From the NCBI RefSeq assembly GCF_017876435.1, contig NZ_JAGIOA010000001.1:372001-436000 (forward strand): a stretch of DNA of 64,000 nt, read 5' to 3'. Origin of the DNA: Microbacterium phyllosphaerae. GTDB taxonomy: Bacteria > Actinomycetota > Actinomycetes > Actinomycetales > Microbacteriaceae. Below, piece after piece: positions 1 to 64,000 of this stretch (within the stretch, counting starts at the first letter, position 1; every line of letters begins with the position of its first letter). Position numbers and translations under genes: made by a program. The notes beneath the pieces were generated by a model. The model did no database searches and was not told where the DNA came from. It saw only the letters and a program-made list of their open reading frames with translations.

Positions 1-1
1 C

Positions 2-52
2 GAGAAGTTCTCGTCTGCGATCCGGCCGGTCCTGATCGACAGCCTGGGGTGA
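2..52 (+). CDS. C-terminal end of an unidentified gene cut by the window edge
   Basis: One open frame enters from the left edge and reads EKFSSAIRPVLIDSLG before a TGA at 50-52. It converges with the MarR gene that follows. The residue mix looks like a real protein end, but 16 residues are too few to identify a family. A second frame stays open to 57, so the choice of frame is an inference. Confidence 0.3.
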   Translation, partial: EKFSSAIRPVLIDSLG

Positions 53-78
53 CGTGACTGAGGCGGGGCGGATGCCGT

Positions 79-519
79 CTAGTCTCGGCGCAGCTCGCGA
101 CTGATCGCACCGAGACCGGTCTCGAGGGCTTCGAGCTCCTCGAGAGACAGTCGCGACAACACATCCTCGCCGAGCTCTGGACGTGCGGCCATCAGCTCCT
201 GAACGACCGCACGGCCCAACTCGGTGGCATGGATGCGACGCACGCGCTGGTCGCTCAGATCGGTTTCACGTTCTGCAAGGCCGCTCGCCACAAGACGATC
301 GACGAGTTTCGACATCGAAGCCATGGAGACGGCGAAACGCTGCGCGAGCCCGGCACCGGTCGCCCCCTCCTCCGTCGTCACGATCACCGAGAGGGCTTTG
401 AGCTGCTGGATGGTCAGGTCCGTCGTCAGCAACGGCGCGAGCACGCGCGGGATCGACCGAACGGTGATTCCGATGGACAGCGCTTCGATGGCCGAGAGGG
501 CACGCGTGCGGGGGTCCAT
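79..519 (-). CDS. MarR-family transcriptional regulator
   Basis: The 146-residue product has the size and pattern of MarR winged-helix dimers. Residues about 40-105 hold the DNA-binding core: LTIQQLKALSVI, then the recognition helix region SMASMSKLVDRLVASGL, then the wing with the family-typical D-x-R near SDQRVRRIHAT. The last 40 residues form the helical dimer arm. I chose the ATG at 519 because the upstream in-frame start is a TTG whose extension (RSSRAEPYVDP) does not look conserved. No strong ribosome site precedes the ATG. MarR proteins usually repress neighbouring efflux or redox genes and respond to small aromatic ligands. Its target is probably the gene off the left edge or itself. 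Confidence 0.85.
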   Translation of the reverse strand: MDPRTRALSAIEALSIGITVRSIPRVLAPLLTTDLTIQQLKALSVIVTTEEGATGAGLAQRFAVSMASMSKLVDRLVASGLAERETDLSDQRVRRIHATELGRAVVQELMAARPELGEDVLSRLSLEELEALETGLGAISRELRRD

Positions 520-867
520 TGGATCAACGTAGGGCTCAGCGCGGGAGGAACGCAAAAGACATCGCTGCCGTGGTGCCCGCCGGATGAGGCGGGACGGTGT
601 CCGTGTCGGTCAGCGCGGCCCTTGTCACTATGACCCGTCGGCTGAAGCTGATCCGGATCTGTCGCTGTTGACCCTGGTGAACACTGGAGACACGGAAACG
701 GCCCTGGTTACGAGATCGTCAAACTATGTGATCCGGTGCAGCAACCCCTGGACGCTAGGCATCGAAGCCCAGTACAGGCCCCGGATTTACGGAGCTTGAG
801 CCCTTGAATGTGGATGGAAGTATGCTCGTCGCACCCGCCAGGTGCCTCTCTCGGGCACTATGTGTCC
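520..867. other. 348-base gap with no intact gene
   Basis: This stretch contains the first copy of a 38-base repeat (712-749) and no convincing reading frame. It separates the MarR gene from the nuclease-like gene and probably holds the promoters of both. It looks like mobile-element debris. Confidence 0.5.
712..749. repeat. 38-base repeat, copy A (mate at 48809-48846)
   Basis: The 38 bases match 48809-48846 in the same orientation at 35 positions; the differences are at offsets 18, 30 and 33. Read on the minus strand, the core runs CTGCACCGGATCACATAG followed by TTTGACGATCTC. This layout (TTGCAC-like start, TTTGACGATC-like inner end) resembles terminal inverted repeats of IS30-family elements. 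That family assignment is from memory of the pattern, not a search. No transposase gene lies next to it, so it is either an insertion-sequence scar or a recombination site. Confidence 0.6.
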
Positions 868-2685
868 ATGACCTCAGGTGATTCCTTCCGTCGACCAAAA
901 TCAGGCGACGGGACACCGTTCATCGCTCCGCCATCGGCGTTGGAGTTCGCGGTGGATCCGCCTCATGCCGGCCCCCAAGTCCGTGCAGACTTCGATGAGT
1001 TCGATGAAGCGTTCGTGCGGTGTTACCCCAACGCGCACCGCGCAGCAATGGGCCTTGTCATAGGCGCCCTGCCTCGGGTGAAGGACGGGGAGGTGCTTGA
1101 GGGTGAAGACGCCTTCAAATACATGGTCGAGCTACGCCAGAGAATGGTCGATGCAGCAACCGAGGCCGCAACTCCTTATGATTCCGAGACCTGGCTCATT
1201 CTGATTCGGCGCTTGAGCCCGCGGGCGCTGAGTCACGCCGAATCTGGAACCATGGACTACGAGGGCGACTCCACGGAGAGAGTTGCCGAGAACCTAGTCG
1301 GGGCTGCTCGCGGGGAACATCTCGACGTGGAGTCGGCGCCCGTGCCCACCGTCGTCTCCATGCGGCTCGCGAGGCTCTTCGCACTCGCCGGCATGGTCGA
1401 CAGCCTGGAGAGCGCCGTACGCAGCGCAACCAAAGGTGTCAAATACCGAGTCCGGCGCCGTCACCGCCCACGGCCGTTCGACAGCGATGCGCTTCGCGCT
1501 TCCCTCCGTGAGTTCGACCTGAGAAGCTCGTGGAAGTCTGCCGACGACGCTCCGCGACTAGAGTCCATCACCTCAGACGACTTCGAAGGCGACCCTCCGA
1601 TGCTCGTCGCCTATCGATTCAAGGATGGCCTCGGGATCGACCAGACGTGGGACGGCCCGTTCAGAGCCGCGGATCCAGTCGAGGACACCGTCCGTTTCAC
1701 CATCCGTGCTTTTACTACGGGGGACGAGACCTACACGGTGCTCGGTCGACATGGGGTGCTGGCGTCGTTCGAAGATCCCGCCGCAACGGCATCTCTCATC
1801 GTTTTCGGCAACGCTTTGCTCCGCCACGTCCTAGACGTGGACGATGCGGCTGGGGCGACACTTCCTCGACGTGGCCTCCTCCGAATCGAGACCGAGGTGC
1901 TGACAGCCGTCATCAACGACACTCTCCACAGCGAGGCCATCGCAGTGTGGTTGACGGAGAACGGGCAAGCAGCGTTATCGGCATCCGCTGTACTGGCGAG
2001 CATCCGCTCTCTCTACGTTCATGGGCGACGCAGCCTCCCTGGACCTGTCATCCAGACCAGCGGCGACCAGACCCTCGTTGATGCTTGGGCATACGCGTGC
2101 CATGTCACGGACGATCTGAAGCTCTCACCCCACACCGGTGGCGCGATAGCGAATCTTTCCGCCGCGCAGTTCGAGTCCGCGACACAGAGTCTCATTGACG
2201 CGAGTGTGCTCGCCCCTCTGCCCAAACTGCGTAAGCTCCGCGGCAAGACTCTTCGCCTCAACGGGAAAGCAGTGACCGACATCGACGCAATCCTTGTCGC
2301 CGACAAGACGAAGCTCTTCCTCATTTCATGCAAGAACTACCTCATCCGCATCGACTACCTGGCCGGGGAGTACCGCGCCGCGAGGAGCGGAAGGCAGAGG
2401 CTGGACGCTGCTCTCGATGAATGGAAAGACCGCGTCGCCACGTTCCGGAACTCGCCCGTCGGTGACAACTACGACTTCAGCGGCTACGAGATCGAAGGGT
2501 TCATCGTCCTTCCCGAACTCATATTCACGCCTCGAAGTGATTCACGGCAGACCCTGCACTTCGGAAGTGCCGATCTCTTCTTCACGAAGGTGGAGAGCTA
2601 CAGCCAACTCGCCGCCACGCTCGAGATGGCGAGCTGGCCGCCGGAGCCGCTTGCGCTGAGAGCGCTTCGTACATCCGGGCAATGA
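868..2685 (+). CDS. Large protein with a C-terminal PD-(D/E)XK/NERD-like nuclease domain
   Basis: The product is 605 residues from the ATG at 868; a start at 808 would add 20 unconvincing residues. The first 450 residues match no family I know. The C-terminal part contains a restriction-fold pattern: D473 in a beta strand (TDIDAILVA) and, 16 residues on, LFLISCKN with K489. In the family the strand usually reads E-x-K; here the acidic residue is replaced by S487, so activity is uncertain. Such domains occur in defence and DNA-repair proteins. The gene stands alone, converging on the membrane protein at 2855-4342. I am fairly sure it is a real gene, moderately sure of the fold, and unsure of the role. 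Confidence 0.75.
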   Translation: MTSGDSFRRPKSGDGTPFIAPPSALEFAVDPPHAGPQVRADFDEFDEAFVRCYPNAHRAAMGLVIGALPRVKDGEVLEGEDAFKYMVELRQRMVDAATEAATPYDSETWLILIRRLSPRALSHAESGTMDYEGDSTERVAENLVGAARGEHLDVESAPVPTVVSMRLARLFALAGMVDSLESAVRSATKGVKYRVRRRHRPRPFDSDALRASLREFDLRSSWKSADDAPRLESITSDDFEGDPPMLVAYRFKDGLGIDQTWDGPFRAADPVEDTVRFTIRAFTTGDETYTVLGRHGVLASFEDPAATASLIVFGNALLRHVLDVDDAAGATLPRRGLLRIETEVLTAVINDTLHSEAIAVWLTENGQAALSASAVLASIRSLYVHGRRSLPGPVIQTSGDQTLVDAWAYACHVTDDLKLSPHTGGAIANLSAAQFESATQSLIDASVLAPLPKLRKLRGKTLRLNGKAVTDIDAILVADKTKLFLISCKNYLIRIDYLAGEYRAARSGRQRLDAALDEWKDRVATFRNSPVGDNYDFSGYEIEGFIVLPELIFTPRSDSRQTLHFGSADLFFTKVESYSQLAATLEMASWPPEPLALRALRTSGQ

Positions 2686-2854
2686 TGAACTCGAGTCTGT
2701 CCCGGCGCGAGATGGCCACACGTGTCGAGCCCAGTTCTGGTGACCAGGCGCCTCCGCCCTGGTCGCGTCAATAACCGACACTGTTATTCGAAGAGGGTCG
2801 GGGCTGCCGGACTGCTTGATCCGGGTCCAAGCATGTTCGACCAAGACGCGCTGA

Positions 2855-4342
2855 TCACTCAGAACCAGCGCGTTCAGCGGAAACCTGGCTCTCCTCCGCC
2901 AAGACAGAAAGACGACGGCGTTTATGTCGGAACCATGAGACTCGAACGATGGGTATTAGAACGGAGATGAAAGCCACCAACACGACACCTAGGCCCACGG
3001 AATAGACCAGGAGTAGCGACCCTCGCTGCACCGACGCTGCTGTTGCCCCGCCGCAGACAATGGCGGCGAAGGCGCTAGCTAGAACCAGAAGCCGCGGAAT
3101 CGTCATCAATCGCGTGACCAGTTTGTGTTCTCCTGCGCGCACAATGTAGATCGCAACGAGCGACGGGACGATGGCGAGCACGGTCACCGCGGCATCGAAG
3201 TTGGCCTGAACAGTTTGGATTGACTCCATCCGCCAGCCGTATGTGTCGTCTGGGACGAACACGAAGGTGGGGGGCGCCCACGAGAAGCGCCCATCCATCC
3301 ATTGGAACAGTGTCGCCATTCCGACCAAGAAAAGCAGCAACCCCGTCGTAAGGGCGGCGGGCACGAGAAACGGCCCTCTTGCCGGCTCGAGGTCGATCTC
3401 CACGCGGTAATCGGCAGGCGGCAGCCCGGAGTCGTAGAACGTCGCTCGGTCAAGAGGCGCTTGACCGTCGGTGTCGCGTCCGTCTCTAACCCGCTTGAGC
3501 GTCTCGTCGTCCGAGAACCACCGTGTGCTTCTGACAGTCGATTCCTCAGGGGCCAGCACGCGGACGTGGTTGCGTTGAGCGCGCCCTACACCCCACATGG
3601 GAATGCGCTGGGTCTGCGGTCTCCACCCGAGGCGGTCTGGCGAGAACCATGACGTGCGGGTTTCGGCAACGTTGCGTTCCTCGAGCAGTCGTATCTTCAC
3701 GATGGCCACGTCGCCAGGCTGCCGAAGATCGATGTGCGACAAGAGCATGAAGCTGTCTGCGTAGTCGAAGAGCCCGTCGACGAACTCGGTGGAGCTCAAC
3801 ATCCTCGCCCATGCTGCCGTGTCAGCCGCGCTAAACCGAATGAGTCCGTCGGACGGCGGGGAGGGGAAAGCTGATGGGGATGCCGTGTAGGCAACATGTT
3901 CGAGCTCGATGGGGTCAGTGTCCCGAGTGATGGAATACAACTGCTCGAGCACAGTGTCCGGTATTTTGCCTATTGAAATGCCGTTGCGGGCTAGGACGGC
4001 AAGGAGCATGGCGCTTGCAGCGTGGGCGTCTTGGTCGCGTGTCGCGATGGCCAGCGATTCACCCCTGACATTCATCACGTCGATGTCGAGGAGCGGACCC
4101 TTCGAGAGTGTGAGCAACGGAATCGGCACGTTACCCTGTCTGAGCCGAGCCGCCTTAGCCCGTCGCCTTAGCTCCACTAGGTCAAGGTCGAGGGTAACTC
4201 GGCGCTCAAGCCTCTCCCCGTCAACGAACCGAATCGTGTCGACGCGGCGTGCAACCCATTCATGGTCGGTGGTCACGCTGTCCACAAACCGCCCGAGGCG
4301 GCGGGATGCAGCGGCGTCAGCGGCCGTGCGGGGAAGACTCAC
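2855..4342 (-). CDS. Hypothetical membrane protein with four C-terminal helices
   Basis: The 495-residue product has a soluble N-terminal two thirds, with no motif I recognise, and about four hydrophobic segments between residues 300 and 480 (for example LTTGLLLFLVGMATLF and LLVYSVGLGVVLVAFI). The charged tail WFRHKRRR is probably cytoplasmic. It starts four bases after the stop of the 53-residue gene upstream, so the two are almost certainly cotranslated and may act together. The function is unknown. Confidence 0.75.
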   Translation of the reverse strand: MSLPRTAADAAASRRLGRFVDSVTTDHEWVARRVDTIRFVDGERLERRVTLDLDLVELRRRAKAARLRQGNVPIPLLTLSKGPLLDIDVMNVRGESLAIATRDQDAHAASAMLLAVLARNGISIGKIPDTVLEQLYSITRDTDPIELEHVAYTASPSAFPSPPSDGLIRFSAADTAAWARMLSSTEFVDGLFDYADSFMLLSHIDLRQPGDVAIVKIRLLEERNVAETRTSWFSPDRLGWRPQTQRIPMWGVGRAQRNHVRVLAPEESTVRSTRWFSDDETLKRVRDGRDTDGQAPLDRATFYDSGLPPADYRVEIDLEPARGPFLVPAALTTGLLLFLVGMATLFQWMDGRFSWAPPTFVFVPDDTYGWRMESIQTVQANFDAAVTVLAIVPSLVAIYIVRAGEHKLVTRLMTIPRLLVLASAFAAIVCGGATAASVQRGSLLLVYSVGLGVVLVAFISVLIPIVRVSWFRHKRRRLSVLAEESQVSAERAGSE

Positions 4343-4346
4343 CCGT

Positions 4347-4508
4347 CTAGCGCGGGACGCCTACGAGAGCCTCGACGCTCCCGTAGGACACGGTGACCTT
4401 CGAGGATGCTGCTCGCTTGGTGTTGCGCGCGGCTACTCGGATCTTGATCCGCTCTGCGCTCTCGTTGGACAGGGTCACCTGCGTGGTCAGGTTCTTCTTC
4501 TTTGCCAT
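4347..4508 (-). CDS. Small basic protein, 53 residues
   Basis: The ATG at 4508 is preceded by a strong GGAGG ribosome site, which decides the start over a more upstream frame extension. The sequence begins MAKKKNLTTQVTLSNES and is rich in Lys and Arg without a membrane segment. It sits directly before the membrane protein with a four-base gap. It could be a small DNA- or RNA-binding partner; the family is not recognised. Confidence 0.7.
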   Translation of the reverse strand: MAKKKNLTTQVTLSNESAERIKIRVAARNTKRAASSKVTVSYGSVEALVGVPR

Positions 4509-4588
4509 TTCGGTTACCTCCTTCCGGAAAACGTATAGCAACAGTAGCAACTGCAGTCGAACATTCGCTGCGGTCGTGTCGCGCCGAC

Positions 4589-4839
4589 TTACTGACAGTA
4601 TGCGCTGCGTACGCGAACCCAGCGAGTCATGTCGGCGACCAGCATGACGTCCCCGGATATCTGCACCTCGGGTCGATATGCATACCGATACTCATCGGTG
4701 GTACTCCGCTTGTTCCCAAACAGTGCCGTCCGTCAACATGACGCGAGCCTTCCCCTTCCAGCCCTCCCACGATGGTGCCCGTTACGGTGCTTCGCGCGGT
4801 CGAGCCGCACTTCCCCGCAGGCTTAGCGCCGGTCATCAT
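4589..4839 (-). pseudogene. Frame-broken gene of a small SH3-like family (two +1 shifts)
   Basis: Read on the minus strand, three frames follow one another as one coherent protein. Frame 1 from the ATG at 4839 gives TARSTVTGTIVGG. After one extra base, frame 2 gives VMLTDGTVWEQAEYH. After another extra base, frame 3 gives DEYRYAYRPEVQI and runs to a stop at 4589. The joined protein resembles small proteins of the form G-F-x-G-x-T-x-L-x-N-G-x-W-Q-Q followed by a Tyr-rich strand and YAYRP, known to me only as uncharacterised. Its start overlaps the stop of the 53-residue gene upstream as ATGA, so it was once translated in tandem with it. Either the gene has decayed or the sequence has base errors. 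Confidence 0.6.
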
Positions 4840-4997
4840 CCGCGGTCTCCGTTCGCCGCGCGGATCAGGGTGCGCATCTCACGCACGATGTCTCGGTCTC
4901 CTGAGCCGATGGAGCCTTGTGATTCGATGGCCTCGATCTCTGCTTGCAGCATCCCTACTGCGTCCGCGGGCATCCACACTGCCCCGTAGTCCGCCAT
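4836..4997 (-). CDS. Small hypothetical protein, 53 residues
   Basis: From the ATG at 4997 (MADYGAVWMPADAV) the frame runs 53 codons and ends in an ATGA overlap with the frame-broken SH3-like gene. A weak AGGA precedes the ATG. An alternative start at 5087 adds 30 residues of low-complexity sequence. The product is acidic and helical-looking (AEIEAIESQGS), with no known motif. The coupling to the next gene is the main support. Confidence 0.45.
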   Translation of the reverse strand: MADYGAVWMPADAVGMLQAEIEAIESQGSIGSGDRDIVREMRTLIRAANGDRG

Positions 4998-5324
4998 CTG
5001 CGATCCTGCACATTCTTCCGGTGGAGTGGAGCGAGATCTTCGCTCCTCACCCTCAGCTTGACCGACCCCTGACGGCAGGTCAGGCATTCTCCCTACTCGT
5101 ACGGGGCGGACTCGCGTGATCTATGTGCGCCGGCAACGCCTCTCCTCTGCATGGATGGCAAGTACCGCCACTGAGCGCGGAAGGGGCCAGTGGCGTTATG
5201 CGAACGCGTAACTCATCGGGCTGCCCGGTTTGACATACAGCAGGTGCATCCCGAGGAGCAACTCACACTCATTCGCTGTGACGAGATTTCACGCGGCAAT
5301 GGGTCAAACGCGAACCAGTTGGCT

Positions 5325-6155
5325 TCAGAGGTTGTTGAGCTTCGCCGCGAACCGACGAGCATACCGCTCGTTCTTGTGCGAGGTTTCCGTCACCCACTGC
5401 CCACCCGGGAAGTCAACGACAATGAAGATCTTGGTGGTGTTCGTTCGCGCGGTCGCGCCGATCACGGCTCCCGCTCCAGCGTGTCCGAGCATCCCGCCGA
5501 GGACTGCGCCGCCGAGGACGTTACTGCCGCTCATTCGGCTTGTGGCAGTGCCGGACATGACGCTCACCTGAGCCATCGATGCAGGAACGGCCAGCGCCCC
5601 GTAAGACAACTCGGTCTTGTCACGATTGAGCGCCAAACCTCCCAGGCGAACTGCCTGCGTGATCCAGGATGATGCGGCTAGGGTCGCCGGGCCGATCTTC
5701 CTCGCAGCTTGAGCGGCAGCCGGCCCCAGGGCCCTACTCACTTCCGCAGACGCGCTGCCTATGTCCCGCCCAGCCGCCTTGATCTCCGCGGACGTCTGCA
5801 CCCAGATCTCACGCATTTCTTCGACGGCGCGGCGGTCTTTCTCCAGGTGCGACAGCCACATCGGCATCAGCAGGAGGTCCAGCGCCCAACCGAGCAGCAG
5901 GAAGTTGAGGGTCAGTGCAGTGATCCACCCCCACACCTTCCTGCCCATGTAGAAGTGATGCGCCCCGAAGATACCCAGAGGGAACCACCACAGGTATGCC
6001 TTGCCGAGTGTCTTCTGCTTTTGAACTGCAAGGGCCGCTGGCACCTTCACGTCGGAGCCGGCGCCCCAGGAGCTCCCGTCCCAGTACCGCTGCCCTGCAG
6101 CGTCGTCAGGGTCGGGGTACCAGCCAGGCGGCGGTGTCAGCGTCGAATCGGTCAT
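5325..6155 (-). CDS. DUF2510 and TM2 domain membrane protein
   Basis: The product of 276 residues opens with a DUF2510 module (PPPGWYPDP, then RYWDGSSW), a common actinobacterial prefix to membrane proteins. Next comes a TM2 domain with its hallmark LGIFGAHHFYMGR and a second hydrophobic stretch (LTLNFLLLGWALDLLL). The C-terminal half is soluble and has a glycine-rich hydrophobic stretch (VLGGAVLGGMLGHAG) before a beta-rich tail. I placed the start at the ATG at 6155, directly before the DUF2510 motif. TM2 proteins are small membrane proteins of uncertain function. It stands alone here. Confidence 0.85.
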   Translation of the reverse strand: MTDSTLTPPPGWYPDPDDAAGQRYWDGSSWGAGSDVKVPAALAVQKQKTLGKAYLWWFPLGIFGAHHFYMGRKVWGWITALTLNFLLLGWALDLLLMPMWLSHLEKDRRAVEEMREIWVQTSAEIKAAGRDIGSASAEVSRALGPAAAQAARKIGPATLAASSWITQAVRLGGLALNRDKTELSYGALAVPASMAQVSVMSGTATSRMSGSNVLGGAVLGGMLGHAGAGAVIGATARTNTTKIFIVVDFPGGQWVTETSHKNERYARRFAAKLNNL

Positions 6156-6215
6156 GCGATCATCCAAGCACGACCCCACGGCCACCGGGTCTGCGGCTAC
6201 CATGCATCGACTAGG

Positions 6216-7268
6216 TCAGTCCGGATTGTCGTCGAAGCAGCCCGGTGCCGTAGCGTCGTTCGCGCCAAGACCATCCCCGTACTGCATACCTGCCCATTCC
6301 GCCGTGTGCACGCCCCCCGCAGTGACATCCCGTCGGTATCCCGCTCGCGCGGACCACTGCGCGGCAAGCCGACAGAGACTATGGTTCGCCGCGACGAGTT
6401 CGTGATGGCCCATCGGGGCATCCACGGGTTGCAGAGAGTGAAACGCCGCGCTCCACCGCGACCACATGTCCGCAACGTAGAAGTCCCAGATATCCGATGG
6501 CTCGGATGGTGCCACGGGTATTCCGTCGTCGTCGAGGCCGAGTTCTGCGGCGAGGTACGCGAAGACACGAATGCTACCGACGATGGCGATGTCGCTGCGT
6601 TTCATCGCCCCGACGGGGTCGCTCGCGCTCATCCGCTTCGACTCTCGCAGCTCTGCTGCGAGGTGGTGAAGGGCATCTTCGAGACCGGCGACGTGCGAGA
6701 ACCGAGGGGGCGTGACCTCGCGTGTGTGACGTTCAATGCGGAAGTCGTCCACATCGGCGGCGACAACGTCTGTCCATCCGACGGCATCCAGCGGCAGTCC
6801 GTTGACGTCGTCTCGGAACGTTCGGCTGTCCTCACCGCGGAGGCTGAGAAGGACATGCCCGGCTTCATGTCGACCCAGGTGACGCCCGGTCGCAAGGGAG
6901 CTGGCAACAATGCCCTCAATATCCAGATCATCGCCCGGCGGGTCGACAAGGAGGTCGACCCCTAGGACGATATCGAAACCACCTTCTTCCCGGGGAAGGG
7001 TGATAGCCCCTGCGTGCCCGGCACCGCGACCGGTGGTGTAGCCACTGAGACCGCGGTGGGCGGTGCGAGCGTCAACGGATTTTGGGAGGTCGCCGGTGAT
7101 GACCAGCGCCCACACGCTCGTGTCAGGGAGAAGCGCATAGATCTCCGATGCGACAGCACCAAGGAGGTTGTGGTGCTCGATGAGTTGCGTCAAGACGAAC
7201 TTGGGCCCCTCCTCGATGTGCTCGACGCTGTAAGCGATCTGGATCTGCGCGCTGTCTTTGGCGCTCAT
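6216..7268 (-). CDS. Putative zinc metalloprotease-like protein (HEAGH motif)
   Basis: The 350-residue product carries H134-E-A-G-H138 inside GRHEAGHVLLSL, the zinc-binding HExxH signature on a predicted helix, which is the best clue to function. A third ligand cannot be assigned with confidence; the region DDFRIERHTRE about 40 residues later offers a candidate acidic residue. No signal peptide is visible, so it would be cytoplasmic. The C-terminal half is helical and Trp-rich (WDFYVADMWSRWSAAF). The gene is isolated. The protease assignment is motif-only; HExxH can occur by chance, but the helix context here is good. Confidence 0.7.
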   Translation of the reverse strand: MSAKDSAQIQIAYSVEHIEEGPKFVLTQLIEHHNLLGAVASEIYALLPDTSVWALVITGDLPKSVDARTAHRGLSGYTTGRGAGHAGAITLPREEGGFDIVLGVDLLVDPPGDDLDIEGIVASSLATGRHLGRHEAGHVLLSLRGEDSRTFRDDVNGLPLDAVGWTDVVAADVDDFRIERHTREVTPPRFSHVAGLEDALHHLAAELRESKRMSASDPVGAMKRSDIAIVGSIRVFAYLAAELGLDDDGIPVAPSEPSDIWDFYVADMWSRWSAAFHSLQPVDAPMGHHELVAANHSLCRLAAQWSARAGYRRDVTAGGVHTAEWAGMQYGDGLGANDATAPGCFDDNPD

Positions 7269-7397
7269 CTGTGCCCCTGGTTGTTCAAGCGGCGAACTCG
7301 TCGCGCGTTTCGGAGGCGGCTGTGCGGGTTCGCGGCGACTGGGCGGCAGGCCCGTGTACGACAGCTTTCAGCAGGCCGGCCGACCACAAGCCGATCC

Positions 7398-8225
7398 TTA
7401 TAGGCGGTGCTCGTCACGGCGGGATGCCCAGTACTCGCGGGTGAAGGGTTGAACTTCTGTGCCCAACGCTTGCGCGGTGACGTCATCGTTCTGTGCCAGC
7501 GACCGCACGAGCCACCGACCGGTCTGGTCGGGGTCTGGCTCCAGGACCGTCCCTCCCTGCGCGATCTCGTGGCGCTCGATGGCGCTGGCGTCTCCAGGAA
7601 AGATGTAAACCACGTCGGCGAATGTCACCTGTTCGGACTCGCCGCGTGCACGCATCTCCGCAATCCGCACCCACTCGCCGACGGTGGCGCTGCGGTTCGC
7701 CGTCAGGGTGACGCTGTCACCCACGTCGATAAGGCGGCGCCGAACTCGACGGTCGGGACTGTACGGTGCACCGAGCTCGATAAAGGCTCGGCGCGGACCA
7801 TCGTTAGCCACGAGGATCGAAGCCACGACTTCGAGTCTCAGATTCGCGTCGCGCGGAAGAACGAAGCCATCCCCCGTGGCGAGCCGGCGCGGGCGCGACT
7901 TTGTCTCGGCCAGCATGTCAGGTTCCCGGTCATCTGTCGCGAAGACGAACGTGGGCGGGATCTTCACCGTCACGAACAGTTTTGGCATCTCCGCGTCAAT
8001 CGCCGCCTTCTGTGCATCAATCCGCAACCGCCGCGAGTGCTCAAACTCGTCGCGCGCCACCACCAACGTGGCTTCAGTGGTCTGCACACTCTTCCGCGTC
8101 AGCCAGATCTGCCAGGCGATGAACAACGCGGACAAGGTGGTGGCGGTGGCTGCAGCGAACGTGCTCCACGCGTTCAACGTCTCGACGAATGTCGCCGCGT
8201 CTGAGGCGGTCGGAAGCGGATTCAT
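7398..8225 (-). CDS. Hypothetical protein with one N-terminal membrane helix
   Basis: The 275-residue product has one membrane segment near residues 20-42 (STFAAATATTLSALFIAW), followed by a charged coiled region (VARDEFEHSRRLRIDAQ) and a beta-rich C-terminal domain. This anchor-coil-domain plan is widespread in uncharacterised bacterial proteins. No catalytic motif is visible. Two other minus-strand genes nearby (10828-11400 and 11511-12170) share the plan but not obvious sequence. Confidence 0.7.
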   Translation of the reverse strand: MNPLPTASDAATFVETLNAWSTFAAATATTLSALFIAWQIWLTRKSVQTTEATLVVARDEFEHSRRLRIDAQKAAIDAEMPKLFVTVKIPPTFVFATDDREPDMLAETKSRPRRLATGDGFVLPRDANLRLEVVASILVANDGPRRAFIELGAPYSPDRRVRRRLIDVGDSVTLTANRSATVGEWVRIAEMRARGESEQVTFADVVYIFPGDASAIERHEIAQGGTVLEPDPDQTGRWLVRSLAQNDDVTAQALGTEVQPFTREYWASRRDEHRL

Positions 8226-8440
8226 CCTCGCACCGTATCGTGTCCGGGCACCGCGGTCGCACGCCGCGCGCTCATGCCGCCATCAGGCATGTTCATCCGG
8301 TCGCAGGCTCGGGGCCGTGTGACGAAACGGCCGCGAACAGCATCGTTTCCGCCACCATCAGTGAGCTGACCGTACGGCGGACTTCAGTACGTTCTCGGTG
8401 AAAGAACTCACCCACATGCATCCGACGCCCGGGACCCGGA

Positions 8441-9223
8441 TCACTGAGCGCGACGTGACACCGCCGACGGCTCTCGCACCGACCACCGGTCAGGGAATCG
8501 TCGCTTCTCGGATGGCAGCGCGTCATCCAAGAACGGTGGCAGCCTCAGGGCGACGGACGCTTCCTCGACGAGGCTCGGCGCCGTCATCGGATCGATGATG
8601 TGCCGCACAAGCGCGTAGGCGAGCATCGATGAGATCGCGCAAGAGTACAGGGCAGGAAAGAGCTCCGCTGAGCCTTCGGGGCGGTGGCGGAGTTCCGTTC
8701 CCTCGTCCGTGTGCACGAGGTAGCCGGCCACCGCCGCGTGGGTGGGGTGCACGCGCAACGACAACGAGCGGTAGGTCGTCCTCAGGTAAGAATGGGAGTC
8801 AAGATCCCACATCATTTGGCCGAACGGCGGGAGACCCTTGCCTTTTATCGCCGCAAACTCACGGTCGGTGGGTCGCATGTTTCCGAGGTAGTCGTCAAGG
8901 TCGTCGCGGTACGCGGCAGCATCCGCGACGAGTGCGCTCGCGAACCTGTCGAGCCCGCCCGACGTGAAGTACACCCAGTGCGCTGTCACGGCATGTTCGA
9001 ATGCGGCTCGCGCTAGAACGCCGGCCTCATGAGAGAAGTCCGACACGTGCAGTCCCACAAAACTTGCGGAGAAGCGGCTCGCTTGCATGCAAGGTCCGTA
9101 GAGCAGCTGAAAGTCTCTGGATCGTTCGTTCGGCACTTCGTACGTGTCCTGCGGGAGCGCATTCGCGACCAAAGTGATCCACTCTTGCAGTGCCGCTTCG
9201 GAGGGCCGAATGGTGTCTGGCAT
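8441..9223 (-). CDS. Hypothetical soluble helical protein
   Basis: The 260-residue product is mostly alpha-helical, with conserved-looking stretches such as AGVLARAAFEHAVTAHWVYF and LRVHPTHAAVAGY. The pattern recalls DUF5677-type proteins, which carry an arginine/histidine helix in a region R-x-A-F-E-H. I offer this only as a likeness. The start at 9223 has GAGGAG immediately against it, so a slightly later start is possible. Neighbours are not cotranscribed in an obvious way. Confidence 0.7.
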   Translation of the reverse strand: MPDTIRPSEAALQEWITLVANALPQDTYEVPNERSRDFQLLYGPCMQASRFSASFVGLHVSDFSHEAGVLARAAFEHAVTAHWVYFTSGGLDRFASALVADAAAYRDDLDDYLGNMRPTDREFAAIKGKGLPPFGQMMWDLDSHSYLRTTYRSLSLRVHPTHAAVAGYLVHTDEGTELRHRPEGSAELFPALYSCAISSMLAYALVRHIIDPMTAPSLVEEASVALRLPPFLDDALPSEKRRFPDRWSVREPSAVSRRAQ

Positions 9224-9355
9224 CTCCTCACCATAGCCACGCCCTCAGTACATCGCGGTTTCCGGGAGCGGTGTGCACGCTGCGACGGGGGCAACATCGT
9301 GACGTCTCCGTCCGCTCAACGTCAGGCATCCACTACAGTCTGGCTGGGAGGAACC

Positions 9356-10681
9356 GTGGAGATCGACTGGGGTGCGATTGCGGTCACGACGCAGACTGTG
9401 TGCGCTGTGATCGCGGTGCTGCTCGCTGGTCTGCAGACGGCGCATCTTCTGAAGCGCCTGTTTCGCCGGCTCGGGCCGAAAGGTGCACGCACTGTTCGAG
9501 CCGCGGTGGCTCCGACGGCTTCCATAGCGTCGCCGCTCTCGGGCGCGGAGGATGCGCTGCCTCCTCCGGCGCTGCGGCGTTCACCGCAGAAGACTATGTG
9601 GCTGCTGTGGTCGGGCTTCTTCGTGCTGATGATCGCACTCTTCTACTCTCGCGCGGCCGCGGTAGGAATCGGGCTGAACCTGTCCGTCAGCAACACCTTC
9701 GGCTACGCCCTCGTGCTTCTCTTCGGCGTGTATCTCGCAACGAGACAGCCAGGGCCAGTTCCCTGGTTGACGCCCGTTCTGGGCTATCTGGTGGCCGCCG
9801 CGGCTATCGCCCCGCTCTTCGAAGGCAATGTGATCATGGGTATCGTCAGCACGTTCGGTCCTGACTGCATCGTTCTTCTCGCCATCGCAGTCGCGTCGCG
9901 CATACGCGAGGACCCGTTGGGCATCGGCGCGGTATTCAGTGTCGCGACCGCGTGGTGTTTCGCGACGTCGAATTCACCGCAGGTGTTTGCGTGCCTGATC
10001 GCAGCTGCATGCTTCGCAGTGCCCTTCGCCCGCGCCCGACGTGGATGGGTATGGGGCGCCTCTGGGTTTACTGCGGCGCTAGTCGCGGCACTAGAGTTCT
10101 CGACGCACGAGCTCCGCCTCGCTTCCTGGACGCGAGACCATACATCGACCTTCGCGGACGACCACCACTGGCAAGCTCGCTCCTACATCGCTCAGTGGGT
10201 GAACGCTCGACCGTTCGGCCCGACCGACATGGATATCCAGAGCTTCGATGAGCTGAGCGTCGGATGGTTGGTCTTTCTCGCGCGCGTGACGGGGTGGGTT
10301 CCCGCTGTCCTGGTTCTCGGCGTGCTCGCGGCGCTGCTCGCGATTACAGTCCTGGCGGGGTTGCACTCAGCACGGACGCGCCCGCAAGTCCTGGCTCTGG
10401 CGCTCGTCCCAGCCGTCTTCTTCGGGGCAAACGTCCTCGTCCAGTTCGGTGCTGTACCGACGTTCCCGGTTACACCGCCGCCATTCTCGAGTGCCGCAGG
10501 CGCGGCCTGGCTCGCGATCCTCATCGCGTCCATACGGTCACCGGTCCTCTCCGAAAACCGCGTCGAGTGGAAGCAGGTTCTCCGTCATCCCCTCATGTAC
10601 TTCGGTGTGACGCGTGACGCCAACGTTCCAGCGAATGCAGGGCGCACCTCCAGCCGACGACACGTAGACACCATCGAGTAG
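9356..10681 (+). CDS. Polytopic membrane protein resembling the SEDS (FtsW/RodA) family
   Basis: I chose the GTG at 9356 because GGGAGGA lies just before it and the first residues (VEIDWGAIAVTTQTVCAV) lead into the first membrane helix. The 441-residue product has about ten hydrophobic segments. The segment FGANVLVQFGAVPTFPVTPP, followed by a Ser/Gly-rich turn and a last helix, mirrors the C-terminal helix-loop-helix of FtsW/RodA glycosyltransferases (G-x-x-P-T-T-G-V-T-L-P). Key SEDS residues cannot be confirmed by eye. There is no penicillin-binding-protein gene nearby, unlike housekeeping SEDS genes. It may polymerise or move a cell-wall precursor, or be a distant non-enzymatic relative. 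Confidence 0.7.
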   Translation: MEIDWGAIAVTTQTVCAVIAVLLAGLQTAHLLKRLFRRLGPKGARTVRAAVAPTASIASPLSGAEDALPPPALRRSPQKTMWLLWSGFFVLMIALFYSRAAAVGIGLNLSVSNTFGYALVLLFGVYLATRQPGPVPWLTPVLGYLVAAAAIAPLFEGNVIMGIVSTFGPDCIVLLAIAVASRIREDPLGIGAVFSVATAWCFATSNSPQVFACLIAAACFAVPFARARRGWVWGASGFTAALVAALEFSTHELRLASWTRDHTSTFADDHHWQARSYIAQWVNARPFGPTDMDIQSFDELSVGWLVFLARVTGWVPAVLVLGVLAALLAITVLAGLHSARTRPQVLALALVPAVFFGANVLVQFGAVPTFPVTPPPFSSAAGAAWLAILIASIRSPVLSENRVEWKQVLRHPLMYFGVTRDANVPANAGRTSSRRHVDTIE

Positions 10682-10764
10682 GCCTGCGCGCCTGCCCTTT
10701 CCGGCGCACGAATCTCAACGCGGGGAGCTGACGGTAACGGTGCCCGGACCTAGACCGGATATAG

Positions 10765-10781
10765 GTCGACGAGACGTCGAC
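10765..10781. promoter_or_regulatory. Possible operator: two GTCGAC sites five bases apart
   Basis: Between the SEDS-like gene and the next minus-strand gene, GTCGAC occurs twice with the spacer GAGAC. Each half is itself a palindrome, so the site reads both ways. A dimeric regulator could bind here, but no partner is known and GTCGAC is common in GC-rich DNA. Confidence 0.2.
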
Positions 10782-10827
10782 ATAGATCATTCGCCGTGAC
10801 TTAGCGCGCCGTGTGGCGCCTCCCCGA

Positions 10828-11400
10828 TCAGCCCACTTCCCTGATCTCCCCACCGCCGCCTTGCAGCTGCTGCCGAACGCTCCCGATATTGCGAAGGACG
10901 GCTTGCCGAGATGCAAAGCCTTCACTGACCGCGGCCACCTGACCGTTCGCGAACTTCAGCCGCCATCGGTGCTCCCCTGACCTGTCGGTGTAGACCTCGA
11001 ACTTCGCCTTGGGGCCGGCGGGAGCGGCGGTGAGTTCTCTGGCAACCGCGCGATCCGTAATGGAACCGAGAAGACTCTCCCGAACACGCGCGGTATCCGA
11101 GTCAGCGGTCGGCGCGAGGGAAGTCAGGACGGTGACAGCGGTTGCCCGGTCCTCGTCGGTTACCCAGGCGTCCTTGCTGAGCTTCTCGATGAGGAGGAGC
11201 CCAGTCTCGGCCTCTCGCGAATCTGCACTGAGCGCCAAAGCGTGGGCCTGCTCGAATCGTCTCGACCACTGCTCTCGCGCATCGGTGGCACGCTGGCTAC
11301 GGCGAACAATGAAGAAGCTAACGACAGACCAGAGCAGACCGGCTGTTGCGACGAAGGCTGCGACCTCAGCGGCGAAAAGCGTCGCCTCGGCACCAGTCAT
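10828..11400 (-). CDS. Hypothetical protein with one N-terminal membrane helix
   Basis: From the ATG at 11400, with AAGG seven bases upstream, the product is 190 residues; a GTG at 11406 is the alternative. One membrane helix (VAAFVATAGLLWSVVSFFIV) is followed by positive residues, placing the remainder in the cytoplasm. The middle is helical (DAREQWSRRFEQAHALAL) and the end holds a short beta region (FEVYTDRSGEHRWRLKF) that recalls small DUF1508-like stress modules (repeat core G-x-W-R-F-x-L-x-A-x-N-G-x-x-I-A-x-S-E-x-Y). Indeed the tail continues FANGQVAAVSEGFASRQAV, a good match to that pattern. Its role is unknown. Confidence 0.7.
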   Translation of the reverse strand: MTGAEATLFAAEVAAFVATAGLLWSVVSFFIVRRSQRATDAREQWSRRFEQAHALALSADSREAETGLLLIEKLSKDAWVTDEDRATAVTVLTSLAPTADSDTARVRESLLGSITDRAVARELTAAPAGPKAKFEVYTDRSGEHRWRLKFANGQVAAVSEGFASRQAVLRNIGSVRQQLQGGGGEIREVG

Positions 11401-11510
11401 AGCCACACCTTAGCGTCGCGTCACCACGGACGCATCGCCCGCCATCCGTTGGGGATTTGTGTCGCGAGTCGCCTGCACAAAACCATTCACCCGCACACTG
11501 GACTGCGCTG

Positions 11511-12170
11511 TCACTCGACGCTGTCGCGGTCTGCGTGTTGATCCGACTCGCGTGCGATGTCCGACCGCACTTGCTCTTCCGCCTGTTTCGCCAGAGACAC
11601 TGCGTCCGAGAGAGGCATGGTTACGCGCTCCAGTGGGTCCAGCCCGCGCAATTCTCTCATCCGTCCGACGAGGGCAACGCTGGCTTCCTGCTGCTTATCC
11701 AGCGTCACACTCTGGCGAGGCCCATCGAAGGGCGGGACAAGGAGGAGGAACGTGTGCCTCGCATAGTTCTTAAAGTCTGACTCGTATGAGTTCGGCATGA
11801 TGAAGGAAAACCGACGAGAAGCGACCTGGAAGCCTTTCTGCACCGTGTACGACTCCGCAGCGAGGACGTCCATAAACTCGGCGGTCGATCTTGGCAACGC
11901 TTTCAACCCCAGGGCGTGAACGAGGTCCCCGGCTGCGAGGAGCTCGGCGCCAGCATCCAGAAGCAACTGGTTGGCCTGATACCGCGCGTCGCGCTCGCTC
12001 TTGCGATCCTCGTTTCTCCGCGTGAACAGAAACGAAAGAACGCTCCCGATGATGAGGAAGCAGCCTGCGACAACGGGAATCCCCCACCATGGTGCTTCAG
12101 AACCGGTTGCGGCACTATCGACCACGATGCGTGTCATCTCGGGGGTCGGTGAGGGAATTGGCGTCGGCAT
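11511..12170 (-). CDS. Hypothetical protein with one N-terminal membrane helix
   Basis: The 219-residue product begins MPTPIPSPTPEMTRIV, then has one helix (WGIPVVAGCFLIIGSVLSFL) followed by FTRRNEDRKSERDARY, which indicates a cytoplasmic C-terminus. The rest is helical without known motifs. It ends in an Asp/Glu/His-rich tail. It follows the same anchor-coil plan as the genes at 7398 and 10828. Confidence 0.7.
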   Translation of the reverse strand: MPTPIPSPTPEMTRIVVDSAATGSEAPWWGIPVVAGCFLIIGSVLSFLFTRRNEDRKSERDARYQANQLLLDAGAELLAAGDLVHALGLKALPRSTAEFMDVLAAESYTVQKGFQVASRRFSFIMPNSYESDFKNYARHTFLLLVPPFDGPRQSVTLDKQQEASVALVGRMRELRGLDPLERVTMPLSDAVSLAKQAEEQVRSDIARESDQHADRDSVE

Positions 12171-12216
12171 AGTCGGAGAGTATCAACCTGCCTCTTCTCA
12201 GGATGAGCGGACCCGT

Positions 12217-12576
12217 CTACTCGCTCGAAATCTCGAGCTCAGGCTCTTCCACGGCGCGCCTGATCCGTTCAGGGTGCAGTGTCTCGAGGACGAACCGGCG
12301 ACAAGACTCTTCGGTCGCGCGCTCACCACGTCGAATTGGATCGTCGAACGCGGTGAGGCCTCGTCCAGCTCCTGCCACACCCGGTCCTTGCCTACCAGCC
12401 GTTCCGCGACGGTCACGTCAAATCTGCCGATCCGCGGCCCGTCCGGGTCGGATCTGGAAGGGCGCGTCGCCACTGTCGCACGGCGAGCGTCAGGATCGCC
12501 ATCGACCCCCATCGGGGAACGTACTCTCAGTGCTCTGCGTCGTCGAAGGTTCAAGGCGCTCGGTCTGCCAGGGCAT
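12217..12576 (-). pseudogene. Possible decayed gene spread over several frames
   Basis: An ATG at 12576 has a near-perfect AAGGAGGG ribosome site six bases upstream, but its frame stops after 28 codons. Three further protein-like pieces follow in successive -1 frames: MAILTLAVRQWRRALPD from 12502, then TVAERLVGKDRVWQELDEA, then FDDPIRRGERATEESC, running to a stop at 12217. The joined product would be charged and helical. I do not recognise a family. The alternative is that only the 28-codon peptide is translated and the rest is coincidence in GC-rich DNA. Confidence 0.35.
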
Positions 12577-12842
12577 CACAGTTCCCTCCTTCGCTGACCG
12601 TACCAATAGTCGCCCTGCGGCGACCGCGTGCGATCCCACGACCGCGCGCCTTGCGACAGGCATCGAGCGCCCGGCAATCAAGACCCCTCCTCGACCAGGA
12701 ATCGACCGCTCATAATTCGTCTGTCAGGAAGTCGGCGGAGCAGACAAGAGGCCCACCCCTTGTCCCCCATTTGGTCGACACAGCAAGCCTGCGGCCCCGG
12801 ATAGCGTGAGCCCGAACATTCGCTTTCCCGATAGGAGAAACC

Positions 12843-13259
12843 ATGCCCGTTCTTGCCTCGCGTCCTCACCGGAGGGTCCGCAATCGGATCGCTGTCGGCA
12901 TGGCTGCCGCCGTGACTGCTCTTGCGATTGGGTTGGCGCCGACGTCGGCGTCGGCGGTCGGCAACTTCAATGTCAAGCACACCGCGTTCGGTTGCACTGA
13001 AGGAGACTACAAGGGCTCGAGCTACACCTACACCGTCTCCGGGGCCTACTTCGCCTACGCCGTAACCTCGTACCAGTACCCGATCTGCGCGCCGTCAGCG
13101 AGCTCCGTCCCCGGCGCACGCGCGATTGCTGGAAGCACGATGGGCGCCTGGGCGTACTCCGCAACCTCATCGGTGACGACGCGGATCCAGAAGGCCTTCT
13201 TCGACCAGGTACCCTACGGCCACCACAGCGTGGGCGGCGGGTACCTCCGCAACACGTGA
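12843..13259 (+). CDS. Small secreted protein, first gene of export cassette 1
   Basis: The 138-residue product opens with a basic stretch and a clear signal peptide (AVGMAAAVTALAIGLAP, cleavage after ASA near residue 38). The mature part is about 100 residues, aromatic and glycine-rich (YTYTVSGAYFAYAVTSYQY), with two cysteines that could form one disulfide. RBS: TAGGAGAAACC before the ATG. The stop overlaps the GTG of the lipoprotein gene, so the cassette genes that follow (lipoprotein, adaptor, ATPase, permease) are probably cotranscribed. A secreted small protein ahead of MacB-type genes suggests a peptide substrate or an envelope factor; a bacteriocin role is possible but not shown. Confidence 0.8.
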   Translation: MPVLASRPHRRVRNRIAVGMAAAVTALAIGLAPTSASAVGNFNVKHTAFGCTEGDYKGSSYTYTVSGAYFAYAVTSYQYPICAPSASSVPGARAIAGSTMGAWAYSATSSVTTRIQKAFFDQVPYGHHSVGGGYLRNT

Positions 13260-13876
13260 CCCCGCGTAAGCGACCGGTTCTCGCGACCAGCGCTGCATCC
13301 TTCGCGCTCATGCTCACGGCGTGTGCGGCCCCGCTCCCCGGCGATCTGCCCCCCGAACAGACGTCGTGGAGCGCGGACCAGCTCATCGAGTTGAGCAAGC
13401 AGGAAGCAGACGCTGGGCATGACGGTCAAGCAGAACGCCTCGAGGACGGGAAGGTGACGTTCGACGAATACCAAGCGGCGTTCAACGACTTGTCCGCATG
13501 CTTGAATGACGCGGGTATCACTGTCTCCGAACCGGTGATCAGCCCCGTGTCGAACGACCGGTACGAGTTCACCATGGATGTCGGAAGTCTCGACATGAAC
13601 GTCGGAGCCAAGCTCTCAGACGAGTGCGCCGCCGAGCATTGGACATCAGTGTCGCAGGGGTACATGTTCACGAAGACCCCGGTCATGGACGTTGGCGTTC
13701 GCGATGCGACCGTGCCTTGCCTCGAGGAGGACGGGCTGAAACCGACGGGTGAAGAGTCGAACGCATTCGAGTTCGTCTCGCTGCCCGATGCGGATCCGGA
13801 CAAGGTCACGGAGTGCATCATGCTCGCTGTGGAAGACGTCTATCCCGGGCTTCCCTCGGTCACCGTCGCATTCTGA
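13256..13876 (+). CDS. Lipoprotein of export cassette 1
   Basis: GTG start overlapping the previous stop. The 206-residue product has a lipobox (FALMLTAC) near residue 23, so it should be lipid-anchored outside the membrane. A motif FNDLSACLNDAGI in the mature part recurs in the lipoproteins of the other two cassettes (TWSACMKDAGFDY at 43.4 kb, FAECMREQGVDY at 52.6 kb), which argues for a shared family of otherwise diverged proteins. Four further cysteines could pair. It probably works with the adaptor and transporter, or gives self-protection against the secreted protein. Function is inferred from position only. Confidence 0.8.
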   Translation: MTPRKRPVLATSAASFALMLTACAAPLPGDLPPEQTSWSADQLIELSKQEADAGHDGQAERLEDGKVTFDEYQAAFNDLSACLNDAGITVSEPVISPVSNDRYEFTMDVGSLDMNVGAKLSDECAAEHWTSVSQGYMFTKTPVMDVGVRDATVPCLEEDGLKPTGEESNAFEFVSLPDADPDKVTECIMLAVEDVYPGLPSVTVAF

Positions 13877-13881
13877 CAAGA

Positions 13882-13919
13882 GGGGTGGTGGCGTGCGCAT
13901 GGGCGCACGCCACCACCCC
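13882..13919 (+). terminator. Perfect 17-bp hairpin between the lipoprotein and adaptor genes
   Basis: Left arm 13882-13898 and right arm 13903-13919 are perfectly complementary around the loop ATGG. No T-run follows, so it may act as a partial terminator, pause or RNA stabiliser that raises the level of the first two genes over the transporter genes. It lies six bases after the lipoprotein stop. Confidence 0.7.
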
Positions 13920-13940
13920 AGTTACGCAAGAAACGATGTA

Positions 13941-15071
13941 ATGACTCCGGAACCGAACAAGATCACCCCGCACACGCGTCGACGCCGACCACTGCTCACC
14001 ACACTTGTCATCTGCGGCGTTCTTGCGTGGGTCGCGGTCCCGGCCGCACTGTATCTGCAGCTCTCCACACAACAACGGGAGACGACCATCGCCGCGCCGG
14101 CACAAGTGTGGGCGCCCGTTGAACCGAACGATGCTCCTACGAGAAGGAGCGTGACTGTGCAGATCGATTGGTCCTCGGGCGAAGAAGTCTATGCGCCGGC
14201 CTGGTCAGGTCTGGTTGAAACCGTCGGCCTGTCCATCGGGCAGACACTTGACTCCGGTCAGGTCGTTGGCATCGTGGGCGGAATCCAACGCCTTGCCATC
14301 CACACTGACCGGCCTTTCGCGAGATCTCTCGGCCCCGGGGACCAGGGAGCAGATGTCACAGCATTGAATGCCGTCCTAGCGTCGCGCAAGCTCGAACACG
14401 GAGATGGGGATCGATTCAACGCCTCCACGCGGCAGGGCGTCAGGGCCCTGGCGAAGGCACTGGGCGTTCCCGGCGCCGCCGACGTCACCCGGTTCGAACC
14501 GGACTGGGTCCTCTACCTCCCAGCAACGACAATCACCGTCAAGGAACTATCGCTGCGCCCGGGCGCCCCCGCTCCTGCCGCCGGTGAAGCAATCATCGTC
14601 GGCGAAGAACGGATCGTCACCGCACGGATAGTGGACGGCGCGACCGAGCAACCGGATCCTGCGGGTGATGCCGAGGCTGACGGCTCCTCCCCTCGCGGAA
14701 TCGCGGTCGTCGCAGAAGAGAATGAGACGCTCTTGGTCGCTGGACAAGAGCTGGCGCTCTCCTCAGAACGAGACAGCCTGGACTCTGCGGCGTTCGCGAC
14801 GCTGGAAGCGACGGTCGAGCCAGCAAGCTCCACCGTTGCTGGCGTGCTTCAGCAACCCCCAGCGGCCGGCGAATGGGTCGTCCCCACTGGGGCAATCCTG
14901 TCTGGGAAAGCCGGCACAACATGCGTCGTCACGAAAGAGGCAGGAAAGCCCGCCGTAACTTCCGTAGCGGTCACAGGGCAGGGCAGTGGAGTGACCGTCA
15001 TCACAGGGGAGCTCACGGATGCCAGCGCCGTCCTCCTCGCGCCCCCGGCTCAGGAGTACTCGTGCATCTGA
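13941..15071 (+). CDS. MacA-like membrane-fusion adaptor of export cassette 1
   Basis: The 376-residue product has an N-terminal signal anchor (LLTTLVICGVLAWVAVPAALYL). It then carries a hairpin-like region and, around residues 125-175, a peptidoglycan-binding-like segment (LGPGDQGADVTALNAVL), the usual insert in Gram-positive adaptors of this class. The rest is beta-rich, as in HlyD/MacA adaptors. I chose the ATG at 13941, after the hairpin, rather than upstream in-frame codons that run through the stem. Its end overlaps the ATPase gene by ten bases. In this architecture the adaptor links the ABC permease to the cell wall. Confidence 0.8.
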   Translation: MTPEPNKITPHTRRRRPLLTTLVICGVLAWVAVPAALYLQLSTQQRETTIAAPAQVWAPVEPNDAPTRRSVTVQIDWSSGEEVYAPAWSGLVETVGLSIGQTLDSGQVVGIVGGIQRLAIHTDRPFARSLGPGDQGADVTALNAVLASRKLEHGDGDRFNASTRQGVRALAKALGVPGAADVTRFEPDWVLYLPATTITVKELSLRPGAPAPAAGEAIIVGEERIVTARIVDGATEQPDPAGDAEADGSSPRGIAVVAEENETLLVAGQELALSSERDSLDSAAFATLEATVEPASSTVAGVLQQPPAAGEWVVPTGAILSGKAGTTCVVTKEAGKPAVTSVAVTGQGSGVTVITGELTDASAVLLAPPAQEYSCI

Positions 15072-15703
15072 CCGTGTCGGAGATCACGCACGCTTTCGGC
15101 GCGCGCCAGCTTTTCGAGAACCTGTCACTACGCGTCTCCTCCGGCGAGATGATGGCGCTGATGGGTCCGTCAGGAGCCGGCAAGTCCACCCTGCTGTCGA
15201 TGATTGCCGGCGTCGCGGAACCGGACGCTGGCAGCATCACCTTCGATAGCCCGCACAATCCGCGGATCGTCTGGATCGTGCAATCGACCCCGCTCCTTCC
15301 CCGGCGCACCGCGCTGGAGAACGTCAGGTTGGGGCCGCTCAGTGAAGGACTGACTCTGCAGGAAGCGGACTCACGCGCCTTGGCCGCGATGCAGCACCTT
15401 GGCGTGCGGCACACGGCGACAACGAAAGTGTTCCGGCTCTCCGGCGGGGAGCGACAGCGCCTCGCCGTGGCGCGCGCTGTCGCTTCCTCCGCGGACGTGA
15501 TCCTCGCCGACGAACCCACCGCATCACTCGATCCAGCCACTCGGAGCGAAGTAATCACCGCTCTCCGCGTCGCCGCCAATGTCGGCGTCATGGTCATCGT
15601 TTCCACCCACGACATGGCGGTCGCACGCCTGTGTGACCGAGTTTCGAATCTCGCCGACGGCGCACTGCTGACCGGCACCCCGCAACCAGCCGGCACCTCA
15701 TGA
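15062..15703 (+). CDS. ABC transporter ATPase of export cassette 1 (MacB/LolD type)
   Basis: GTG start with CAGGAG five bases upstream, inside the end of the adaptor gene. The 213-residue product has the full set of motifs: Walker A GPSGAGKST, the Q-loop region IVWIVQSTPLL, the signature LSGGERQR, Walker B VILADEPTASLD and the switch histidine in STHD. The length fits stand-alone ATPases that pair with FtsX-type permeases. It overlaps the permease by ATGA, so the two are made together. It powers extrusion of an unknown substrate, plausibly the secreted protein of this cassette or a toxic peptide. Confidence 0.92.
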   Translation: MHLTVSEITHAFGARQLFENLSLRVSSGEMMALMGPSGAGKSTLLSMIAGVAEPDAGSITFDSPHNPRIVWIVQSTPLLPRRTALENVRLGPLSEGLTLQEADSRALAAMQHLGVRHTATTKVFRLSGGERQRLAVARAVASSADVILADEPTASLDPATRSEVITALRVAANVGVMVIVSTHDMAVARLCDRVSNLADGALLTGTPQPAGTS

Positions 15704-16785
15704 CAAGGACCTTTCGCGCCTGGACGGTCGCTACAGAAGCCGTGCGGAATCTGTGGTCCAACGCGTTCTTCACCGGCGTCATTGCACTGTCTGGAGTCTT
15801 TGTAGGGTTCGCTGTTCCCGCCGTGACGCTGTGGGAAGTATCGAGCATCCGAACGGATGCGGAATCAGAGGTGCGCGCTGGGGCGAACGTGCTGCGGGTG
15901 ACAGGCGAGGATGGAGCTCTACTTCCCGCGGGACGTTGCGAGGCGTTGAACAGTGTCCCCGGCATCCTTGCCGCAGGCGGACTTGCAGTTCGAACCACCG
16001 TGTTCCCTGCCGCTCGGCCAAGCGATGTTGTAACCCTCATTGTCGGGACTCCCACGCTCGGTCAGGTGCTGTGGCCAAGTCTCTCCTCGCAGCTGGCGAC
16101 ATCCTCAGTGGTCGTGGGGAGTGCGACCGCGGAAACCTACGGCCTGACCTCAGGCTCCACGTTCGGCTACGAAGTGCGAGGGGACATGACGCCGCTGACA
16201 GCGGTGGTGGACAGATCCGGTGCCCCCTCTACCCGTGAGCCCCAGTTGGACACCAGTGTGCTCATTGCCACGGCGCCTACGGGAAGGGTGCGCGAGTGTC
16301 TCGTCGAGGCGCTCCCCGGCGCACGCACGGTCGTGGAGGGCATGCTTCGCGGATGGTTTGGTGCCACGGATGGCACCACCGTGTCTCCGTTCTATCTGCC
16401 TGTCACATCCAGCGCCAGCCCAGATGAACGTCTGACAGTGCGCACCACCCAGTACGTACCCGCCATCGCAGCGCTCGTCCTCGTCACCGGAATGGTTGCG
16501 GCGTGGTTCTCACGCCGGGCTGAGTACTCTCTCTACCGCATGCTGGGGCTGAACCGACGAGGCAGCTTGCTCATGCACACAGTCGAGATGACGGTAGCCG
16601 TCATGGTCCCCGTGAGCGTGGGCATGGTCGCCGCAATGGTCGTGATGGAAGCGCACGAAAGCCTCGACGTCATCCTGGCGACAACAGACGCCCTGAGGAT
16701 GCTGGCACTCCTCATTCCCGCACCGCTTCTGGGCTGGCTATTGATGAGACCTGCAACGAGGGCTGATGCTCTTCACGGACGCTGA
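15700..16785 (+). CDS. FtsX-type ABC permease of export cassette 1
   Basis: The 361-residue product has one N-terminal helix (NAFFTGVIALSGVFVGFAVP), a periplasmic-facing domain of about 200 residues and three C-terminal helices (VPAIAALVLVTGMVAAWFS, MVPVSVGMVAAMVV, MLALLIPAPLLGWLLM). This is the MacB/FtsX plan. It is more diverged than the permeases of cassettes 2 and 3, which keep the GLYPAxRA ending. It follows the ATPase with an ATGA overlap and closes the operon. Confidence 0.85.
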   Translation: MTRTFRAWTVATEAVRNLWSNAFFTGVIALSGVFVGFAVPAVTLWEVSSIRTDAESEVRAGANVLRVTGEDGALLPAGRCEALNSVPGILAAGGLAVRTTVFPAARPSDVVTLIVGTPTLGQVLWPSLSSQLATSSVVVGSATAETYGLTSGSTFGYEVRGDMTPLTAVVDRSGAPSTREPQLDTSVLIATAPTGRVRECLVEALPGARTVVEGMLRGWFGATDGTTVSPFYLPVTSSASPDERLTVRTTQYVPAIAALVLVTGMVAAWFSRRAEYSLYRMLGLNRRGSLLMHTVEMTVAVMVPVSVGMVAAMVVMEAHESLDVILATTDALRMLALLIPAPLLGWLLMRPATRADALHGR

Positions 16786-16831
16786 CCGTCCGCCGCACAC
16801 CAGACACGCTTCCCCGGGTACTGGTAAGGTG

Positions 16832-17107
16832 TCAGCGTGATTGGTGATTCATTCGCCGACGCAACACCGTCAGCACGATCCCCGTGACGAGAACCACCGA
16901 GAGAATGAAGATCACCCAGGTCGCCGTGTGGGATGGGCCGCAGATAGCAGCCCCCGTGGACGTGAACAGTGCTGCCATGACATCGAACTCAGCAACTGAC
17001 CCGCATGTGAGGAACGTGGATAGAGCAGTACTTATCGCTGCGAGGCCGACAAGCGCAACAAGGGCCAGCGCCACCCACACCATACGCACCGTAGTTCGCT
17101 TGCTCAT
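16832..17107 (-). CDS. Small membrane protein with two helices
   Basis: The ATG at 17107 has a GGAGGG ribosome site, so I preferred it to an upstream in-frame start at 17191. The 91-residue product begins MSKRTTVRMVWVALALVALV, has a loop with two cysteines and a second helix (WVIFILSVVLVTGIVLTVL), then RRRMNHQSR. The second helix with a basic tail indicates a cytoplasmic C-terminus. It converges on cassette 1. Its size and place would suit an immunity protein, but nothing specific shows it. Confidence 0.65.
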   Translation of the reverse strand: MSKRTTVRMVWVALALVALVGLAAISTALSTFLTCGSVAEFDVMAALFTSTGAAICGPSHTATWVIFILSVVLVTGIVLTVLRRRMNHQSR

Positions 17108-17354
17108 CTTCCCTCCACTTTCCAGCCTAACAAGCACTGCCAAGGGGCCGCCTTCCAACTCGTGCCGGGCGCGGGCCGTTTGGCAAGCCAATCCGCCCCT
17201 CGGTTGGTCCGAGCACGGGCTTTGGCCGGGGGCATATGAATCTCGCTACGCTCGATGGCATGCCGTCCACCCCCTCACCAGCATCGCGTCCCAGCGACGC
17301 CGACTCATCGAGGGATAAGGCTCTTCACGAGCGGACTCGCACCGTAGGAGCAAC

Positions 17355-18452
17355 ATGAGTAAGCGTCCGCGCACGTATATGCGGGTACTGAACGTCGGTG
17401 ACGGTGCATGCGCCGTCTTCACCCTCCCGTGGGAGCAGTCGCACTTCATTGTCGACTGTGGAGCGACCACTCGAGGCAAAGGAGTGGAATCGGCGCGAAT
17501 TCTCAGCGACGCTCTTGGCGAGTCATCCAGAAAAGTCGAGGCAGTGCTCATCACACACTTCGACGCCGACCACTGGGCAGGAATCCTCAAGTTCCCGACA
17601 CAGTGGAAGGCCGCTCCCGCCCGGCCCGTCACCATGCGGTACCCGCATCTCTTACCGAAGCGACAGGGCGGGAAGCAGCAGGCAGCGCATCTCCTGTTGC
17701 AAGCGGCGCTTGTCGGCGCGTCAGTCACTCCCATCACAGACATCATCAACGCGTGGCGCACAGCGGGAGCCACCGTCCACGCGAGCCCGGTGAAGCGTGG
17801 CGATTCGTTCACGGCAGCTGGCGAAGACTGGGATGTGCACTGGCCACCCGCAAACACATCTGTGTTCGTAAAGGTCACGCGAGACAACATGCATGAGCTC
17901 GCGGACCGGATTGACGGTCTCGCCGAGAAGAGCCCTGCTTTCGCGTCGGCAATCGACTCCGTGTACGAGGACTGGTTAACCGCCGAACGTCGATCCGGGC
18001 TCCCCGACGGGACCAGCAGCGGCTCTGACGTGTCGGCGGCGTCAGTGGTGCGCACACTCGGATTGGATGAGGACGAGCTCAAGACGATCACGCGGAAGCT
18101 CTCCGCGTACGCAAACATGCTGAGTGTGGTGCACTCGACTGATTTCGTCATCAACTTCGGGGACTGTGAACTTACAGGGTTGAACGCGCTCCTTCGGCTT
18201 CAGCGCAAGGACTCAGACTTGCAGTCGACATACAAGGTGGTGTTCGCGCCGCATCACGGCACGCAGATCCCTCGCCCATCGCTCCAACACGCCTTCCCGA
18301 GCGCCCGCGAACGCCTCATCAGCCAGAACGGCCCGCAGCGACTCTCGAAAGCGCAGGCGAATGTCGACGTCATCGCATTCAAGGACATGATCACGCTCGA
18401 CAAGCACATCAACATTCACGAGCACGGTCACTTCTACTACCCCGTCCGCTGA
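17355..18452 (+). CDS. Metallo-beta-lactamase-fold protein (ComEC C-terminal type)
   Basis: The 365-residue product begins with YMRVLNVGDGACAVF and HFIVDCGATTRG, the first strands of the ComEC/Rec2-type metallo-beta-lactamase domain. It has the metal motif H68-F-D-A-D72-H73 (HxDxDH class) in THFDADHWAG. A later histidine lies in FAPHHGTQIPRPS. No membrane helices are present, unlike full ComEC, so it is a soluble hydrolase, possibly on nucleic acid or cyclic nucleotide. A 176-base gap separates it from the large zinc-ribbon nuclease gene in the same direction. Stand-alone ComEC-type hydrolases often sit beside defence genes, which fits this neighbourhood. Confidence 0.85.
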   Translation: MSKRPRTYMRVLNVGDGACAVFTLPWEQSHFIVDCGATTRGKGVESARILSDALGESSRKVEAVLITHFDADHWAGILKFPTQWKAAPARPVTMRYPHLLPKRQGGKQQAAHLLLQAALVGASVTPITDIINAWRTAGATVHASPVKRGDSFTAAGEDWDVHWPPANTSVFVKVTRDNMHELADRIDGLAEKSPAFASAIDSVYEDWLTAERRSGLPDGTSSGSDVSAASVVRTLGLDEDELKTITRKLSAYANMLSVVHSTDFVINFGDCELTGLNALLRLQRKDSDLQSTYKVVFAPHHGTQIPRPSLQHAFPSARERLISQNGPQRLSKAQANVDVIAFKDMITLDKHINIHEHGHFYYPVR

Positions 18453-18628
18453 GGTGTGAACGTCACCGGCACCCCGTCCATGCCCCGCTCACTCATGCGA
18501 GCTGCTCTGCCGACAAGCCGAGCATTGACAGCGTCCCCACCTTTACTGGGGAACGAGCCACAGACGCGCCGCACCCTGCGACGGCTCAGCAGCCGGAGCC
18601 CGGCCCGCCATCATCTCGATGGCAAGCG

Positions 18629-21055
18629 GTGCGCTTAGATACAGAGGTGACGACCTCAGAGGTGACCTTCCTCCCCGCAGCACTCGCTCTTCGACCGCCT
18701 CGTGTCGTGATCGTCTTCCCCGACGACCATCACTGGCGAGACTGGGTAATGCGCGCCTTGGAGATCTCTTCCGACCACTGGGGCGGCGGCGGATTCATCC
18801 TTGTTCCGTACGCTCCCGAGACGGGCGAACCATCCGCCCGCTTCACGGAGATCGTTCGCGCTTACGACCCTGACCACGTGGTCACTCTCGAGCTCCCAGT
18901 CCCGGAGTTAGAGGAGTGGTACCCGGGAACCATATCCGTGTCGCCGGAGGTCAGCCCCGAGGACAGACCCAGTTTCATACGCATGATCTCCGATGAGATC
19001 TCGATGCCGGAAAGCGCCCGCGCCCGCGACGTCGTGGCTTCCTGGTGCTCACCTATGCGTGACGCGCGCATGCTCCCGGATCAACCGCTCCGACCCCGTG
19101 AGACACACGATGCGCTTCGTGCAGTCCGACGAGACGACCGATTCAACCGAGGCCTTCCGGTTAGTCCTGAGCCTGCACTTCCGGTGTTAGCGGCCTCAGC
19201 TTCCTGGCGAACAGACCTGGGGCTTTTCGCCGCCGCGCGAGTCGGCGTCGTCGCGGACCACGACGACGAACGGCGGGCCGAACCCGGTTCCGACGTCGTC
19301 GAGTGGAGTGTCCGTCGAGATGGAGCGGCGCCAGCATCCCTGATCCACTCCCCAGAATCGTCGTCAGTTCCCGTAACCGAAGTGTCGACACTATTCGACT
19401 CGGACCCAGGTCTCATCCGGGTGACACGCGGGTACACCCGCGACAAGGTGGCCATTGTCGTCGGCGACACAGGAACTGACTTTGCTCTTGCCGTCGCCTA
19501 CGACAGACTTCTCGGCCGCGGGCACTGGGTGACCCCTGCGATGCTCGACGACGCGGAGATCCTCAGCGAGCTTCGCTCCTCGCTATGGTGGGTGGTCGCT
19601 CAATTGAGGCAGCACGCCAGCTTTCTCACCGTCTGCAGTTCCTCCCTCGACGATGAAGCGGTGTCCGCGGTCGCCATCAGCCTGCAACAACCCAGGTACG
19701 AGTTCGAGCGGTACGGCCGTCTGAGCGAGAAAGTCGAAGAGGAGCGGACCGTGCAGACGCGCACACCGCGCCTGGACAGAGGCAACAGCGAACTGATCGT
19801 CGAAGAGTACGTCGGCACGTCCGTGATCGTGCCTATGGCCGCACTCGCGGACGGCACGATGGAGGCAATGACGGAACTGGACGCTCCCACGCCAAGCACA
19901 CTCATGTACCCCCTCGACTCCGGAAAGGTCCCGTATTGGTACGTCGACGTGTCATTCGCTCGTGCCATGGCACCACCTGCGCGTGATCTCCCGTCGTCAG
20001 CCGTCCTCATCACCAGGGCGCCGGACTGGCCCTATCCGGAGGTCACCCTCCGAACTAGCAAGGACGGCATCACCTTCAACCCTTCCTCCTTAGGGTTCGT
20101 GGCGGGGAACTCGTTTCTGCCTGCTCGGTTGGGGCGGCCGCGCTTGCGTTCGCTGTCGATGCGTGCGTGGGTCGAAGGGATGGCCAACGCCGCAGGACTC
20201 GGCGTGCGCGTGTCAGCTCCCGGTCGCCACTCTGAACTCGTCAGCCGCCGCCTGGGTTCGCGCGATGCGCTCCTCGACCTGGTCGTGCCGTCGCGCCTTC
20301 CCATGTTGCGGGCATTCGTCCCCCACACGTCGGTACCCAAAAAGCGAGAACCTGGCAACGTGGTGATCGGCCTGGACCCCTATCTCTCGTTCGAGAAGAT
20401 GAGCTCGCTGATGGGTTCTGAACCGGAAACTCGGCAACTCGTGGACCAGTTGTCTGCCGCGCGTCTCCTACGGCGCGGACTTGTTCTGGGCTGTACAGAC
20501 TGCGAACGTCCCTCGTTCGTGGACCTTGACCGCGCCGGTCAACAGTACGAGTGCCCCCAGTGCGCAGCATCAAACACACTCACCTCCTCGAGGTGGCGCG
20601 CAGGCAGTGAACCACTGTGGCATTTCGACCTCTACGCCCCGTTCCGAGAGCTGATGCGAGGTCGAGGGGACATCCCCGTTCTCGCTGCCGCACAACTACG
20701 ACGCGACAGCCGCACGTATGCCGATGCACCGGAGCTGGAGTTCTTCGATCTGGACTCGGGAAAACCGGTGGCAGAGGTGGATGTCATCGCTCGCTCGGAC
20801 GAGAGGGTCGTGCTCGTCGAAGCGAAAGCGGCCGGCGCGTTCGCCGGCAAACATGCTCGGGGTGACCAAACGGAGAAGCTGTTGCGCGTTGCGCGGGCGC
20901 TCCATGCCGACGCCGTCGTCCTTGCGACGACGCGCGAGGCATGGAGTCCTGCAGACCTTAATCACGTGCAGCAGGAGGGCGCCAAAGTGAGACCCTTTCC
21001 GGTCCACGTCTCAGCGATGACAGATCTGGCCAACGAGCTACGCGCGGCACTATAA
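18629..21055 (+). CDS. 808-residue protein with zinc ribbon and PD-(D/E)XK nuclease end
   Basis: The first 600 residues match no family I know; the opening (PPRVVIVFPDDHHWRDWV) looks like a nucleotide-binding or TIR-like alpha/beta domain. A zinc ribbon follows with C622-x-x-C625 and C642-x-x-C645. The C-terminus holds a restriction-type nuclease core: D718 in AEVDVIARS and E731-A-K733 in VLVEAKAAG. All three catalytic positions are intact. The start is uncertain because several GTG codons (18629, 18647, 18659) lie close together. The gene follows the metallo-beta-lactamase gene. The two hydrolase types together look like a two-gene defence module. That reading is inference. Confidence 0.8.
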   Translation: MRLDTEVTTSEVTFLPAALALRPPRVVIVFPDDHHWRDWVMRALEISSDHWGGGGFILVPYAPETGEPSARFTEIVRAYDPDHVVTLELPVPELEEWYPGTISVSPEVSPEDRPSFIRMISDEISMPESARARDVVASWCSPMRDARMLPDQPLRPRETHDALRAVRRDDRFNRGLPVSPEPALPVLAASASWRTDLGLFAAARVGVVADHDDERRAEPGSDVVEWSVRRDGAAPASLIHSPESSSVPVTEVSTLFDSDPGLIRVTRGYTRDKVAIVVGDTGTDFALAVAYDRLLGRGHWVTPAMLDDAEILSELRSSLWWVVAQLRQHASFLTVCSSSLDDEAVSAVAISLQQPRYEFERYGRLSEKVEEERTVQTRTPRLDRGNSELIVEEYVGTSVIVPMAALADGTMEAMTELDAPTPSTLMYPLDSGKVPYWYVDVSFARAMAPPARDLPSSAVLITRAPDWPYPEVTLRTSKDGITFNPSSLGFVAGNSFLPARLGRPRLRSLSMRAWVEGMANAAGLGVRVSAPGRHSELVSRRLGSRDALLDLVVPSRLPMLRAFVPHTSVPKKREPGNVVIGLDPYLSFEKMSSLMGSEPETRQLVDQLSAARLLRRGLVLGCTDCERPSFVDLDRAGQQYECPQCAASNTLTSSRWRAGSEPLWHFDLYAPFRELMRGRGDIPVLAAAQLRRDSRTYADAPELEFFDLDSGKPVAEVDVIARSDERVVLVEAKAAGAFAGKHARGDQTEKLLRVARALHADAVVLATTREAWSPADLNHVQQEGAKVRPFPVHVSAMTDLANELRAAL

Positions 21056-21080
21056 CCACCGCGCATCTCGCAACCCCATC

Positions 21081-21956
21081 TCAAGGCAGGTACGGAAGTT
21101 CCGAGTCCTTCACACCGACACCCGAATAGTCCTGCTCGAGCAGTTGCTCCAGGGTTCTGATCCGTCTAGCTGCGGTGGCAGATGGCGGGCCTACATATAT
21201 GTCGGTGAGCTGCAACAGGCCGTCTGGGACTTTCGAATCAAGACCACCACTGTGATTGCCGAGAGTTAGGTATGGGACTATCCCGCGATCTTCAGCTCGG
21301 AAGTGTGGTCGACCCGCGTACGTCACGACGTGGCGAACCTCCTGCTCGGCGGCGAACGCCTCGTGCTTGAGGACCGATACCAGCGCAGCCAACGAGTCTT
21401 GCAAGATCCACGAGGTGCCCGTGAACGGTGCGATCAAGGCAAGCACCGATTCGTGTTGCACCATCTGATCGAAGATGTGGTGCGCGTACTCTTCCTTTGC
21501 CGCTGGTTCGTAGAATACCTCCAGCCAGCCGCCCGCCGCCCACAGGTTGTTATCCGGCGCGGTGTTGAACGGACGCAACACAGGAGCCTTATCGAACCCC
21601 ACGGCATACCCTTCACCGCCGGCGTAACCCTGATACTGGTTGAGCAATGTGGGCTTCTTCGAGGCGCTGACGATATAGATCGGCAGCGTTTCGAAGGTCT
21701 CCTCCAACTGCTCCAGGTAGGCACTGAGAGTCAGGGCCGCCTGCTGAGACACGTTCGGCCCTGGCTTCCAGGTCGCGAATGCTCTCAGGACTTCGCTGAC
21801 GCCATGGCGGATCTCGAGCTCATCATTGAGCATCGTGTACGCGGTCGCCCAGACACAGTGTTTCGTGACCATGCCGTGCAGCCCTCGCGCGCCGGTGTAG
21901 TGGTAGGCCGGCCCGTCGTATCGTCGCGGGGTGGGTGCCAGAATCGCGTACTGCAT
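21081..21956 (-). CDS. DUF2971-like protein
   Basis: The 291-residue product has an early YHYTGARGLHGMV and WATAYTMLNDELEIRHG, then IYIVSASKKPTLLNQYQGY followed by GYAVGFDK. DUF2971 proteins show the same order: a Tyr-Thr segment near the start, 'mnDp.E' in the middle and 'sW..Ya....G..igf' later. I therefore call it a distant member. These proteins are recurrent in defence islands but lack a proven activity. I put the start at the ATG at 21956. It converges on the zinc-ribbon nuclease gene with 25 bases between the stops. Confidence 0.7.
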   Translation of the reverse strand: MQYAILAPTPRRYDGPAYHYTGARGLHGMVTKHCVWATAYTMLNDELEIRHGVSEVLRAFATWKPGPNVSQQAALTLSAYLEQLEETFETLPIYIVSASKKPTLLNQYQGYAGGEGYAVGFDKAPVLRPFNTAPDNNLWAAGGWLEVFYEPAAKEEYAHHIFDQMVQHESVLALIAPFTGTSWILQDSLAALVSVLKHEAFAAEQEVRHVVTYAGRPHFRAEDRGIVPYLTLGNHSGGLDSKVPDGLLQLTDIYVGPPSATAARRIRTLEQLLEQDYSGVGVKDSELPYLP

Positions 21957-22283
21957 GGTTGAACGGTACGGCACGCCCCCGCACGCTTTGTCGAGGTTCC
22001 CCCGCTACCACGACTGCCGCAGCGTTGAGTCGGTGCGCGCACAAGGCTTCTGTTTCCTACGTCGATCTCTTCATCGTGGACGGCAGAGAGCGAGCTCATG
22101 CCTGCGATGAGCCCGGTGCCCTCTGCGCGTCGTTGAGTCTGGGGCTTCGCGCGGATTCCGCGCCAGCCGACGTTCGAGTACATCAGCCAGCACCCTCCGG
22201 CCCGCTGTTCGTGATGTTGCTTAGTGGTGCTTGGCACCACTCTCGGGTCTCGCGTGCTCCGAGAGGGTGCCCGCCAGGCTCAT
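21957..22283. other. 327-base gap, nothing convincing
   Basis: Reading frames cross this stretch on both strands, but none has protein-like composition and a ribosome site together. A short stem, GTGGTGC with mate GCACCAC near 22220-22240, lies downstream of the 41-residue gene and may end its transcript. Confidence 0.4.
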
Positions 22284-22409
22284 TTACCCGCCGTGGAGTG
22301 CGGTGAGGAACTCGACCACACGCACCGCCAGGGTGGCGATGCGTATTGCGACTACTACCCAGGCTCGCGCATTGGTATCGCGATCCCTCTTGTTCTTCTT
22401 ACCGGACAT
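22284..22409 (-). CDS. Very small basic protein, 41 residues
   Basis: An ATG at 22409 preceded by GGGGAGGTGAC, an excellent ribosome site, opens a 41-codon frame. It reads MSGKKNKRDRDTNARAW, then a mildly hydrophobic amphipathic stretch (VVVAIRIATLAVRVVEF). The plan, a Lys/Arg-rich head and a membrane-seeking helix, is that of small membrane-associated peptides or type I toxins. The gene is too short for usual gene finders. The ribosome site and composition support it; function is unknown. Confidence 0.6.
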   Translation of the reverse strand: MSGKKNKRDRDTNARAWVVVAIRIATLAVRVVEFLTALHGG

Positions 22410-22546
22410 GTCACCTCCCCTGAGGGGCTAAAGCCACCCAAGGGAGAATCGTCATGCGAGAAACGGGCGAACCATTGCGGTTCGAGATCGTTTAGACTGT
22501 TACTTGCTACGGTGTCAGTCTCTGACGCTTCCACCCTCGGGTGGTG

Positions 22547-22571
22547 AACGGCCCACTTCGTGGGCCGTTCG
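22547..22571. terminator. Bidirectional hairpin, 11-bp stem
   Basis: GAACGGCCCAC at 22547-22557 pairs with GTGGGCCGTTC at 22561-22571 around loop TTC. It lies between the YfbU gene (ending at 22684 on the minus strand) and the 41-residue gene, where a terminator for the former would be expected. Confidence 0.65.
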
Positions 22572-22683
22572 TGTATGCGGCCCCCAGCGAGGGGCCACCG
22601 GTGAGGCAGGAGCCTCATCCACTGTTTACTATCGGCCAAAGCGGCGGCGCCTCCCGTGGAGCTCGCCGTCGATCATGTCGCCG

Positions 22684-23463
22684 TCATCGGTTGTTCGGGT
22701 GGACCACCTCCCCCGCGATCATCTGCAGCTCGTCTGCGGTCAACAAGTAGTCTTCGACATGCTCGCCCGGCGTCCGCTCATCGACGAGTCGGCGGTACCG
22801 GGCAAGCATGCGCAGGTAGGTGTCCAGCATCTGGAGGTGCGAGTTCCCGTCGTCGTTGGCGGTCACCTGCTCCTGAAGCTCGGTCCACCGGTCACCGTCA
22901 CGCATCTGGAACCGGACGTATCGCGCCATCTGGTTCTCGAGGGGGTCGTTGTGGTCGAACCCGCGGAACGTGAGGCGCCGACGGACTATGTCATCAAGGT
23001 CGACGCCTTGTTCTTCGAGGCGCTTGACGCTGTAAGTGATGACACGGAACAGCTGGAGGATATCCATCACTCGACGCGTGTCGCGTTCGGAGAGCTCCTG
23101 GGAGAAGCCTGCCACCTCGCGCCAGTACTCGCCGGTGAATCCGGCCTCCAGCACTTCGGCGGCGAGCAGCTGATCTTCAGGCGAACCTTCAGGTCCGTTG
23201 CTGTCGACAGGGAGGACCCGACCAAGAATCCGATGCAGGAGCGCCAGCACCTGTCTGTCTCGCAGGTTGAGGCTGTCCGGAGCTGGTTGATCTCCGTGGA
23301 CTCGACTGTCCCTCGTCTCCCGTCGAGTATCTGATGACACATCGATCACCGCTTCGCGGAGAAGATCTCGGACGAGTTCGCTCAGCGACATGCCCTCCTT
23401 CTGCGCGATCATGCGCAGGCCTTCTTGGATGTGATCTTCGATCCGTACTGTCAGGACGCCCAC
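22684..23463 (-). CDS. RHH-YfbU fusion protein
   Basis: GTG start with GGAGG five bases upstream. The 259-residue product starts with a ribbon-helix-helix module (LTVRIEDHIQEGLRMIAQ, MSLSELVRDLLREAV), a DNA-binding fold typical of antitoxins and autoregulators. Residues about 70-240 match the YfbU family plan: RRVMDILQLFRVITYS, then FRGFDHNDPLENQMARY, then NSHLQMLDTYLRMLARYR. YfbU of E. coli has been linked to cell killing by overproduction. An RHH front end suggests a self-repressing toxin-antitoxin-like protein. A 34-base inverted repeat overlies its promoter. Confidence 0.88.
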   Translation of the reverse strand: MGVLTVRIEDHIQEGLRMIAQKEGMSLSELVRDLLREAVIDVSSDTRRETRDSRVHGDQPAPDSLNLRDRQVLALLHRILGRVLPVDSNGPEGSPEDQLLAAEVLEAGFTGEYWREVAGFSQELSERDTRRVMDILQLFRVITYSVKRLEEQGVDLDDIVRRRLTFRGFDHNDPLENQMARYVRFQMRDGDRWTELQEQVTANDDGNSHLQMLDTYLRMLARYRRLVDERTPGEHVEDYLLTADELQMIAGEVVHPNNR

Positions 23464-23478
23464 TCGACACCTCCACTG

Positions 23479-23512
23479 CCATGTATACGGGAACGTAATA
23501 CTGTATACATGG
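23479..23512. promoter_or_regulatory. Inverted-repeat operator upstream of the RHH-YfbU gene
   Basis: CCATGTATAC at 23479-23488 and GTATACATGG at 23503-23512 are exact 10-base inverted repeats with a 14-base AT-richer spacer. The site begins 16 bases before the GTG of the YfbU gene. RHH proteins bind such short palindromes cooperatively, so autoregulation is likely. Confidence 0.7.
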
Positions 23513-23782
23513 TATCACATGGGGAACATCAGGTGCGAGCGGCCGGGGCTCCGGTCCGACGCGCCTCGTCGGTTCGGCACGCGTCGCCGGTCTCATCCGG
23601 TGATGTCGAGGTGCGCACTGCTCGCATCAGCGAGGTCTCGGGCTATCCGCCGGGCGCCTATTTGCCCGAGGAGGCACTTCCTTACAGACATCACAACAGG
23701 GGAGGTATCCCGACACGAGCAAGCGGCTCTCCGGTCAATATTGAGAACGCGCCACTGGGGTGCACTAAGAGTAAGGGGAATC

Positions 23783-24061
23783 ATGGTTGTCGAAATCACG
23801 CACGTGCGCTTCGAGGGTAACGGTCGCGGCCCGGATGCGATCATCGCCTACCAGTGGGTGTCTCGGGATAGCGGGAAGGTCGGCTGGAGCGACAAGCCCA
23901 ACATGGTTTCCTTCGTCCGCGGTGGGGGCACCGCATACGTAGGACAAGGTGCGAACCAGGTGATCACACGCGTCGTCGATCCCGAACGAGGCAACGCGTA
24001 CATCCGCACTGTGGCTGACGGGTACTACACCAACAACCTCGAGAGCCTCCCGACCTTCTAA
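23783..24061 (+). CDS. DUF3892 protein
   Basis: The ATG at 23783 has AAGGGGAA as ribosome site. The 92-residue product reads MVVEITHVRFEGNGRGPDAI, then VSFVRGGGTAYVG, and ends YIRTVADGYYTNNLESLPTF. The ending (YIRT-x-x-D-x-x-x-x-NNL-x-x-LP) is diagnostic of DUF3892, a small beta-rich family of unknown function found near mobile and defence genes. It stands alone between the YfbU operator and the SIR2-like gene. The upstream extension of its frame to 23519 is not protein-like. Confidence 0.85.
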   Translation: MVVEITHVRFEGNGRGPDAIIAYQWVSRDSGKVGWSDKPNMVSFVRGGGTAYVGQGANQVITRVVDPERGNAYIRTVADGYYTNNLESLPTF

Positions 24062-24341
24062 CTGGTCTCGGGCGGGAGTGCGAGACCGCGCGCGACGTCG
24101 GGCAACGGTCGCCCGGCGCCGCGCGCAGTCGTACACCCGCCGAACAACAACCGCCCCGTGGATACCGGCCCCCAAGGTCCCTAACGTCGGACCCAGGGAC
24201 TGCTGTTGTCTCTCACGCACCGACAGCTCACGCACAGGCTTAAGGGGCCAGCGACCAGGTCCCGGAAGACTCGGTAATCGACCTCCCGCGCTCCCGCACA
24301 CTGCTTGCGTCAATGGCCAAAATGAATCGACGAAGCAGAAC

Positions 24342-25712
24342 TCAGCGTTGTCTTTCGGTGCGTCCGCTGGGTGCAAGGACGACCCATTCTTCGTCGTCAG
24401 CCGTCGGATCCTCGAAGCGACCTCCGACAACCCACGACTGGTCGCCATACTGCGCCACGATTCGTGAGGGCCGCCCCATCTCGAGAAGTTCCCCAACGGA
24501 CTTTGTGCGGCGCGTGTTCGCGTCCAGTGAGACCGCGGCGGGGTGGAGAATCCCCCGACGGGACTGGTCGAGAGCGTCGACCGCGAGATAGAGAGTCCCG
24601 GAAACGGTATCGAAAGTAGCGGAGGTGATCGCGCCGGCCTCGTGCTCACTCCATGCCACGATGACAGGGCGCTCGGGCAGTGCGCTCGACAGCGCCCGAG
24701 CGACGTCTGCGCTACGCGCTTCGAGTTCCGCTGCGACGAACTCCGCGACTCCAGCAACGTGTCGGATTCTGTCCTCCCGCACGCCGAGCGCTTTCAGATG
24801 AGAACGAACGTCCTCGGGGAAGGGGTTCACGATGACGATCTCCTGAGACCCCATCGGCAGCACGCTCCACAACATGCGGGCCATTGCGGCATCCGTCAAC
24901 GGCAGCGAATACCCCATGAGAACCACCCGATCCGCATCCTGCAGCGCCGCGCGCGCCTTGCGCCAGATATAACGCGTCTTGGGATTGTCGAAGTAGCCAC
25001 TCTTCGTCGACGTAGGCGGAACGAGAAAGACGTCCCGGCCCTCAATCGCCATTTCCCGCACACCTAGGTTCGCGAAGTCTGAGGTCGCGAATCGGTCGAG
25101 CGTCGCAGCGGAGCGGTCTCCCGATACGGCGAACCAGTCCACGGACCCGTGGAGCTTGTAGAGGGCGAATGTGTCACGCTCTTCGATGTGCCCGCGGCCG
25201 TCGTTGAACATCAGTGCTTTGCTGCTGGGGAAGCCCGCCACGACTGACCCGGCATGCACGCGCCCTTTTGTGTCCACACGGAGTTGTGCTTCCAAAGCGG
25301 TTTCGAGAAGCGTGTCGTAGTTGAAGGTAAGGATGTCGTCGCGCTGCCAATGCACCAGATCGACGAAGGTGTGAAGCCAGGACGGGAGCCCGTCTGCAAG
25401 GACCCCCTGCTCGAAGCCATCGAGTACCGTGGCGAGAGCATGCGTGAAGAGTGAATACAGGGCCAGATCTTCGTGGTGCTCGGCTTCCGACTGATAGGGC
25501 TGCTGTTCAGCCAGCCACGACATCCAAGTCTCAAAGGTGATCCCGCTCTGCGCGAAGTCCGGGACCTGAACGCTGCCCCTCAGACCAAGCTCTTCCGCGA
25601 CTGCCGCACCGAGTCGATCCGTCATCGGCATCAACTCGGACACCGCGTACGAAAAGCCCGCGCCGAGAACGTATGCGGTGCGGGAGCCGGCCGTGCGTGT
25701 CACCTGCATCAT
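24342..25712 (-). CDS. SIR2-like domain protein (putative NADase, defence type)
   Basis: I chose the ATG pair at 25712/25709, just before TAYVLGAGFSYAVSELMP, the NAD-binding opening of SIR2-like proteins. Further motifs are ILTFNYDTLLETAL and ALYKLHGSVDW, where the histidine would be the catalytic base. The SIR2-like part ends near residue 300 (RVVLMGYSLPLTDAAMARML). About 150 residues of unknown C-terminal domain follow. Proteins of this class (SIR2_2) deplete NAD upon phage sensing in several defence systems. No obligate partner is evident; the nearest genes are a small membrane protein (divergent) and DUF3892 (convergent). Confidence 0.85.
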   Translation of the reverse strand: MMQVTRTAGSRTAYVLGAGFSYAVSELMPMTDRLGAAVAEELGLRGSVQVPDFAQSGITFETWMSWLAEQQPYQSEAEHHEDLALYSLFTHALATVLDGFEQGVLADGLPSWLHTFVDLVHWQRDDILTFNYDTLLETALEAQLRVDTKGRVHAGSVVAGFPSSKALMFNDGRGHIEERDTFALYKLHGSVDWFAVSGDRSAATLDRFATSDFANLGVREMAIEGRDVFLVPPTSTKSGYFDNPKTRYIWRKARAALQDADRVVLMGYSLPLTDAAMARMLWSVLPMGSQEIVIVNPFPEDVRSHLKALGVREDRIRHVAGVAEFVAAELEARSADVARALSSALPERPVIVAWSEHEAGAITSATFDTVSGTLYLAVDALDQSRRGILHPAAVSLDANTRRTKSVGELLEMGRPSRIVAQYGDQSWVVGGRFEDPTADDEEWVVLAPSGRTERQR

Positions 25713-25847
25713 GCGACCATCATCGCGTACGCCACGTCCTGGGCGCCGCCTGAGGGGGCGAGCGACCGTCGGACGACGAAACTCGAGCGTCCACGCGTCA
25801 CCGTCGCCGCAGGGTAGAGGGCGTCCCCACTGAAGGAGAACAGCACC

Positions 25848-26180
25848 ATGCTGACCTGGATCACTCTCGCACTCTCGCTCATCACTGTCGTCGTGACTCG
25901 ACGCCACAGCACGGATCGGACGAACGTTCTCGTATCGTTCGCGTTCTTCCTGTTCATCATGAGCGGGCTCGCCGGTGTGCTGAACGCCTTCACTCCGATG
26001 TCCCCGCTCGAAAGCTCGGGGATCGTGACGCTCGGGATGATCTTCACGGCCGCCTGCATTCTCGCCGCGACGGTCAGCGCAGCTCTCGACCTACGAGGCG
26101 CCGTCGACGGGGATGGACTGCAGGTTCATCATCCACTCGGTGGCCAGGCCGCTGGAGAAGATGAGGGCGAACGCGGCTAG
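25848..26180 (+). CDS. Small membrane protein
   Basis: The ATG at 25848 has AAGGAG as ribosome site. The 110-residue product has a first helix (MLTWITLALSLITVVV), a second (VLVSFAFFLFIMSGLAGVL) and a third (IVTLGMIFTAACILAATV). The last 30 residues are hydrophilic and overlap, in the opposite direction, the end of the next membrane gene by 90 bases; the frame may therefore be longer than the original gene. It is divergent from the SIR2-like gene, with 135 bases between the starts, and could be its membrane partner, though nothing proves it. Confidence 0.6.
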   Translation: MLTWITLALSLITVVVTRRHSTDRTNVLVSFAFFLFIMSGLAGVLNAFTPMSPLESSGIVTLGMIFTAACILAATVSAALDLRGAVDGDGLQVHHPLGGQAAGEDEGERG

Positions 26181-26897
26181 GACTGCGAACCACCAGCCCA
26201 CGTTGGGTGCGGTAGTCCCGCGCGTTGCGCGGAAAAGGGGCTTCCAGAGCAACCGATGTCCCACCGCCTGGACCTCCATGAGGACGGCCGAGATGTTCGC
26301 GAGGCAGACGGCGATTGAGGACAACAGGACAGCGAAACACGCGAGCGCACCCAGCAGTTGCGCTCCCAGTGGCAAGAGGTACGGGAAGATACCTCCCTCC
26401 GCATCGCTTTTCAGAGCTTCCAGGGCAGCGGGAAGTACGCCATGCAGTGGCGGTTCGATAAGCCAGAGCGCCACAAGAACGCCGACCACCGCATACGCCA
26501 ACGTCATGGTGAGAAGCCCAGCCGTCCTACCTCCGCCGAAAGCGCGCCGGAAATACAGGGTGGCGAAGACAGTGATCGCCACCGCCAGGAGCGCGACACT
26601 CACCCAGAACATCGTCACGGCAATCGTCACGGCCCACAGGGCGTACAGGTACACCGCGACGATGACGCCGAGAGCCCAGCCGAGGAACTCGTCCCACGGA
26701 TCTGAAGGCTGCTTTCTCGAAACGGTTGGGGCCTTGCGGCGACGTCGAGGAATCGTCGCTTGGCGGGCGTTATCTCGTGCGACGGCGAGGGAGACTCGAC
26801 CACCGGTGTGGTTCGGAAGTTCGGCCATCGCCGCCGTCACGGGCAAACCGAGCACCACCCCGCCCAGTGCCCAGAGCGCTTTTATCAGCAGAATCAT
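26091..26897 (-). CDS. Polytopic membrane protein
   Basis: The 268-residue product has a first helix at the start (LIKALWALGGVVLGLPV), a basic loop (PRRRRKAPTVSRKQ) and about five more helices. No transporter or enzyme motif was found. It overlaps the 49-residue membrane gene upstream by ATGA, so both are coexpressed. Function unknown. Confidence 0.75.
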   Translation of the reverse strand: MILLIKALWALGGVVLGLPVTAAMAELPNHTGGRVSLAVARDNARQATIPRRRRKAPTVSRKQPSDPWDEFLGWALGVIVAVYLYALWAVTIAVTMFWVSVALLAVAITVFATLYFRRAFGGGRTAGLLTMTLAYAVVGVLVALWLIEPPLHGVLPAALEALKSDAEGGIFPYLLPLGAQLLGALACFAVLLSSIAVCLANISAVLMEVQAVGHRLLWKPLFRATRGTTAPNVGWWFAVLAAFALIFSSGLATEWMMNLQSIPVDGAS

Positions 26898-27043
26898 CGG
26901 TCGGTCTCCCGTCGGGTGAACGCGTCGCGGGCTCGGGACAAGAGTGTTCCCAGCCCCACGCTGACAACCAGGGATACACCGGCGATAACGATGTCCCAGG
27001 CGTGCTGATCAAGAAACTCCAAGATCGGGTGAGCGTCAGACAA
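26894..27043 (-). CDS. Small single-helix membrane protein, TTG start
   Basis: TTG at 27043 has GGAGG six bases upstream, which decides it over a second TTG at 27076 without a ribosome site. The 49-residue product reads LSDAHPILEFLDQH, then one helix (IVIAGVSLVVSVGLGTLLS), then RARDAFTRRETDR. Its stop overlaps the next gene as ATGA. It is probably a small subunit or chaperone of the larger membrane protein. Confidence 0.6.
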   Translation of the reverse strand: MSDAHPILEFLDQHAWDIVIAGVSLVVSVGLGTLLSRARDAFTRRETDR

Positions 27044-27338
27044 CGCGGTTCCTCCGATAGTCAGGTGAGCGGACAACGCCTCCGAACGTATCCGTGTCGT
27101 GGCACAGCATCTGCGCTCCTATTGGCGTGGGTCACTGAATCCTTACTGAGCGGAATCGTGAGCCCAACCGGCTCGCATGCCCGGAAAGACGTGGTTCTCG
27201 GGCCTCACGTCGAGAGCGAGGAAAAAGTCTGTAAGGAATGGGCAGTGACCACCAATAGGCAACGTGAGTGGGCCCCATCGCAACAAGAGACTGGGTCAAA
27301 GACCCCCCGGCTCCCCCGCCCAACGCCCGGAGATACCC

Positions 27339-27794
27339 ATGAAGAAGTTCCTCATTGCCATCGTCCTGATCGGCCTCGCCTTGGCAGCTTCGCCCGCGAC
27401 CGCGTCCGCGACGATCACCCCATTGCACCCCGACGTGCAATACGCCCTCGATGAGGTCCCTGGCGGCGTAGCGCTCAGCGCGACTCATGCGGTCTGGCCT
27501 GCCCTCGGGATGACCGTAACCGCCGAGTCGCCTTTCGCTCGTTCCGTCGGCACATGCGCGACAGGAACCTATTGCGCGTACGCGGGAACGGCCCTCACCG
27601 GTACGAAACTCACGTTCGCGATCTGCACCAATGTCAGCACCGCGGGGCTTCGGAGTGTGGGTTCCATCGCCAACGGCCGTTCGAGTGGCAAGGTGCAGGC
27701 ACGAGACTCCGCCGGGACAGTGCTCGGCACCGCGTTCCCGAACGGTTCCGCGACCGTGGGCAGTGGCACCGTCGGGCTGCTCTGCACACTCTGA
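27339..27794 (+). CDS. Small secreted protein upstream of an ECF sigma gene
   Basis: The 151-residue product has a classical signal peptide (KKFLIAIVLIGLALAASPA, likely cut after ASA near residue 24). The mature part is neutral, Thr/Ser/Ala-rich, with four cysteines (TCATGTYC, AICTN, LLCTL) and a beta-strand pattern. RBS CGGAGA. It resembles the secreted leading proteins of cassettes 1 and 2 in size and character, not in sequence. The sigma factor gene starts 46 bases later, so secretion and regulation may be linked. Confidence 0.75.
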   Translation: MKKFLIAIVLIGLALAASPATASATITPLHPDVQYALDEVPGGVALSATHAVWPALGMTVTAESPFARSVGTCATGTYCAYAGTALTGTKLTFAICTNVSTAGLRSVGSIANGRSSGKVQARDSAGTVLGTAFPNGSATVGSGTVGLLCTL

Positions 27795-27839
27795 CGGCTC
27801 GATACCCTGGTGTGTGATGGACGTGAGGAGGTGAACACT

Positions 27840-28433
27840 GTGGTGTGGTCGAACCTCTTCGGACGTGTCCGTCTCGCCTACGCGGGCGCAGACGTCCCCT
27901 CGTTCGAACCCACGCCCTCCATCGGCCAGACCGGGTCACCACGCAACAAAGAGGTGGCGTTCCGGATCCTGTTCGACGAGTACTGGGCGCGGATCCGACG
28001 CCATATCGCGTGCTTCGTCGATAACGCCGAAGAAATAGACGAACTCACCGCGGAGGTGTTCGTCGTCGCGTGGAAGAAACTCGATCCCGCGAAGCCGATG
28101 GGTCTCACATGGTTCCTGAGAGTCGCCGACAACAAGCTCCGCGACGCCGGGCGTCGGAGGCTCTCGAGAGCCCGCGTGTTGGAGGCGCTGACGCGGGGCC
28201 TCACCCACTCATCGAACGGCCTGCATCCCTTAGAGGTCCTCGCACTAAGGCAAGCGCTCAAGAACCTCAACGCCCGCGAACGGCAAGTGATCGTCCTGAC
28301 CTACTGGGATGGCCTCACCGCCGGGGAGATCTCCGAGGTGCTGCGTTGTAGCCAAGGCTCTGTGTGGACGACACTGACCCGAGCGCGCACGAAGCTGCGC
28401 GAGCAGCTCGAACTGAAAGGGGCCGAGGCGTGA
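27840..28433 (+). CDS. ECF RNA polymerase sigma factor
   Basis: The GTG at 27840 lies seven bases after GAGGAGG; upstream in-frame starts would run through that ribosome site. The 197-residue product has region 2 (FDEYWARIRRHIACFV, EIDELTAEVFVVAWKKLD) and region 4 (NARERQVIVLTYWDGLTAGE, LRCSQGSVWTTLTRARTKL), the two domains of extracytoplasmic-function sigma factors. It overlaps the following membrane gene by GTGA. The partner is probably its regulator. The secreted gene upstream is a candidate target. Confidence 0.92.
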   Translation: MVWSNLFGRVRLAYAGADVPSFEPTPSIGQTGSPRNKEVAFRILFDEYWARIRRHIACFVDNAEEIDELTAEVFVVAWKKLDPAKPMGLTWFLRVADNKLRDAGRRRLSRARVLEALTRGLTHSSNGLHPLEVLALRQALKNLNARERQVIVLTYWDGLTAGEISEVLRCSQGSVWTTLTRARTKLREQLELKGAEA

Positions 28434-29410
28434 ACACCCAGGACGACGAACTCGACCGGCTCTTCCGGGCTGCGAACCCGATGCCGGATGCCGTTCACAC
28501 ACCGCTGCGAGCATCAGACATCGCGATTCGCGAGCGCATCATTCGCGGGGAGCTGACGCCTCGCCGGTCCCGTCGCCGCGCCAGCGCGTGGGCGGGACTG
28601 TCCACCGCCGTCGCTGCGACGATTGCCCTCGTGGTGGTTGCTGTCAGCGTCCTTGCCCCCACGCAGACGGCTGTTGCCTTCACCCCGCCGCCTCTCACAT
28701 ACGGGAACGCCGAGCCGCTCGGCGATGTCGTCGCCGAAGCTCACACTCGCCTCGACGACACCGTGGGTCCCGAACAGACAAGTGCTGTTCACTCCCTGAT
28801 GTGGGGATGGGACATCAACATCACCAAGGAACAGATCGAAGTCGTCCCGCAAGATGTAACGTTCCACTGGTCCGTGGAGGACGGATCCACAACCACGATT
28901 GTTGCCGGGGAATCGTACTGGGGAGATGACGAGCGCCCGCAAGGGATCAGGGCCAGCCCGTACGCGCCCGGTGAGATCATCAGCGAGGTCGTCACTCCCG
29001 CAGCCGAGTTCGACGCCCCCACCCAAGTCATCGCGCTGGCCGGTAGCACAGAGGCCGACCTTCTAGAGGCCTTGAACAGCTTTGGAACAGACCCGACCGT
29101 GTCATCCGGAGCAATGCTCGTCGCCATCGGGCGTCTTTTGAGCTACTGGACTCTCACGGACGAGCAGCACGCGACACTCATCGATCTGCTCATCGATGCC
29201 GGTGGTGTCACCGTCCTCGGACGCACCGTCGACCGTGCAGGCCGCGACGTCATCGGCTTGCGGGTCACAGACCCGACGTCCCCGTACGTCGATACCCTTC
29301 TCATCTCCATCGCGACTGGGCGCATCGTCGGCATGGAGAACGAGCTCACCGAGCCCCTCGATTTCATCCCCGCCGGCGTCGTGGGCTACACGCTGTGGGA
29401 CGACAAATGA
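28430..29410 (+). CDS. Membrane-anchored partner of the ECF sigma factor (CU044_5270-like)
   Basis: GTG start inside the sigma stop. The 326-residue product has a 50-residue cytoplasmic head (DDELDRLFRAANPMPD), one membrane helix (VAATIALVVVAVSVLAP) and an extracellular domain of about 240 residues. This order and the pairing with a sigma gene are typical of the CU044_5270 family, which sits where an anti-sigma factor would be. No HCC zinc motif is present, so anti-sigma function is likely by position but not proven. Confidence 0.8.
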   Translation: MNTQDDELDRLFRAANPMPDAVHTPLRASDIAIRERIIRGELTPRRSRRRASAWAGLSTAVAATIALVVVAVSVLAPTQTAVAFTPPPLTYGNAEPLGDVVAEAHTRLDDTVGPEQTSAVHSLMWGWDINITKEQIEVVPQDVTFHWSVEDGSTTTIVAGESYWGDDERPQGIRASPYAPGEIISEVVTPAAEFDAPTQVIALAGSTEADLLEALNSFGTDPTVSSGAMLVAIGRLLSYWTLTDEQHATLIDLLIDAGGVTVLGRTVDRAGRDVIGLRVTDPTSPYVDTLLISIATGRIVGMENELTEPLDFIPAGVVGYTLWDDK

Positions 29411-29432
29411 TCCGAAGCCCGCGGATAGACGA

Positions 29433-31211
29433 ATGACCGACAGCCGCTGGTCCGATGCAGTTGCCCACGCCCACGCCGCTGGTCTTCTCGCACTGACAAC
29501 TCACATTGACATCTCTGACCTCAGCGCTGATCTGATCACGGTCTGCGAGATCACGGACGCGGTCCGCAACTTCGTCCTCCGATCCGAGGATCGCATTGAG
29601 CCCTACCAAGCGCTCTGGGCGAAAACAGACCCGCGACCGAATGCCCTCACCAGTGACCAGATTCAGGTCCTTGAAGCGATCACGAGGACCACTGCCGATG
29701 CCCACCTGCGTGTACGCGCCCTGGACCTGATCTCTCTGAACAGCGCGGGCGCGACCCGCATTGCGCAGACCATCACGATGATCGATGCGCTCAGCGATGC
29801 GGTCACCACCGCAGACCTCGACGCCCGTCTTTACGGCGACATACAACGGGCGTTCACCGTCGCCAAGCAGTTCCGCGCAGCAACCGACGCCGCCGCCGCT
29901 CGCCTGGATGGGGCAATTCTCACACGCCTCCATCGCTCAGAGAACGCGACAGAAGCACTCAACCTCGGCCGCCTCCTGCGGCTTGCGCGCCGAGCCGCTT
30001 CCGACGGCGCGGCCATCGCAGACACCTTGATACGAGTCGCGCACGACCCTGGGGCGTATATCTACACCGAGGAAGCTTCGCAGTGGCTGCGAATCAGCGG
30101 GGACAGCAATGCCGCTGACGACCGGCTCATCGACGTGGTGGAATCGCTGCGGGTTGAAGCCGAAGAGTTTCTTCGCAGGCCGACCCCTGAGCGTGTCCAT
30201 CACGCCCGACATAACGTCGAACTGGCGATGGACACCCTGACCCGGGTGCCATCAGGTGCCCGCGACGCCCGCGGGCTGTCATCCCTTTCCGCAGATCTCA
30301 ACGTCCTCGGCCGGCGCGCCCACAGGGCCACGGTTAGCTTGATGCGAGCCAGCACTGTGGCGCTGCCTGACCTTCGAACGGTTCGAGCATCGTTCCTCGA
30401 CGCTGTAAGCGACCAGCCCGGCGAGCTCGCCATCGCCGTCTTCCTGCACGGTGTCCCTCTCATCGACTACGAGAAGTTCCTCGTCGATGCCACCACGCGA
30501 GTGCACAACCGGCTGATTCCGTTCGATGTCGCGCGCGTCACCATCGACCCCAGTGGTCGCATCGTCAACCGTTCCGACCACAGAAACACTGAGCCGGTGT
30601 ACGATATCCCCCGCAACATCTGGAACGCGATGATGGACGCGCACACCCTGCACATTGTCTCCGTCGTGAACCAGCTTCTCGCACCGCAGTGGGCGGAGTT
30701 GAGCGCAACTCAGGTGATCCCCTTGGCCGAGTTCGTTCGGTCCGCGCACGACAGCCCGCTCGTCCCGCCCCACCACGATCTGATGGTGGCGAAAGCCCTG
30801 TACTACGGTTTCTCGGGCGATTTTGTGACCGCTGCGCAGCTTGCCGCCCCCGAGATCGAAGCCATCGTTCGACATCACCTCGGCGATGCTGGCGCCAAGA
30901 CAAGTGTGATTGGCAGGACTGGAATGGAAACCGAGAACGGCCTGTCGTCTCTTGTGGGGCACCGCATGATGGTGCCCGTCTTCACATCGGACGTCGCGTT
31001 CGCGATCCGCGCGCTGTTCTGCGGGGACGGTGGCGCGAACCTGCGCAATGATGTCGCGCACGGGCTCCTCGACGAGGTCACCACGTCGTCCGCTCGGTGC
31101 TTCTACGCATGGTGGTTGCTGTGGAGGCTTGTCGACGCCCCGTTCTCCAACCCCGAACTCGACCATCTCGCGCACGAGAATCGGGTGCCCGCACACCCGC
31201 AGACCGAGTGA
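29433..31211 (+). CDS. DUF4209-like protein with a HEPN-type R-x4-H motif
   Basis: The ATG at 29433 follows the previous stop by 22 bases. The 592-residue product is helical throughout. The C-terminal 110 residues match the DUF4209 plan: APEIEAIVRHHLGD, a variable segment, then NLRNDVAHGLL. R538-NDVA-H543 fits the R-x4-6-H catalytic motif of HEPN ribonucleases. DUF4209 proteins are uncharacterised but recur near defence genes, and HEPN domains are common RNA-cutting effectors. The link to the sigma factor upstream is position only. Confidence 0.8.
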   Translation: MTDSRWSDAVAHAHAAGLLALTTHIDISDLSADLITVCEITDAVRNFVLRSEDRIEPYQALWAKTDPRPNALTSDQIQVLEAITRTTADAHLRVRALDLISLNSAGATRIAQTITMIDALSDAVTTADLDARLYGDIQRAFTVAKQFRAATDAAAARLDGAILTRLHRSENATEALNLGRLLRLARRAASDGAAIADTLIRVAHDPGAYIYTEEASQWLRISGDSNAADDRLIDVVESLRVEAEEFLRRPTPERVHHARHNVELAMDTLTRVPSGARDARGLSSLSADLNVLGRRAHRATVSLMRASTVALPDLRTVRASFLDAVSDQPGELAIAVFLHGVPLIDYEKFLVDATTRVHNRLIPFDVARVTIDPSGRIVNRSDHRNTEPVYDIPRNIWNAMMDAHTLHIVSVVNQLLAPQWAELSATQVIPLAEFVRSAHDSPLVPPHHDLMVAKALYYGFSGDFVTAAQLAAPEIEAIVRHHLGDAGAKTSVIGRTGMETENGLSSLVGHRMMVPVFTSDVAFAIRALFCGDGGANLRNDVAHGLLDEVTTSSARCFYAWWLLWRLVDAPFSNPELDHLAHENRVPAHPQTE

Positions 31212-31389
31212 GATCAGTGCCCCACTCGACTTCTCCCACACCCCCTCACCGGGTGTTCGAGTTCGACGGACAGGGGGCTGGCGACAACGGCGTGTACGAG
31301 TGAGTCCCTTGAACGGACGGGTCTGGCCGTCACTGGCGCATGAAAGGCGGACGGCGACGGGCATTACCGCAGCGGCCGTCGCCGCATCC

Positions 31390-31638
31390 TCAGACACTCA
31401 GCGCCGCCATCGGTGGTGTGCGCGCCGCTCTCGCCGCGGGGTACAAACCGGCGATCGCACCGATGGCGATAGTGCTCCCGACCGCTGCTCCGAAAAGCCC
31501 TGGCGGGATCGCGAAAGGCCACCCACTCAACAAGCCGACCACGAGCACGACCGCGGCGCGCAACACCGAGCCCATCACCCCACCCAACGCTGACAGCAGC
31601 AACGCTTCGGCGAGAAACTGGTGACGCACATTGTCCAC
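31390..31638 (-). pseudogene. C-terminal fragment of a MacB-type ABC permease
   Basis: About 78 residues (HQFLAEALLLSALGGVMGS to TPPMAALSV) match the C-terminus of the cassette 3 permease at 49287, including the ending GLYPAARAARTPP. The N-terminal 330 residues, the ATPase and the adaptor are missing. Similarity ends near 31625-31640. This is the remnant of another export cassette, perhaps the one that once belonged to the secreted protein at 27339. Confidence 0.8.
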
Positions 31639-31722
31639 TCGAGAGCGCGTGCGATGGAAGCTGCGGTGTAGCAGAGGCCGATGAACTGAACTTCGCCCAT
31701 GGGTTCGGCTGCTCGACTTCGG

Positions 31723-32754
31723 TCATGGACTGTCTTCCGATTCGTCCTCTGAGCTTTCTTCGGGGTGACGCGTGTGCCGTCGACGGACGTCTTCGATGAT
31801 TTCGTCGAGAGTGCGGTGACCGTCGATATAGTTCTGGGCGTCACGGAGAGCGTCGGGCGTCGGGGATAGCCCGTCCAGAGCCCACGAGTCCAGAGTTTGG
31901 GCCACCCTCTTCGCGCGCCGCTCGCGCTCGAGGTAGTTGTCCTCCCACCGGTCCGCGAGCCCGCGGATGATGCGCAGGTTCGGCGTCGCCATCCTCAAGG
32001 TGCGCATGTCGAGGAACCCGAGGTTTCCCTCCTGCCCTTCCCGGCCGAGGCTCGCCACTCGGCGGCCGTCTTCGGTCTTGCCGCCTCCAGGTGCGTGAAG
32101 GTGCCCGTGCACGAGAAGCTCGGGATGGACCGCGTCCCACACCTCGCCGATCCGTGCGCGGGATGCCGCAGACTCGGCCAGAACGACTTCCGGGAACCTG
32201 TGTGGGTTTGTCCGGAGGATCTCGCGGACAGGGCGGACGGGGGTGCCTGCCGGGGACTCATGGGTGAGCATCAGATCCGCGGGGCCGCCGGCGACGGCCT
32301 CGGCAACCATCCCCTCGCTCACGGCCTCATCGGGCCACCAGGTCAGTCCCTCGATGCGGGACTGACGGTCGACAGAAGCGGCGCCACCCAAGGACAGAAC
32401 CCGGCGACCACCGATGGTCAGGCGCGCAGGGCGCGGGAGCAGCCAGGTGAGGTCGGAAACCCGCACCGCGGCGCCGGGATGCTTGTTGAGTAGCGGGGTG
32501 ATCTCATCCCACGGCTCGTGGTTGCCGTTGGTCACGTAGATACGGGTGATGCCGGTCTCGGCGAAGATCTCGTCGATCTCCGCCGGCGGCATCCACCAGT
32601 CCCCCAGATGCAACATCGTCGTCACGTCGGGCGCGAGGGCTGGAAGCGCCCCCGCCACTATCCGCGCCCACCCAACACTGCCGTGCCAGTCGCCACAGAC
32701 GACGACGTGTTCGTCCGGCAGGACGATGTCCGATGCGTACTCAAGCGCCTTCAT
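31723..32754 (-). CDS. Metallophosphoesterase with VbhA-antitoxin-like C-terminus
   Basis: ATG at 32754 with GAGGAGGG five bases upstream. The 343-residue product shows the calcineurin-type motifs in order: GDWHGS, HLGDWW, NGNHE and, later, VHGHLHAPGG. It should be a two-metal phosphodiesterase or phosphatase. Residues about 270-325 then read RRAKRVAQTLDSWALDGL and PDALRDAQNYIDGHRTLDEI. This matches the VbhA antitoxin pattern (A-S-x-x-L-E-G-L-x-P-S, then Y-x-x-G-x-x-x-x-x-E), whose Glu blocks Fic AMP-transferases. Here that Glu is Asp. No Fic gene is in the window. The last residues are acidic. It lies 99 bases downstream of the HTH gene on the same strand. Confidence 0.88.
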   Translation of the reverse strand: MKALEYASDIVLPDEHVVVCGDWHGSVGWARIVAGALPALAPDVTTMLHLGDWWMPPAEIDEIFAETGITRIYVTNGNHEPWDEITPLLNKHPGAAVRVSDLTWLLPRPARLTIGGRRVLSLGGAASVDRQSRIEGLTWWPDEAVSEGMVAEAVAGGPADLMLTHESPAGTPVRPVREILRTNPHRFPEVVLAESAASRARIGEVWDAVHPELLVHGHLHAPGGGKTEDGRRVASLGREGQEGNLGFLDMRTLRMATPNLRIIRGLADRWEDNYLERERRAKRVAQTLDSWALDGLSPTPDALRDAQNYIDGHRTLDEIIEDVRRRHTRHPEESSEDESEDSP

Positions 32755-32793
32755 CAACCCTCCTCAGAAGAAGTGGTTGCATCTTAGCCGATT

Positions 32794-32811
32794 TGCGGAA
32801 AGAATTCCGCA
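32794..32811. promoter_or_regulatory. Inverted repeat upstream of the metallophosphoesterase gene
   Basis: TGCGGAA (32794-32800) and TTCCGCA (32805-32811) flank AGAA. The repeat begins 40 bases before the start codon of the phosphoesterase gene, within the probable promoter, and could be an operator for the neighbouring HTH protein. Confidence 0.4.
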
Positions 32812-32853
32812 TGTGACCTATTCGGTGTGTTGGAGAACGGCGTGGATGCCGAC

Positions 32854-33297
32854 CTAGGGAGCGGCTGCGCGCTCCGCCCAGCGCTCCGCCTGCGCCTGCC
32901 GCTCCTTCATGCGATGAAACTCCCGCTCCATCGCTCGGACGTACTCGGCGGCCTCCCCGCGCATCATCCAATAGTCCAAGCGGGTTCCGACGAGCAGGCG
33001 GAGTCGGGCGAGGTCCACCATCTGCATGACTATCAGACCGCCGAGCATCTTCTGCAGGCGGTTGTACTCGATCTCCAACTCCGCCGCGAGGTCGGTGATC
33101 TTCGTCACGCGAGGCTTCTGCATGTACAGCTCTCGAACGCCGTACGAGATCTGATGCTGCGAGATGGACGCGTCGAGCTGCGCCTTCCGCTCAAGACTCC
33201 AGTCCTCCCCGATTCGCCACCATTCAGGGAACGGGCGTCGCCCGAAGTCCCGAGGCTCAATCAGGAAGTCTCTCGGCACATATCGCGGATCTGACAC
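32854..33297 (-). CDS. Putative HTH regulator divergent from the tns genes
   Basis: GTG start at 33297. The 147-residue product has a likely helix-turn-helix at residues about 65-95 (VTKITDLAAELEIEYNRLQ, then GGLIVMQMVDLARLRLLVG), where the pattern resembles XRE-type helices 2 and 3. The N-terminus is acidic and Trp/Pro-rich. The end is a charged helix (REFHRMKERQAQAERWAER). It is transcribed away from tnsA, and the palindrome at 33317-33330 lies between them. A regulator of transposition is the natural inference. The HTH call is by pattern, not a confirmed family. Confidence 0.65.
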   Translation of the reverse strand: MSDPRYVPRDFLIEPRDFGRRPFPEWWRIGEDWSLERKAQLDASISQHQISYGVRELYMQKPRVTKITDLAAELEIEYNRLQKMLGGLIVMQMVDLARLRLLVGTRLDYWMMRGEAAEYVRAMEREFHRMKERQAQAERWAERAAAP

Positions 33298-33347
33298 GCG
33301 AAAAGTCTACCTAAAAGCTCGCATGCGAGCGAAAAGACCTAAGAACT
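33298..33347. promoter_or_regulatory. Divergent control region or transposon end: palindrome within direct repeats
   Basis: A perfect 14-base palindrome GCTCGCATGCGAGC (33317-33330) is flanked by two imperfect direct repeats, GCGAAAAG(TCT)ACCTAA at 33298-33314 and GCGAAAAGACCTAA at 33329-33342. It sits between the HTH gene and tnsA. In Tn7-like elements the end next to tnsA carries repeated TnsB sites, so the direct repeats are candidates; the palindrome looks more like a dimeric repressor site. No terminal TGT or target duplication could be fixed. Confidence 0.4.
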
Positions 33348-33402
33348 GGCTGTTTCGGCCCATTTCAGCCTCGCGTGTGAAGGCGAGGTGCATGGGAGAG
33401 GC

Positions 33403-34140
33403 ATGAAGTACACGACACTCCCCAAAACTCCCGGCGACGGATACGACCGAATCCAGTGGTTCGACGCCAAGCGCGTCACCCACACCATTCGAGCGAACGA
33501 CCCCGTGACCGCACGCACCGTCGCGCCTGGCGAGCGGACCAGGAAGCCCGGGAAGTGGAAGGGTCAGCGACCATACCAGGGCCACTACTGGTGCGCAGGC
33601 GCCCGCAAGAGCGTCTTCCATGAGTCGATGGCCGAGTACGCAGGCATGATGCTCATCGACCACCTCTACGACATCGTCAAGGTCGACGCGCAGCCGATGC
33701 TCATGACGTTCGCCGACGGGACCTTTCACTATCCCGACTACCTGGCCGTCGAGGCGTCTGGCGTCCGGCACCTCGTCGACGTGCACCCCAAGGGGCTGAC
33801 GAAGCCGGAGCACGAGCAGGCTTTCGCGAACACTGCCCGGGTGTGTGAGGTCATCGGATGGCGGTTCACGCTCATCGACCAGCTCAGCGACATCGTCCGG
33901 TTGAACCTGGAGATGATGGGCCGCTACCGCCACCACCGGTACACGCCAACCCCCGCCGTGGAGGAGCACATCCTTCGTACCGCGAAGACGAACGAGAGTT
34001 TCGGAACCCTGCGCCGCGCTCTCATGACCGACAAGCCCGGCGAGCTGATGCCATTCCTCTTCCACCTCATGTGGCGTCGGGAACTCACCTTCGACCTCAC
34101 TCGGGCATTCACCGAGCACACCCCCCTCACCGCGGCCTAA
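33403..34140 (+). CDS. tnsA: TnsA-like transposon endonuclease
   Basis: The ATG at 33403 is preceded by GGGAGAGG; a GTG at 33388 would add five residues. The 245-residue product has the TnsA catalytic set with normal spacing: E78 in SMAEYAGMML, D112 in FHYPDYLAV and K130 in VDVHPKGL, 18 residues after the Asp as in Tn7 TnsA. The strand before the lysine reads VDVHPK rather than the usual EVKP. TnsA cuts the 5' ends of the element so that, with TnsB, it moves by cut-and-paste. It leads a four-gene operon. Confidence 0.88.
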   Translation: MKYTTLPKTPGDGYDRIQWFDAKRVTHTIRANDPVTARTVAPGERTRKPGKWKGQRPYQGHYWCAGARKSVFHESMAEYAGMMLIDHLYDIVKVDAQPMLMTFADGTFHYPDYLAVEASGVRHLVDVHPKGLTKPEHEQAFANTARVCEVIGWRFTLIDQLSDIVRLNLEMMGRYRHHRYTPTPAVEEHILRTAKTNESFGTLRRALMTDKPGELMPFLFHLMWRRELTFDLTRAFTEHTPLTAA

Positions 34141-34167
34141 CCCCACCCCACCCAAAGGAGAACCACC

Positions 34168-36159
34168 ATGATTGCTCAGCGCACCATCGCCCTCGGACAG
34201 ACCGTTCACCTCGACGCCGGCGACTTCACACTCGTCAGCTTCGCCAACGGCAGCTACCGCCTCCGCGACGACCTCACCGGCGACTACCAGGTCATGCACC
34301 ATCTCCAGCTCGCCCTCCTGCTGCCGCCCGGCCAGGCACTGGCGACCTCAGACCCCATCGATACGAAGCCCATCGACGAGGTCCTCGACGGTCTCGACGA
34401 CACCAAGCGCGCAATTATCCCCTACCTGCAACAGCTCATTGACGGCACTCCCGCCGACGGTGGCGAACCACTCCCCGAGTTCGCCACGCACGTGTCGAAG
34501 ACGAAGCGACTCGACTCTACGGTCCTCGCGCTCTCCAAGGCCGGCTTCGAGGTACCCCTTGGCACGTTGAAGCGTCGCCTCGCCGCCTTCGAGAAGAAGG
34601 GAGTCTCTGGCCTCGTCGACCGGCGGGAGGGACGCAAGGAGAAGGCATTCGCGCGGGTGCCCGACGATGTGCAGACGGCGCTGGCGAAGCTCATCGTCAG
34701 CTACGAAGGCAAGTCGACGGTGACCTACACCGCCATCCGTGCGGAGCTCAAGGCGGCGCTGATGGACCAGTTTCCCGACCCCGCAGACCGGCCGAAGACG
34801 CCGTCGCTGTCCACCGTGGAGCGGCTTGTCAAGCACATGGGAGGGGACCAGAACCCCACCATCCCCGCCAAGAGGCGAGAGACGGCGGCACTATCCCCGA
34901 AGCGTATGCACCGCCCGCGCCAGGTGTTCGGGCCGGGAGATGAATGCCAGATGGATGCCACCGAACTCGACATCCTCGTTCGCATGCCGAACGGCGAAAT
35001 CGGCCGGCCTCACCTCACGGCATTGGTCGACAAGCGCACCCGCGGTGTCGTCGGGCTGAATCTCACGGAGGCTTCGCCGAAGGCCATCGACCATGCAGTG
35101 CTTCTCGCCAACGCGCTCGTGCCCCGCAAGCTCCGGCCGTGGGCGAAGGACTACGACGCTCTCGGGCTCCCCCAGATGCCTTGGTCGAAGCACCTGACCA
35201 AGGAGCAGTCGACAACCTTCGATTCTTACCGTCCCTACATCTTCCCGTCGCGCATCCTCATCGATAACGGCCAGGACTTCCGCGGCACGGTCTTCGGTGC
35301 CGGATGCGACAGGTACGGCATCTCCCTCACCCAGACCCCCATCCACGACCCCACGGCGAAGGCAATCGTCGAGCGCTTCTTCCTCACGGTGAAGACGAAG
35401 TTCTGCCAGTTCGTCCCGGGATACACCGGCGGCGATGTTTTGAAGCGTGGCAAGGACGTCGCCAAGGGACCGCTGCTCACCTTGGCTGAACTATCCGAAC
35501 TCCTCGATAGATGGACCGCCATCGTGTGGCAGAACCGTCGCCACGAGGGGCTCGAAGACGACTATCGGGAGAACTGGAGCCACTCCCCGAACTCGATGTA
35601 CGCCGCGTGCGTGGAGCTGACCGGACACTTCGTCCTCGCCTATCAGGAGGAGGACTTCATCGCTCTGCTCCCCAGGGACGAGCGCACGGTCCAGTCCGAC
35701 GGCATCGAGATGAACGGACGCATGTACGACAGCCCGCACCTCGGCCCGCTCCGCAATCGCAAGCGGTCGGACAACTCCACCCCCAAGGTCGTCGTCAGCT
35801 ATGACCCCAGCGACGAGCACCGCATCTGGCTCCGCTCTTCCGACGACGCTGGGTGGATTACTTGCTACTGGACCAAGGAGCGGGGCCGGTCACGTCCGCT
35901 CGCCGAAGCCATCAGCCTCGAAGCCCACCGACAGACCCTCGAAACGCTCACGTTCAGCGATGAAGAAGCCGACGACATGATGGTGCGCTTCCGCAACGAA
36001 GCCATGACCGAATCCACAGACCGCGCGACCGCGGCCGCACTCGAACAAAAGAAGAAGAACAAGGAGAAGACAGCGACAGAGACTCTCGCCAACATCCTCA
36101 CCTCCGACACCGACAGCAGCCACGACTTCGCGAACTTCGCGAAGTTGGACATCGGCTGA
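34168..36159 (+). CDS. tnsB: TnsB/TniA-like DDE transposase
   Basis: RBS AAAGGAG before the ATG. The 663-residue product has an N-terminal DNA-binding part with HTH-like segments (TLKRRLAAFEKKGVSGLVDR), then the integrase core with D263 (CQMDATELD), D366 (ILIDNGQDF) and E402 (KAIVERFF). The last two show the classical 35-residue spacing. A beta-barrel domain follows, and a charged C-terminal tail (ALEQKKKNKEKT) that in Tn7 contacts TnsC. All catalytic residues are intact, so it is probably active. It follows tnsA by 27 bases. Confidence 0.95.
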   Translation: MIAQRTIALGQTVHLDAGDFTLVSFANGSYRLRDDLTGDYQVMHHLQLALLLPPGQALATSDPIDTKPIDEVLDGLDDTKRAIIPYLQQLIDGTPADGGEPLPEFATHVSKTKRLDSTVLALSKAGFEVPLGTLKRRLAAFEKKGVSGLVDRREGRKEKAFARVPDDVQTALAKLIVSYEGKSTVTYTAIRAELKAALMDQFPDPADRPKTPSLSTVERLVKHMGGDQNPTIPAKRRETAALSPKRMHRPRQVFGPGDECQMDATELDILVRMPNGEIGRPHLTALVDKRTRGVVGLNLTEASPKAIDHAVLLANALVPRKLRPWAKDYDALGLPQMPWSKHLTKEQSTTFDSYRPYIFPSRILIDNGQDFRGTVFGAGCDRYGISLTQTPIHDPTAKAIVERFFLTVKTKFCQFVPGYTGGDVLKRGKDVAKGPLLTLAELSELLDRWTAIVWQNRRHEGLEDDYRENWSHSPNSMYAACVELTGHFVLAYQEEDFIALLPRDERTVQSDGIEMNGRMYDSPHLGPLRNRKRSDNSTPKVVVSYDPSDEHRIWLRSSDDAGWITCYWTKERGRSRPLAEAISLEAHRQTLETLTFSDEEADDMMVRFRNEAMTESTDRATAAALEQKKKNKEKTATETLANILTSDTDSSHDFANFAKLDIG

Positions 36160-36182
36160 CGCCCATCACGAAAGGTACGACT

Positions 36183-37232
36183 ATGTCCAACCCCAGCGGT
36201 CACTTCGACCAGCGCGAGCAGCTGCTCGAGCTCCTCGAATCTGTCAGTAACAACACCCCCACCCCCGTCAGCCTCAACGAGTACAAGTCATGGACGCGCG
36301 CCAAGCGGCGCGCATTTGATGAGGAGCGTAGCCGCCGCATCGCCGACTCCATCGTCATCATCACCCCAGCCCTCCAGCAGCTGAGGCTGGCCTACCGGCG
36401 CGCAGCGCGCGTCGCACACCGGCCGGTTGGACGGACCGGCATCATCCTCGACGGCGACCCCACGACCGGAAAGACCACCGCCGCCGTCTGGGTCATGGGC
36501 GAAGCCCACGCCCGCCACATCGACCGCCACCCGCGGTGGAAGGAGGACGGACACGTTTCCGTGGTGTACGTAGAAATTCCGCCGAACTGCACCGGAAAGA
36601 TGCTGATGGGACGCATCCTGAACTTCTTCGGTGCGCCGGTCGTGCCCCGTCAGACTTTGGAGGAGCGCACGCGGCTGGTCACCGACCTTTTCGCCAAGTC
36701 GCACACGTCTCTCGTGGTCTTCGACGAGATTCAGAACCTCGCGCAGTCGAACACCACGGGACGATTTGAAAGCGCACAGGCCATTAAGAACCTGATGAAC
36801 GCCGTCAAGGCCGTCCCCATGTACGTCGGCTTCGACCTGGATAACAGTCAGTTCACGAACGACGAACTCGGCGCCCAGTTCGCCTCCCGCTGCACCCCCG
36901 TGCACCTGGGCAAGCTCGACATCACCACCAGCGAGCGACGGCAGCTATGGGCAGGCGTCATCGTGGCCTTCGAGGAACAGCTCGGACTGTTGGCGCAACC
37001 GCCGCAGGCTCTGCTCGAACACGCCGCCTACCTGTGGACGCGGACGCGCGGCTCCATCGCCGCCCTATCCCGGCTCCTGACGACCGCGGCCCTGGACCTC
37101 ATCGAAGACGGAAACCCGGACGCCGAGCTCATCACGAAGGAGTTGCTTGCGAGCATCCCGCTCGACCTGACAAGCGAGCGTCTGCTCTCGGAGGCCAACG
37201 CCGTCGCCGAGGAGGCATCTCATGCTGCCTGA
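36183..37232 (+). CDS. tnsC: TnsC/TniB-like AAA+ ATPase
   Basis: RBS GAAAGG. The 349-residue product has Walker A GDPTTGKTT (K97) and Walker B VVFDEIQNL (D181, E182), the TnsC/TniB pattern. A likely sensor-1 region follows in MYVGFDLDNSQFTNDEL. Its size is nearer to TniB and small TnsC proteins than to Tn7 TnsC (555 residues), so accessory domains are absent. TnsC forms filaments on target DNA and passes the signal from TniQ to TnsAB. Its end overlaps the tniQ start by 11 bases. Confidence 0.93.
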   Translation: MSNPSGHFDQREQLLELLESVSNNTPTPVSLNEYKSWTRAKRRAFDEERSRRIADSIVIITPALQQLRLAYRRAARVAHRPVGRTGIILDGDPTTGKTTAAVWVMGEAHARHIDRHPRWKEDGHVSVVYVEIPPNCTGKMLMGRILNFFGAPVVPRQTLEERTRLVTDLFAKSHTSLVVFDEIQNLAQSNTTGRFESAQAIKNLMNAVKAVPMYVGFDLDNSQFTNDELGAQFASRCTPVHLGKLDITTSERRQLWAGVIVAFEEQLGLLAQPPQALLEHAAYLWTRTRGSIAALSRLLTTAALDLIEDGNPDAELITKELLASIPLDLTSERLLSEANAVAEEASHAA

Positions 37233-39330
37233 ACGCACCTGGCCATTCCCCGTCCGGCCCGGCTCGTTCGAGACGGTCGACAACTACCTTCGGCGCCTGC
37301 GCTCTGCAAACCTTGTTACCGACCTCACCTGGGGCGCGTGGGTGAAGCCCACCGTGCGCGCGACCGGCATGGCGCATGCCGAGGCGCTCGAGGTCATCGC
37401 TGAGTCCGCGGCTGGCCTGCGGCCCGGGCACTTCACTCGGAACCGCTCGTCGCTCCCCACCCACGCGGACGGCACCCCCTGCGTGAACTGCACCACCGGC
37501 CTCGATAACCGGTTCGGCTGCGTCAGGTGCACCCCGGGCGAGCGCATCGAGCAGATCCCGCACGACGGCCCGCGCGTCTGCCGGAAGCACATGATGTGGG
37601 TGGGGCCCGGTACCGCGCCCGAAGAGCAGTGCCGGGCCGGCGCGGACGCACTCCGAGCTGACCGACTATATCGACGGCTGCGCCGACGGGGCCTCCTGGA
37701 CTCTCATCGTCTTGCCGAGATTCTGGCGTGTGTGGACGACTGGGCGCAGACCTGCGCGGGCCCCGAGCGTCCGGCTGACCGCTTCGTCATCGCGATGCAC
37801 CTGGCTCGAGGAATCTTTCACCCTACGTCCCTCGACGCCTACGCCCTCCGGACAACCGCTGCGAGTGTCCGCTACTCCAGGCTCTCCTCGTACGTCACGG
37901 ACATCGTCGGCTCTGAAGACTGCATCGTGCTCATCGACGCCATCTGGCTCCTCGTCCGCGCTGCCGGGCATCAGGACCAGACAAACCCTCACTCCTTCAT
38001 CTGCACCGCGAAGCCAGAGAACGTCGACGAAAGAGCGGAATTGGAGCAGCTGCGTAGCTCCGCCTACCCGCGCGGCCGCCATCTCCACCTGACTCAGTAC
38101 GTCTCCTCTGCGGAAACCCGGTCGAAGTACGACAGCGCACGTCAACCGTCCAAGCGGTACAACTACATCTGCGCGTTCGGGCACTCGTTCATTCAAGTGC
38201 CGAATCAGCTGATGAAGGGCAAGACAGGTATGGGATGCGGAGTCTGTTCTAACCGCCGCCTGCTCCGCGGTTTCAACTCCCTTGCCGATACGGACGCCCA
38301 TCTCGTGTCCGAATGGCACCCCACGAAGAATGGTTCGCTGCGTCCCGAAGACGTAATGGCTGGGTCGGAGCGCTCAGTGTTCTGGCGGTGCCCGGAAGAG
38401 GGGCACGAGTACAAGATGCCGTTGTCCAAGCGTAAGAGGGGGTCCAGGTGCAGCTACTGCACGAGCAAGGCGGTTGCTCCCTCGGTCAACGCGTTCTCGC
38501 TCACTCACCCGGAGGCGGCCGCGTCCTGGCACCCTGAGCTCAACGGTGACCACACTCCGGAACAGTTTGTCGCGGGCTCCGCCCATATGGCCTGGTGGCG
38601 GTGCCCGGAGAAGGGCCATGACTATCAGGCGTCAATCCTGAACCGCGTCATTCACAATCGCCGCTGCGGATACTGCGCCCGGTCAAAGGCGCACCCCAGT
38701 ACGAACCTCGCGGTCACGCACCCCGACACCGCGTCACGCTGGCATCCGACGAGAAACGGCAACCTCACACCCGCCGACGTCCTCGCCGGGTCCAAGAAGA
38801 AGGTGTGGTGGCGGTGCGAGGCGCAAGGTCACCACTACCTCGCGCCGGTTCTCACCCAGGCTCGCGGCAATGGCTGCAACGTGTGCTCCGGACACGTCAT
38901 CGACGAGCAGAACTGTATGCGGACCACCAGGCCCGACTTCGCCCGTCAGTTCCATCCCGCCAAGAACGGCTCCCTCACCCCGGACAACACTCTCGCGACG
39001 GTGCGGCGCAGAGTCTGGTGGCGGTGCGAGGAACACGGCCACGAGTGGTGTGCCACCGGCTCAAACCGCGTCATCGGGCGGACCGGGTGCCCGTTCTGTT
39101 CAAACGCCAGAGTCTGGGTGGGCTGGAACGACATGGCGACCACACGACCCGACCTCGTTGTCGACTGGGACTGGGACAACAACACATTCACCCCGCAGAG
39201 CGTCGTCGCCGGCACGAAGAAGTCCATCCAGTGGAAGTGCTCGACATGCGGGTTCGGGTGGACCGCCCACGGTATGAAGCGTTCGAAGGGCGACGGGTGC
39301 CCGGCCTGCGCCAAGGCTCTCGACCACTAG
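37222..39330 (+). CDS. tniQ: TniQ/TnsD-like target selector fused to a zinc-ribbon array
   Basis: The 702-residue product starts like TniQ (TWPFPVRPGSFETVDNYLRR) and has the TniQ zinc knuckles C87-x-x-C90, C100-x-x-C103 and C120-x-x-H123 (GPRVCRKHMMW). From residue 310 to the end it carries one partial and about five full repeats of some 70 residues. Each reads W-H-P-x-x-N-G-x-x-x-P, then A-G-S, then W-R-C-x-x-x-G-H-x-Y, and closes with C-x-x-C. This is the DUF4379 (probable zinc-ribbon) pattern; the last unit is degenerate at WHP. TniQ proteins choose the insertion site. I infer that the ribbon array reads target DNA or a target-bound protein. A DUF4379 array on TniQ is not known to me. Confidence 0.9.
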   Translation: MLPERTWPFPVRPGSFETVDNYLRRLRSANLVTDLTWGAWVKPTVRATGMAHAEALEVIAESAAGLRPGHFTRNRSSLPTHADGTPCVNCTTGLDNRFGCVRCTPGERIEQIPHDGPRVCRKHMMWVGPGTAPEEQCRAGADALRADRLYRRLRRRGLLDSHRLAEILACVDDWAQTCAGPERPADRFVIAMHLARGIFHPTSLDAYALRTTAASVRYSRLSSYVTDIVGSEDCIVLIDAIWLLVRAAGHQDQTNPHSFICTAKPENVDERAELEQLRSSAYPRGRHLHLTQYVSSAETRSKYDSARQPSKRYNYICAFGHSFIQVPNQLMKGKTGMGCGVCSNRRLLRGFNSLADTDAHLVSEWHPTKNGSLRPEDVMAGSERSVFWRCPEEGHEYKMPLSKRKRGSRCSYCTSKAVAPSVNAFSLTHPEAAASWHPELNGDHTPEQFVAGSAHMAWWRCPEKGHDYQASILNRVIHNRRCGYCARSKAHPSTNLAVTHPDTASRWHPTRNGNLTPADVLAGSKKKVWWRCEAQGHHYLAPVLTQARGNGCNVCSGHVIDEQNCMRTTRPDFARQFHPAKNGSLTPDNTLATVRRRVWWRCEEHGHEWCATGSNRVIGRTGCPFCSNARVWVGWNDMATTRPDLVVDWDWDNNTFTPQSVVAGTKKSIQWKCSTCGFGWTAHGMKRSKGDGCPACAKALDH

Positions 39331-39387
39331 ATACACAAAGGCCGCGCATGGATAGGGAACACGCCCCGCCCACAGAAAGCTGCCACC

Positions 39388-39750
39388 ATGCCCACCATCA
39401 CATCTGACACCCCAGCCGGGGAGGCTTCGTTCCTCCTCGGTTGGGCGATGTTTGAAGCCCTCGGCGTCGCATACCCGGATCGGGTGCGCTTTCCGCCTTC
39501 TGACGAGAACTGGCTGACTGCGCCTGGGCACACCATGTTCGTTCCTGTCGGCGACGGGACAGTGGCCGCTGACTTCGTCAGCGAGATGTTGCCCACGATC
39601 CAGCGCGAGATCAAGCGTCAGCGAGAGACCAACGAACTGAACGACAGGTGGTTCATCGAATTCGACTACTGGGCCCATGCGATGTCCGGAGATAGCGAAC
39701 GACTCGACGACGGACTCCGCTTCGACGTCGTCGTGCAAGTCCGTCACTGA
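39388..39750 (+). CDS. Small hypothetical protein, possible transposon cargo
   Basis: The 120-residue product has no membrane segment or known motif. It reads as a compact alpha/beta protein (WAMFEALGVAYPDRV, FIEFDYWAHAMSGDS). The ATG is 57 bases after tniQ, in the same direction, with a weak GAAAG ribosome site. In Tn7-like elements cargo follows the transposition genes on this side, so it is a candidate cargo gene. Confidence 0.6.
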   Translation: MPTITSDTPAGEASFLLGWAMFEALGVAYPDRVRFPPSDENWLTAPGHTMFVPVGDGTVAADFVSEMLPTIQREIKRQRETNELNDRWFIEFDYWAHAMSGDSERLDDGLRFDVVVQVRH

Positions 39751-39932
39751 TCTGTGAACTCTCAGAGTTCTGGCATGTCCTCCGCGGGCCCGGTTGGGCA
39801 CGGCGCGTACATGGCTGCCTCTGCGCAGAAGAGCGCGGCAAGCTGGCTTCGCGCTGTCCTACTCATCCCTCGCTGCGTCTTTGACAGGGACGCAGTCACT
39901 GTCAGGATCGTTGCGAGGAGTGAGGAGAACGG

Positions 39933-40343
39933 GTGAGAGTGTCCACGATCATGCACGCCGCGTTCGGCACGCTGACCATCGATGGTCTGACAGCTCCGTT
40001 CTCTTCCTCCCCGCCGTTTCGAAATACGGATCTGGTGATGACCGTCACCGGTGATGATCTCGTCATTCGCACGGGTGTCAACATGGGCCCGGTGAAAGTC
40101 GATCTCGAGCGATGCCCATCGGAGCCCGAGCCGGACGACGATGGGACATGGGACGACGTTGTCGAGGTGGTGGGGCGAGCGACCGCCGGTGTGCCTGTCA
40201 GCGTCCATGGGCCGACCGAGATGCCACCGGATGAGGTCAGGGAGTTGTCGGATGCTGGTCACGAGCGAGTGACGATGCGGATCCACGCGGCGAGCCGGAG
40301 TGAAGCGCGTGACCTTGCGGTGAGTGAACCCACCGAGCGGTAG
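39933..40343 (+). CDS. Small hypothetical protein
   Basis: GTG start behind GAGGAG. The 136-residue product begins MRVSTIMHAAFGTLTIDGL and has an acidic loop (EPEPDDDGTWDDVVEV). It is probably a soluble beta-sandwich. The middle, TVTGDDLVIRTGVNMGPVKV, has alternating hydrophobic residues. No known family is recognised. Its size and acidity would suit an immunity protein, which is speculation. Confidence 0.6.
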   Translation: MRVSTIMHAAFGTLTIDGLTAPFSSSPPFRNTDLVMTVTGDDLVIRTGVNMGPVKVDLERCPSEPEPDDDGTWDDVVEVVGRATAGVPVSVHGPTEMPPDEVRELSDAGHERVTMRIHAASRSEARDLAVSEPTER

Positions 40344-40728
40344 CTTATTCAGGTGTGGACGCTATCCGACGATGGCGCCCCTCGAGCCGAAGAATCGTCG
40401 AGCACTTGGAGCGCGGTCTCGCCTGGGGCCGTTGATGAAGTATTGCCGGTACGGTCTTCGTCGTTCATCGCGTCGCCCGTGGCTAACGAGACGCCGTTGC
40501 TGACCAAATTGCTGGCTCGCGAGCAAAGGCGGGCATAGTCGAGTGGCCTCAACGGACACGCATCCGTTCCACGCTGAGAAGCGCTGCTGCCGGACGGGCT
40601 GGAGGCGATTAGCGGAGCGTGTTACACCCGCCGACGCCCAAGCCATATCGCGAGGGCGAGCACTGTGGCTGAAAGTGCCGGGATCCAGGCTGCAAGCGCG
40701 AGTTGTCTGGTCGGTTCAGTCAACGGCG
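40344..40728. other. 385-base gap, no gene seen
   Basis: Short frames exist on both strands, but none combines a ribosome site with protein-like composition. The stretch separates the small hypothetical gene from the repeat-bearing membrane gene, and lies downstream of both. Confidence 0.45.
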
Positions 40729-41508
40729 TCAGGACTCTGACCGTGGCCGGCTCGAGCTTCGATGCGGTTCAGGCATGGGTTCGGTCCCGGGCGCGGGTGA
40801 GGGTTCAGGCCTGGGAGCGGGGTCAGGCACGGGAGCGGGGTCAGGCACGGGAGCGGGGTCAGGCTCAACTTCGACTTCCACTACAACTTCCAGCTCGAAC
40901 TCGAATTCGGATGTGGGCTGACGAAGGGCTAGCCGAACCCATATCCCCGCCGACAGGGGCAATGCCAGCACGGTCAGGCTAAATTGCGCGGTTTGCAGCA
41001 GCGCGCGTGCCCAGTCCGAAGGGTCGGGATCCCACGTAGCACTCGTCGCGGCGACCGCCGCGACGAGTGCTAGCACGTGAGTGCTGCCCAGGAACACGGC
41101 GACATCGGTGTGCGCAGAAGTGATCCGGTCCCAGTACAGGAGTGCGTAAATCGCCGTGAGTGCCACGGATGAAACGCCGATACTCATCGCGATGCCGACG
41201 AAAGTTCCCACGGTCGGTTTCTGCATCACGGCCAGAGACACCGCAACGCCACCGAAACCCCCGCCCGTGTAGTAGAGGGCCAGCACCAGTCGCACTCCTG
41301 GGCGATGGAGCCAGCCCAGGAGAACCGCCGACAAGAGCTGGAATGCGACCACTGTCGTGAACAGTACGCCCGGAGTCAGCCACCCAACCGATTCCGGCGG
41401 CGAATTCAGGTCCGCGCCGAGCCCGAATGGAACTCCACTCAGGATGATGACCGCACTCGAGTGTCTCGCATAGGGCTTCCATGCTTCTTTACGTTCGCTT
41501 CGCGTCAC
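40729..41508 (-). CDS. Polytopic membrane protein with a proline repeat tail
   Basis: The 259-residue product has about six hydrophobic segments (LFTTVVAFQLLSAVLLGWL, LVLALYYTGGGFGGVAVSL, VALTAIYALLYW) and then a hydrophilic tail of PDPAPV repeats. The tail is encoded by an 18-base tandem repeat (40813-40866). The GTG start at 41508 overlaps the start of the opposite gene by 28 bases, so one of the two starts is probably too early. No function is recognised. Confidence 0.65.
   Translation of the reverse strand: MTRSERKEAWKPYARHSSAVIILSGVPFGLGADLNSPPESVGWLTPGVLFTTVVAFQLLSAVLLGWLHRPGVRLVLALYYTGGGFGGVAVSLAVMQKPTVGTFVGIAMSIGVSSVALTAIYALLYWDRITSAHTDVAVFLGSTHVLALVAAVAATSATWDPDPSDWARALLQTAQFSLTVLALPLSAGIWVRLALRQPTSEFEFELEVVVEVEVEPDPAPVPDPAPVPDPAPRPEPSPAPGTEPMPEPHRSSSRPRSES
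40813..40866. repeat. Three 18-base tandem repeats
   Basis: Units at 40813, 40831 and 40849 share GGGAGCGGGGTCAGGCAC; the last differs in one base. They are multiples of three and in frame, encoding PDPAPV units in the membrane-protein tail, so copy number can change without breaking the gene. Confidence 0.9.
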
Positions 41509-41846
41509 CTGTCGCCCTTTTCTTACTCGCGTGCATCTGGATCATGGCGCTCAATGACTCGGGCGCAACATCCCATCTTCTCCTCATCGTCACGACGGGC
41601 ACGGGATTGGGGGTGCTCGGCGCGAGCACTCATCTTCGCGGCGAGACACGCCGGTGGAGGCCCTGGACGTTGGCCGGCAGTCTGAGCGCCGGGTTACTGG
41701 CAGGGATGCTCGCGGCAGGATGGATCGTCCCGACCTTCGCGTACACGGCCGCCCTAGCCCTGTTTAGTGTTCTCGCCGTGGCGGGGGTGTGGTTTCTGCT
41801 GCGCGAGGACACCTATCTCGACGATCCGCACGGCGACGCGCTTTAG
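41481..41846 (+). CDS. Small membrane protein with four helices
   Basis: The 121-residue product has hydrophobic segments FASPVALFLLACIWIMA, LLLIVTTGTGLGVLGAS, LAGSLSAGLLAGMLAAGW and ALALFSVLAVAGVWFLL, and ends in a short acidic tail. It is divergent from the repeat-tail membrane gene, with their 5' ends overlapping. No ribosome site is strong. No known function. Confidence 0.55.
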   Translation: MLLYVRFASPVALFLLACIWIMALNDSGATSHLLLIVTTGTGLGVLGASTHLRGETRRWRPWTLAGSLSAGLLAGMLAAGWIVPTFAYTAALALFSVLAVAGVWFLLREDTYLDDPHGDAL

Positions 41847-42274
41847 TCCCGGGCCAGGTGGAGTTGCGACCCCGGGCAGCCGACGGGCGCCGGCGGCCGC
41901 ACCTCTTGCGCTCGAGGCGCAACGTCTCAGGAACCGCTCGGGAACAGCGCGATCACCACCACCCCTTTGCCCGAAACGCGAACTCCTTACAGACAATCTC
42001 ACGCGTCGAGGTCCGGTCCACCACTTCTCCTCGGGTGGGGCCGACACCGCGATTGTCAGTAGTCGCCACAGCCGCCGTGGTTGAGACGCCCCGAAAGCCC
42101 AGAAAGACGCGGATCCGCAACATCTGTCAGGTCTTTCCTGTAGCGGCCAAAGGGGGTGAACGGTGTCCACCGAACGGGGGACAGACACCTGAAACGCCGC
42201 ATCTCACACTCAGAGGGAACCGAGGTGAACCTGATCAATAATGATCCAGGCCTCGCATCCCTTGAGGAGAGAAA
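41847..42274. other. 428-base region upstream of export cassette 2
   Basis: No convincing gene. The last 100 bases probably hold the promoter of the secreted-protein gene; AATAAT near 42237 lies about 40 bases before its ATG and could be part of a -10 element, with no clear -35. Confidence 0.4.
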
Positions 42275-42667
42275 ATGAAGTTGAGCACGAAGAAGCGCTT
42301 GGCGAAGTTCGCCGCCGCAACGGCCGTTTCGGCCGCTCTTATTGTCGCGCCGTCTGTGGCAGCGATGGCGGACGCGCAGGCGACCTACTCGTCCGGCGGG
42401 CAGCCGCGCGCGACCGGCTACTGGAACGCGTCCACGGACACGATCTCCAGCACAGACCGTTACAACGACGGGTGGGGCTCTCGCACGTGGTGGAACCTCC
42501 GCGGAAACACCTCCAGCAACAACATCGACAACACCAAGGGCGCCGGACAGACCGAGTCGCGACCTGTGTGGGTGCTGCCCGGCTGGGAGTTCCGGGTCCA
42601 GGCCTGCTCCATCAACAACGGCACGCAGCTCGGCTGCTCGTCCTGGTCGGGCTACTCCGGAGTTTGA
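42275..42667 (+). CDS. Small secreted protein, first gene of export cassette 2
   Basis: RBS GAGGAGAG before the ATG. The 130-residue product has a signal peptide (LAKFAAATAVSAALIVAP, cut after AMA near residue 32). The mature part of about 98 residues is rich in Trp, Ser, Asn and Gly (GWGSRTWWNLRGNTSSNN), with two cysteines near the end. It has no sequence likeness to the secreted protein of cassette 1 apart from size and the two cysteines. Aromatic secreted peptides next to MacB-type exporters are often antimicrobial or envelope-active, but that is inference here. Confidence 0.8.
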   Translation: MKLSTKKRLAKFAAATAVSAALIVAPSVAAMADAQATYSSGGQPRATGYWNASTDTISSTDRYNDGWGSRTWWNLRGNTSSNNIDNTKGAGQTESRPVWVLPGWEFRVQACSINNGTQLGCSSWSGYSGV

Positions 42668-42671
42668 CCCC

Positions 42672-42708
42672 ACGTGGGACCGGACGTGCGCTACGCCCGG
42701 TCCCACGT
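42672..42708 (+). terminator. 12-bp hairpin after the secreted-protein gene
   Basis: ACGTGGGACCGG pairs with CCGGTCCCACGT at 42697-42708 around a 13-base loop. A short TTT follows. It probably terminates part of the transcripts, so the secreted protein is made in excess of the transporter. Confidence 0.75.
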
Positions 42709-42745
42709 TTCATCATCACCACCAGAACAGGACCGCACAGTACCC

Positions 42746-43723
42746 ATGAAACGCCTCGCGCCCGCAGCGCCCATCGTCCTCACCGTCCTCCTCGTCACAG
42801 GTTGCTCAGGAGGGTCTTCGGCAGAGGAAGGATGGACGACGCCTGAGGTCCCGGCAGAGCTGTCCGCGTCGCAGGCCCTGGGCGCTTTGCCCTTCGATTC
42901 GTTCGCGATGGGGAACTCTGAGCGGGAGCAACTGCAACAGGGAACTGCCGAACTGCTGAATCGGTGCCTCTCGGATTACAACCTGTCCGCAACGTTCAGC
43001 GGCGACTACATCCAGCAGGTGAGCGAGGACCCGAAAGACCCCTTCATCTACCAGTGGGGCGGGAGGCTGGGAACCTTGCCGCTGGATCAAGCCAAGGAGT
43101 ACGGATATGCGGCCCCTCCCGGCGGCGACTGGTCCAATGGTGCCGGCATCTATCTGGCCAGCGCAGAGAATCTGAACCCCGTGATGCCCGATGACCCGAC
43201 TGAGGCCGCACAGCTTTCAGCCGCGATGTACGGGCCAGAACAGGGCATGATCCTCGGCGAAGGAGGAGCTGACGAAGCACTCTCCGAGGACCTTATTCCC
43301 ACCGACGGCTCGGGGAATCCGCCTCCGGAAAAGGGGTGTTACGGTGCGGTGGAAGACCAGGTAGGAGTGTCATTCGTAGACCTGCGCGACGTGACCTCCG
43401 ACATCTACGGCCTGGCGTTCAGCCACGACGCCGTGAAAGAGAAAGCACGCACGTGGTCGGCGTGCATGAAGGACGCCGGGTTCGACTACGCACGGTTCGA
43501 AGAGGCTCCCACCGCCAATGCAGGAGCTATCACCGCCGACACCATCGCGGCCGCCACGGCCGACGTGGAATGCACGAATGCCAGCCGTTGGACCGACACG
43601 TTCTACTTCGTCCTCGGCGACTACGAACAGCAGGCCATCGACAAGCAACCTGAGAAGTTCCAGTCCGCGCTCGACGCGGAACGTGAGCGCCTCGACGCGG
43701 TCAACACACTCTTGGGTGAATAG
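42746..43723 (+). CDS. Lipoprotein of export cassette 2
   Basis: The 325-residue product has a lipobox (VLLVTGCSGG) with the anchor cysteine near residue 17. The mature part is acidic, with the shared cassette motif TWSACMKDAGFDY and an earlier LNRCLSDYNL. It is longer than the lipoproteins of cassettes 1 (206) and 3 (176). The stop lies directly against the ATG of the adaptor gene. It probably acts outside the membrane with the adaptor, or protects the cell. Confidence 0.82.
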   Translation: MKRLAPAAPIVLTVLLVTGCSGGSSAEEGWTTPEVPAELSASQALGALPFDSFAMGNSEREQLQQGTAELLNRCLSDYNLSATFSGDYIQQVSEDPKDPFIYQWGGRLGTLPLDQAKEYGYAAPPGGDWSNGAGIYLASAENLNPVMPDDPTEAAQLSAAMYGPEQGMILGEGGADEALSEDLIPTDGSGNPPPEKGCYGAVEDQVGVSFVDLRDVTSDIYGLAFSHDAVKEKARTWSACMKDAGFDYARFEEAPTANAGAITADTIAAATADVECTNASRWTDTFYFVLGDYEQQAIDKQPEKFQSALDAERERLDAVNTLLGE

Positions 43724-44821
43724 ATGGCGACGAACGGAAGACCAGCGGCACGGATGACACCCACTCGCCGTGTGGGAGTCCTCCTGCTGGCGACCGCTCT
43801 CGTGTCGGCAGCCATCGGGGGCGCAGCCGGCTTCTTTGTGAGATCGCCCGCGCAAGTCGCTGCCGATGCGGCACCCCCGTCGCCCAGCGAGCTGACTGTT
43901 GCGGTCGAGGAGGGCACCATTGCGGATCCGATCCTGCTGCCTGGCGTCGTTGCTCTCGGTAGCGTCATAGAACTCACTCCGGCCGGCGCTGGCGTCGTGA
44001 CAGAGCTCCCCGTCGCCATTGGTGCGCAATTCAGCGCAGGCACGGTCATCGCAGAGGTGAACGACAGGCCCGTCATCTACCTGCAGGGAGCGATTCCGCT
44101 GCTGCGCGACCTGCGCCCGGGCGACAAGGGGCAGGATGTTCGCCGCCTCCAGGAAGCACTGCGTCCTTGGCTGAAAGGCGAGCCCGACGGGACGTGGGGT
44201 GCAGGTACAACCAACGCGCTACGCGCTCTCTACAAGGCCGTGGGGTACCAGGTTCCTGCGGAGAGCGCCGCTCTCCAGTCCGAGCTCGTCTTCGGTCCGG
44301 TCGCCACCGCGACGGCGCTCAGCATCAAATCCCCGCTCGGCGGTGGTGTCGAGAGCCCACTGATTCGAGCGACGACGTCTGATCCGACGGTGACCGCGGA
44401 AGTCACGGATGCGATGTCGCAGCTTCTCGCCGTCGGCGACCGCGTGTCTGTGACCGGGAGTGCCATTGGAGGCGCACAGGAGGGCACCATCACAGCGGTC
44501 GGCGGGCTGGTGTCAGGAGAGGATGGGATCAGCCGCGCCACGGTCGTCATCCAACCGGACGCCGCGCTGTCAGCGGGGGCAATCGACGGCAAGGTAGAGA
44601 TCACCGTTCAGGCCAGCGCGGAGGCCGAGACTGGCCTGCTCGTCCCGCTCTCCGCCGTTCGTTCGAATGCGACCGGTGGAACTTACGTGCTCATCAGGGA
44701 CGGAGACGATACCCACAGGGTGACGGTGACCGTCGACGACACGGGTGGCGGACAAGCCCGAGTGACCGCCAGCGAAGGGGACCTCGACGTCGGTGATCTG
44801 GTCGTCGTGGGCGTGCAATGA
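43724..44821 (+). CDS. MacA-like adaptor with peptidoglycan-binding domain, cassette 2
   Basis: The 365-residue product has an N-terminal membrane anchor (VGVLLLATALVSAAIGGAAG). A beta-rich stretch leads to a typical peptidoglycan-binding module (LRPGDKGQDVRRLQEAL, TWGAGTTNALRALYKAVGY) near residues 130-180. It ends in HlyD-like beta repeats (VPLSAVRSNATGGTYVLI). It overlaps the ATPase gene by ATGA. This three-part machine moves an unknown substrate across the membrane and wall. Confidence 0.85.
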   Translation: MATNGRPAARMTPTRRVGVLLLATALVSAAIGGAAGFFVRSPAQVAADAAPPSPSELTVAVEEGTIADPILLPGVVALGSVIELTPAGAGVVTELPVAIGAQFSAGTVIAEVNDRPVIYLQGAIPLLRDLRPGDKGQDVRRLQEALRPWLKGEPDGTWGAGTTNALRALYKAVGYQVPAESAALQSELVFGPVATATALSIKSPLGGGVESPLIRATTSDPTVTAEVTDAMSQLLAVGDRVSVTGSAIGGAQEGTITAVGGLVSGEDGISRATVVIQPDAALSAGAIDGKVEITVQASAEAETGLLVPLSAVRSNATGGTYVLIRDGDDTHRVTVTVDDTGGGQARVTASEGDLDVGDLVVVGVQ

Positions 44822-45492
44822 CGGCTGTCGTCGAGTTGCGTGAGGTGTCTCGTGTCTACGCTGGACCGCCCGAGGTGCACGCTCTAGCAACATCCTCGGT
44901 CACCATCGACGAGGGTGACTTTGTGACCATCGTGGGCCCATCCGGGTCAGGGAAGTCCACGCTGCTGAACATCTTGGGACTGCTCGACAAACCCACGGCG
45001 GGCACCTACACGCTAAGAGGTCAGGACGTCACGCTCCTCTCGGAGAACGACAGGGCGCGTGTACGAGGCACCGACATCGGATTCGTCTTCCAGTCTTTTC
45101 ACCTGCTTGAACAGCGCACATGCCTGGAGAACGTGATGCTCAGCGACCTGTACAACGGAACGTCTGAGCGTGAATCTCGTAGTCGGGCGTCGGAGGCCCT
45201 GGAAGCGGTGGGTCTCGGTTCGTTCGAACGTCGGCTACCCACAGAGCTATCCGGTGGACAACAACAGCGAGTCGCCATCGCCAGAGCGTTGGCCGCCAAT
45301 CCCGCGGTGCTTCTGTGCGATGAGCCAACAGGAAACCTCGACAGCGTCACGGCCAACGCCATTCTCGCGTTGTTCGACGAGCTCAACGATGCGGGGCGAA
45401 CCGTCGTGCTGATCACGCACGACGCTGAGGTCGCACGTTACGGGAACCGAACACTACACATGCTCGACGGCACGCTAGGTGAGAAGTCGTGA
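44818..45492 (+). CDS. ABC transporter ATPase, MacB type, cassette 2
   Basis: The 224-residue product has Walker A GPSGSGKST, Q-loop IGFVFQSFHLLE, signature LSGGQQQR, Walker B VLLCDEPTGNLD and the switch histidine in ITHDAEV. LLDKPTAGTY and GNLD are typical of the LolD/MacB branch. It is closer to the cassette 3 ATPase than to that of cassette 1. It overlaps the permease by GTGA. Confidence 0.94.
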   Translation: MTAVVELREVSRVYAGPPEVHALATSSVTIDEGDFVTIVGPSGSGKSTLLNILGLLDKPTAGTYTLRGQDVTLLSENDRARVRGTDIGFVFQSFHLLEQRTCLENVMLSDLYNGTSERESRSRASEALEAVGLGSFERRLPTELSGGQQQRVAIARALAANPAVLLCDEPTGNLDSVTANAILALFDELNDAGRTVVLITHDAEVARYGNRTLHMLDGTLGEKS

Positions 45493-46673
45493 GCGGCCGT
45501 CCCGTGCGTCGGAGGCTGCTGAACGAGGCGATGGCCGGCGTCGTGCAGCGCTCGTCTCGGTCCGGGATGACGATTGTCGGAATCGCCATCGGTGTCGCAT
45601 CCTTCGTTGCAGTTCTCGGTGTCACCGCCAGCGCGAACGGTCAGATCAGTGACGAGTTCCTGAAGGTGGAAGCCACACAGATCACTGTGACACCGCGCAG
45701 CGGCGGAACAGGCACTGAGCTTCTCTTCGCCGCAGACGCGGACAGCCGCGTGTCCCAGATCGACGGTGTCACCGCGACCGGACGCTGGTGGAACGTCCCG
45801 GGCGTCACCGTCAGCGTGAATCCGCCCTCCATCGACCCAGGATCATCGCAACCTCCCCTATTGGCGGTAACGCCCGGCTACTTCGATCTCGTGGGCGCGG
45901 ATGTCTCGAGCGGTCGCACGTTCGATGACTTCCATCAAGACCAACCCGTCGCCGTCATCGGAGAGAAGCTCGCCGGCGACCTCGGCATCGACAACGTCGC
46001 CGACCAACCCGTGGTCGTGCTCAACAACCTTCGAGTCACCGTCATCGGAGTTGTTGACAACACGACCGGCTCTAGTGCCGCCCTGACGAGCGTCATCATC
46101 CCGGCGGGGTTCGCCCGCGAGCACTTCACCGCCCCAGGGCAGCGGGAGACGATGGTCGTTGCCACCGAGGTGGGAGCATCGACGGTGGTCGCCGACCAAC
46201 TCGCTGTGGCCTTGAACCCTGCGGAACTCACCGCGTACCAGATTGTTCCGCCGCCGAAGCCGACGGTCGTCAAGGACAGGGTGAACGGATCCACCCAGGC
46301 GCTTTTCTTCGCGCTAGCGGGAATCTGCGTACTCGTCAGTGGCGTCGGAATCGCGAATGTCTCCCTACTGGGGGTCATCGCTCGCACCCGCGAGATCGCC
46401 CTTCGACGCTCACTCGGCGCCCTACCGAGACACATCGCGATCCAGTTCTTGGGCGAGTCGGCCGTGCGCGGGCTACTCGGTGGCTTGGTCGGAACGGCCC
46501 TGGCGATGGCCGCAGTGACTGTCATCGCGTTGAGCCAACAGTGGACAGCGGTCATAGAGCCATGGTCACTCGTCGCTGGGCCAGTGATGGGCGTGGCTAT
46601 CGGGTCTATCGCCGGGTTGTATCCAGCGATCCGCGCTACGAAGATCGAACCCGTTGAAGCGTTCCGCCGGTGA
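45489..46673 (+). CDS. MacB/FtsX-type permease, cassette 2
   Basis: GTG start overlapping the ATPase stop. The 394-residue product has one N-terminal helix (GMTIVGIAIGVASFVAVLGV), a MacB-type extracellular domain, and three C-terminal helices (LFFALAGICVLVSGVGIAN; GLLGGLVGTALAMAAVTVIA; a last one ending SIAGLYPAIRATKIEP). The GxxIANVxLxxxxxRxxEIxLRRSLGA stretch is diagnostic of MacB/FtsX permeases. It closes the cassette; no terminator was found behind it. Confidence 0.93.
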   Translation: MSGRPVRRRLLNEAMAGVVQRSSRSGMTIVGIAIGVASFVAVLGVTASANGQISDEFLKVEATQITVTPRSGGTGTELLFAADADSRVSQIDGVTATGRWWNVPGVTVSVNPPSIDPGSSQPPLLAVTPGYFDLVGADVSSGRTFDDFHQDQPVAVIGEKLAGDLGIDNVADQPVVVLNNLRVTVIGVVDNTTGSSAALTSVIIPAGFAREHFTAPGQRETMVVATEVGASTVVADQLAVALNPAELTAYQIVPPPKPTVVKDRVNGSTQALFFALAGICVLVSGVGIANVSLLGVIARTREIALRRSLGALPRHIAIQFLGESAVRGLLGGLVGTALAMAAVTVIALSQQWTAVIEPWSLVAGPVMGVAIGSIAGLYPAIRATKIEPVEAFRR

Positions 46674-46772
46674 ATCCCGGGTGCATCTGAAATAGGACTT
46701 GTGACGGAATCGTGTTTGGTTCTAAACTCATAGCGTCAGCTGGGTGACATAATCTGATGAGATGGGGACGGC

Positions 46773-47489
46773 ATGGATGCAAGTATCGGTGACAGCGCAT
46801 GGTTTCAGCAGCGTTTTGGGGACGCAGGACCGGCGGTAGCGAAAGCACTTATCCGAGCGGGCCACGAGGCGCATAACCGCTCGAGCGACACGAAGGCCGC
46901 GAGCGGACTGACAACCGACGAAGCGTACGGCGCGACGTTCTGGCAGGTGCTCGCCATCGACCTCGTCGAGCAGCTCTCGAGCGCCCAAGGGATCCGCGCC
47001 CTCAAGCCGAAGGGTGCTCGGCATCCACTGCCCATCGTCAACGGCACCACCATCCATGCCGTCAAATGTGCATCCAGGTCTGGATCCCGTCACGATCAGC
47101 TGAAGATCCGCTGGTCGCAGTTCCGCGACGACTCGATGTCGCAGGTCGCACGCGTCACCGGTGACGTCCTCCCGCTCGCTGAGTGGCTAGACGAGGAAGA
47201 GGACGAAGGCATCGCCGCCCCCGCCTCCGCGGACGAGAGCGTCGTGCTCGCCGCGTTCGTCGCATCCGCCAGCGGTGGGTTGGAACGGATCTACATCGGT
47301 GACGGTTACATTGACCGCAACGACGATGTGTACTGGGTGCACTACGAAGAAATCCCTGTGCGCCTTGGCGCCGGCGAGCTGACCAGCACCGTCTCCGTCG
47401 TCGCGGAACGCTTCGACTCGGCCCCCGGCTCCGTCGACATCGACATGGGCCTGGTCCGCCGACCTGAAGAAGAAGAGGGAGCCGAGTGA
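46773..47489 (+). CDS. Partner protein of the XRE-ImmA gene
   Basis: The 238-residue product has no domain I recognise. The N-terminal part includes FWQVLAIDLVEQLSSAQGI and PIVNGTTIHAVKCASRSG, the latter looking like the core of a nuclease or ligand-binding alpha/beta fold. An acidic linker (WLDEEEDEGIAAP) and a beta-rich end follow. It overlaps the XRE-ImmA gene by ATGA. Such pairs resemble toxin-antitoxin units in which an ImmA/IrrE protease with an XRE head controls its partner. A CATAAT element near 46748 could be the promoter -10. Confidence 0.75.
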   Translation: MDASIGDSAWFQQRFGDAGPAVAKALIRAGHEAHNRSSDTKAASGLTTDEAYGATFWQVLAIDLVEQLSSAQGIRALKPKGARHPLPIVNGTTIHAVKCASRSGSRHDQLKIRWSQFRDDSMSQVARVTGDVLPLAEWLDEEEDEGIAAPASADESVVLAAFVASASGGLERIYIGDGYIDRNDDVYWVHYEEIPVRLGAGELTSTVSVVAERFDSAPGSVDIDMGLVRRPEEEEGAE

Positions 47490-48625
47490 AACCGCTGAGC
47501 CCGACCGGTCCCACCGCGAGCGCTGAGGCAGTCGCTGCAGCGTTTGATGCCGGACGTCTGCGCCAAGCACGTCAGCTGGCGTTGAAGACGAAGCAGGACG
47601 TTGCGGCCGCTATCGGCGTCTCCCCCGCAGCCGTTGGCCAATACGAGTCGGGATCGTTTGCCCCGAGACCGGAACACATCGAGAAACTCGCCACGTTCCT
47701 GCGCGTCCCAGTCGGCTACTTCGCTGCCGGACGACCACAGGCGCGACTGGAATCCGCTGGCGTCTTCTTCCGAAGCCTGCGGGCGACAGCCGCAAAGCAA
47801 CGAAATAAGGCCATCTCCTACGCGGAGCACGTGTGGGAACTGGCGAACGCTCTGGAAAGCCACGTTCGCTTCCCTCCGGTCGACATCCCTGGTTTCGCAG
47901 GCGGCGAGATTGCACCCGGCACCTTCTCCACTGACCCAGCGACGGCCGCCCAGCAGCTGCGTGCCGCATGGTCGCTGGGCGATGGCCCCATCCCCCAGAT
48001 GCTGCGACTTGTGGAAGCGAAAGGGATCATCACCGTGCTCGTGCCCATGGTGGAAACCGAGGTCGCGCGCATCGATGCGTTCTCGACGACCTCGCTCGGG
48101 CGCCCCCTCATGATCCTGTCCCCCGACCGCGCTGACGACGTGTACCGCCACCGGTTCAGCATCGCTCATGAGCTCGGGCACATCATCCTCCACGGAGGAC
48201 GCACCTCAGGCACCCTCGATCTGGAACGGGAAGCAGACCGATTCGCGGCGGAGTTCCTCACCCCGGCCCGCATGCTGGATGCGGAACTCGAGTCCCGACT
48301 CGACATGAACCATGTCCTGACCATGAGTAACCGCTGGGGAGTGCAGCCAAGCTCCATCGTGCTGCGCAGCCGTGAACTCGGGAAGATCTCCGAAGCCTCA
48401 GCACGTCGCGGCTACATCCGCCTGCATCAGATGGCGGTAACCGTCGAACCGGTCGCGAAGTTCCCTGGCGAACAGCCCCTCCTACTGTCCCGCGCCGTTG
48501 AGCTTGCCAGCGAGGTCGGCATCACCATCCCAACGCTTGCCGCAGAACTCGCCTGGACCCCCGCTCACCTACGGCTGATGCTGGGCGAGTCAGACACTCG
48601 CCCGCAGCTCTCCATCGTTCCGTGA
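47486..48625 (+). CDS. XRE-family regulator fused to an ImmA/IrrE metallopeptidase
   Basis: The 379-residue product has an XRE helix-turn-helix at residues about 30-80 (LALKTKQDVAAAIGVSPAAV, YESGSFAPRPEHIEKLATFL). It then has an ImmA/IrrE domain with H228-E-L-G-H232 in SIAHELGHIILHGG and a downstream acidic ligand in EREADRFAAEFLTP. These proteins cut repressors or antitoxins after DNA damage or infection and often sit on mobile elements. The partner is the gene directly upstream. The C-terminal 100 residues form another helical region that may sense the trigger. Confidence 0.92.
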   Translation: MKPLSPTGPTASAEAVAAAFDAGRLRQARQLALKTKQDVAAAIGVSPAAVGQYESGSFAPRPEHIEKLATFLRVPVGYFAAGRPQARLESAGVFFRSLRATAAKQRNKAISYAEHVWELANALESHVRFPPVDIPGFAGGEIAPGTFSTDPATAAQQLRAAWSLGDGPIPQMLRLVEAKGIITVLVPMVETEVARIDAFSTTSLGRPLMILSPDRADDVYRHRFSIAHELGHIILHGGRTSGTLDLEREADRFAAEFLTPARMLDAELESRLDMNHVLTMSNRWGVQPSSIVLRSRELGKISEASARRGYIRLHQMAVTVEPVAKFPGEQPLLLSRAVELASEVGITIPTLAAELAWTPAHLRLMLGESDTRPQLSIVP

Positions 48626-48647
48626 TGCGAGGCACACAGCCTCGTCC

Positions 48648-48809
48648 TCAGCGCGAGTAGAGCGACGTGTCCAAGGTCGATTCAAGACTCCAAATCGTGT
48701 GGAAATCGGCCCATGATTGCCCCGACAGGATCTTGCGGATCGTCCCCTCGTCGACGCCCGCATCCCGAGCCAGGCAAACACTGAGGTCGCCGAAAAACCC
48801 AGCCAGTTG
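48648..48809 (-). pseudogene. C-terminal fragment of a small HTH-type regulator
   Basis: On the minus strand the frame reads GDLSVCLARDAGVDEGTIRK and ILSGQSWADFHTIWSLESTL, and stops at 48648. The piece ARDAGVDEGTIRKILSGQSWAD is a typical XRE/Cro recognition region plus loop. The frame begins exactly at the 38-base repeat, with a stop codon inside the repeat, so the gene has lost its N-terminus to whatever event placed the repeat. Confidence 0.6.
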
Positions 48810-48846
48810 AGATCGTCAAACTATGCGATCCGGTGCAACAGCCCCT
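48809..48846. repeat. 38-base repeat, copy B (mate at 712-749)
   Basis: 35 of 38 bases match copy A in the same orientation. Its left border coincides with the break in the HTH-type gene remnant. On the minus strand it reads CTGTTGCACCGGATCGCATA, then GTTTGACGATCTC, IS30-end-like as in copy A. Confidence 0.6.
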
Positions 48847-49238
48847 TTAACTGTGGGCCCTCCGCCCGATTGCCGGCCCCTCGGCGACGGAGTTCGTTTC
48901 AGCAACTTTCGGGCGTCCGGGCTATGACTCGCGTGCGTCAATCTCCATTGAGGGGGCTTCGGCGCCGGAACCTCAACGACGCCGCGGCCACCGTCGATGC
49001 TTCCTCTCCCTCCCGTTAGACACAACCGCTGCAGCGGCCGCGGGGAAGATCATCTCGTGCATTCGGTCCCAGTGACGTCCACGCCATGCGTCGAACAGAT
49101 CCAGCGTGGAAATGACGGGGTGCTCCAATGACCGGACAAACTCCGTCGTGCTCGTCGTCGCCGGGATCGCGATTGCTGTCACGACTCGTCGCCGGAACGA
49201 GAACACCGCCACAGATTTCTAACAACGGACACATCGAT

Positions 49239-49282
49239 GGCCTGGCGCCCGCAGCCGATTGTTCGACTGCGGGCGCCAGGCC
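49239..49282. terminator. 16-bp hairpin after cassette 3
   Basis: GGCCTGGCGCCCGCAG (49239-49254) pairs perfectly with 49267-49282 around a 12-base loop. It lies five bases after the permease stop (minus strand), so it is the operon terminator or 3' stabiliser. Confidence 0.8.
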
Positions 49283-49286
49283 TCTC

Positions 49287-50519
49287 TTAGATGCTCAAGG
49301 CTGCGGTCGGCGGAGTCCGCGCCGCACGGGCAGCCGGGTACAGCCCAGCGATGGCCCCGATGGCGAGAGTGCTTCCCACGGCCGCGCCGAACAACTCAGG
49401 TGGCACCGCGAACGGCCATCCGTTCAAAGCGCCGACAGAGAGAACGACGATGACCCCCAGGAGCGAGCCCATCACGCCGCCAAGAGCGGAGAGCAGCAGC
49501 GCCTCCGCAAGGAACTGCGCACGGATGTGTGCCCTCGTTGCACCCAGCGCCCGCCGCAACCCAATCTCGCGTCGCCGTTCGAGGACCGAGATGATCATGG
49601 TGTTCGCGACACCGATACCGCCGACTAGCAATGCGATTGAGCCGAGGCCGACGAGAAGTCCCGTGAAAGCCTGATCTACAGCGGACTTCGCGGCGAGTGC
49701 ATCGGATGGCCGGGACACCGCCACTTCCTCCGGCGCCTGCGGATTGACAGTCGCAGGGAGCAGTTCGCGGACCTGCTCGATGAGATCCTCCGCAACCCGC
49801 TGGTAGACCGTCGAGGGGCTTCCATCCCATTCGAACTCGGAGCGCGCGATCCCTTCGCCGACGAGGGCGCTCAGATCGAGCTCGGGCGCCAATGCGGAAG
49901 GTTCCAGAATACCGACGACCGCGAAGTACTGCCCGCCCATCCACACGTTGGTCCCGATGGTGTGCACGCCGAGGTGGCCTGCAGCCGTCGCCCCCAATAC
50001 GACCGCTGGGAACTGCCCTGTCGATGCGTTCAGCCATGCTCCGCTGGCGACTCTTGTCGCCGTCACATCGAGCAGATCGAGGTCGGCGGTGAGCACCGTG
50101 ATGCCACCGGTTGCGGACTCATTGATGAGTTCGCTGCGGTATACGTTGGCGGAGAGCTTCGCGGTACCGCTGGCGCCTTCCGCGCCGAGCATCTGCCGGG
50201 CTTTTCCGATGGTGCTCTCAGGGAGCTTTGTGTCCTCCCCGAGCATGCCGGTGTTCGCCTCGGCGGTGAGCAGGTTCGTTCCCAGCGCCTCCAGCTGAGT
50301 GTTCAACTGCGCTTGACTGGACGTGGAGATGCCCACCACAGCAATCATCGCAGCGATTCCGATGGCGATACCGAGCGCGGACAGCACTGCCCGCAGAGGC
50401 CGGGTTCGCAGCCCGACACCGCCGAGCTGCAGTATGTCGGCGGCGCGCAGCTTGGATCGCAGACGCGCCCCCGCGGGCGCGTCTGTGGAGTCGATGATCT
50501 CCTCGTGTTCTGTTGTCAT
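49287..50519 (-). CDS. MacB/FtsX-type permease, cassette 3
   Basis: The 410-residue product has a short cytoplasmic head and a first helix (AVLSALGIAIGIAAMIAVVG), then a MacB periplasmic-type domain (LEALGTNLLTAEANTGMLG). Three helices follow, with the family stretch GGIGVANTMIISVLERRREI and the end AIAGLYPAARAARTPP. The fragment at 31390 is a close copy of its C-terminus. Its start overlaps the ATPase stop by ATGA. It is the last gene of a four-gene minus-strand operon. Confidence 0.94.
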   Translation of the reverse strand: MTTEHEEIIDSTDAPAGARLRSKLRAADILQLGGVGLRTRPLRAVLSALGIAIGIAAMIAVVGISTSSQAQLNTQLEALGTNLLTAEANTGMLGEDTKLPESTIGKARQMLGAEGASGTAKLSANVYRSELINESATGGITVLTADLDLLDVTATRVASGAWLNASTGQFPAVVLGATAAGHLGVHTIGTNVWMGGQYFAVVGILEPSALAPELDLSALVGEGIARSEFEWDGSPSTVYQRVAEDLIEQVRELLPATVNPQAPEEVAVSRPSDALAAKSAVDQAFTGLLVGLGSIALLVGGIGVANTMIISVLERRREIGLRRALGATRAHIRAQFLAEALLLSALGGVMGSLLGVIVVLSVGALNGWPFAVPPELFGAAVGSTLAIGAIAGLYPAARAARTPPTAALSI

Positions 50520-51208
50520 GCGCGAACTCCTGGCCGTGAAGTGTCGTCGACGATCCGACCGTCCTTGATAGTGATCTGCCGGGGGAATCGAGCGGCGAGT
50601 TCGACATCGTGGGTGATGACGACCACGGTCGTTCCCTGACGGTGCAGTCGTTGCAGCAGCTCCACGACGGCGGCGCCCGACTCCGAGTCAAGGTTTCCGG
50701 TCGGCTCGTCGGCGAGGAGGAGAGTCGGGTCGCTGACGATTGCGCGTGCTATTGCGACACGTTGGCGTTCGCCGCCCGACAGCTGGTGCGGCTTATGGTC
50801 GCGCCTGTGGCTCAACCCCACTCGATCCAGCGCGATCTTGGCCCGACCACGGCGGACGCTTCGCGGCTCACCGAGATAGAGCATGCCATCGGCGACGTTG
50901 TCTACTGCGCTCACGCCGTCACTGAGGTGAAACTGCTGGAACACGAACCCGATCTTGTGAGCCCTCAACGCCGACAGGTCCTGGTCACTGAGTTCCTGTA
51001 CGTCTGCACCACCGATGCGGGCGACCCCTCCCGTTGGTCTGTCCAATGTGCCGATGAGGTTCAGCAGAGTGGACTTGCCGGAACCGCTGGGGCCGACGAT
51101 GGCGACAAGCTCTCCGGCATGTACCGCCAGGTCGACGCCTGCGCACGCGTGCACTGGTGGTTCGCCATACGAACGCTCGACGCCGCGCAATTCGATGACG
51201 GGGGTCAT
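50516..51208 (-). CDS. ABC transporter ATPase, MacB type, cassette 3
   Basis: The 230-residue product has Walker A GPSGSGKST, Q-loop IGFVFQQFHLSD, signature LSGGERQR, Walker B LLLADEPTGNLD and ITHDVEL. It overlaps the adaptor gene upstream and the permease gene downstream by ATGA. Regulation is probably through the two-component system encoded divergently. Confidence 0.95.
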   Translation of the reverse strand: MTPVIELRGVERSYGEPPVHACAGVDLAVHAGELVAIVGPSGSGKSTLLNLIGTLDRPTGGVARIGGADVQELSDQDLSALRAHKIGFVFQQFHLSDGVSAVDNVADGMLYLGEPRSVRRGRAKIALDRVGLSHRRDHKPHQLSGGERQRVAIARAIVSDPTLLLADEPTGNLDSESGAAVVELLQRLHRQGTTVVVITHDVELAARFPRQITIKDGRIVDDTSRPGVRA

Positions 51209-52317
51209 GTGCTCGGGACCACGACGTTGACGCCGGCTGCGATCTTGGGACCGGATATCTCTACTCGCCCCCCAGCGAACAGCCCCGTCGTGACGGGCAC
51301 CTGATCGGTGTCGCCGTCTGCATCGATGATCTCCACTCCGAAGTCGCCACCGGGAAGGGCAATCAGAGACTCCAGCGGGACGGACAAGACCCCTTCGCGG
51401 GTCTCCGAAGGAACGTTCACCGTGACGTTGGCTTTCTGGATACCGACGGCGTCCTCCGCGTTCACGAGGGTGATGGCAACCGGGATGACCACTGTGGTGG
51501 AGCCGTTCGCTTCCCTTTCGGTCGGTTGACCGACGCTCGTGATCACCCCGGCGGTGGTGACGCCGCCCGGAAGTTGCACGTCGACGGTCACGTCCACCAC
51601 GGCAAGCCTTTGATCGGCGAGTTTCACATCAGCCGTGACCGCCTGCTCGAGTGCGGAGATGCTGAGTACGGGGACGCCTGCGCCGACATGGCTTCCGACA
51701 GGAGCGAGAACCTCCGCGACGCGAATGCTGGACTCCGTGAAGACGACCCGCCCGAATTCGATCCTCCCGGTCTCGGGTTGGCCCGTGGCTTTCTGCCATG
51801 AGTAGATCGCTTCCACCGTGCTCCAAGTGAATTTCTGGTCTGGTTCTGCGTCGAAGTGGCCCGCAGCCCGGAGGGTGTTTTCGAGCTGTTGGATGTCGGG
51901 CCCATTGTCCATCCCGGACTCGAAGGGTCGCCAAGCGGGCAGCGCCCCGTCGAAGAGAAACACACCTTGGTTGTTGACGGAGAACAGAACTTCGCCGCGG
52001 CCGATGACAGCGCCGGGCGACGGGGTGCTCGTCAATGTGCCGCGGACCTCGGAGGACAGGTCTCTCGTGTGGGCGAAGTCAAGCACGCCCGGAATGGTTC
52101 GAGTGCCGGAGAGGGTGCCTTCTTCCACCGAGACGCTGTGCGGTCGTGCGTCCGTAGATGATGACTCCGGTGTCGGGGCAGTCGCGTAAGCGACGCACGC
52201 GAACGCGGTTCCCATCGCGACTGCCGCTCCGATCACACCCAGTATCCACCGATGTCGCCGTCGTGCGGGTGGCTGCTCGGGAATATCATCCGTCGTGTCT
52301 TGCTCCGTGAAGGTCAT
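51205..52317 (-). CDS. MacA-like adaptor with peptidoglycan-binding domain, cassette 3
   Basis: From the ATG at 52317 the product is 370 residues; an upstream in-frame start would overlap the lipoprotein gene. A membrane anchor (WILGVIGAAVAMGTAFACVA) is followed by SVEEGTLSGTRTIPGVLDF, the strand set before the barrel. A peptidoglycan-binding-like module comes next (NGPDIQQLENTLRAAGHF, STVEAIYSWQKATG). The beta-rich end contains VPLESLIALPGGDFGVEII, like other HlyD-type adaptors. Confidence 0.88.
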   Translation of the reverse strand: MTFTEQDTTDDIPEQPPARRRHRWILGVIGAAVAMGTAFACVAYATAPTPESSSTDARPHSVSVEEGTLSGTRTIPGVLDFAHTRDLSSEVRGTLTSTPSPGAVIGRGEVLFSVNNQGVFLFDGALPAWRPFESGMDNGPDIQQLENTLRAAGHFDAEPDQKFTWSTVEAIYSWQKATGQPETGRIEFGRVVFTESSIRVAEVLAPVGSHVGAGVPVLSISALEQAVTADVKLADQRLAVVDVTVDVQLPGGVTTAGVITSVGQPTEREANGSTTVVIPVAITLVNAEDAVGIQKANVTVNVPSETREGVLSVPLESLIALPGGDFGVEIIDADGDTDQVPVTTGLFAGGRVEISGPKIAAGVNVVVPST

Positions 52318-52331
52318 CGTGCGCCGGCCTT

Positions 52332-52862
52332 TCACTGCACGGGCCGAGTGACGGCGCCACCACCGCACTCTTCCGCTACTTCCGGCGGCGCATCGGCGGG
52401 GAAGGTCATCGTCTTAACGCTGTCAGGGTCGGGCACGTCGTACCCGTGCTCGCGGTAGCATTCGGCAGCATCGCGCGCCCACTCCAGCACTTTGCCGTCG
52501 ACCGTCTTCTTCTCCTCGGGGGACAATGCGGGCGGGTCGCCGAGCTTCTCCGAGCAGGTCGCCGAGGCGGCCTCCATCGCCGCGGCGTCCCCTCCCATAG
52601 CGGACGACGATGTCATCCCGCCGCCCATCTCCTTCGGGTCGGCGTAGTCGACGCCCTGCTCACGCATGCACTCTGCGAAGTCGAGCTGCCATGTCATCAT
52701 GGCGCTGAGTTCTTCTCCGTCCTTCTGCGAGCTGCCGCCTCCCTTCGGCTGCGGTTCCGAGTTCCCGGACGGGGCGCAAGCGGCAAGCGAGAGGGCAAGG
52801 AGCGGGACGGCGATGAGTGCCGCGGGTGTGAGCCGACGACGTCCCGTGCGATTGATGAACAT
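52332..52862 (-). CDS. Lipoprotein of export cassette 3
   Basis: RBS AAGGAAG before the ATG. The 176-residue product has a lipobox (LLALSLAACAPSG) with the cysteine near residue 29. Two copies of the cassette motif follow: FAECMREQGVDYADP and AAECYREHGYDVPDP, an internal repeat in which each unit reads C-x-R-E-x-G-x-D-x-x-D-P. Three more cysteines complete the set. No secreted small protein precedes it here, unlike cassettes 1 and 2. It is the first gene of the minus-strand operon and faces the two-component system. Confidence 0.85.
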   Translation of the reverse strand: MFINRTGRRRLTPAALIAVPLLALSLAACAPSGNSEPQPKGGGSSQKDGEELSAMMTWQLDFAECMREQGVDYADPKEMGGGMTSSSAMGGDAAAMEAASATCSEKLGDPPALSPEEKKTVDGKVLEWARDAAECYREHGYDVPDPDSVKTMTFPADAPPEVAEECGGGAVTRPVQ

Positions 52863-53007
52863 GGTGCTTCCTTTCGTTCGACAGCGGGCTCGCTGCTGTG
52901 AAGAAAGTTCACCAAGAGGCGGGTAAAGGTGGCGTTCAGTCCAGGGTTTACCTCACTCTTATGCGGGGAGTGCTTCACTGGTGATAACCCGAAAAGCTGG
53001 AGCTGTC
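52863..53007. promoter_or_regulatory. Divergent promoter region of cassette 3 and the two-component system
   Basis: The 145 bases between the divergent starts hold a TTCACCAAGAGGCGG near 52908-52922 and other short repeats, but no certain -10/-35 pair. A response-regulator site is expected here, by gene order. Confidence 0.4.
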
Positions 53008-53673
53008 ATGCGTGCATTGATCGTCGAAGACGTGACATATCTGGCCGAGGCGATCCGAACGGGGCTTCGTCGAGAGATGATCGCTGCAGATATGGTCCAC
53101 GACGGTGCCGCCGCGCTCGAGTACCTATCGGTGAACGACTACGACGTCGTCATCCTGGACCGAGACATACCCGAAGTCCACGGCGATGAGGTCTGCGGGT
53201 GGATCGCTGAGCACCGCCCCCGCTGCCGCGTGCTGATGCTCACAGCCGCGCATTCTCTAGGAGAGAAGGTCGCCGGCTTCGAGCGAGGAGCGGACGACTA
53301 CATCGTGAAACCGTTCGCGTTCCCGGAACTCGTCGCGCGTCTGCGCGCCCTCGGGCGGCGGGCGGGGGCATCACATCCCCCGATGCTGGAGGCTCACGGA
53401 GTACGACTCGACGCGTTCCGTCGGGAAGCATATCGGGATGGTCGACTCCTCCGCTTGACGAACAAGGAGTTCGCGGTGCTGGAGCTCCTGATGCTTGCTG
53501 ACGGAGGTGTGCTCAGCGCCGAAACGCTATTGGAGAAGGCATGGGACGAGAACGCCGACCCATTCACGAACACGGTCCGTGTCACACTGTCGAACCTGCG
53601 CAAGGCCCTCTCGGAACCGCGCCTCATACACACGGTCGTCGGCGCGGGGTATCGCTTCGGAGCCTCAGCGTGA
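53008..53673 (+). CDS. OmpR/PhoB-type response regulator
   Basis: ATG at 53008 with GGAG six bases upstream. The 221-residue product has a receiver domain with the phosphorylation site D51 in VVILDRDIPE, the Thr of MLTAAHS and the Lys of DYIVKPFAF. It then has a winged-helix effector domain (LLRLTNKEFAVLELLML, TLSNLRKAL, VGAGYRF). It overlaps the kinase gene by GTGA. It probably controls the divergent cassette 3, as is usual for envelope-stress or bacteriocin-exporter operons. Confidence 0.95.
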   Translation: MRALIVEDVTYLAEAIRTGLRREMIAADMVHDGAAALEYLSVNDYDVVILDRDIPEVHGDEVCGWIAEHRPRCRVLMLTAAHSLGEKVAGFERGADDYIVKPFAFPELVARLRALGRRAGASHPPMLEAHGVRLDAFRREAYRDGRLLRLTNKEFAVLELLMLADGGVLSAETLLEKAWDENADPFTNTVRVTLSNLRKALSEPRLIHTVVGAGYRFGASA

Positions 53674-54932
53674 GCGACGACGACCGCATCTCGACGAGCA
53701 TCGTGCGCGCCTGGCGTCGGCGCTTCACGTTCCGGGCACGGCTGACCGTCGCGTTCACCACACTGTTCGGGATCGCGGGAATCACCATCGTTCTCGTCGT
53801 GACCGTCTTCATGCGAACCATCCCGGTCTACACACCAGCGGTCGCCACCCGCGGGGAGGTGACCGAGGCAGTTCCACTCAGTGAGGTGGAGGAGTCCCTC
53901 CCCGCAGGAGCGGGTTCCGTGGCCGTCAGCGCGGACGGAATCGTGCTCCGGGACCCTGCAGGAATCCTGAACGTCTCGTTCATCGTCTCACTCGTTGTCC
54001 TGACAATCCTTATCGCTGCCGGCGCCGTGGCCGCGTGGTTCATCGCCGGCCGGATGCTGCGACCGCTGCAGGCCATCAACCACGCCGCGCAGCTCGCCAG
54101 CACCGGCACCCTCAGCCACCGTGTTGGCCTCCAAGGACCCAACGATGAACTTCGCGACCTGTCTGACACATTCGACATGATGCTCGGTCGGCTCGATGAT
54201 GCCTTCCAATCCCACCAGAGGTTCGCGGCGAACGCTTCGCACGAACTGCGCACGCCCCTGGCGACCACCCAGACGTTGCTCGAAGTGGCGTTGGCTGACC
54301 CCGAAGCTAGTGCGGCGGAACTCCGCGAGGTCGCGGCACGCGTACTTGCCACGAACAAGAGCAACACGGAGATCATCGAAGCGTTGCTGTCGCTCGCCGA
54401 CATCGGGACGAGAAGTGTTGGTGAAGACCCGGTGGATCTCGGCGCGCTGATGAATGAGGTCGTGGCGACCGCGCGGGATGAAGCGGACGCAGCGTGTATC
54501 GAGGTGCGCGTCGTGACGCGGCGCACCGTCACCGTCGGTGACACAGCGCTCCTCAGACAGGCTTTCATGAACCTCGTACTCAATGCCATCCGCCATAACC
54601 TTCCGGGTGGATACGTCGAGGTCCTCGTCACGCCAACGGCGTCCGGCCCGACGATCCGCGTGGAGAACACCGGACCCGCACTCGCCTCGGCCCGCTTGGA
54701 CGCGCTTCGCGAACCTTTCGCCCGAGGCTCCGGGCGTGTAGAGACAGAGCGACGTGGACATGGTCTGGGACTAGCCATCGCCGCCACCGCCATCGAGCAC
54801 CAGCAAGGAACGCTCACTCTCACCCCTCGAACAGCGGGCGGCGTGATTGCATTCGTCGCCCTACCTGCGTTATCCAGGCGGGATAGCGAACCGGATACAT
54901 CCACGAACTACACGAGTAACATGTCAGTGTGA
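53670..54932 (+). CDS. Membrane sensor histidine kinase
   Basis: GTG start inside the regulator stop. The 420-residue product has two membrane helices: one near residues 26-50 (TTLFGIAGITIVLVVTVF) and one near 110-130 (LVVLTILIAAGAVAAWFIAG). They enclose a 60-residue external loop. A HAMP region follows, then the H-box FAANASHELRTPLATTQ (H near residue 190) and the ATP domain with N-box MNLVLNAIRHN and G-box GHGLGLAIAATA. The small external loop suggests sensing of a membrane-active molecule or of the exporter itself. Confidence 0.94.
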   Translation: MSDDDRISTSIVRAWRRRFTFRARLTVAFTTLFGIAGITIVLVVTVFMRTIPVYTPAVATRGEVTEAVPLSEVEESLPAGAGSVAVSADGIVLRDPAGILNVSFIVSLVVLTILIAAGAVAAWFIAGRMLRPLQAINHAAQLASTGTLSHRVGLQGPNDELRDLSDTFDMMLGRLDDAFQSHQRFAANASHELRTPLATTQTLLEVALADPEASAAELREVAARVLATNKSNTEIIEALLSLADIGTRSVGEDPVDLGALMNEVVATARDEADAACIEVRVVTRRTVTVGDTALLRQAFMNLVLNAIRHNLPGGYVEVLVTPTASGPTIRVENTGPALASARLDALREPFARGSGRVETERRGHGLGLAIAATAIEHQQGTLTLTPRTAGGVIAFVALPALSRRDSEPDTSTNYTSNMSV

Positions 54933-55014
54933 CACCACGCTCCTGATCGGTTCCGCTCGGCCGCCGACCAATCTCGCGCTCGGGGCAACTCTGCCGAACC
55001 GAAAGGAAGACGTT

Positions 55015-55488
55015 ATGACCGTTGGCCTCCTGGTCGTTGAGGACACCCCTGCGTCCGAGGACATTCGCGCGCTCATCGATGCGAACGTCCGTGACAATTA
55101 CGAGACGTCACCTGCGGACAGCGTGCATGTCTTCGACGCCGCCGCTCTTGGGTCTCCGTATGTGACCTTGTGGTCGGCGAGGGACGCGGCGACTCGGACG
55201 CTTCTCGGAATCGGCGCTATCGCACGCCTGACGGCAACGAGCGTCGAGCTGAAGTCGATGCGCACAGTCGAGGAGGCACGCGGCCGTGGCGTCGCCAGCC
55301 AGATCGTGCGCACCATTCGTGATGTATGCCGCGAACGAGGCATCGAGGTGATCTTTTTGGAAACCGGGGTCGAGGATTTCTTCGCGCCTGCCCGTGCGAT
55401 GTACGCGAAGCTCGGTTTCGTGGAATGCGGACCGTTCGGCGACTACGTCGAGGATTCGAACACGGTCTTCATGACGCTACGCGTTTGA
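55015..55488 (+). CDS. GNAT-family N-acetyltransferase
   Basis: RBS AAAGGAAG. The 157-residue product has the GNAT core: SVELKSMRTVEEARGRGVAS with the acetyl-CoA pyrophosphate loop R-x-R-G-V-A, then LETGVEDFFAPARAMYAKLG and the C-terminal CGPFGDYVEDSNTVFMTLRV. LETG and a closing GPFGDY are typical of YjaB/ElaA-like small-molecule or peptide acetyltransferases. A decayed copy lies at 63460-63797. A TGACATGTTA motif stands upstream, inside the kinase end. Confidence 0.92.
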   Translation: MTVGLLVVEDTPASEDIRALIDANVRDNYETSPADSVHVFDAAALGSPYVTLWSARDAATRTLLGIGAIARLTATSVELKSMRTVEEARGRGVASQIVRTIRDVCRERGIEVIFLETGVEDFFAPARAMYAKLGFVECGPFGDYVEDSNTVFMTLRV

Positions 55489-55550
55489 CTCCCGACCTCA
55501 AGACTGCGCGCGCTCGCCAAACCCGGCCGATGTGAGTACCAGCGCGAAAG

Positions 55551-55582
55551 GCCCCGTCAAGGCGTGACTCGACGGGGCTTTT
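55551..55582 (+). terminator. Rho-independent terminator after the GNAT gene
   Basis: GCCCCGTC (55551-55558) pairs with GACGGGGC (55571-55578), followed by TTTTCG. It lies 63 bases after the acetyltransferase stop and faces the remnant of the surface-protein gene. Confidence 0.8.
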
Positions 55583-55594
55583 CGCGTTCCAGGG

Positions 55595-55861
55595 CTACGG
55601 GCGCCCTCCCGGCTCCTGCACCTGGGATTGGAGGTGTTGACGGTTGAACGGGCTTAGCTCGTACAACGGCGACGTCATCGTCACGGACGTCCAGAACTGA
55701 TCTGTGCTTTGCCCGGCGTAGGTGTTCAGGAGTGTCACGGTCACCGTGGAAGGTCGGCACCGATTCTCCCCATCGTCAACACAACAGTGCCGGGGCAGTG
55801 CCCTGTAGAGCACTGCCCCACGTATCCCGGGTTCGCATTCGCCGATCTCCCTGGCGTCGAA
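55595..55861 (-). pseudogene. Decayed copy of the C-terminus of the 735-residue surface protein
   Basis: The end reads TVTLLNTYAGQSTDQFW, then LYELSPFNRQHLQSQVQEPGG. It matches VPLVNQYTGPNTDEF and LDELSPFNRQYIQSAVTQP of the gene at 56081. A second frame upstream gives GRSANANPGYVGQCSTG and PGTVVLTMGRIGADL, matching PGADPNAYPGYRVSCETGDR and PGTIVLSLERTGADV. A frameshift separates the two pieces. This is a duplicated, broken C-terminal segment. Confidence 0.8.
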
Positions 55862-56027
55862 CGAACACTCGGCCCGGATTTCGTCCCGAAGAGTGGCCGG
55901 GCTGAGAGTGCGCACCATCCGCCCACACGCCGCGCGCCTGGAGCGAGCGAGCGTAGCGCCGCTCGCACGCGGGAGCGATCCCCACATTCGGTCTCGGCAT
56001 CCACTCCCGTGTAGCGCACCCGGAACA

Positions 56028-56075
56028 CGAACGCGCCCACCATCCCGAAGATCTTCGAGGTAGTGGGCGCGTTCG
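56028..56075. terminator. 13-bp hairpin after the surface operon
   Basis: CGAACGCGCCCAC (56028-56040) pairs with GTGGGCGCGTTCG (56063-56075). The loop contains the palindrome CGAAGATCTTCG. It lies six bases after the stop of the 735-residue protein on the minus strand. Confidence 0.8.
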
Positions 56076-56080
56076 CGTTC

Positions 56081-58288
56081 CTACGGTCGCGAGTAGGGCT
56101 GGGTGACCGCGCTCTGAATGTACTGCCGGTTGAACGGGCTCAACTCGTCAAGGGTTGACGACATGGTGATGGAGCTCGAGAACTCGTCGGTGTTCGGGCC
56201 GGTGTACTGGTTGACGAGAGGAACAGTGACTGTCTCGAACGGGAGTACACCACTGACGACGTCCGCACCCGTCCGTTCGAGGGACAGCACGATGGTTCCG
56301 GGGCGATCCCCCGTCTCGCAGGAGACCCTGTACCCGGGGTAGGCGTTCGGGTCGGCTCCTGGTGCGCACGGCCCGACGATGATTTCGGTCGGCGATGAGT
56401 CGTAGGTCAGCGATCCGAACGGGTCAAGACCGGTGTCGAGCACGACCAGCCAGGTCAACTTCTCGCCTTGGCGCATGTCGAACACGTCGCCGGTCGAGCG
56501 GACAATGTCCCACGTGTAGGTGCCGCGCTCACCGCGGTACCAGTTCCGGTCGTCTGCGGCGTTTCGCATATTCGCGTTGAAGACACCGAGCGAGTTCACC
56601 TTCTGCAGTCGCAGGTCGAACCCAGCGGATACGACACCCACCGTCGGCTGCAGGCCGGTGACGCGCGTGGACACGTCCACGGAACCATCAATGTGCGCCA
56701 GTCCGACATACGAGTACCGAAGATAGGTGGTGAAAGACGTGCCGGCGGGGATGTTGACCCAGCCGTTGCTCCCCTGCCACACGAGATTAACGCTCATCGT
56801 GCGGACCAACGGCTCACCGTCGGGGATGAAGCATTGAACCTGAAGCCCCGGGAGCAGCTCCGTGCCGTATGTGCAGTCACCGAGCCTGGATACATCAAAA
56901 GCCAAACCCCCAACCTCGTCGGGGACAGAAGGCGTAGACAGGTTGTAGGAGATCGTGTCGCCACGCTTGAGGTACACGCGCTGTTCCGCGTCCGTGATCA
57001 CCAGAGACATCTTGCCCTGGTCTCCGAGCCGCCAGTCCGTGTCCGCCCCGGTCTCGTTCGTCACGGTCAGGTTGTACGCACCAAGCGTGGAGGCACCATA
57101 CAGTGTTGTCGCGAAATCGGCGGAGACGGGCCCAGCGACCGGCGTCGCCATGTTGGTGTCAAGGCTGACCGTGCTCTGTCCATTCAGTTCGGCCGTCCCC
57201 GTGACCGCAGCCTTCAGCGGCAGGGTAAACGTGGTGCGCGAGAGACCATCAGACGGAGACGTGCTGGTCTTCGTGAACGTCACCACACGACCCGTGTCCC
57301 TTGCCGGGTCGGCGCCCGTCGTTTCACAAGTAATGTCGAAGCCTTCGAGGAAGGCATCCGATGCCGCCTGGGCACACACATCCTCGCCGGGGCGTGCATC
57401 GAACTGAAGCGCACCGGTGTTCGCTGCCGCCGGGGCGGAGAACAGGTCGATGTCGACGCTGAAGCTCTCCCCAGCCAGCATCCTCACGGATTCCCCGGCA
57501 TACGACGGGTCGGCGACGGAGAAGGAGAGCAGACCCTTTTCCTTCTCGAACCACCCTCCGGCCCCACCGGAGCTGACAGCGCTCACGTTGTGAAGCCCGA
57601 GTGGAGAGGGGGGAACGTCGTAGGTCACCTGGGTGTCCGCCTGCCGGCCTGGCAGGATCGTCTCTCCGTCCGTCGGCAAGGTGAGCGCCATTGTCAACGG
57701 TTCGGTTGCCACATACAGCAGCGGGTCTGCGGTCACTCCGATGTCCACCTGAAGAGCGTTCCAGTCCTGAGCGGTGAGCTCGCGGTTCGCGTGCAGCAGG
57801 AGCTGTGTGGAGCCGTCGCTGATGAGGCACTCGACGGTGTCCAGGAACGCGAAGGTGGGCGCCTGCGAGGGTGCGCACCAGTTCGCTGCATATCCCGGCG
57901 TGGTGGTGGGGGCCGGGGTGTTGTTCACTGTCAGCTGCGCGGGCACATCGATCCTCAGCGCGATGATGTCGCCGTCGGTCACTCGCGGGAGGGCGGCCTC
58001 CACGTTGTCGACGTCCCGAAGCAGATCGACGCTGAGGACACCCTCTTCGGCGTCAGAGAGTTCTGCGGAGGCGTCGATGCCGGTGACGCTGAGGCGGTGC
58101 GGCGCGACATCGGATCCGGTGTACCCGGAGATGTCGAAACGGTTGTCGAAGATCGTGGATTCGGATGTCACGAGGGCACCCACCGCAAGGGGGGCAGCGA
58201 CGGCAGGGATCGATACCGCAGCGAGCACTCCCCAAATCCGGCGCTGGGTGCGGGTGGTGAGGAAAGGTCTGAGTCGGGACGAGCTCAT
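56081..58288 (-). CDS. 735-residue surface protein with a TasA/SipW-type signal
   Basis: The N-terminus (RRIWGVLAAVSIPAVAAPL, then GALVTSESTIFDNRFDISG) closely matches the signal region of the filament-type protein at 59627 (GGALVTTNSTIFDNVFETE). It should therefore be exported and cut by the same dedicated signal peptidase. The remainder is beta-rich, with about four modules of some 130 residues (endings such as SLGVFNANMRN and TLGAYNLTVTNETG repeat), each with paired cysteines. No sortase signal is at the C-terminus (AVTQPYSRP), so it may be held by partner proteins. It overlaps the LAETG gene upstream by ATGA and closes the operon. Confidence 0.88.
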   Translation of the reverse strand: MSSSRLRPFLTTRTQRRIWGVLAAVSIPAVAAPLAVGALVTSESTIFDNRFDISGYTGSDVAPHRLSVTGIDASAELSDAEEGVLSVDLLRDVDNVEAALPRVTDGDIIALRIDVPAQLTVNNTPAPTTTPGYAANWCAPSQAPTFAFLDTVECLISDGSTQLLLHANRELTAQDWNALQVDIGVTADPLLYVATEPLTMALTLPTDGETILPGRQADTQVTYDVPPSPLGLHNVSAVSSGGAGGWFEKEKGLLSFSVADPSYAGESVRMLAGESFSVDIDLFSAPAAANTGALQFDARPGEDVCAQAASDAFLEGFDITCETTGADPARDTGRVVTFTKTSTSPSDGLSRTTFTLPLKAAVTGTAELNGQSTVSLDTNMATPVAGPVSADFATTLYGASTLGAYNLTVTNETGADTDWRLGDQGKMSLVITDAEQRVYLKRGDTISYNLSTPSVPDEVGGLAFDVSRLGDCTYGTELLPGLQVQCFIPDGEPLVRTMSVNLVWQGSNGWVNIPAGTSFTTYLRYSYVGLAHIDGSVDVSTRVTGLQPTVGVVSAGFDLRLQKVNSLGVFNANMRNAADDRNWYRGERGTYTWDIVRSTGDVFDMRQGEKLTWLVVLDTGLDPFGSLTYDSSPTEIIVGPCAPGADPNAYPGYRVSCETGDRPGTIVLSLERTGADVVSGVLPFETVTVPLVNQYTGPNTDEFSSSITMSSTLDELSPFNRQYIQSAVTQPYSRP

Positions 58289-58941
58289 GACTGGGGTCCG
58301 TTCTGAATGAGGGCCGACGCGTCCGAGTCACGGGACCGGTCGCGGCGCCGCAGGCTCGCGAGAAGCAGCCCGAGCATGGTGAGTAGAAGAGCCCACAGAA
58401 GCAGGGCATGCGGTTCAGCACCGGTCTCGGCGAGACCATCGCTGCGCTCCATAGCGTGGAACTGGAGGTGGACGACCGTTGTGCTCGCTGTGCGCTCTGC
58501 ACCTGAGTCAGCAATCGCGGCGTTCACGCACACGTTCACGGATGAGTGGGCCGGAACAACTGTCTGGTGGAGCCCGTCGACGTTGTTCATCGCGGTGAGG
58601 CGCCCCGCGTCGAACACTGCATCGGCACAGCTGCCTACGACGTCGGTTTGCAGTCCGATTTCGGTGAACCGCGGGCTTGTGCTGGCAGGTTCGTCCAGTT
58701 CTGCTGTCAGGTAGACAGCGAGCGGGGACGCACCGGAATTTGTCAGGGTGAGCATGCGCGCCTGCGGCACTCCGGGTTCGAGCACGACTTCGAATAGCGC
58801 CGAGCCCGGTGTGACGGTGAGATCTGACGCGTCCTCCGCATGTGCAGCGCTGGGAACAAACACCGTTGCAAGGGTCAGGAGGACACTGGCCGCGGTCACG
58901 CTCAGAGTGCGGACGAGTGCGGGAGGAAGATTCACGGTCAT
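58285..58941 (-). CDS. Sortase-anchored (LAETG) surface protein
   Basis: The 218-residue product has a signal peptide (LSVTAASVLLTLATVFVP, cut after AHA near residue 36). It has a single beta-sandwich domain with two cysteines, and the C-terminal sorting signal LAETGAEP, followed by a helix (LLLWALLLTMLGLLLASL) and RRRDRSRDSD. LAxTG is the signal read by class E sortases of high-GC Gram-positive bacteria. No sortase gene is in the window, so a housekeeping enzyme must act. In the operon it may be the wall anchor for the filament protein and the 735-residue protein. Confidence 0.9.
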   Translation of the reverse strand: MTVNLPPALVRTLSVTAASVLLTLATVFVPSAAHAEDASDLTVTPGSALFEVVLEPGVPQARMLTLTNSGASPLAVYLTAELDEPASTSPRFTEIGLQTDVVGSCADAVFDAGRLTAMNNVDGLHQTVVPAHSSVNVCVNAAIADSGAERTASTTVVHLQFHAMERSDGLAETGAEPHALLLWALLLTMLGLLLASLRRRDRSRDSDASALIQNGPQS

Positions 58942-59474
58942 GCCTTTACGGAATCGGTGAGGTCGGCGGGCGACGTGACAGCGGCGGTTGTGTCCGTTTC
59001 TTTCCTGCGGCGGCGCAGCGGGACAACCAGCAAGATGAGAGCAACAGCAGCGAGCGGGAAGCGGATCAGCGGATGCTGAGTAGCGCGATAGACGACTGCT
59101 GCGTCACCGGCAAGGACGAGGCGGGGCGTTCCCATCACCTGGTCTTCGGTGATGGGGTTGGGGTCTGGGGTGTCGTTGTTGTCGCCCTTGAGGATCGCCC
59201 CGTCAGCGCTCGGTTCAAGGACGCGGTGCACGTACTGGGTGCTCTTGTCCCCGGGAGTGAATGCGACGACGACGATGGCCCCGGGAGTGGTGAGTTCGTT
59301 GCCCGTGGGCTCCTGAACGACGAGTACGTCGCCGACCTCGTAGGTCGGTCGCATGGATTCGCCGGTGACGGTCATGTAGTAGTCACCGGTTGCGAACTGC
59401 CAGACGAAGGGGGCTGCCAAGGCGGCAAGTGTGAGTGCGGCGAGCATCCGCACAGCGAAAATGAAAGTGTTCAT
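58938..59474 (-). CDS. SipW-type signal peptidase I
   Basis: The 178-residue product has an N-terminal helix, then TGESMRPTYEVGDVLVV with the catalytic S40, and QYVHRVLEP with H83 in place of the bacterial lysine. That Ser-His pair is typical of the SipW/ER-type branch. GDNNDTPDPNPI is the conserved GDNN box. A second membrane helix lies near residue 150 (LIRFPLAAVALILLVVPL), followed by RRRRK. The start at 59474 is chosen because it leads directly into the helix. It overlaps the next gene by ATGA. Such enzymes cut the alternate-type signals of TasA-like proteins, and both such proteins lie in this operon. Confidence 0.93.
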   Translation of the reverse strand: MNTFIFAVRMLAALTLAALAAPFVWQFATGDYYMTVTGESMRPTYEVGDVLVVQEPTGNELTTPGAIVVVAFTPGDKSTQYVHRVLEPSADGAILKGDNNDTPDPNPITEDQVMGTPRLVLAGDAAVVYRATQHPLIRFPLAAVALILLVVPLRRRRKETDTTAAVTSPADLTDSVKA

Positions 59475-59513
59475 GGCGTCCGATTCGGGTCGAGCCGATG
59501 AGATGAGTGGGGG

Positions 59514-59549
59514 GGATCCAGGGCAGCTCACTGGTGAGCCGCCCTGGAC
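59514..59549 (-). terminator. Imperfect hairpin between the filament-type gene and the signal peptidase gene
   Basis: An 18-base arm containing TCCAGGGC and CTCAC at 59514-59531 pairs, with two mismatches, with 59532-59549. It stands 78 bases after the filament-gene stop and could end most transcripts, so that the subunit is made in large excess. Confidence 0.6.
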
Positions 59550-59626
59550 CCTGCTGCTTCGAGCGCAGAGCTCGAATGATGCAGCCAGGCAATCGGGGAG
59601 TGATTGCCGTCCTACCGACGTGGGGA

Positions 59627-60175
59627 TTACGGCAGGAAGATGGAGTCGAACAGGAAGTCGACGGTCACCTGCGAGTCGTCACCGAGTCCGGCGGCGATGA
59701 ACGCGTCCTTGTCCTCGACGAAGACGTCCAGGCGCAGGACGATGGAGCTGCCTGCGGGAACGGTGATCTGGTCGCCACCGGCGATGTTCATGTCCTTCAG
59801 GGTGCCGGTCGCGGTGGTGACACCAGCGACGCCGATGCGGGTCGACAGCTCGCTTGCGAGCTCGTCCGCCATCGATCCACCCGGCTGCACGCGGGTGTTG
59901 AGGTTGAACTTCAGGTCCTGCGTGGCGCTGGTGTTGGTCAGCGTGTAGTACTCGGACGCGAGCTCACCGTCGACAGCACCCGTGTACGAGTGGCTGAGGG
60001 CGGGGCCGTCAACGAGCAGCTCGCCCGGGTTCGCCGGGACGGCCTCGGTCTCGAAGACATTGTCGAAGATCGTCGAGTTGGTCGTGACGAGTGCGCCACC
60101 GACGCTGACGCCGGCGATCAGGAGGGCTGCCGCACCGGCGATGACGGCGCGCTTGCGATTGATGGTCTGAGCCAT
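59627..60175 (-). CDS. TasA/CalY-like secreted protein with alternate-type signal
   Basis: RBS AAAAGGA. The 182-residue product has a basic head (MAQTINRKRAVIAGAAALLI), a signal helix and the sequence GGALVTTNSTIFDNVFETE. The mature part reads like a TasA/camelysin beta-sandwich: YTLTNTSATQDLKFNLN, then IVLRLDVFVEDKDAF, then TVDFLFDSIFLP. It is the first gene of a four-gene operon with its own signal peptidase, which in Bacillus is the arrangement of tasA and sipW, the biofilm fibre genes. A related filament or sheath function is inferred. Confidence 0.88.
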   Translation of the reverse strand: MAQTINRKRAVIAGAAALLIAGVSVGGALVTTNSTIFDNVFETEAVPANPGELLVDGPALSHSYTGAVDGELASEYYTLTNTSATQDLKFNLNTRVQPGGSMADELASELSTRIGVAGVTTATGTLKDMNIAGGDQITVPAGSSIVLRLDVFVEDKDAFIAAGLGDDSQVTVDFLFDSIFLP

Positions 60176-60262
60176 GATGAGTCCTTTTGCGTTTAGCGCC
60201 CACTGGGCGGGAGGTTGTCCCGAGCAGATGCTTCAGCTCTGCGTCTCGGGCAACACCCACAC

Positions 60263-60272
60263 TAACATGTCA
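60263..60272 (-). promoter_or_regulatory. TGACATGTTA motif upstream of the surface operon
   Basis: The decamer TGACATGTTA occurs here on the minus strand about 90 bases before the filament-gene start, at 60466-60475 on the plus strand and at 54917-54926 on the minus strand. A near copy TGACATGCTA lies at 62980-62989. Three exact copies within 6 kb are more than chance would give. It is probably a regulator site or part of a promoter; the AT-rich bases around it fit a promoter. Confidence 0.45.
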
Positions 60273-60275
60273 CCT

Positions 60276-60639
60276 TCTAGTCTGCAACTCTAGGTTGCTA
60301 AGGCTCTAAAACATCAGTGAGCAAAAGCCGACCTCGTGCGCCAACCCCCTCCCCCAGACAGCGGAAAAGCGGCGGAACTCCCGAAAGTTCCGCCGCTTCG
60401 AGATCATCGATTGCTCGTTGACGACCCCGCCCACCCGAAGGCTCCCGTAGTAAATGGGTGAGCGTTGACATGTTACATGCTAAAAGAGTCAGGAAGGACA
60501 CCGCTCGACCCGCCACTATGTTGATCAGCGCAGATCGGCCCGCACCACAACCGGGCCCAGCGAGTGCTGACACCGCGGCGGCGGCATGATGTCGCGGCGA
60601 GCACAGCCCTGCGCGTGCATCACTTCGCTCTTGCCGCCT
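60276..60639. other. Upstream region of the surface operon, 364 bases without a gene
   Basis: Contains the second TGACATGTTA motif, the imperfect repeat GCAACTCTAGGTTGC (60284-60298), which lies in the probable promoter, and a terminator hairpin. No reading frame is convincing. Confidence 0.4.
60367..60398 (-). terminator. 13-bp terminator hairpin
   Basis: AAGCGGCGGAACT (60367-60379) pairs with AGTTCCGCCGCTT (60386-60398). On the minus strand the stem is followed by TTCC after a run of four T, so it terminates minus-strand transcripts from the GntR gene and insulates the surface operon. Confidence 0.75.
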
Positions 60640-61289
60640 CAGGCAGAGTCCAGCGCGAACGCCAGCTCAATCGCCAGCTCGGCCGACACCGCGTCATGCT
60701 CATGAACAGCGCGCTCCAGAGACTGATATCCGCGCAGGAGGCGGCCCCAGTCGGCCGCAGACTCGGCGTGGCTCAGGACTTCCTGAAATCGGAGTCGGCT
60801 ATGGGCATATTTGACGGCGTCAATCAGAAACCTGTTGGGGCATGCTCTCATGAGGACCGTGATGAGGTCATCCCGCGAACGTCGGTAGGTGTCTGCACAG
60901 CGCTGAGCTACAGCGTCGCGGACATCGCCGAGCTGAGCTGTCACCCCGGCGAGTTCTGCTTCCCGCATCACCGGGAGCGTCACGCGCACCGCACCGCCCA
61001 GCGCGGCCGCCAACGCTTGCGTCAGAGGCAGCGTATGGGACGGGTCAGGCATCGCCACTCGGGTGTACGACGACCGTTTGGATTCAATGAGACCTCGACG
61101 CTCGAGCTCCAGCATCGCTTCCCGTATCGGGGTTCGTGAGACCCCCAGCCACTCCTGAAGGTTCCGGTCGTTGAGGCGATCCCCCGGAGCGAACGCGCCC
61201 GTGACGATAGCGCCCTCGATGCGCTCCACACAGATCTCGCGCAACGTCTGGGGGCGACGGATGACACCGAAGGGCGCAGTGTTGTGCAT
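60639..61289 (-). CDS. GntR-family regulator, FCD type (first of a divergent pair)
   Basis: The ATG at 61289 has GAAGGGA next to it. The 216-residue product has the GntR winged helix (IVTGAFAPGDRLNDRNLQEW, GVSRTPIREAMLELERRGLI) and an FCD-like all-helical ligand domain. The second regulator, starting at 61391 on the other strand, is a paralogue of the same size (both read LQEWLGVSRTPIR). FCD regulators answer to sugar acids or amino acids. Metal-binding His/Asp positions are not clear here. Confidence 0.92.
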   Translation of the reverse strand: MHNTAPFGVIRRPQTLREICVERIEGAIVTGAFAPGDRLNDRNLQEWLGVSRTPIREAMLELERRGLIESKRSSYTRVAMPDPSHTLPLTQALAAALGGAVRVTLPVMREAELAGVTAQLGDVRDAVAQRCADTYRRSRDDLITVLMRACPNRFLIDAVKYAHSRLRFQEVLSHAESAADWGRLLRGYQSLERAVHEHDAVSAELAIELAFALDSA

Positions 61290-61316
61290 GCCATTCCCTT
61301 CGACAAGCAGGCGTTC

Positions 61317-61343
61317 TGGTATATTAGCATCACACGTAGTGTG
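61317..61343. promoter_or_regulatory. Candidate GntR operator between the divergent regulators
   Basis: TGGTATATTAGCA (61317-61329) is a near palindrome of the GntR operator type (TGGTAT-x-TACCA), followed by CACAC-GTA-GTGTG (61331-61343). Both lie midway between the two start codons and could serve both genes. TATATT is also a fair -10 element. Confidence 0.5.
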
Positions 61344-61390
61344 CCCTTGCACGGTACTCACTGCCCCCACCCCGCTTTCGGAGGCCACCG

Positions 61391-62065
61391 ATGCCCATCG
61401 CCGCAGGTTCCAAGCCAGAAGTCCGTCGACGCCTCCTCAGCGACGAGGTCCACGACCACATCCGAGACGCGATCCTCGACGGAACGTTCACGCCTGGCGA
61501 GATCCTGGACGATGCGGCCCTCCAAGAATGGCTCGGCGTGTCGCGCACCCCCATTCGCGATGCCCTCAAGCGGCTCCAGTACGAAGGTCTCGTCGTCATC
61601 CACGCGCAGAGTTCCACCCGCGTCGCCAGCCCCGATGTCGCTGATGTCGATCAGGGTCTTCAAGCGTTCGGGGCGATTATGGGCGGGGTCGTGCGCATCT
61701 CGGTCCCAGAGCTGACGAGCGACGGTCGCCATGCACTTCTCCGTCACGCCGCAGCCGCCCGCGATGCCGTGTCACGCGTGGACGCCATCGCCCACCTCAA
61801 CGCGACGCTCGAGGTGTACGAGGTGCTGCTGCAGAACTGTTCGAATCGCGTCCTCGTGAACATCGCGCACACCACACTGATGCCCGTGGTCTTCGGATAC
61901 CGTGCATCTCTCCCTGACCGCACGCCTGACTGGGCTCTCCTCGCTGACGGGTGGGAGAGATTCCAGGAAGGGATCACCACCAGCGACAACGTCCTCGCCG
62001 AACTCGCCCTCGAAGAGATCCACAGGCTCCCCCTCACCGGACTCACGCAGGCTGTCGCTCGCTGA
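61391..62065 (+). CDS. GntR-family regulator, FCD type (second of a divergent pair)
   Basis: The 224-residue product has the GntR DNA-binding part (ILDGTFTPGEILDDAALQEW, GVSRTPIRDALKRLQYEGLV) and an FCD-like domain (LRHAAAARDAVSRVDAIAHL). It is a paralogue of the minus-strand neighbour, so the pair arose by duplication and inversion. A cross-regulating switch is possible. GGAGG precedes the ATG. Confidence 0.92.
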   Translation: MPIAAGSKPEVRRRLLSDEVHDHIRDAILDGTFTPGEILDDAALQEWLGVSRTPIRDALKRLQYEGLVVIHAQSSTRVASPDVADVDQGLQAFGAIMGGVVRISVPELTSDGRHALLRHAAAARDAVSRVDAIAHLNATLEVYEVLLQNCSNRVLVNIAHTTLMPVVFGYRASLPDRTPDWALLADGWERFQEGITTSDNVLAELALEEIHRLPLTGLTQAVAR

Positions 62066-62161
62066 GCTCGGACCACCTGCCGACCCCGGCGCCTCGGTGC
62101 CAGGCCAGGTATTGGTGGTGAGATGCGGGGTGTTCATGAAATCGCCCAGCGCGCGAGGCGC

Positions 62162-62578
62162 TCAGATCCCCGCCGGCACCCACGCGCCGATGACAAGGGA
62201 CATCCCCAGCAACGTGACGAGCTCATTGGCGACGTTGAGCGCCACCATGCCCGGCGCCCGGTTCTCGAACAGATAATGAGTCATCATCCGCGAGGCGGTG
62301 AACGCAGCCCACGCGACCGTTGCGACCCCGACCGAGACCGCCAGAAACGACCCACCGAACCCTTTCCAGACGATATAGGTCGTCGCCGCGAGCCCCGTCG
62401 CCGTGACGGCTGCAAAGACCACCGTCAACGCGACGGCGGAGTGAGTATCGTCAGGATCCACTCCCGACACACTCATCCAGTAGCGCCCGAAGACGCGCGG
62501 GGAATACCAGATCGCCCCAATCAGCATGGCGACAGCGACAGCAGCGGCCACCGCCCCCGCATTGATCACAATCTCCAC
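62162..62578 (-). CDS. DUF1761 membrane protein
   Basis: The GTG at 62578 has AGGAGG five bases upstream, deciding it over a longer frame. The 138-residue product has four helices and the family head AVAMLIGAIWYSPRVFGRYW, where GxxWYSPxxFGxxW is the hallmark of DUF1761. Function of the family is unknown. It overlaps the HicB-like gene upstream by 13 bases. Confidence 0.88.
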   Translation of the reverse strand: MEIVINAGAVAAAVAVAMLIGAIWYSPRVFGRYWMSVSGVDPDDTHSAVALTVVFAAVTATGLAATTYIVWKGFGGSFLAVSVGVATVAWAAFTASRMMTHYLFENRAPGMVALNVANELVTLLGMSLVIGAWVPAGI

Positions 62579-62883
62579 GTGTCCTCCTGATTCATCGTGA
62601 CGGTGTGGCTCTGCACACCGCTGCGCGGCGATGCACCTGCGCGGCCGAGCGCGGGGGGTTGGGGTCGCCAGCGCGTGCGCGCGACTCCGTGCGGCGTTGC
62701 ACGGAGGATGCGAATGTCGAGTCGAAATGAGTGAGGATCCACGTTCATCGTGGATGCGAGCAGCGCCCGCCCTACCCTGTCCACGTCCGACAGCGTCGAT
62801 GCGCGCGTGCGCGCTTTCACGTCCGGGACATCGACGATCCACCATCCACGCTCGGTGAACGCGTCAACTTCATACAGGTGCAT
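62566..62883 (-). CDS. HicB-like small protein
   Basis: ATG at 62883 with GGAG six bases upstream. The 105-residue product begins MHLYEVDAFTERGWWIVDVP and continues DVKARTRASTLSDVDRVGR, the ferredoxin-like fold of HicB antitoxins (strand with WWIV-x-VP, then an Ala/Arg-rich helix). No HicA toxin or DNA-binding tail is present. The C-terminal half is low-complexity. It is probably a solitary HicB-type protein, and it overlaps DUF1761. Confidence 0.65.
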   Translation of the reverse strand: MHLYEVDAFTERGWWIVDVPDVKARTRASTLSDVDRVGRALLASTMNVDPHSFRLDIRILRATPHGVARTRWRPQPPALGRAGASPRSGVQSHTVTMNQEDTWRL

Positions 62884-63005
62884 ACTGCGACTCCCTGACA
62901 AGCGGGGAGCGTCAGGGGGGGGCGATTCGCCCACCACATTGCGGGAACGCTGCTCCCAGTAAGCGCCCCCAGACATAAGTGACATGCTACCTATAAGTTA
63001 TAGGT

Positions 63006-63356
63006 GTGGCCAAATTCATCGCGAACAGCATGCACATTCCCCCGCATCACCCATCGATCCGCCTCGATGTCGGTGACAGCGTCTACGTCGGAGACCATGA
63101 CCGCGTCTGGCCGAAGTATGTGTTTGTCCTTGCGGAGGGCGGCGTGGGCTGGGTGCCTCACGCTCATCTGAGCTCCGAGAGACCCACCGCCACGGTGCTC
63201 ATCCCTTTCGACACGCGAGAACTCGCGGTGCACGCGGGCGCGATGGTCGAGATGGACGAATGGAACGACCACCACGGGTGGGCCTGGTGCCGCGGGGGCG
63301 ACGGGAGCGAGGGCTGGGTGCCGCTGAGCTGCCTGGACCCTGCGTCACACCCCTGA
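63006..63356 (+). CDS. Protein with two SH3-like modules
   Basis: GTG start. The 116-residue product has two similar beta modules, the first ending GVGWVPHAHLSSE and the second ending SEGWVPLSCLDPA, each with the W-V-P of bacterial SH3 folds. No signal peptide is present, so it is cytoplasmic. Upstream lies a TGACATGCTA motif. Function unknown; SH3-like pairs usually bind short peptides. Confidence 0.7.
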   Translation: MAKFIANSMHIPPHHPSIRLDVGDSVYVGDHDRVWPKYVFVLAEGGVGWVPHAHLSSERPTATVLIPFDTRELAVHAGAMVEMDEWNDHHGWAWCRGGDGSEGWVPLSCLDPASHP

Positions 63357-63365
63357 GAAAGCCAT

Positions 63366-63394
63366 GAGGGCCTCGCCGACTCGGCGAGGCCCTC
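63366..63394. terminator. Strong terminator hairpin after the SH3-like gene
   Basis: GAGGGCCTCGCCGA (63366-63379) and TCGGCGAGGCCCTC (63381-63394) are perfectly complementary around a single base. It lies ten bases after the stop at 63354-63356. Confidence 0.85.
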
Positions 63395-63459
63395 TTGGCT
63401 ACTGCCACACGGCCAGCAGGTCCCCGCTTAGGAGATCTTGACCCACAGCGAGGGAGCGT

Positions 63460-63797
63460 AGATCCAGTTCGGGTCACCGTAGCCCCGGTCGGACAGCACC
63501 GCCTTGACTCTCCTGGGCACCGGCGCCGTCGCACAGCTCACAGAGACGAGCGTGGAGGTGATGTCGATGCGGACGCTCAAGCAGGCGCGCGGAGGGTGTT
63601 GCCAGCTCAATCCTTCGCACTATTGTCGGAACGTGTCGCGAGCGTAGAGTCACAGACATCTATGTGGAGACCGGCGTCGAGGAGTGCTTCACCCCCGCAC
63701 GCTCTCTGTGCACGAAACTGGGCTTTGAGGTGCGGGGACCTTTCGGCGACTACCAGGACCACTCACCACGGTGCTCTTCAGACTCTACGTCTCCTGA
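63460..63797 (+). pseudogene. Decayed GNAT acetyltransferase copy
   Basis: Pieces in different frames line up with the intact enzyme at 55015: LLGTGAVAQLTETSVEVMS, then MRTLKQARGG, then VETGVEECFTPARSLCTKLG, then GPFGDYQDHS and, after a shift, TTVLFRLYVS ending at TGA 63795-63797. At least two frameshifts and a stop (TAG in the GSP-Y position) break it. Identity is moderate, so it is an old duplicate or a relative. Confidence 0.8.
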
Positions 63798-63837
63798 CCG
63801 CGAGCTCGCTCAGCGAACCCTCCTCGAGCCGACAGAC

Positions 63838-63987
63838 TCAGGCGAGCAGATCGTTGGGGCGCACTTTTTCCAAGAACGTGCGCCGAGAGACCTCGCCCAT
63901 GTCGCGGACAGCTTCCGCGGCTGCCGTCGCGTCACCGCGTTGCGCGGCGCGGTGGACCCGTTCGACGAAACCCCTGATCTCAGACAT
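63838..63987 (-). CDS. Small helical protein, possibly continuing beyond the window
   Basis: On the minus strand the frame reads MSEIRGFVERVHRAAQRGDA, then TAAAEAVRDMGEVSRRTF, then LEKVRPNDLLA, and stops at 63838. The composition is clearly protein-like (charged, helical). The ATG at 63987 may be internal, because the frame stays open to the window edge. Family not recognised. Confidence 0.5.
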   Translation of the reverse strand: MSEIRGFVERVHRAAQRGDATAAAEAVRDMGEVSRRTFLEKVRPNDLLA

Positions 63988-64000
63988 CGAGATCAGACCT

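Follow-up and report, generated by a model that had tools for sequence, protein, structure and literature searches.

How does a Tn7-like element choose its insertion site when the protein expected to select the target ends in a long array of zinc ribbons? The question is raised by an open reading frame of 702 aa (37222..39330, plus strand, ATG start) in a stretch of 64,000 nucleotides of the Microbacterium phyllosphaerae genome, here called the window. This frame, called the selector below, overlaps the end of tnsC by 11 bp and is the fourth gene of a compact tnsA-tnsB-tnsC operon (Table 1). TnsA, TnsB, TnsC and a TniQ-type protein in one operon are, judged from sequence, a Tn7-like gene set. 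The tnsABC operon precedes the selector gene, and the original prediction of a TniQ-type protein in the target-selection position of a Tn7-like element is borne out. TnsB also matches an IS481-like core at 1.2e-17, under the cut-off of that family, and the 147-aa protein gave no Pfam or NCBIfam match. Two neighbouring sequences were considered as the attachment site and set aside. The phosphoesterase gene varies in its orientation and in its distance from tns, and is also present where no tns genes lie nearby. That the macB fragment at 31390-31671 is a target split by insertion was unsupported, the window holding no other piece of similar identity besides the full query gene.

Table 1. Features of the tns locus and of the left transposon end, in window coordinates
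Feature	Position	Strand	Evidence or remark
Left copy of the 5-bp target-site duplication GTCAC	624..628	.	right copy at 69503-69507, outside the window (L093 5503-5507)
Left transposon end, TATGACCCGTCGGCTGAAGCTGATCC..., with a repeat of the GAAGNTGATCC type at position 16	629..740	+	end comparison
Calcineurin-like phosphoesterase with VbhA-like C-terminus, recurrent passenger	31723..32757	-	PF00149 3.9e-8, PF18495 8.9e-9
147-aa protein, divergent from tnsA	32854..33297	-	homologues in the same place in G013, G375, L142, L145
tnsA, TnsA-like endonuclease, 250 aa	33388..34140	+	NCBIfam NF033179 1.5e-42, 145.5 bits against a cut-off of 110
tnsB, transposase, 663 aa	34168..36159	+	PF09299 Mu-transpos_C 1.7e-11, over the cut-off
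tnsC, AAA+ regulator, 349 aa	36183..37232	+	PF05621 TniB 6.7e-19, PF13401 4.4e-13
Selector, TniQ-like core, residues 1-290: N-terminal helices, CxxC/CxxH zinc finger, second helical part	37222..38091	+	profile, motif, fold comparison
Selector, array of six DUF4379 zinc-ribbon units, residues 292-702, unit 1 divergent	38095..39330	+	Pfam, own-unit HMM

The C-terminal half of the selector had been described from the letters as DUF4379-like repeats, one partial and five full, and the domain searches agree. The Pfam family PF14311 (DUF4379) matches the 702-aa selector in five stretches with E=1.8e-78 and 259.1 bits against a cut-off of 24.5, and an HMM made from the selector's own units places unit starts at residues 292, 358, 429, 500, 570 and 642. 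This E-value, together with the same architecture in 40 of 44 TniQ proteins of the genus, rules out chance. Other DUF4379 proteins have the Pfam family in common with the selector array, and their matches (20 of 69 plasmid records listed) start at residue 277 or later, so that they cover the array only and not the TniQ core. The best solved-structure fold matches of the array are chains of mitoribosome structures, which would suit contact with RNA or protein.

For the N-terminus, which the original prediction had assigned to TniQ, the homology stood and the family assignment did not. PF06527 (TniQ) gave no match at E<=1 with the whole selector or with residues 1-310. In profile-profile comparison by hhalign, however, five array-bearing N-termini matched five short TniQs with 98.0% probability and E=1.9e-13; of the four of these TniQs that were scanned, three pass PF06527 and one falls below it. 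Short actinobacterial TniQs were also retrieved by a profile of seven selector-type N-termini, which takes in one core-only protein, L018. The PF06527 cut-off itself is passed by three of six short proteins scanned (1.7e-9, 1.5e-6 and 2.5e-6) and failed by the other three. The motif C100-x2-C103 / C120-x2-H123 is invariant in all 20 aligned proteins, and in fold comparison residues ~4-140 of the selector gave modest matches to solved TniQ chains; a first structure model, built from 7 sequences with pLDDT 63, gave no useful structural match. We name the selector a remote homologue of TniQ and not a member of PF06527. The TnsD C-terminal family PF15978 is likewise absent among the Pfam families found for the selector at E<=1, and for this reason we say that the protein probably works like TnsD, not that it is TnsD.

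The distribution of this architecture was surveyed in Microbacterium. A scan of genome contigs with a single N-terminus found nothing, and the A4 scan of named genomes found two loci, both in this genus. Matches to the N-terminal profile at E<=1e-5 occur in 66 of 366 Microbacterium genomes. An array of 2-7 DUF4379 units is carried by 40 of 44 TniQ proteins, counted one per locus and taken mainly from the strongest profile matches and not at random; the 44 extend neither to the weaker matches, most of which have open frames shorter than 520 aa, nor to L157 and L158, which have no TniQ match. The proteins without an array are L018, L148, L159 and the contig-cut copy L128. TnsB and TnsC matches are present in all 46 loci, and TnsA in all except the contig-cut L128 and L130. 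By Tns similarity the loci split into groups A, B and C, the window belonging to C, and a diverged set D.

The transposon of the window was delimited at both ends. It spans G000:C1:372,629-441,502 (68,874 bp, or about 68.9 kb) with the tns genes in its middle, the left end being at window position 629 and the right end 5.5 kb past the window. The left-end sequence TATGACCCGTC... has GTCAC directly before it, and the right end, TATGAGACGTCCCTGAAGG..., lies at window coordinate 69502 and carries copies of the GAAGNTGATCC type at 36, 55 and 74. Further loose copies of this type were seen at the left end by eye only. The two ends agree, in inverted orientation, at 9 of the first 11 bases; GTCAC with a terminal match of at least 9/11, a threshold chosen after the match had been seen, has a single occurrence in the 45.5 kb searched, where 300 base shuffles gave a mean of 0.0. 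Both ends start with TAT, against TGT at the ends found in relatives, and searches confined to the window and asking for TGT ends gave nothing convincing, the true ends starting with TAT and one of them lying outside the window. A conserved TTGGCA-rich segment near tns in G013 and G375 was rejected as a transposon end, being present in 8 of 99 genomes and without tns matches at the seven loci fetched around it. Both ends were determined for the window element only; at other loci an end is assigned to the tns genes by how far from them it lies and how it is oriented.

On its attachment side the window element adjoins a core gene. The sequence TATGAGACGTCCC... starts 1 nt beyond the stop codon of a gene for a 2-oxoacid dehydrogenase E2 (E2 by Pfam), and this gene was matched in 99 of 99 genomes. 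We read the flanks of E2 in 29 other genomes, the best matches among 98. In 20 of them the sequence next to the E2 stop lies left of the window in the window's own genome (11 near 359.9 kb, 8 near 353.5 kb and 1 near 355.3 kb), and in 9 there was no match; foreign DNA thus stands between E2 and its customary neighbours. A stretch of 12.8 kb, from 359.9 to 372.6 kb, lies outside the delimited element. The window element has its attachment-side end where the selector gene flanks tns, whereas in G013, G375, G653 and groups A and B this end is on the tnsA side.

Other members of group C have other addresses of the same kind. In G013 and G375 the element starts 12-14 nt beyond the stop codon of one and the same acyl-CoA dehydrogenase gene. 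In G653 and in L073, the latter without tns genes nearby, the start lies 5-6 nt past the stop codon of a gene whose C-terminus we take to be that of a ribonucleotide reductase. Sites were located for 4 of the 8 group C loci, those of the window, G013, G375 and G653, and for no group D locus; L142, L143, L145 and L146 make up the rest of group C. The four located sites are just past stop codons.

Groups A and B home to a different place. Group B loci have about 1.4 kb of flank in common, which holds an AHSA1/SRPBCC gene and a small helix-turn-helix gene read as ArsR-like (PF12840). This arsR operon is core, being matched in 74 of 79 genomes, and the group B loci found in the genus number only 15. 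In 12 of the 14 loci with upstream sequence (L017, L129, L132, L133, L134, L137-L141, L037 and L135, the distance in L135 being counted by hand), 51-52 bp separate the start of the group B element from the palindrome half AACCATTTGG. The two exceptions are L136, where the distance is 66 bp, and L131, which lies within arsR; L130 lacks upstream sequence. The AACCATTTGG palindrome before the arsR-like gene appears operator-like, and promoter and operator are our own reading of this region. In L134 the transposon end lies 3.4 kb from tnsA.

The same distance of 51-52 bp was found in 8 of 8 group A genomes tested, the ninth, G640, being a 3.3-kb contig outside the eight. A single strong copy of a different end type, oriented towards tns, is present in each of these eight; its distance to the selector gene is 17.6-40.6 kb in seven genomes, and in G001 a contig break lies between the two. 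A position held in common could come from shared ancestry. In five group A genomes, however, the 95-bp element end is identical by eye, whereas the arsR operons of the hosts share 82-87% identity with a single reference; identical ends beside differing flanks argue for repeated insertion over shared ancestry, which is disfavoured on this ground for group A only. In further genomes this arsR position, or a place close to it, is occupied by other sequences that bear repeats and end in ACA. Eight flanks of such sequences (seven of 20 kb, one of 1.9 kb) held a DUF4379 open frame in none and a tnsA trace in only two, so that other selectors may use the arsR site. The insertion sites of relatives, to which the original prediction had tied the targeting idea, do not count against that idea, with arsR elements at one position and the four located group C elements at gene ends.

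The arsR loci are also where the length of the array can be compared with the address. Proteins homing to this one position carry 2 units (L017, L129), 4 (L141), 5 (L140), 6 (L132, L133, L134, L135, L137, L138, L139) or 7 (L037 and group A). It had been proposed that an array of equal ribbons could read a long target modularly; this would mean one ribbon to each stretch of DNA and a unit number that matches site length. The units are indeed repeated and similar, and different clades have different addresses. Arrays of 2, 4, 5, 6 and 7 units nevertheless belong to elements inserted at one position with respect to the arsR palindrome, so unit number does not set the address; modular reading is strongly disfavoured, and we regard it as very improbable. 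As unit number varies from 2 to 7 at one address, most of the array is dispensable for it, and the address must lie in the core with the proximal units, or elsewhere. When a two-unit protein is compared with the longer ones, its core and its units 1 and 2 each align best with their counterparts, with one off-diagonal tie in which unit 2 of L017 equals unit 6 of L037 in score.

Taken jointly, these observations are best read as a fixed-site selector of a Tn7-like element that does the job of TnsD, with the core engaging TnsC and the array and core together binding the attachment sequence, and to this reading we give a probability of roughly 0.7. Under it the TniQ core would engage TnsC, and the zinc-ribbon array would take the place that C-terminal helix-turn-helix domains have in TnsD, binding the attachment sequence in the chromosome together with the core. 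TnsC would then position TnsA and TnsB, with insertion at a fixed distance and a 5-bp duplication. The addresses would be specific to the clade, lying upstream of the arsR-like gene in groups A and B and, for the located members of group C, at the 3' end of the acyl-CoA dehydrogenase gene, of the E2 gene (window) or of the ribonucleotide-reductase-like gene. In the arsR-homing groups the core and first two units would suffice for the address and the distal units would be variable additions. We infer that the selector, and not another factor, reads the site; contact of the array and core with DNA, and bridging by TnsC to insertion by TnsA and TnsB, are supposed from the analogy with known Tn7-like systems.

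Two further explanations bear on which component does the reading. The array may not read DNA at all; the core, or a host or element protein, or an RNA, would read the site and the ribbons would bind that partner. The mitoribosome-chain matches would suit a guide RNA, but with addresses fixed and no Rfam family at the gathering threshold in the 64-kb window (5.5 kb of the element lying outside it), the RNA guide suggested in the original prediction finds no support. No ribbon-less protein was shown at the arsR site either, at least two units being kept in every arsR-homing protein examined. We consider this explanation unlikely. Alternatively, another protein of the element would pick the site, either the product of the small gene next to the end or the 147-aa protein, and the TniQ fusion would only recruit TnsC. 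The small gene, helix-turn-helix-like by eye, adjoins the end in G013, G375 and G653 and also in the window's genome, where the copy of the gene found beside the G013/G375 end lies about 5 kb beyond the window. Among the group A and B loci examined nothing matched it at E<=1e-4, nor did any Pfam family at E<=1e-5, and site choice by such a protein seems to us more doubtful still.

Within the preferred reading of a TnsD-like selector, TniQ-DUF4379 proteins may form a class of their own among protein-guided selectors. The core and a few proximal ribbons would encode the address, clades would switch addresses (arsR promoter, E2, acyl-CoA dehydrogenase, RNR-like gene) by changing and shuffling ribbons, and the distal units would add affinity or bind RNA or protein. 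We put this forward tentatively, as a possibility that has the odds against it, though if true it would mean a naturally re-addressable, CRISPR-free integration system. Site choice by Tn7-like elements is central to their biology and their use, and here a selector of new domain make-up, overlooked by the Pfam TniQ model, is found in elements that home to precise addresses. The loci provide natural replicates, with one address served by 2 to 7 units and different addresses inside one clade, which make target reading by TniQ-type proteins directly testable. DUF4379 gains a candidate function, and actinobacteria gain possible protein-guided integration systems.

A TniQ with a zinc-ribbon array had been predicted to be undescribed, and among the matches listed in literature on TniQ/TnsD, DUF4379 and Tn7-like elements, mostly non-subscription papers, no description of a TniQ-DUF4379 fusion was found. 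In the main text of PMC10293859 the words "ribbon", "treble" and "Actinobacteria" are absent. PMC8649781 describes a Tn7-like transposon clade in which Actinobacteria predominate and of which no member had been characterised by experiment, and has PF06527 among the models used to find elements. According to PMC10293859, TniQ and TnsD have a common core, the tails of TnsD are helix-turn-helix domains, TnsF carries zinc fingers, and one TnsF N-terminus is fused to TniQ (SCZ64694).

Against this background the closest likeness is to TnsD of Tn7, which acts at attTn7 (glmS). Both are single large TniQ-related selectors that go with a tnsABC operon, and insertion just past the 3' end of a gene (window, G013, G375, G653) and a 5-bp duplication are common to both (for Tn7, cf. 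PMC2918618). The differences are that TnsD has C-terminal helix-turn-helix domains (PMC10293859) where the window selector has DUF4379 zinc ribbons, that the addresses are other genes, and that groups A and B, unlike TnsD, home to the region before a gene. From the TniQ of CAST systems (ShTniQ, PseCAST TniQ) the window selector differs by its long C-terminal array and by giving no match to PF06527; in passing, no CRISPR part was noticed beside it. With TnsF of Tn6022 it has in common the linking of several zinc fingers to TniQ (PMC10293859); TnsF, however, combines a LIM-like zinc-finger region with an inactive tyrosine recombinase part and homes to comM, whereas the window selector is one DUF4379 protein.

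The relatives of the window element were found to carry more than one target-choosing protein (selector) in two Microbacterium genomes, G013 and G375, where a second TniQ gene with a zinc-ribbon array lies near the operon and both selectors are of the same new TniQ-array type. In the operon selector of G375, a winged-helix-like segment appears by eye to lie C-terminal to the zinc ribbons. The genes which adjoin related selectors include very large proteins in G375 and G005, which share 47% identity. The locations of these features, together with those of the window element, are compiled in the table (L-numbers are loci fetched from genomes).

Features of the window element and of related loci
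Feature	Location	Strand	Remark
Second array-bearing TniQ gene, G013	L013 17586-19301		tnsA side of operon
Second array-bearing TniQ gene, G375	L038 15065-16807		tnsA side of operon
Operon selector, G375	L038 8687-10603		
TTGGCA-repeat segment, ~190 bp	L013 16435-16710; L038 19347-19600; L068-L074		
ApeA-like gene	L013 7784-9082		adjoins related selector
Type I restriction-modification genes	L075 13657-20005		adjoin related selector; read by eye
Very large protein, G375	L038 327-7382		adjoins related selector
Very large protein, G005	L018 2707-9618		adjoins related selector
625-aa protein	window 808-2685	+	just within left transposon end
SIR2-like protein	window 24342-25907	-	PF13289 5.8e-7; PADLOC SIR2 8.2e-8
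macB C-terminal fragment	window 31390-31671	-	
Lactococcin-972-like gene (by eye) and ABC/MacB-like genes	window 42275-52368		
Partial copy of small gene found beside transposon ends	window 48651-48800	-	

The TTGGCA-repeat segment was present in 8 of 99 genomes, its long matches having 71-79% identity, and at L071 a tyrosine recombinase gene lies within 10 kb of it. At or near the fixed insertion site before the arsR-like gene, ACA-ended, repeat-bearing sequences of other kinds were read by eye in further genomes (L168, L170, L173, L176, L179, L180, L185, L188 and L189), and a tnsA trace was seen in 2 of the 8 flanks fetched around such sequences.

To the left of the window transposon, whose left end is at window position 629, 12.8 kb (G000:C1 359.9-372.6 kb, in the window's own genome) separates it from the gene normally adjoining the E2 gene, and this stretch is perhaps an older insertion. 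The 625-aa protein gave no Pfam match at E<=1e-5. The SIR2-like protein may be cargo that serves in defence. In the region of the lactococcin-972-like and ABC/MacB-like genes, the part at window 42125-46674 is 78% identical to a block of the genome G002, and thus also exists apart from the window element.
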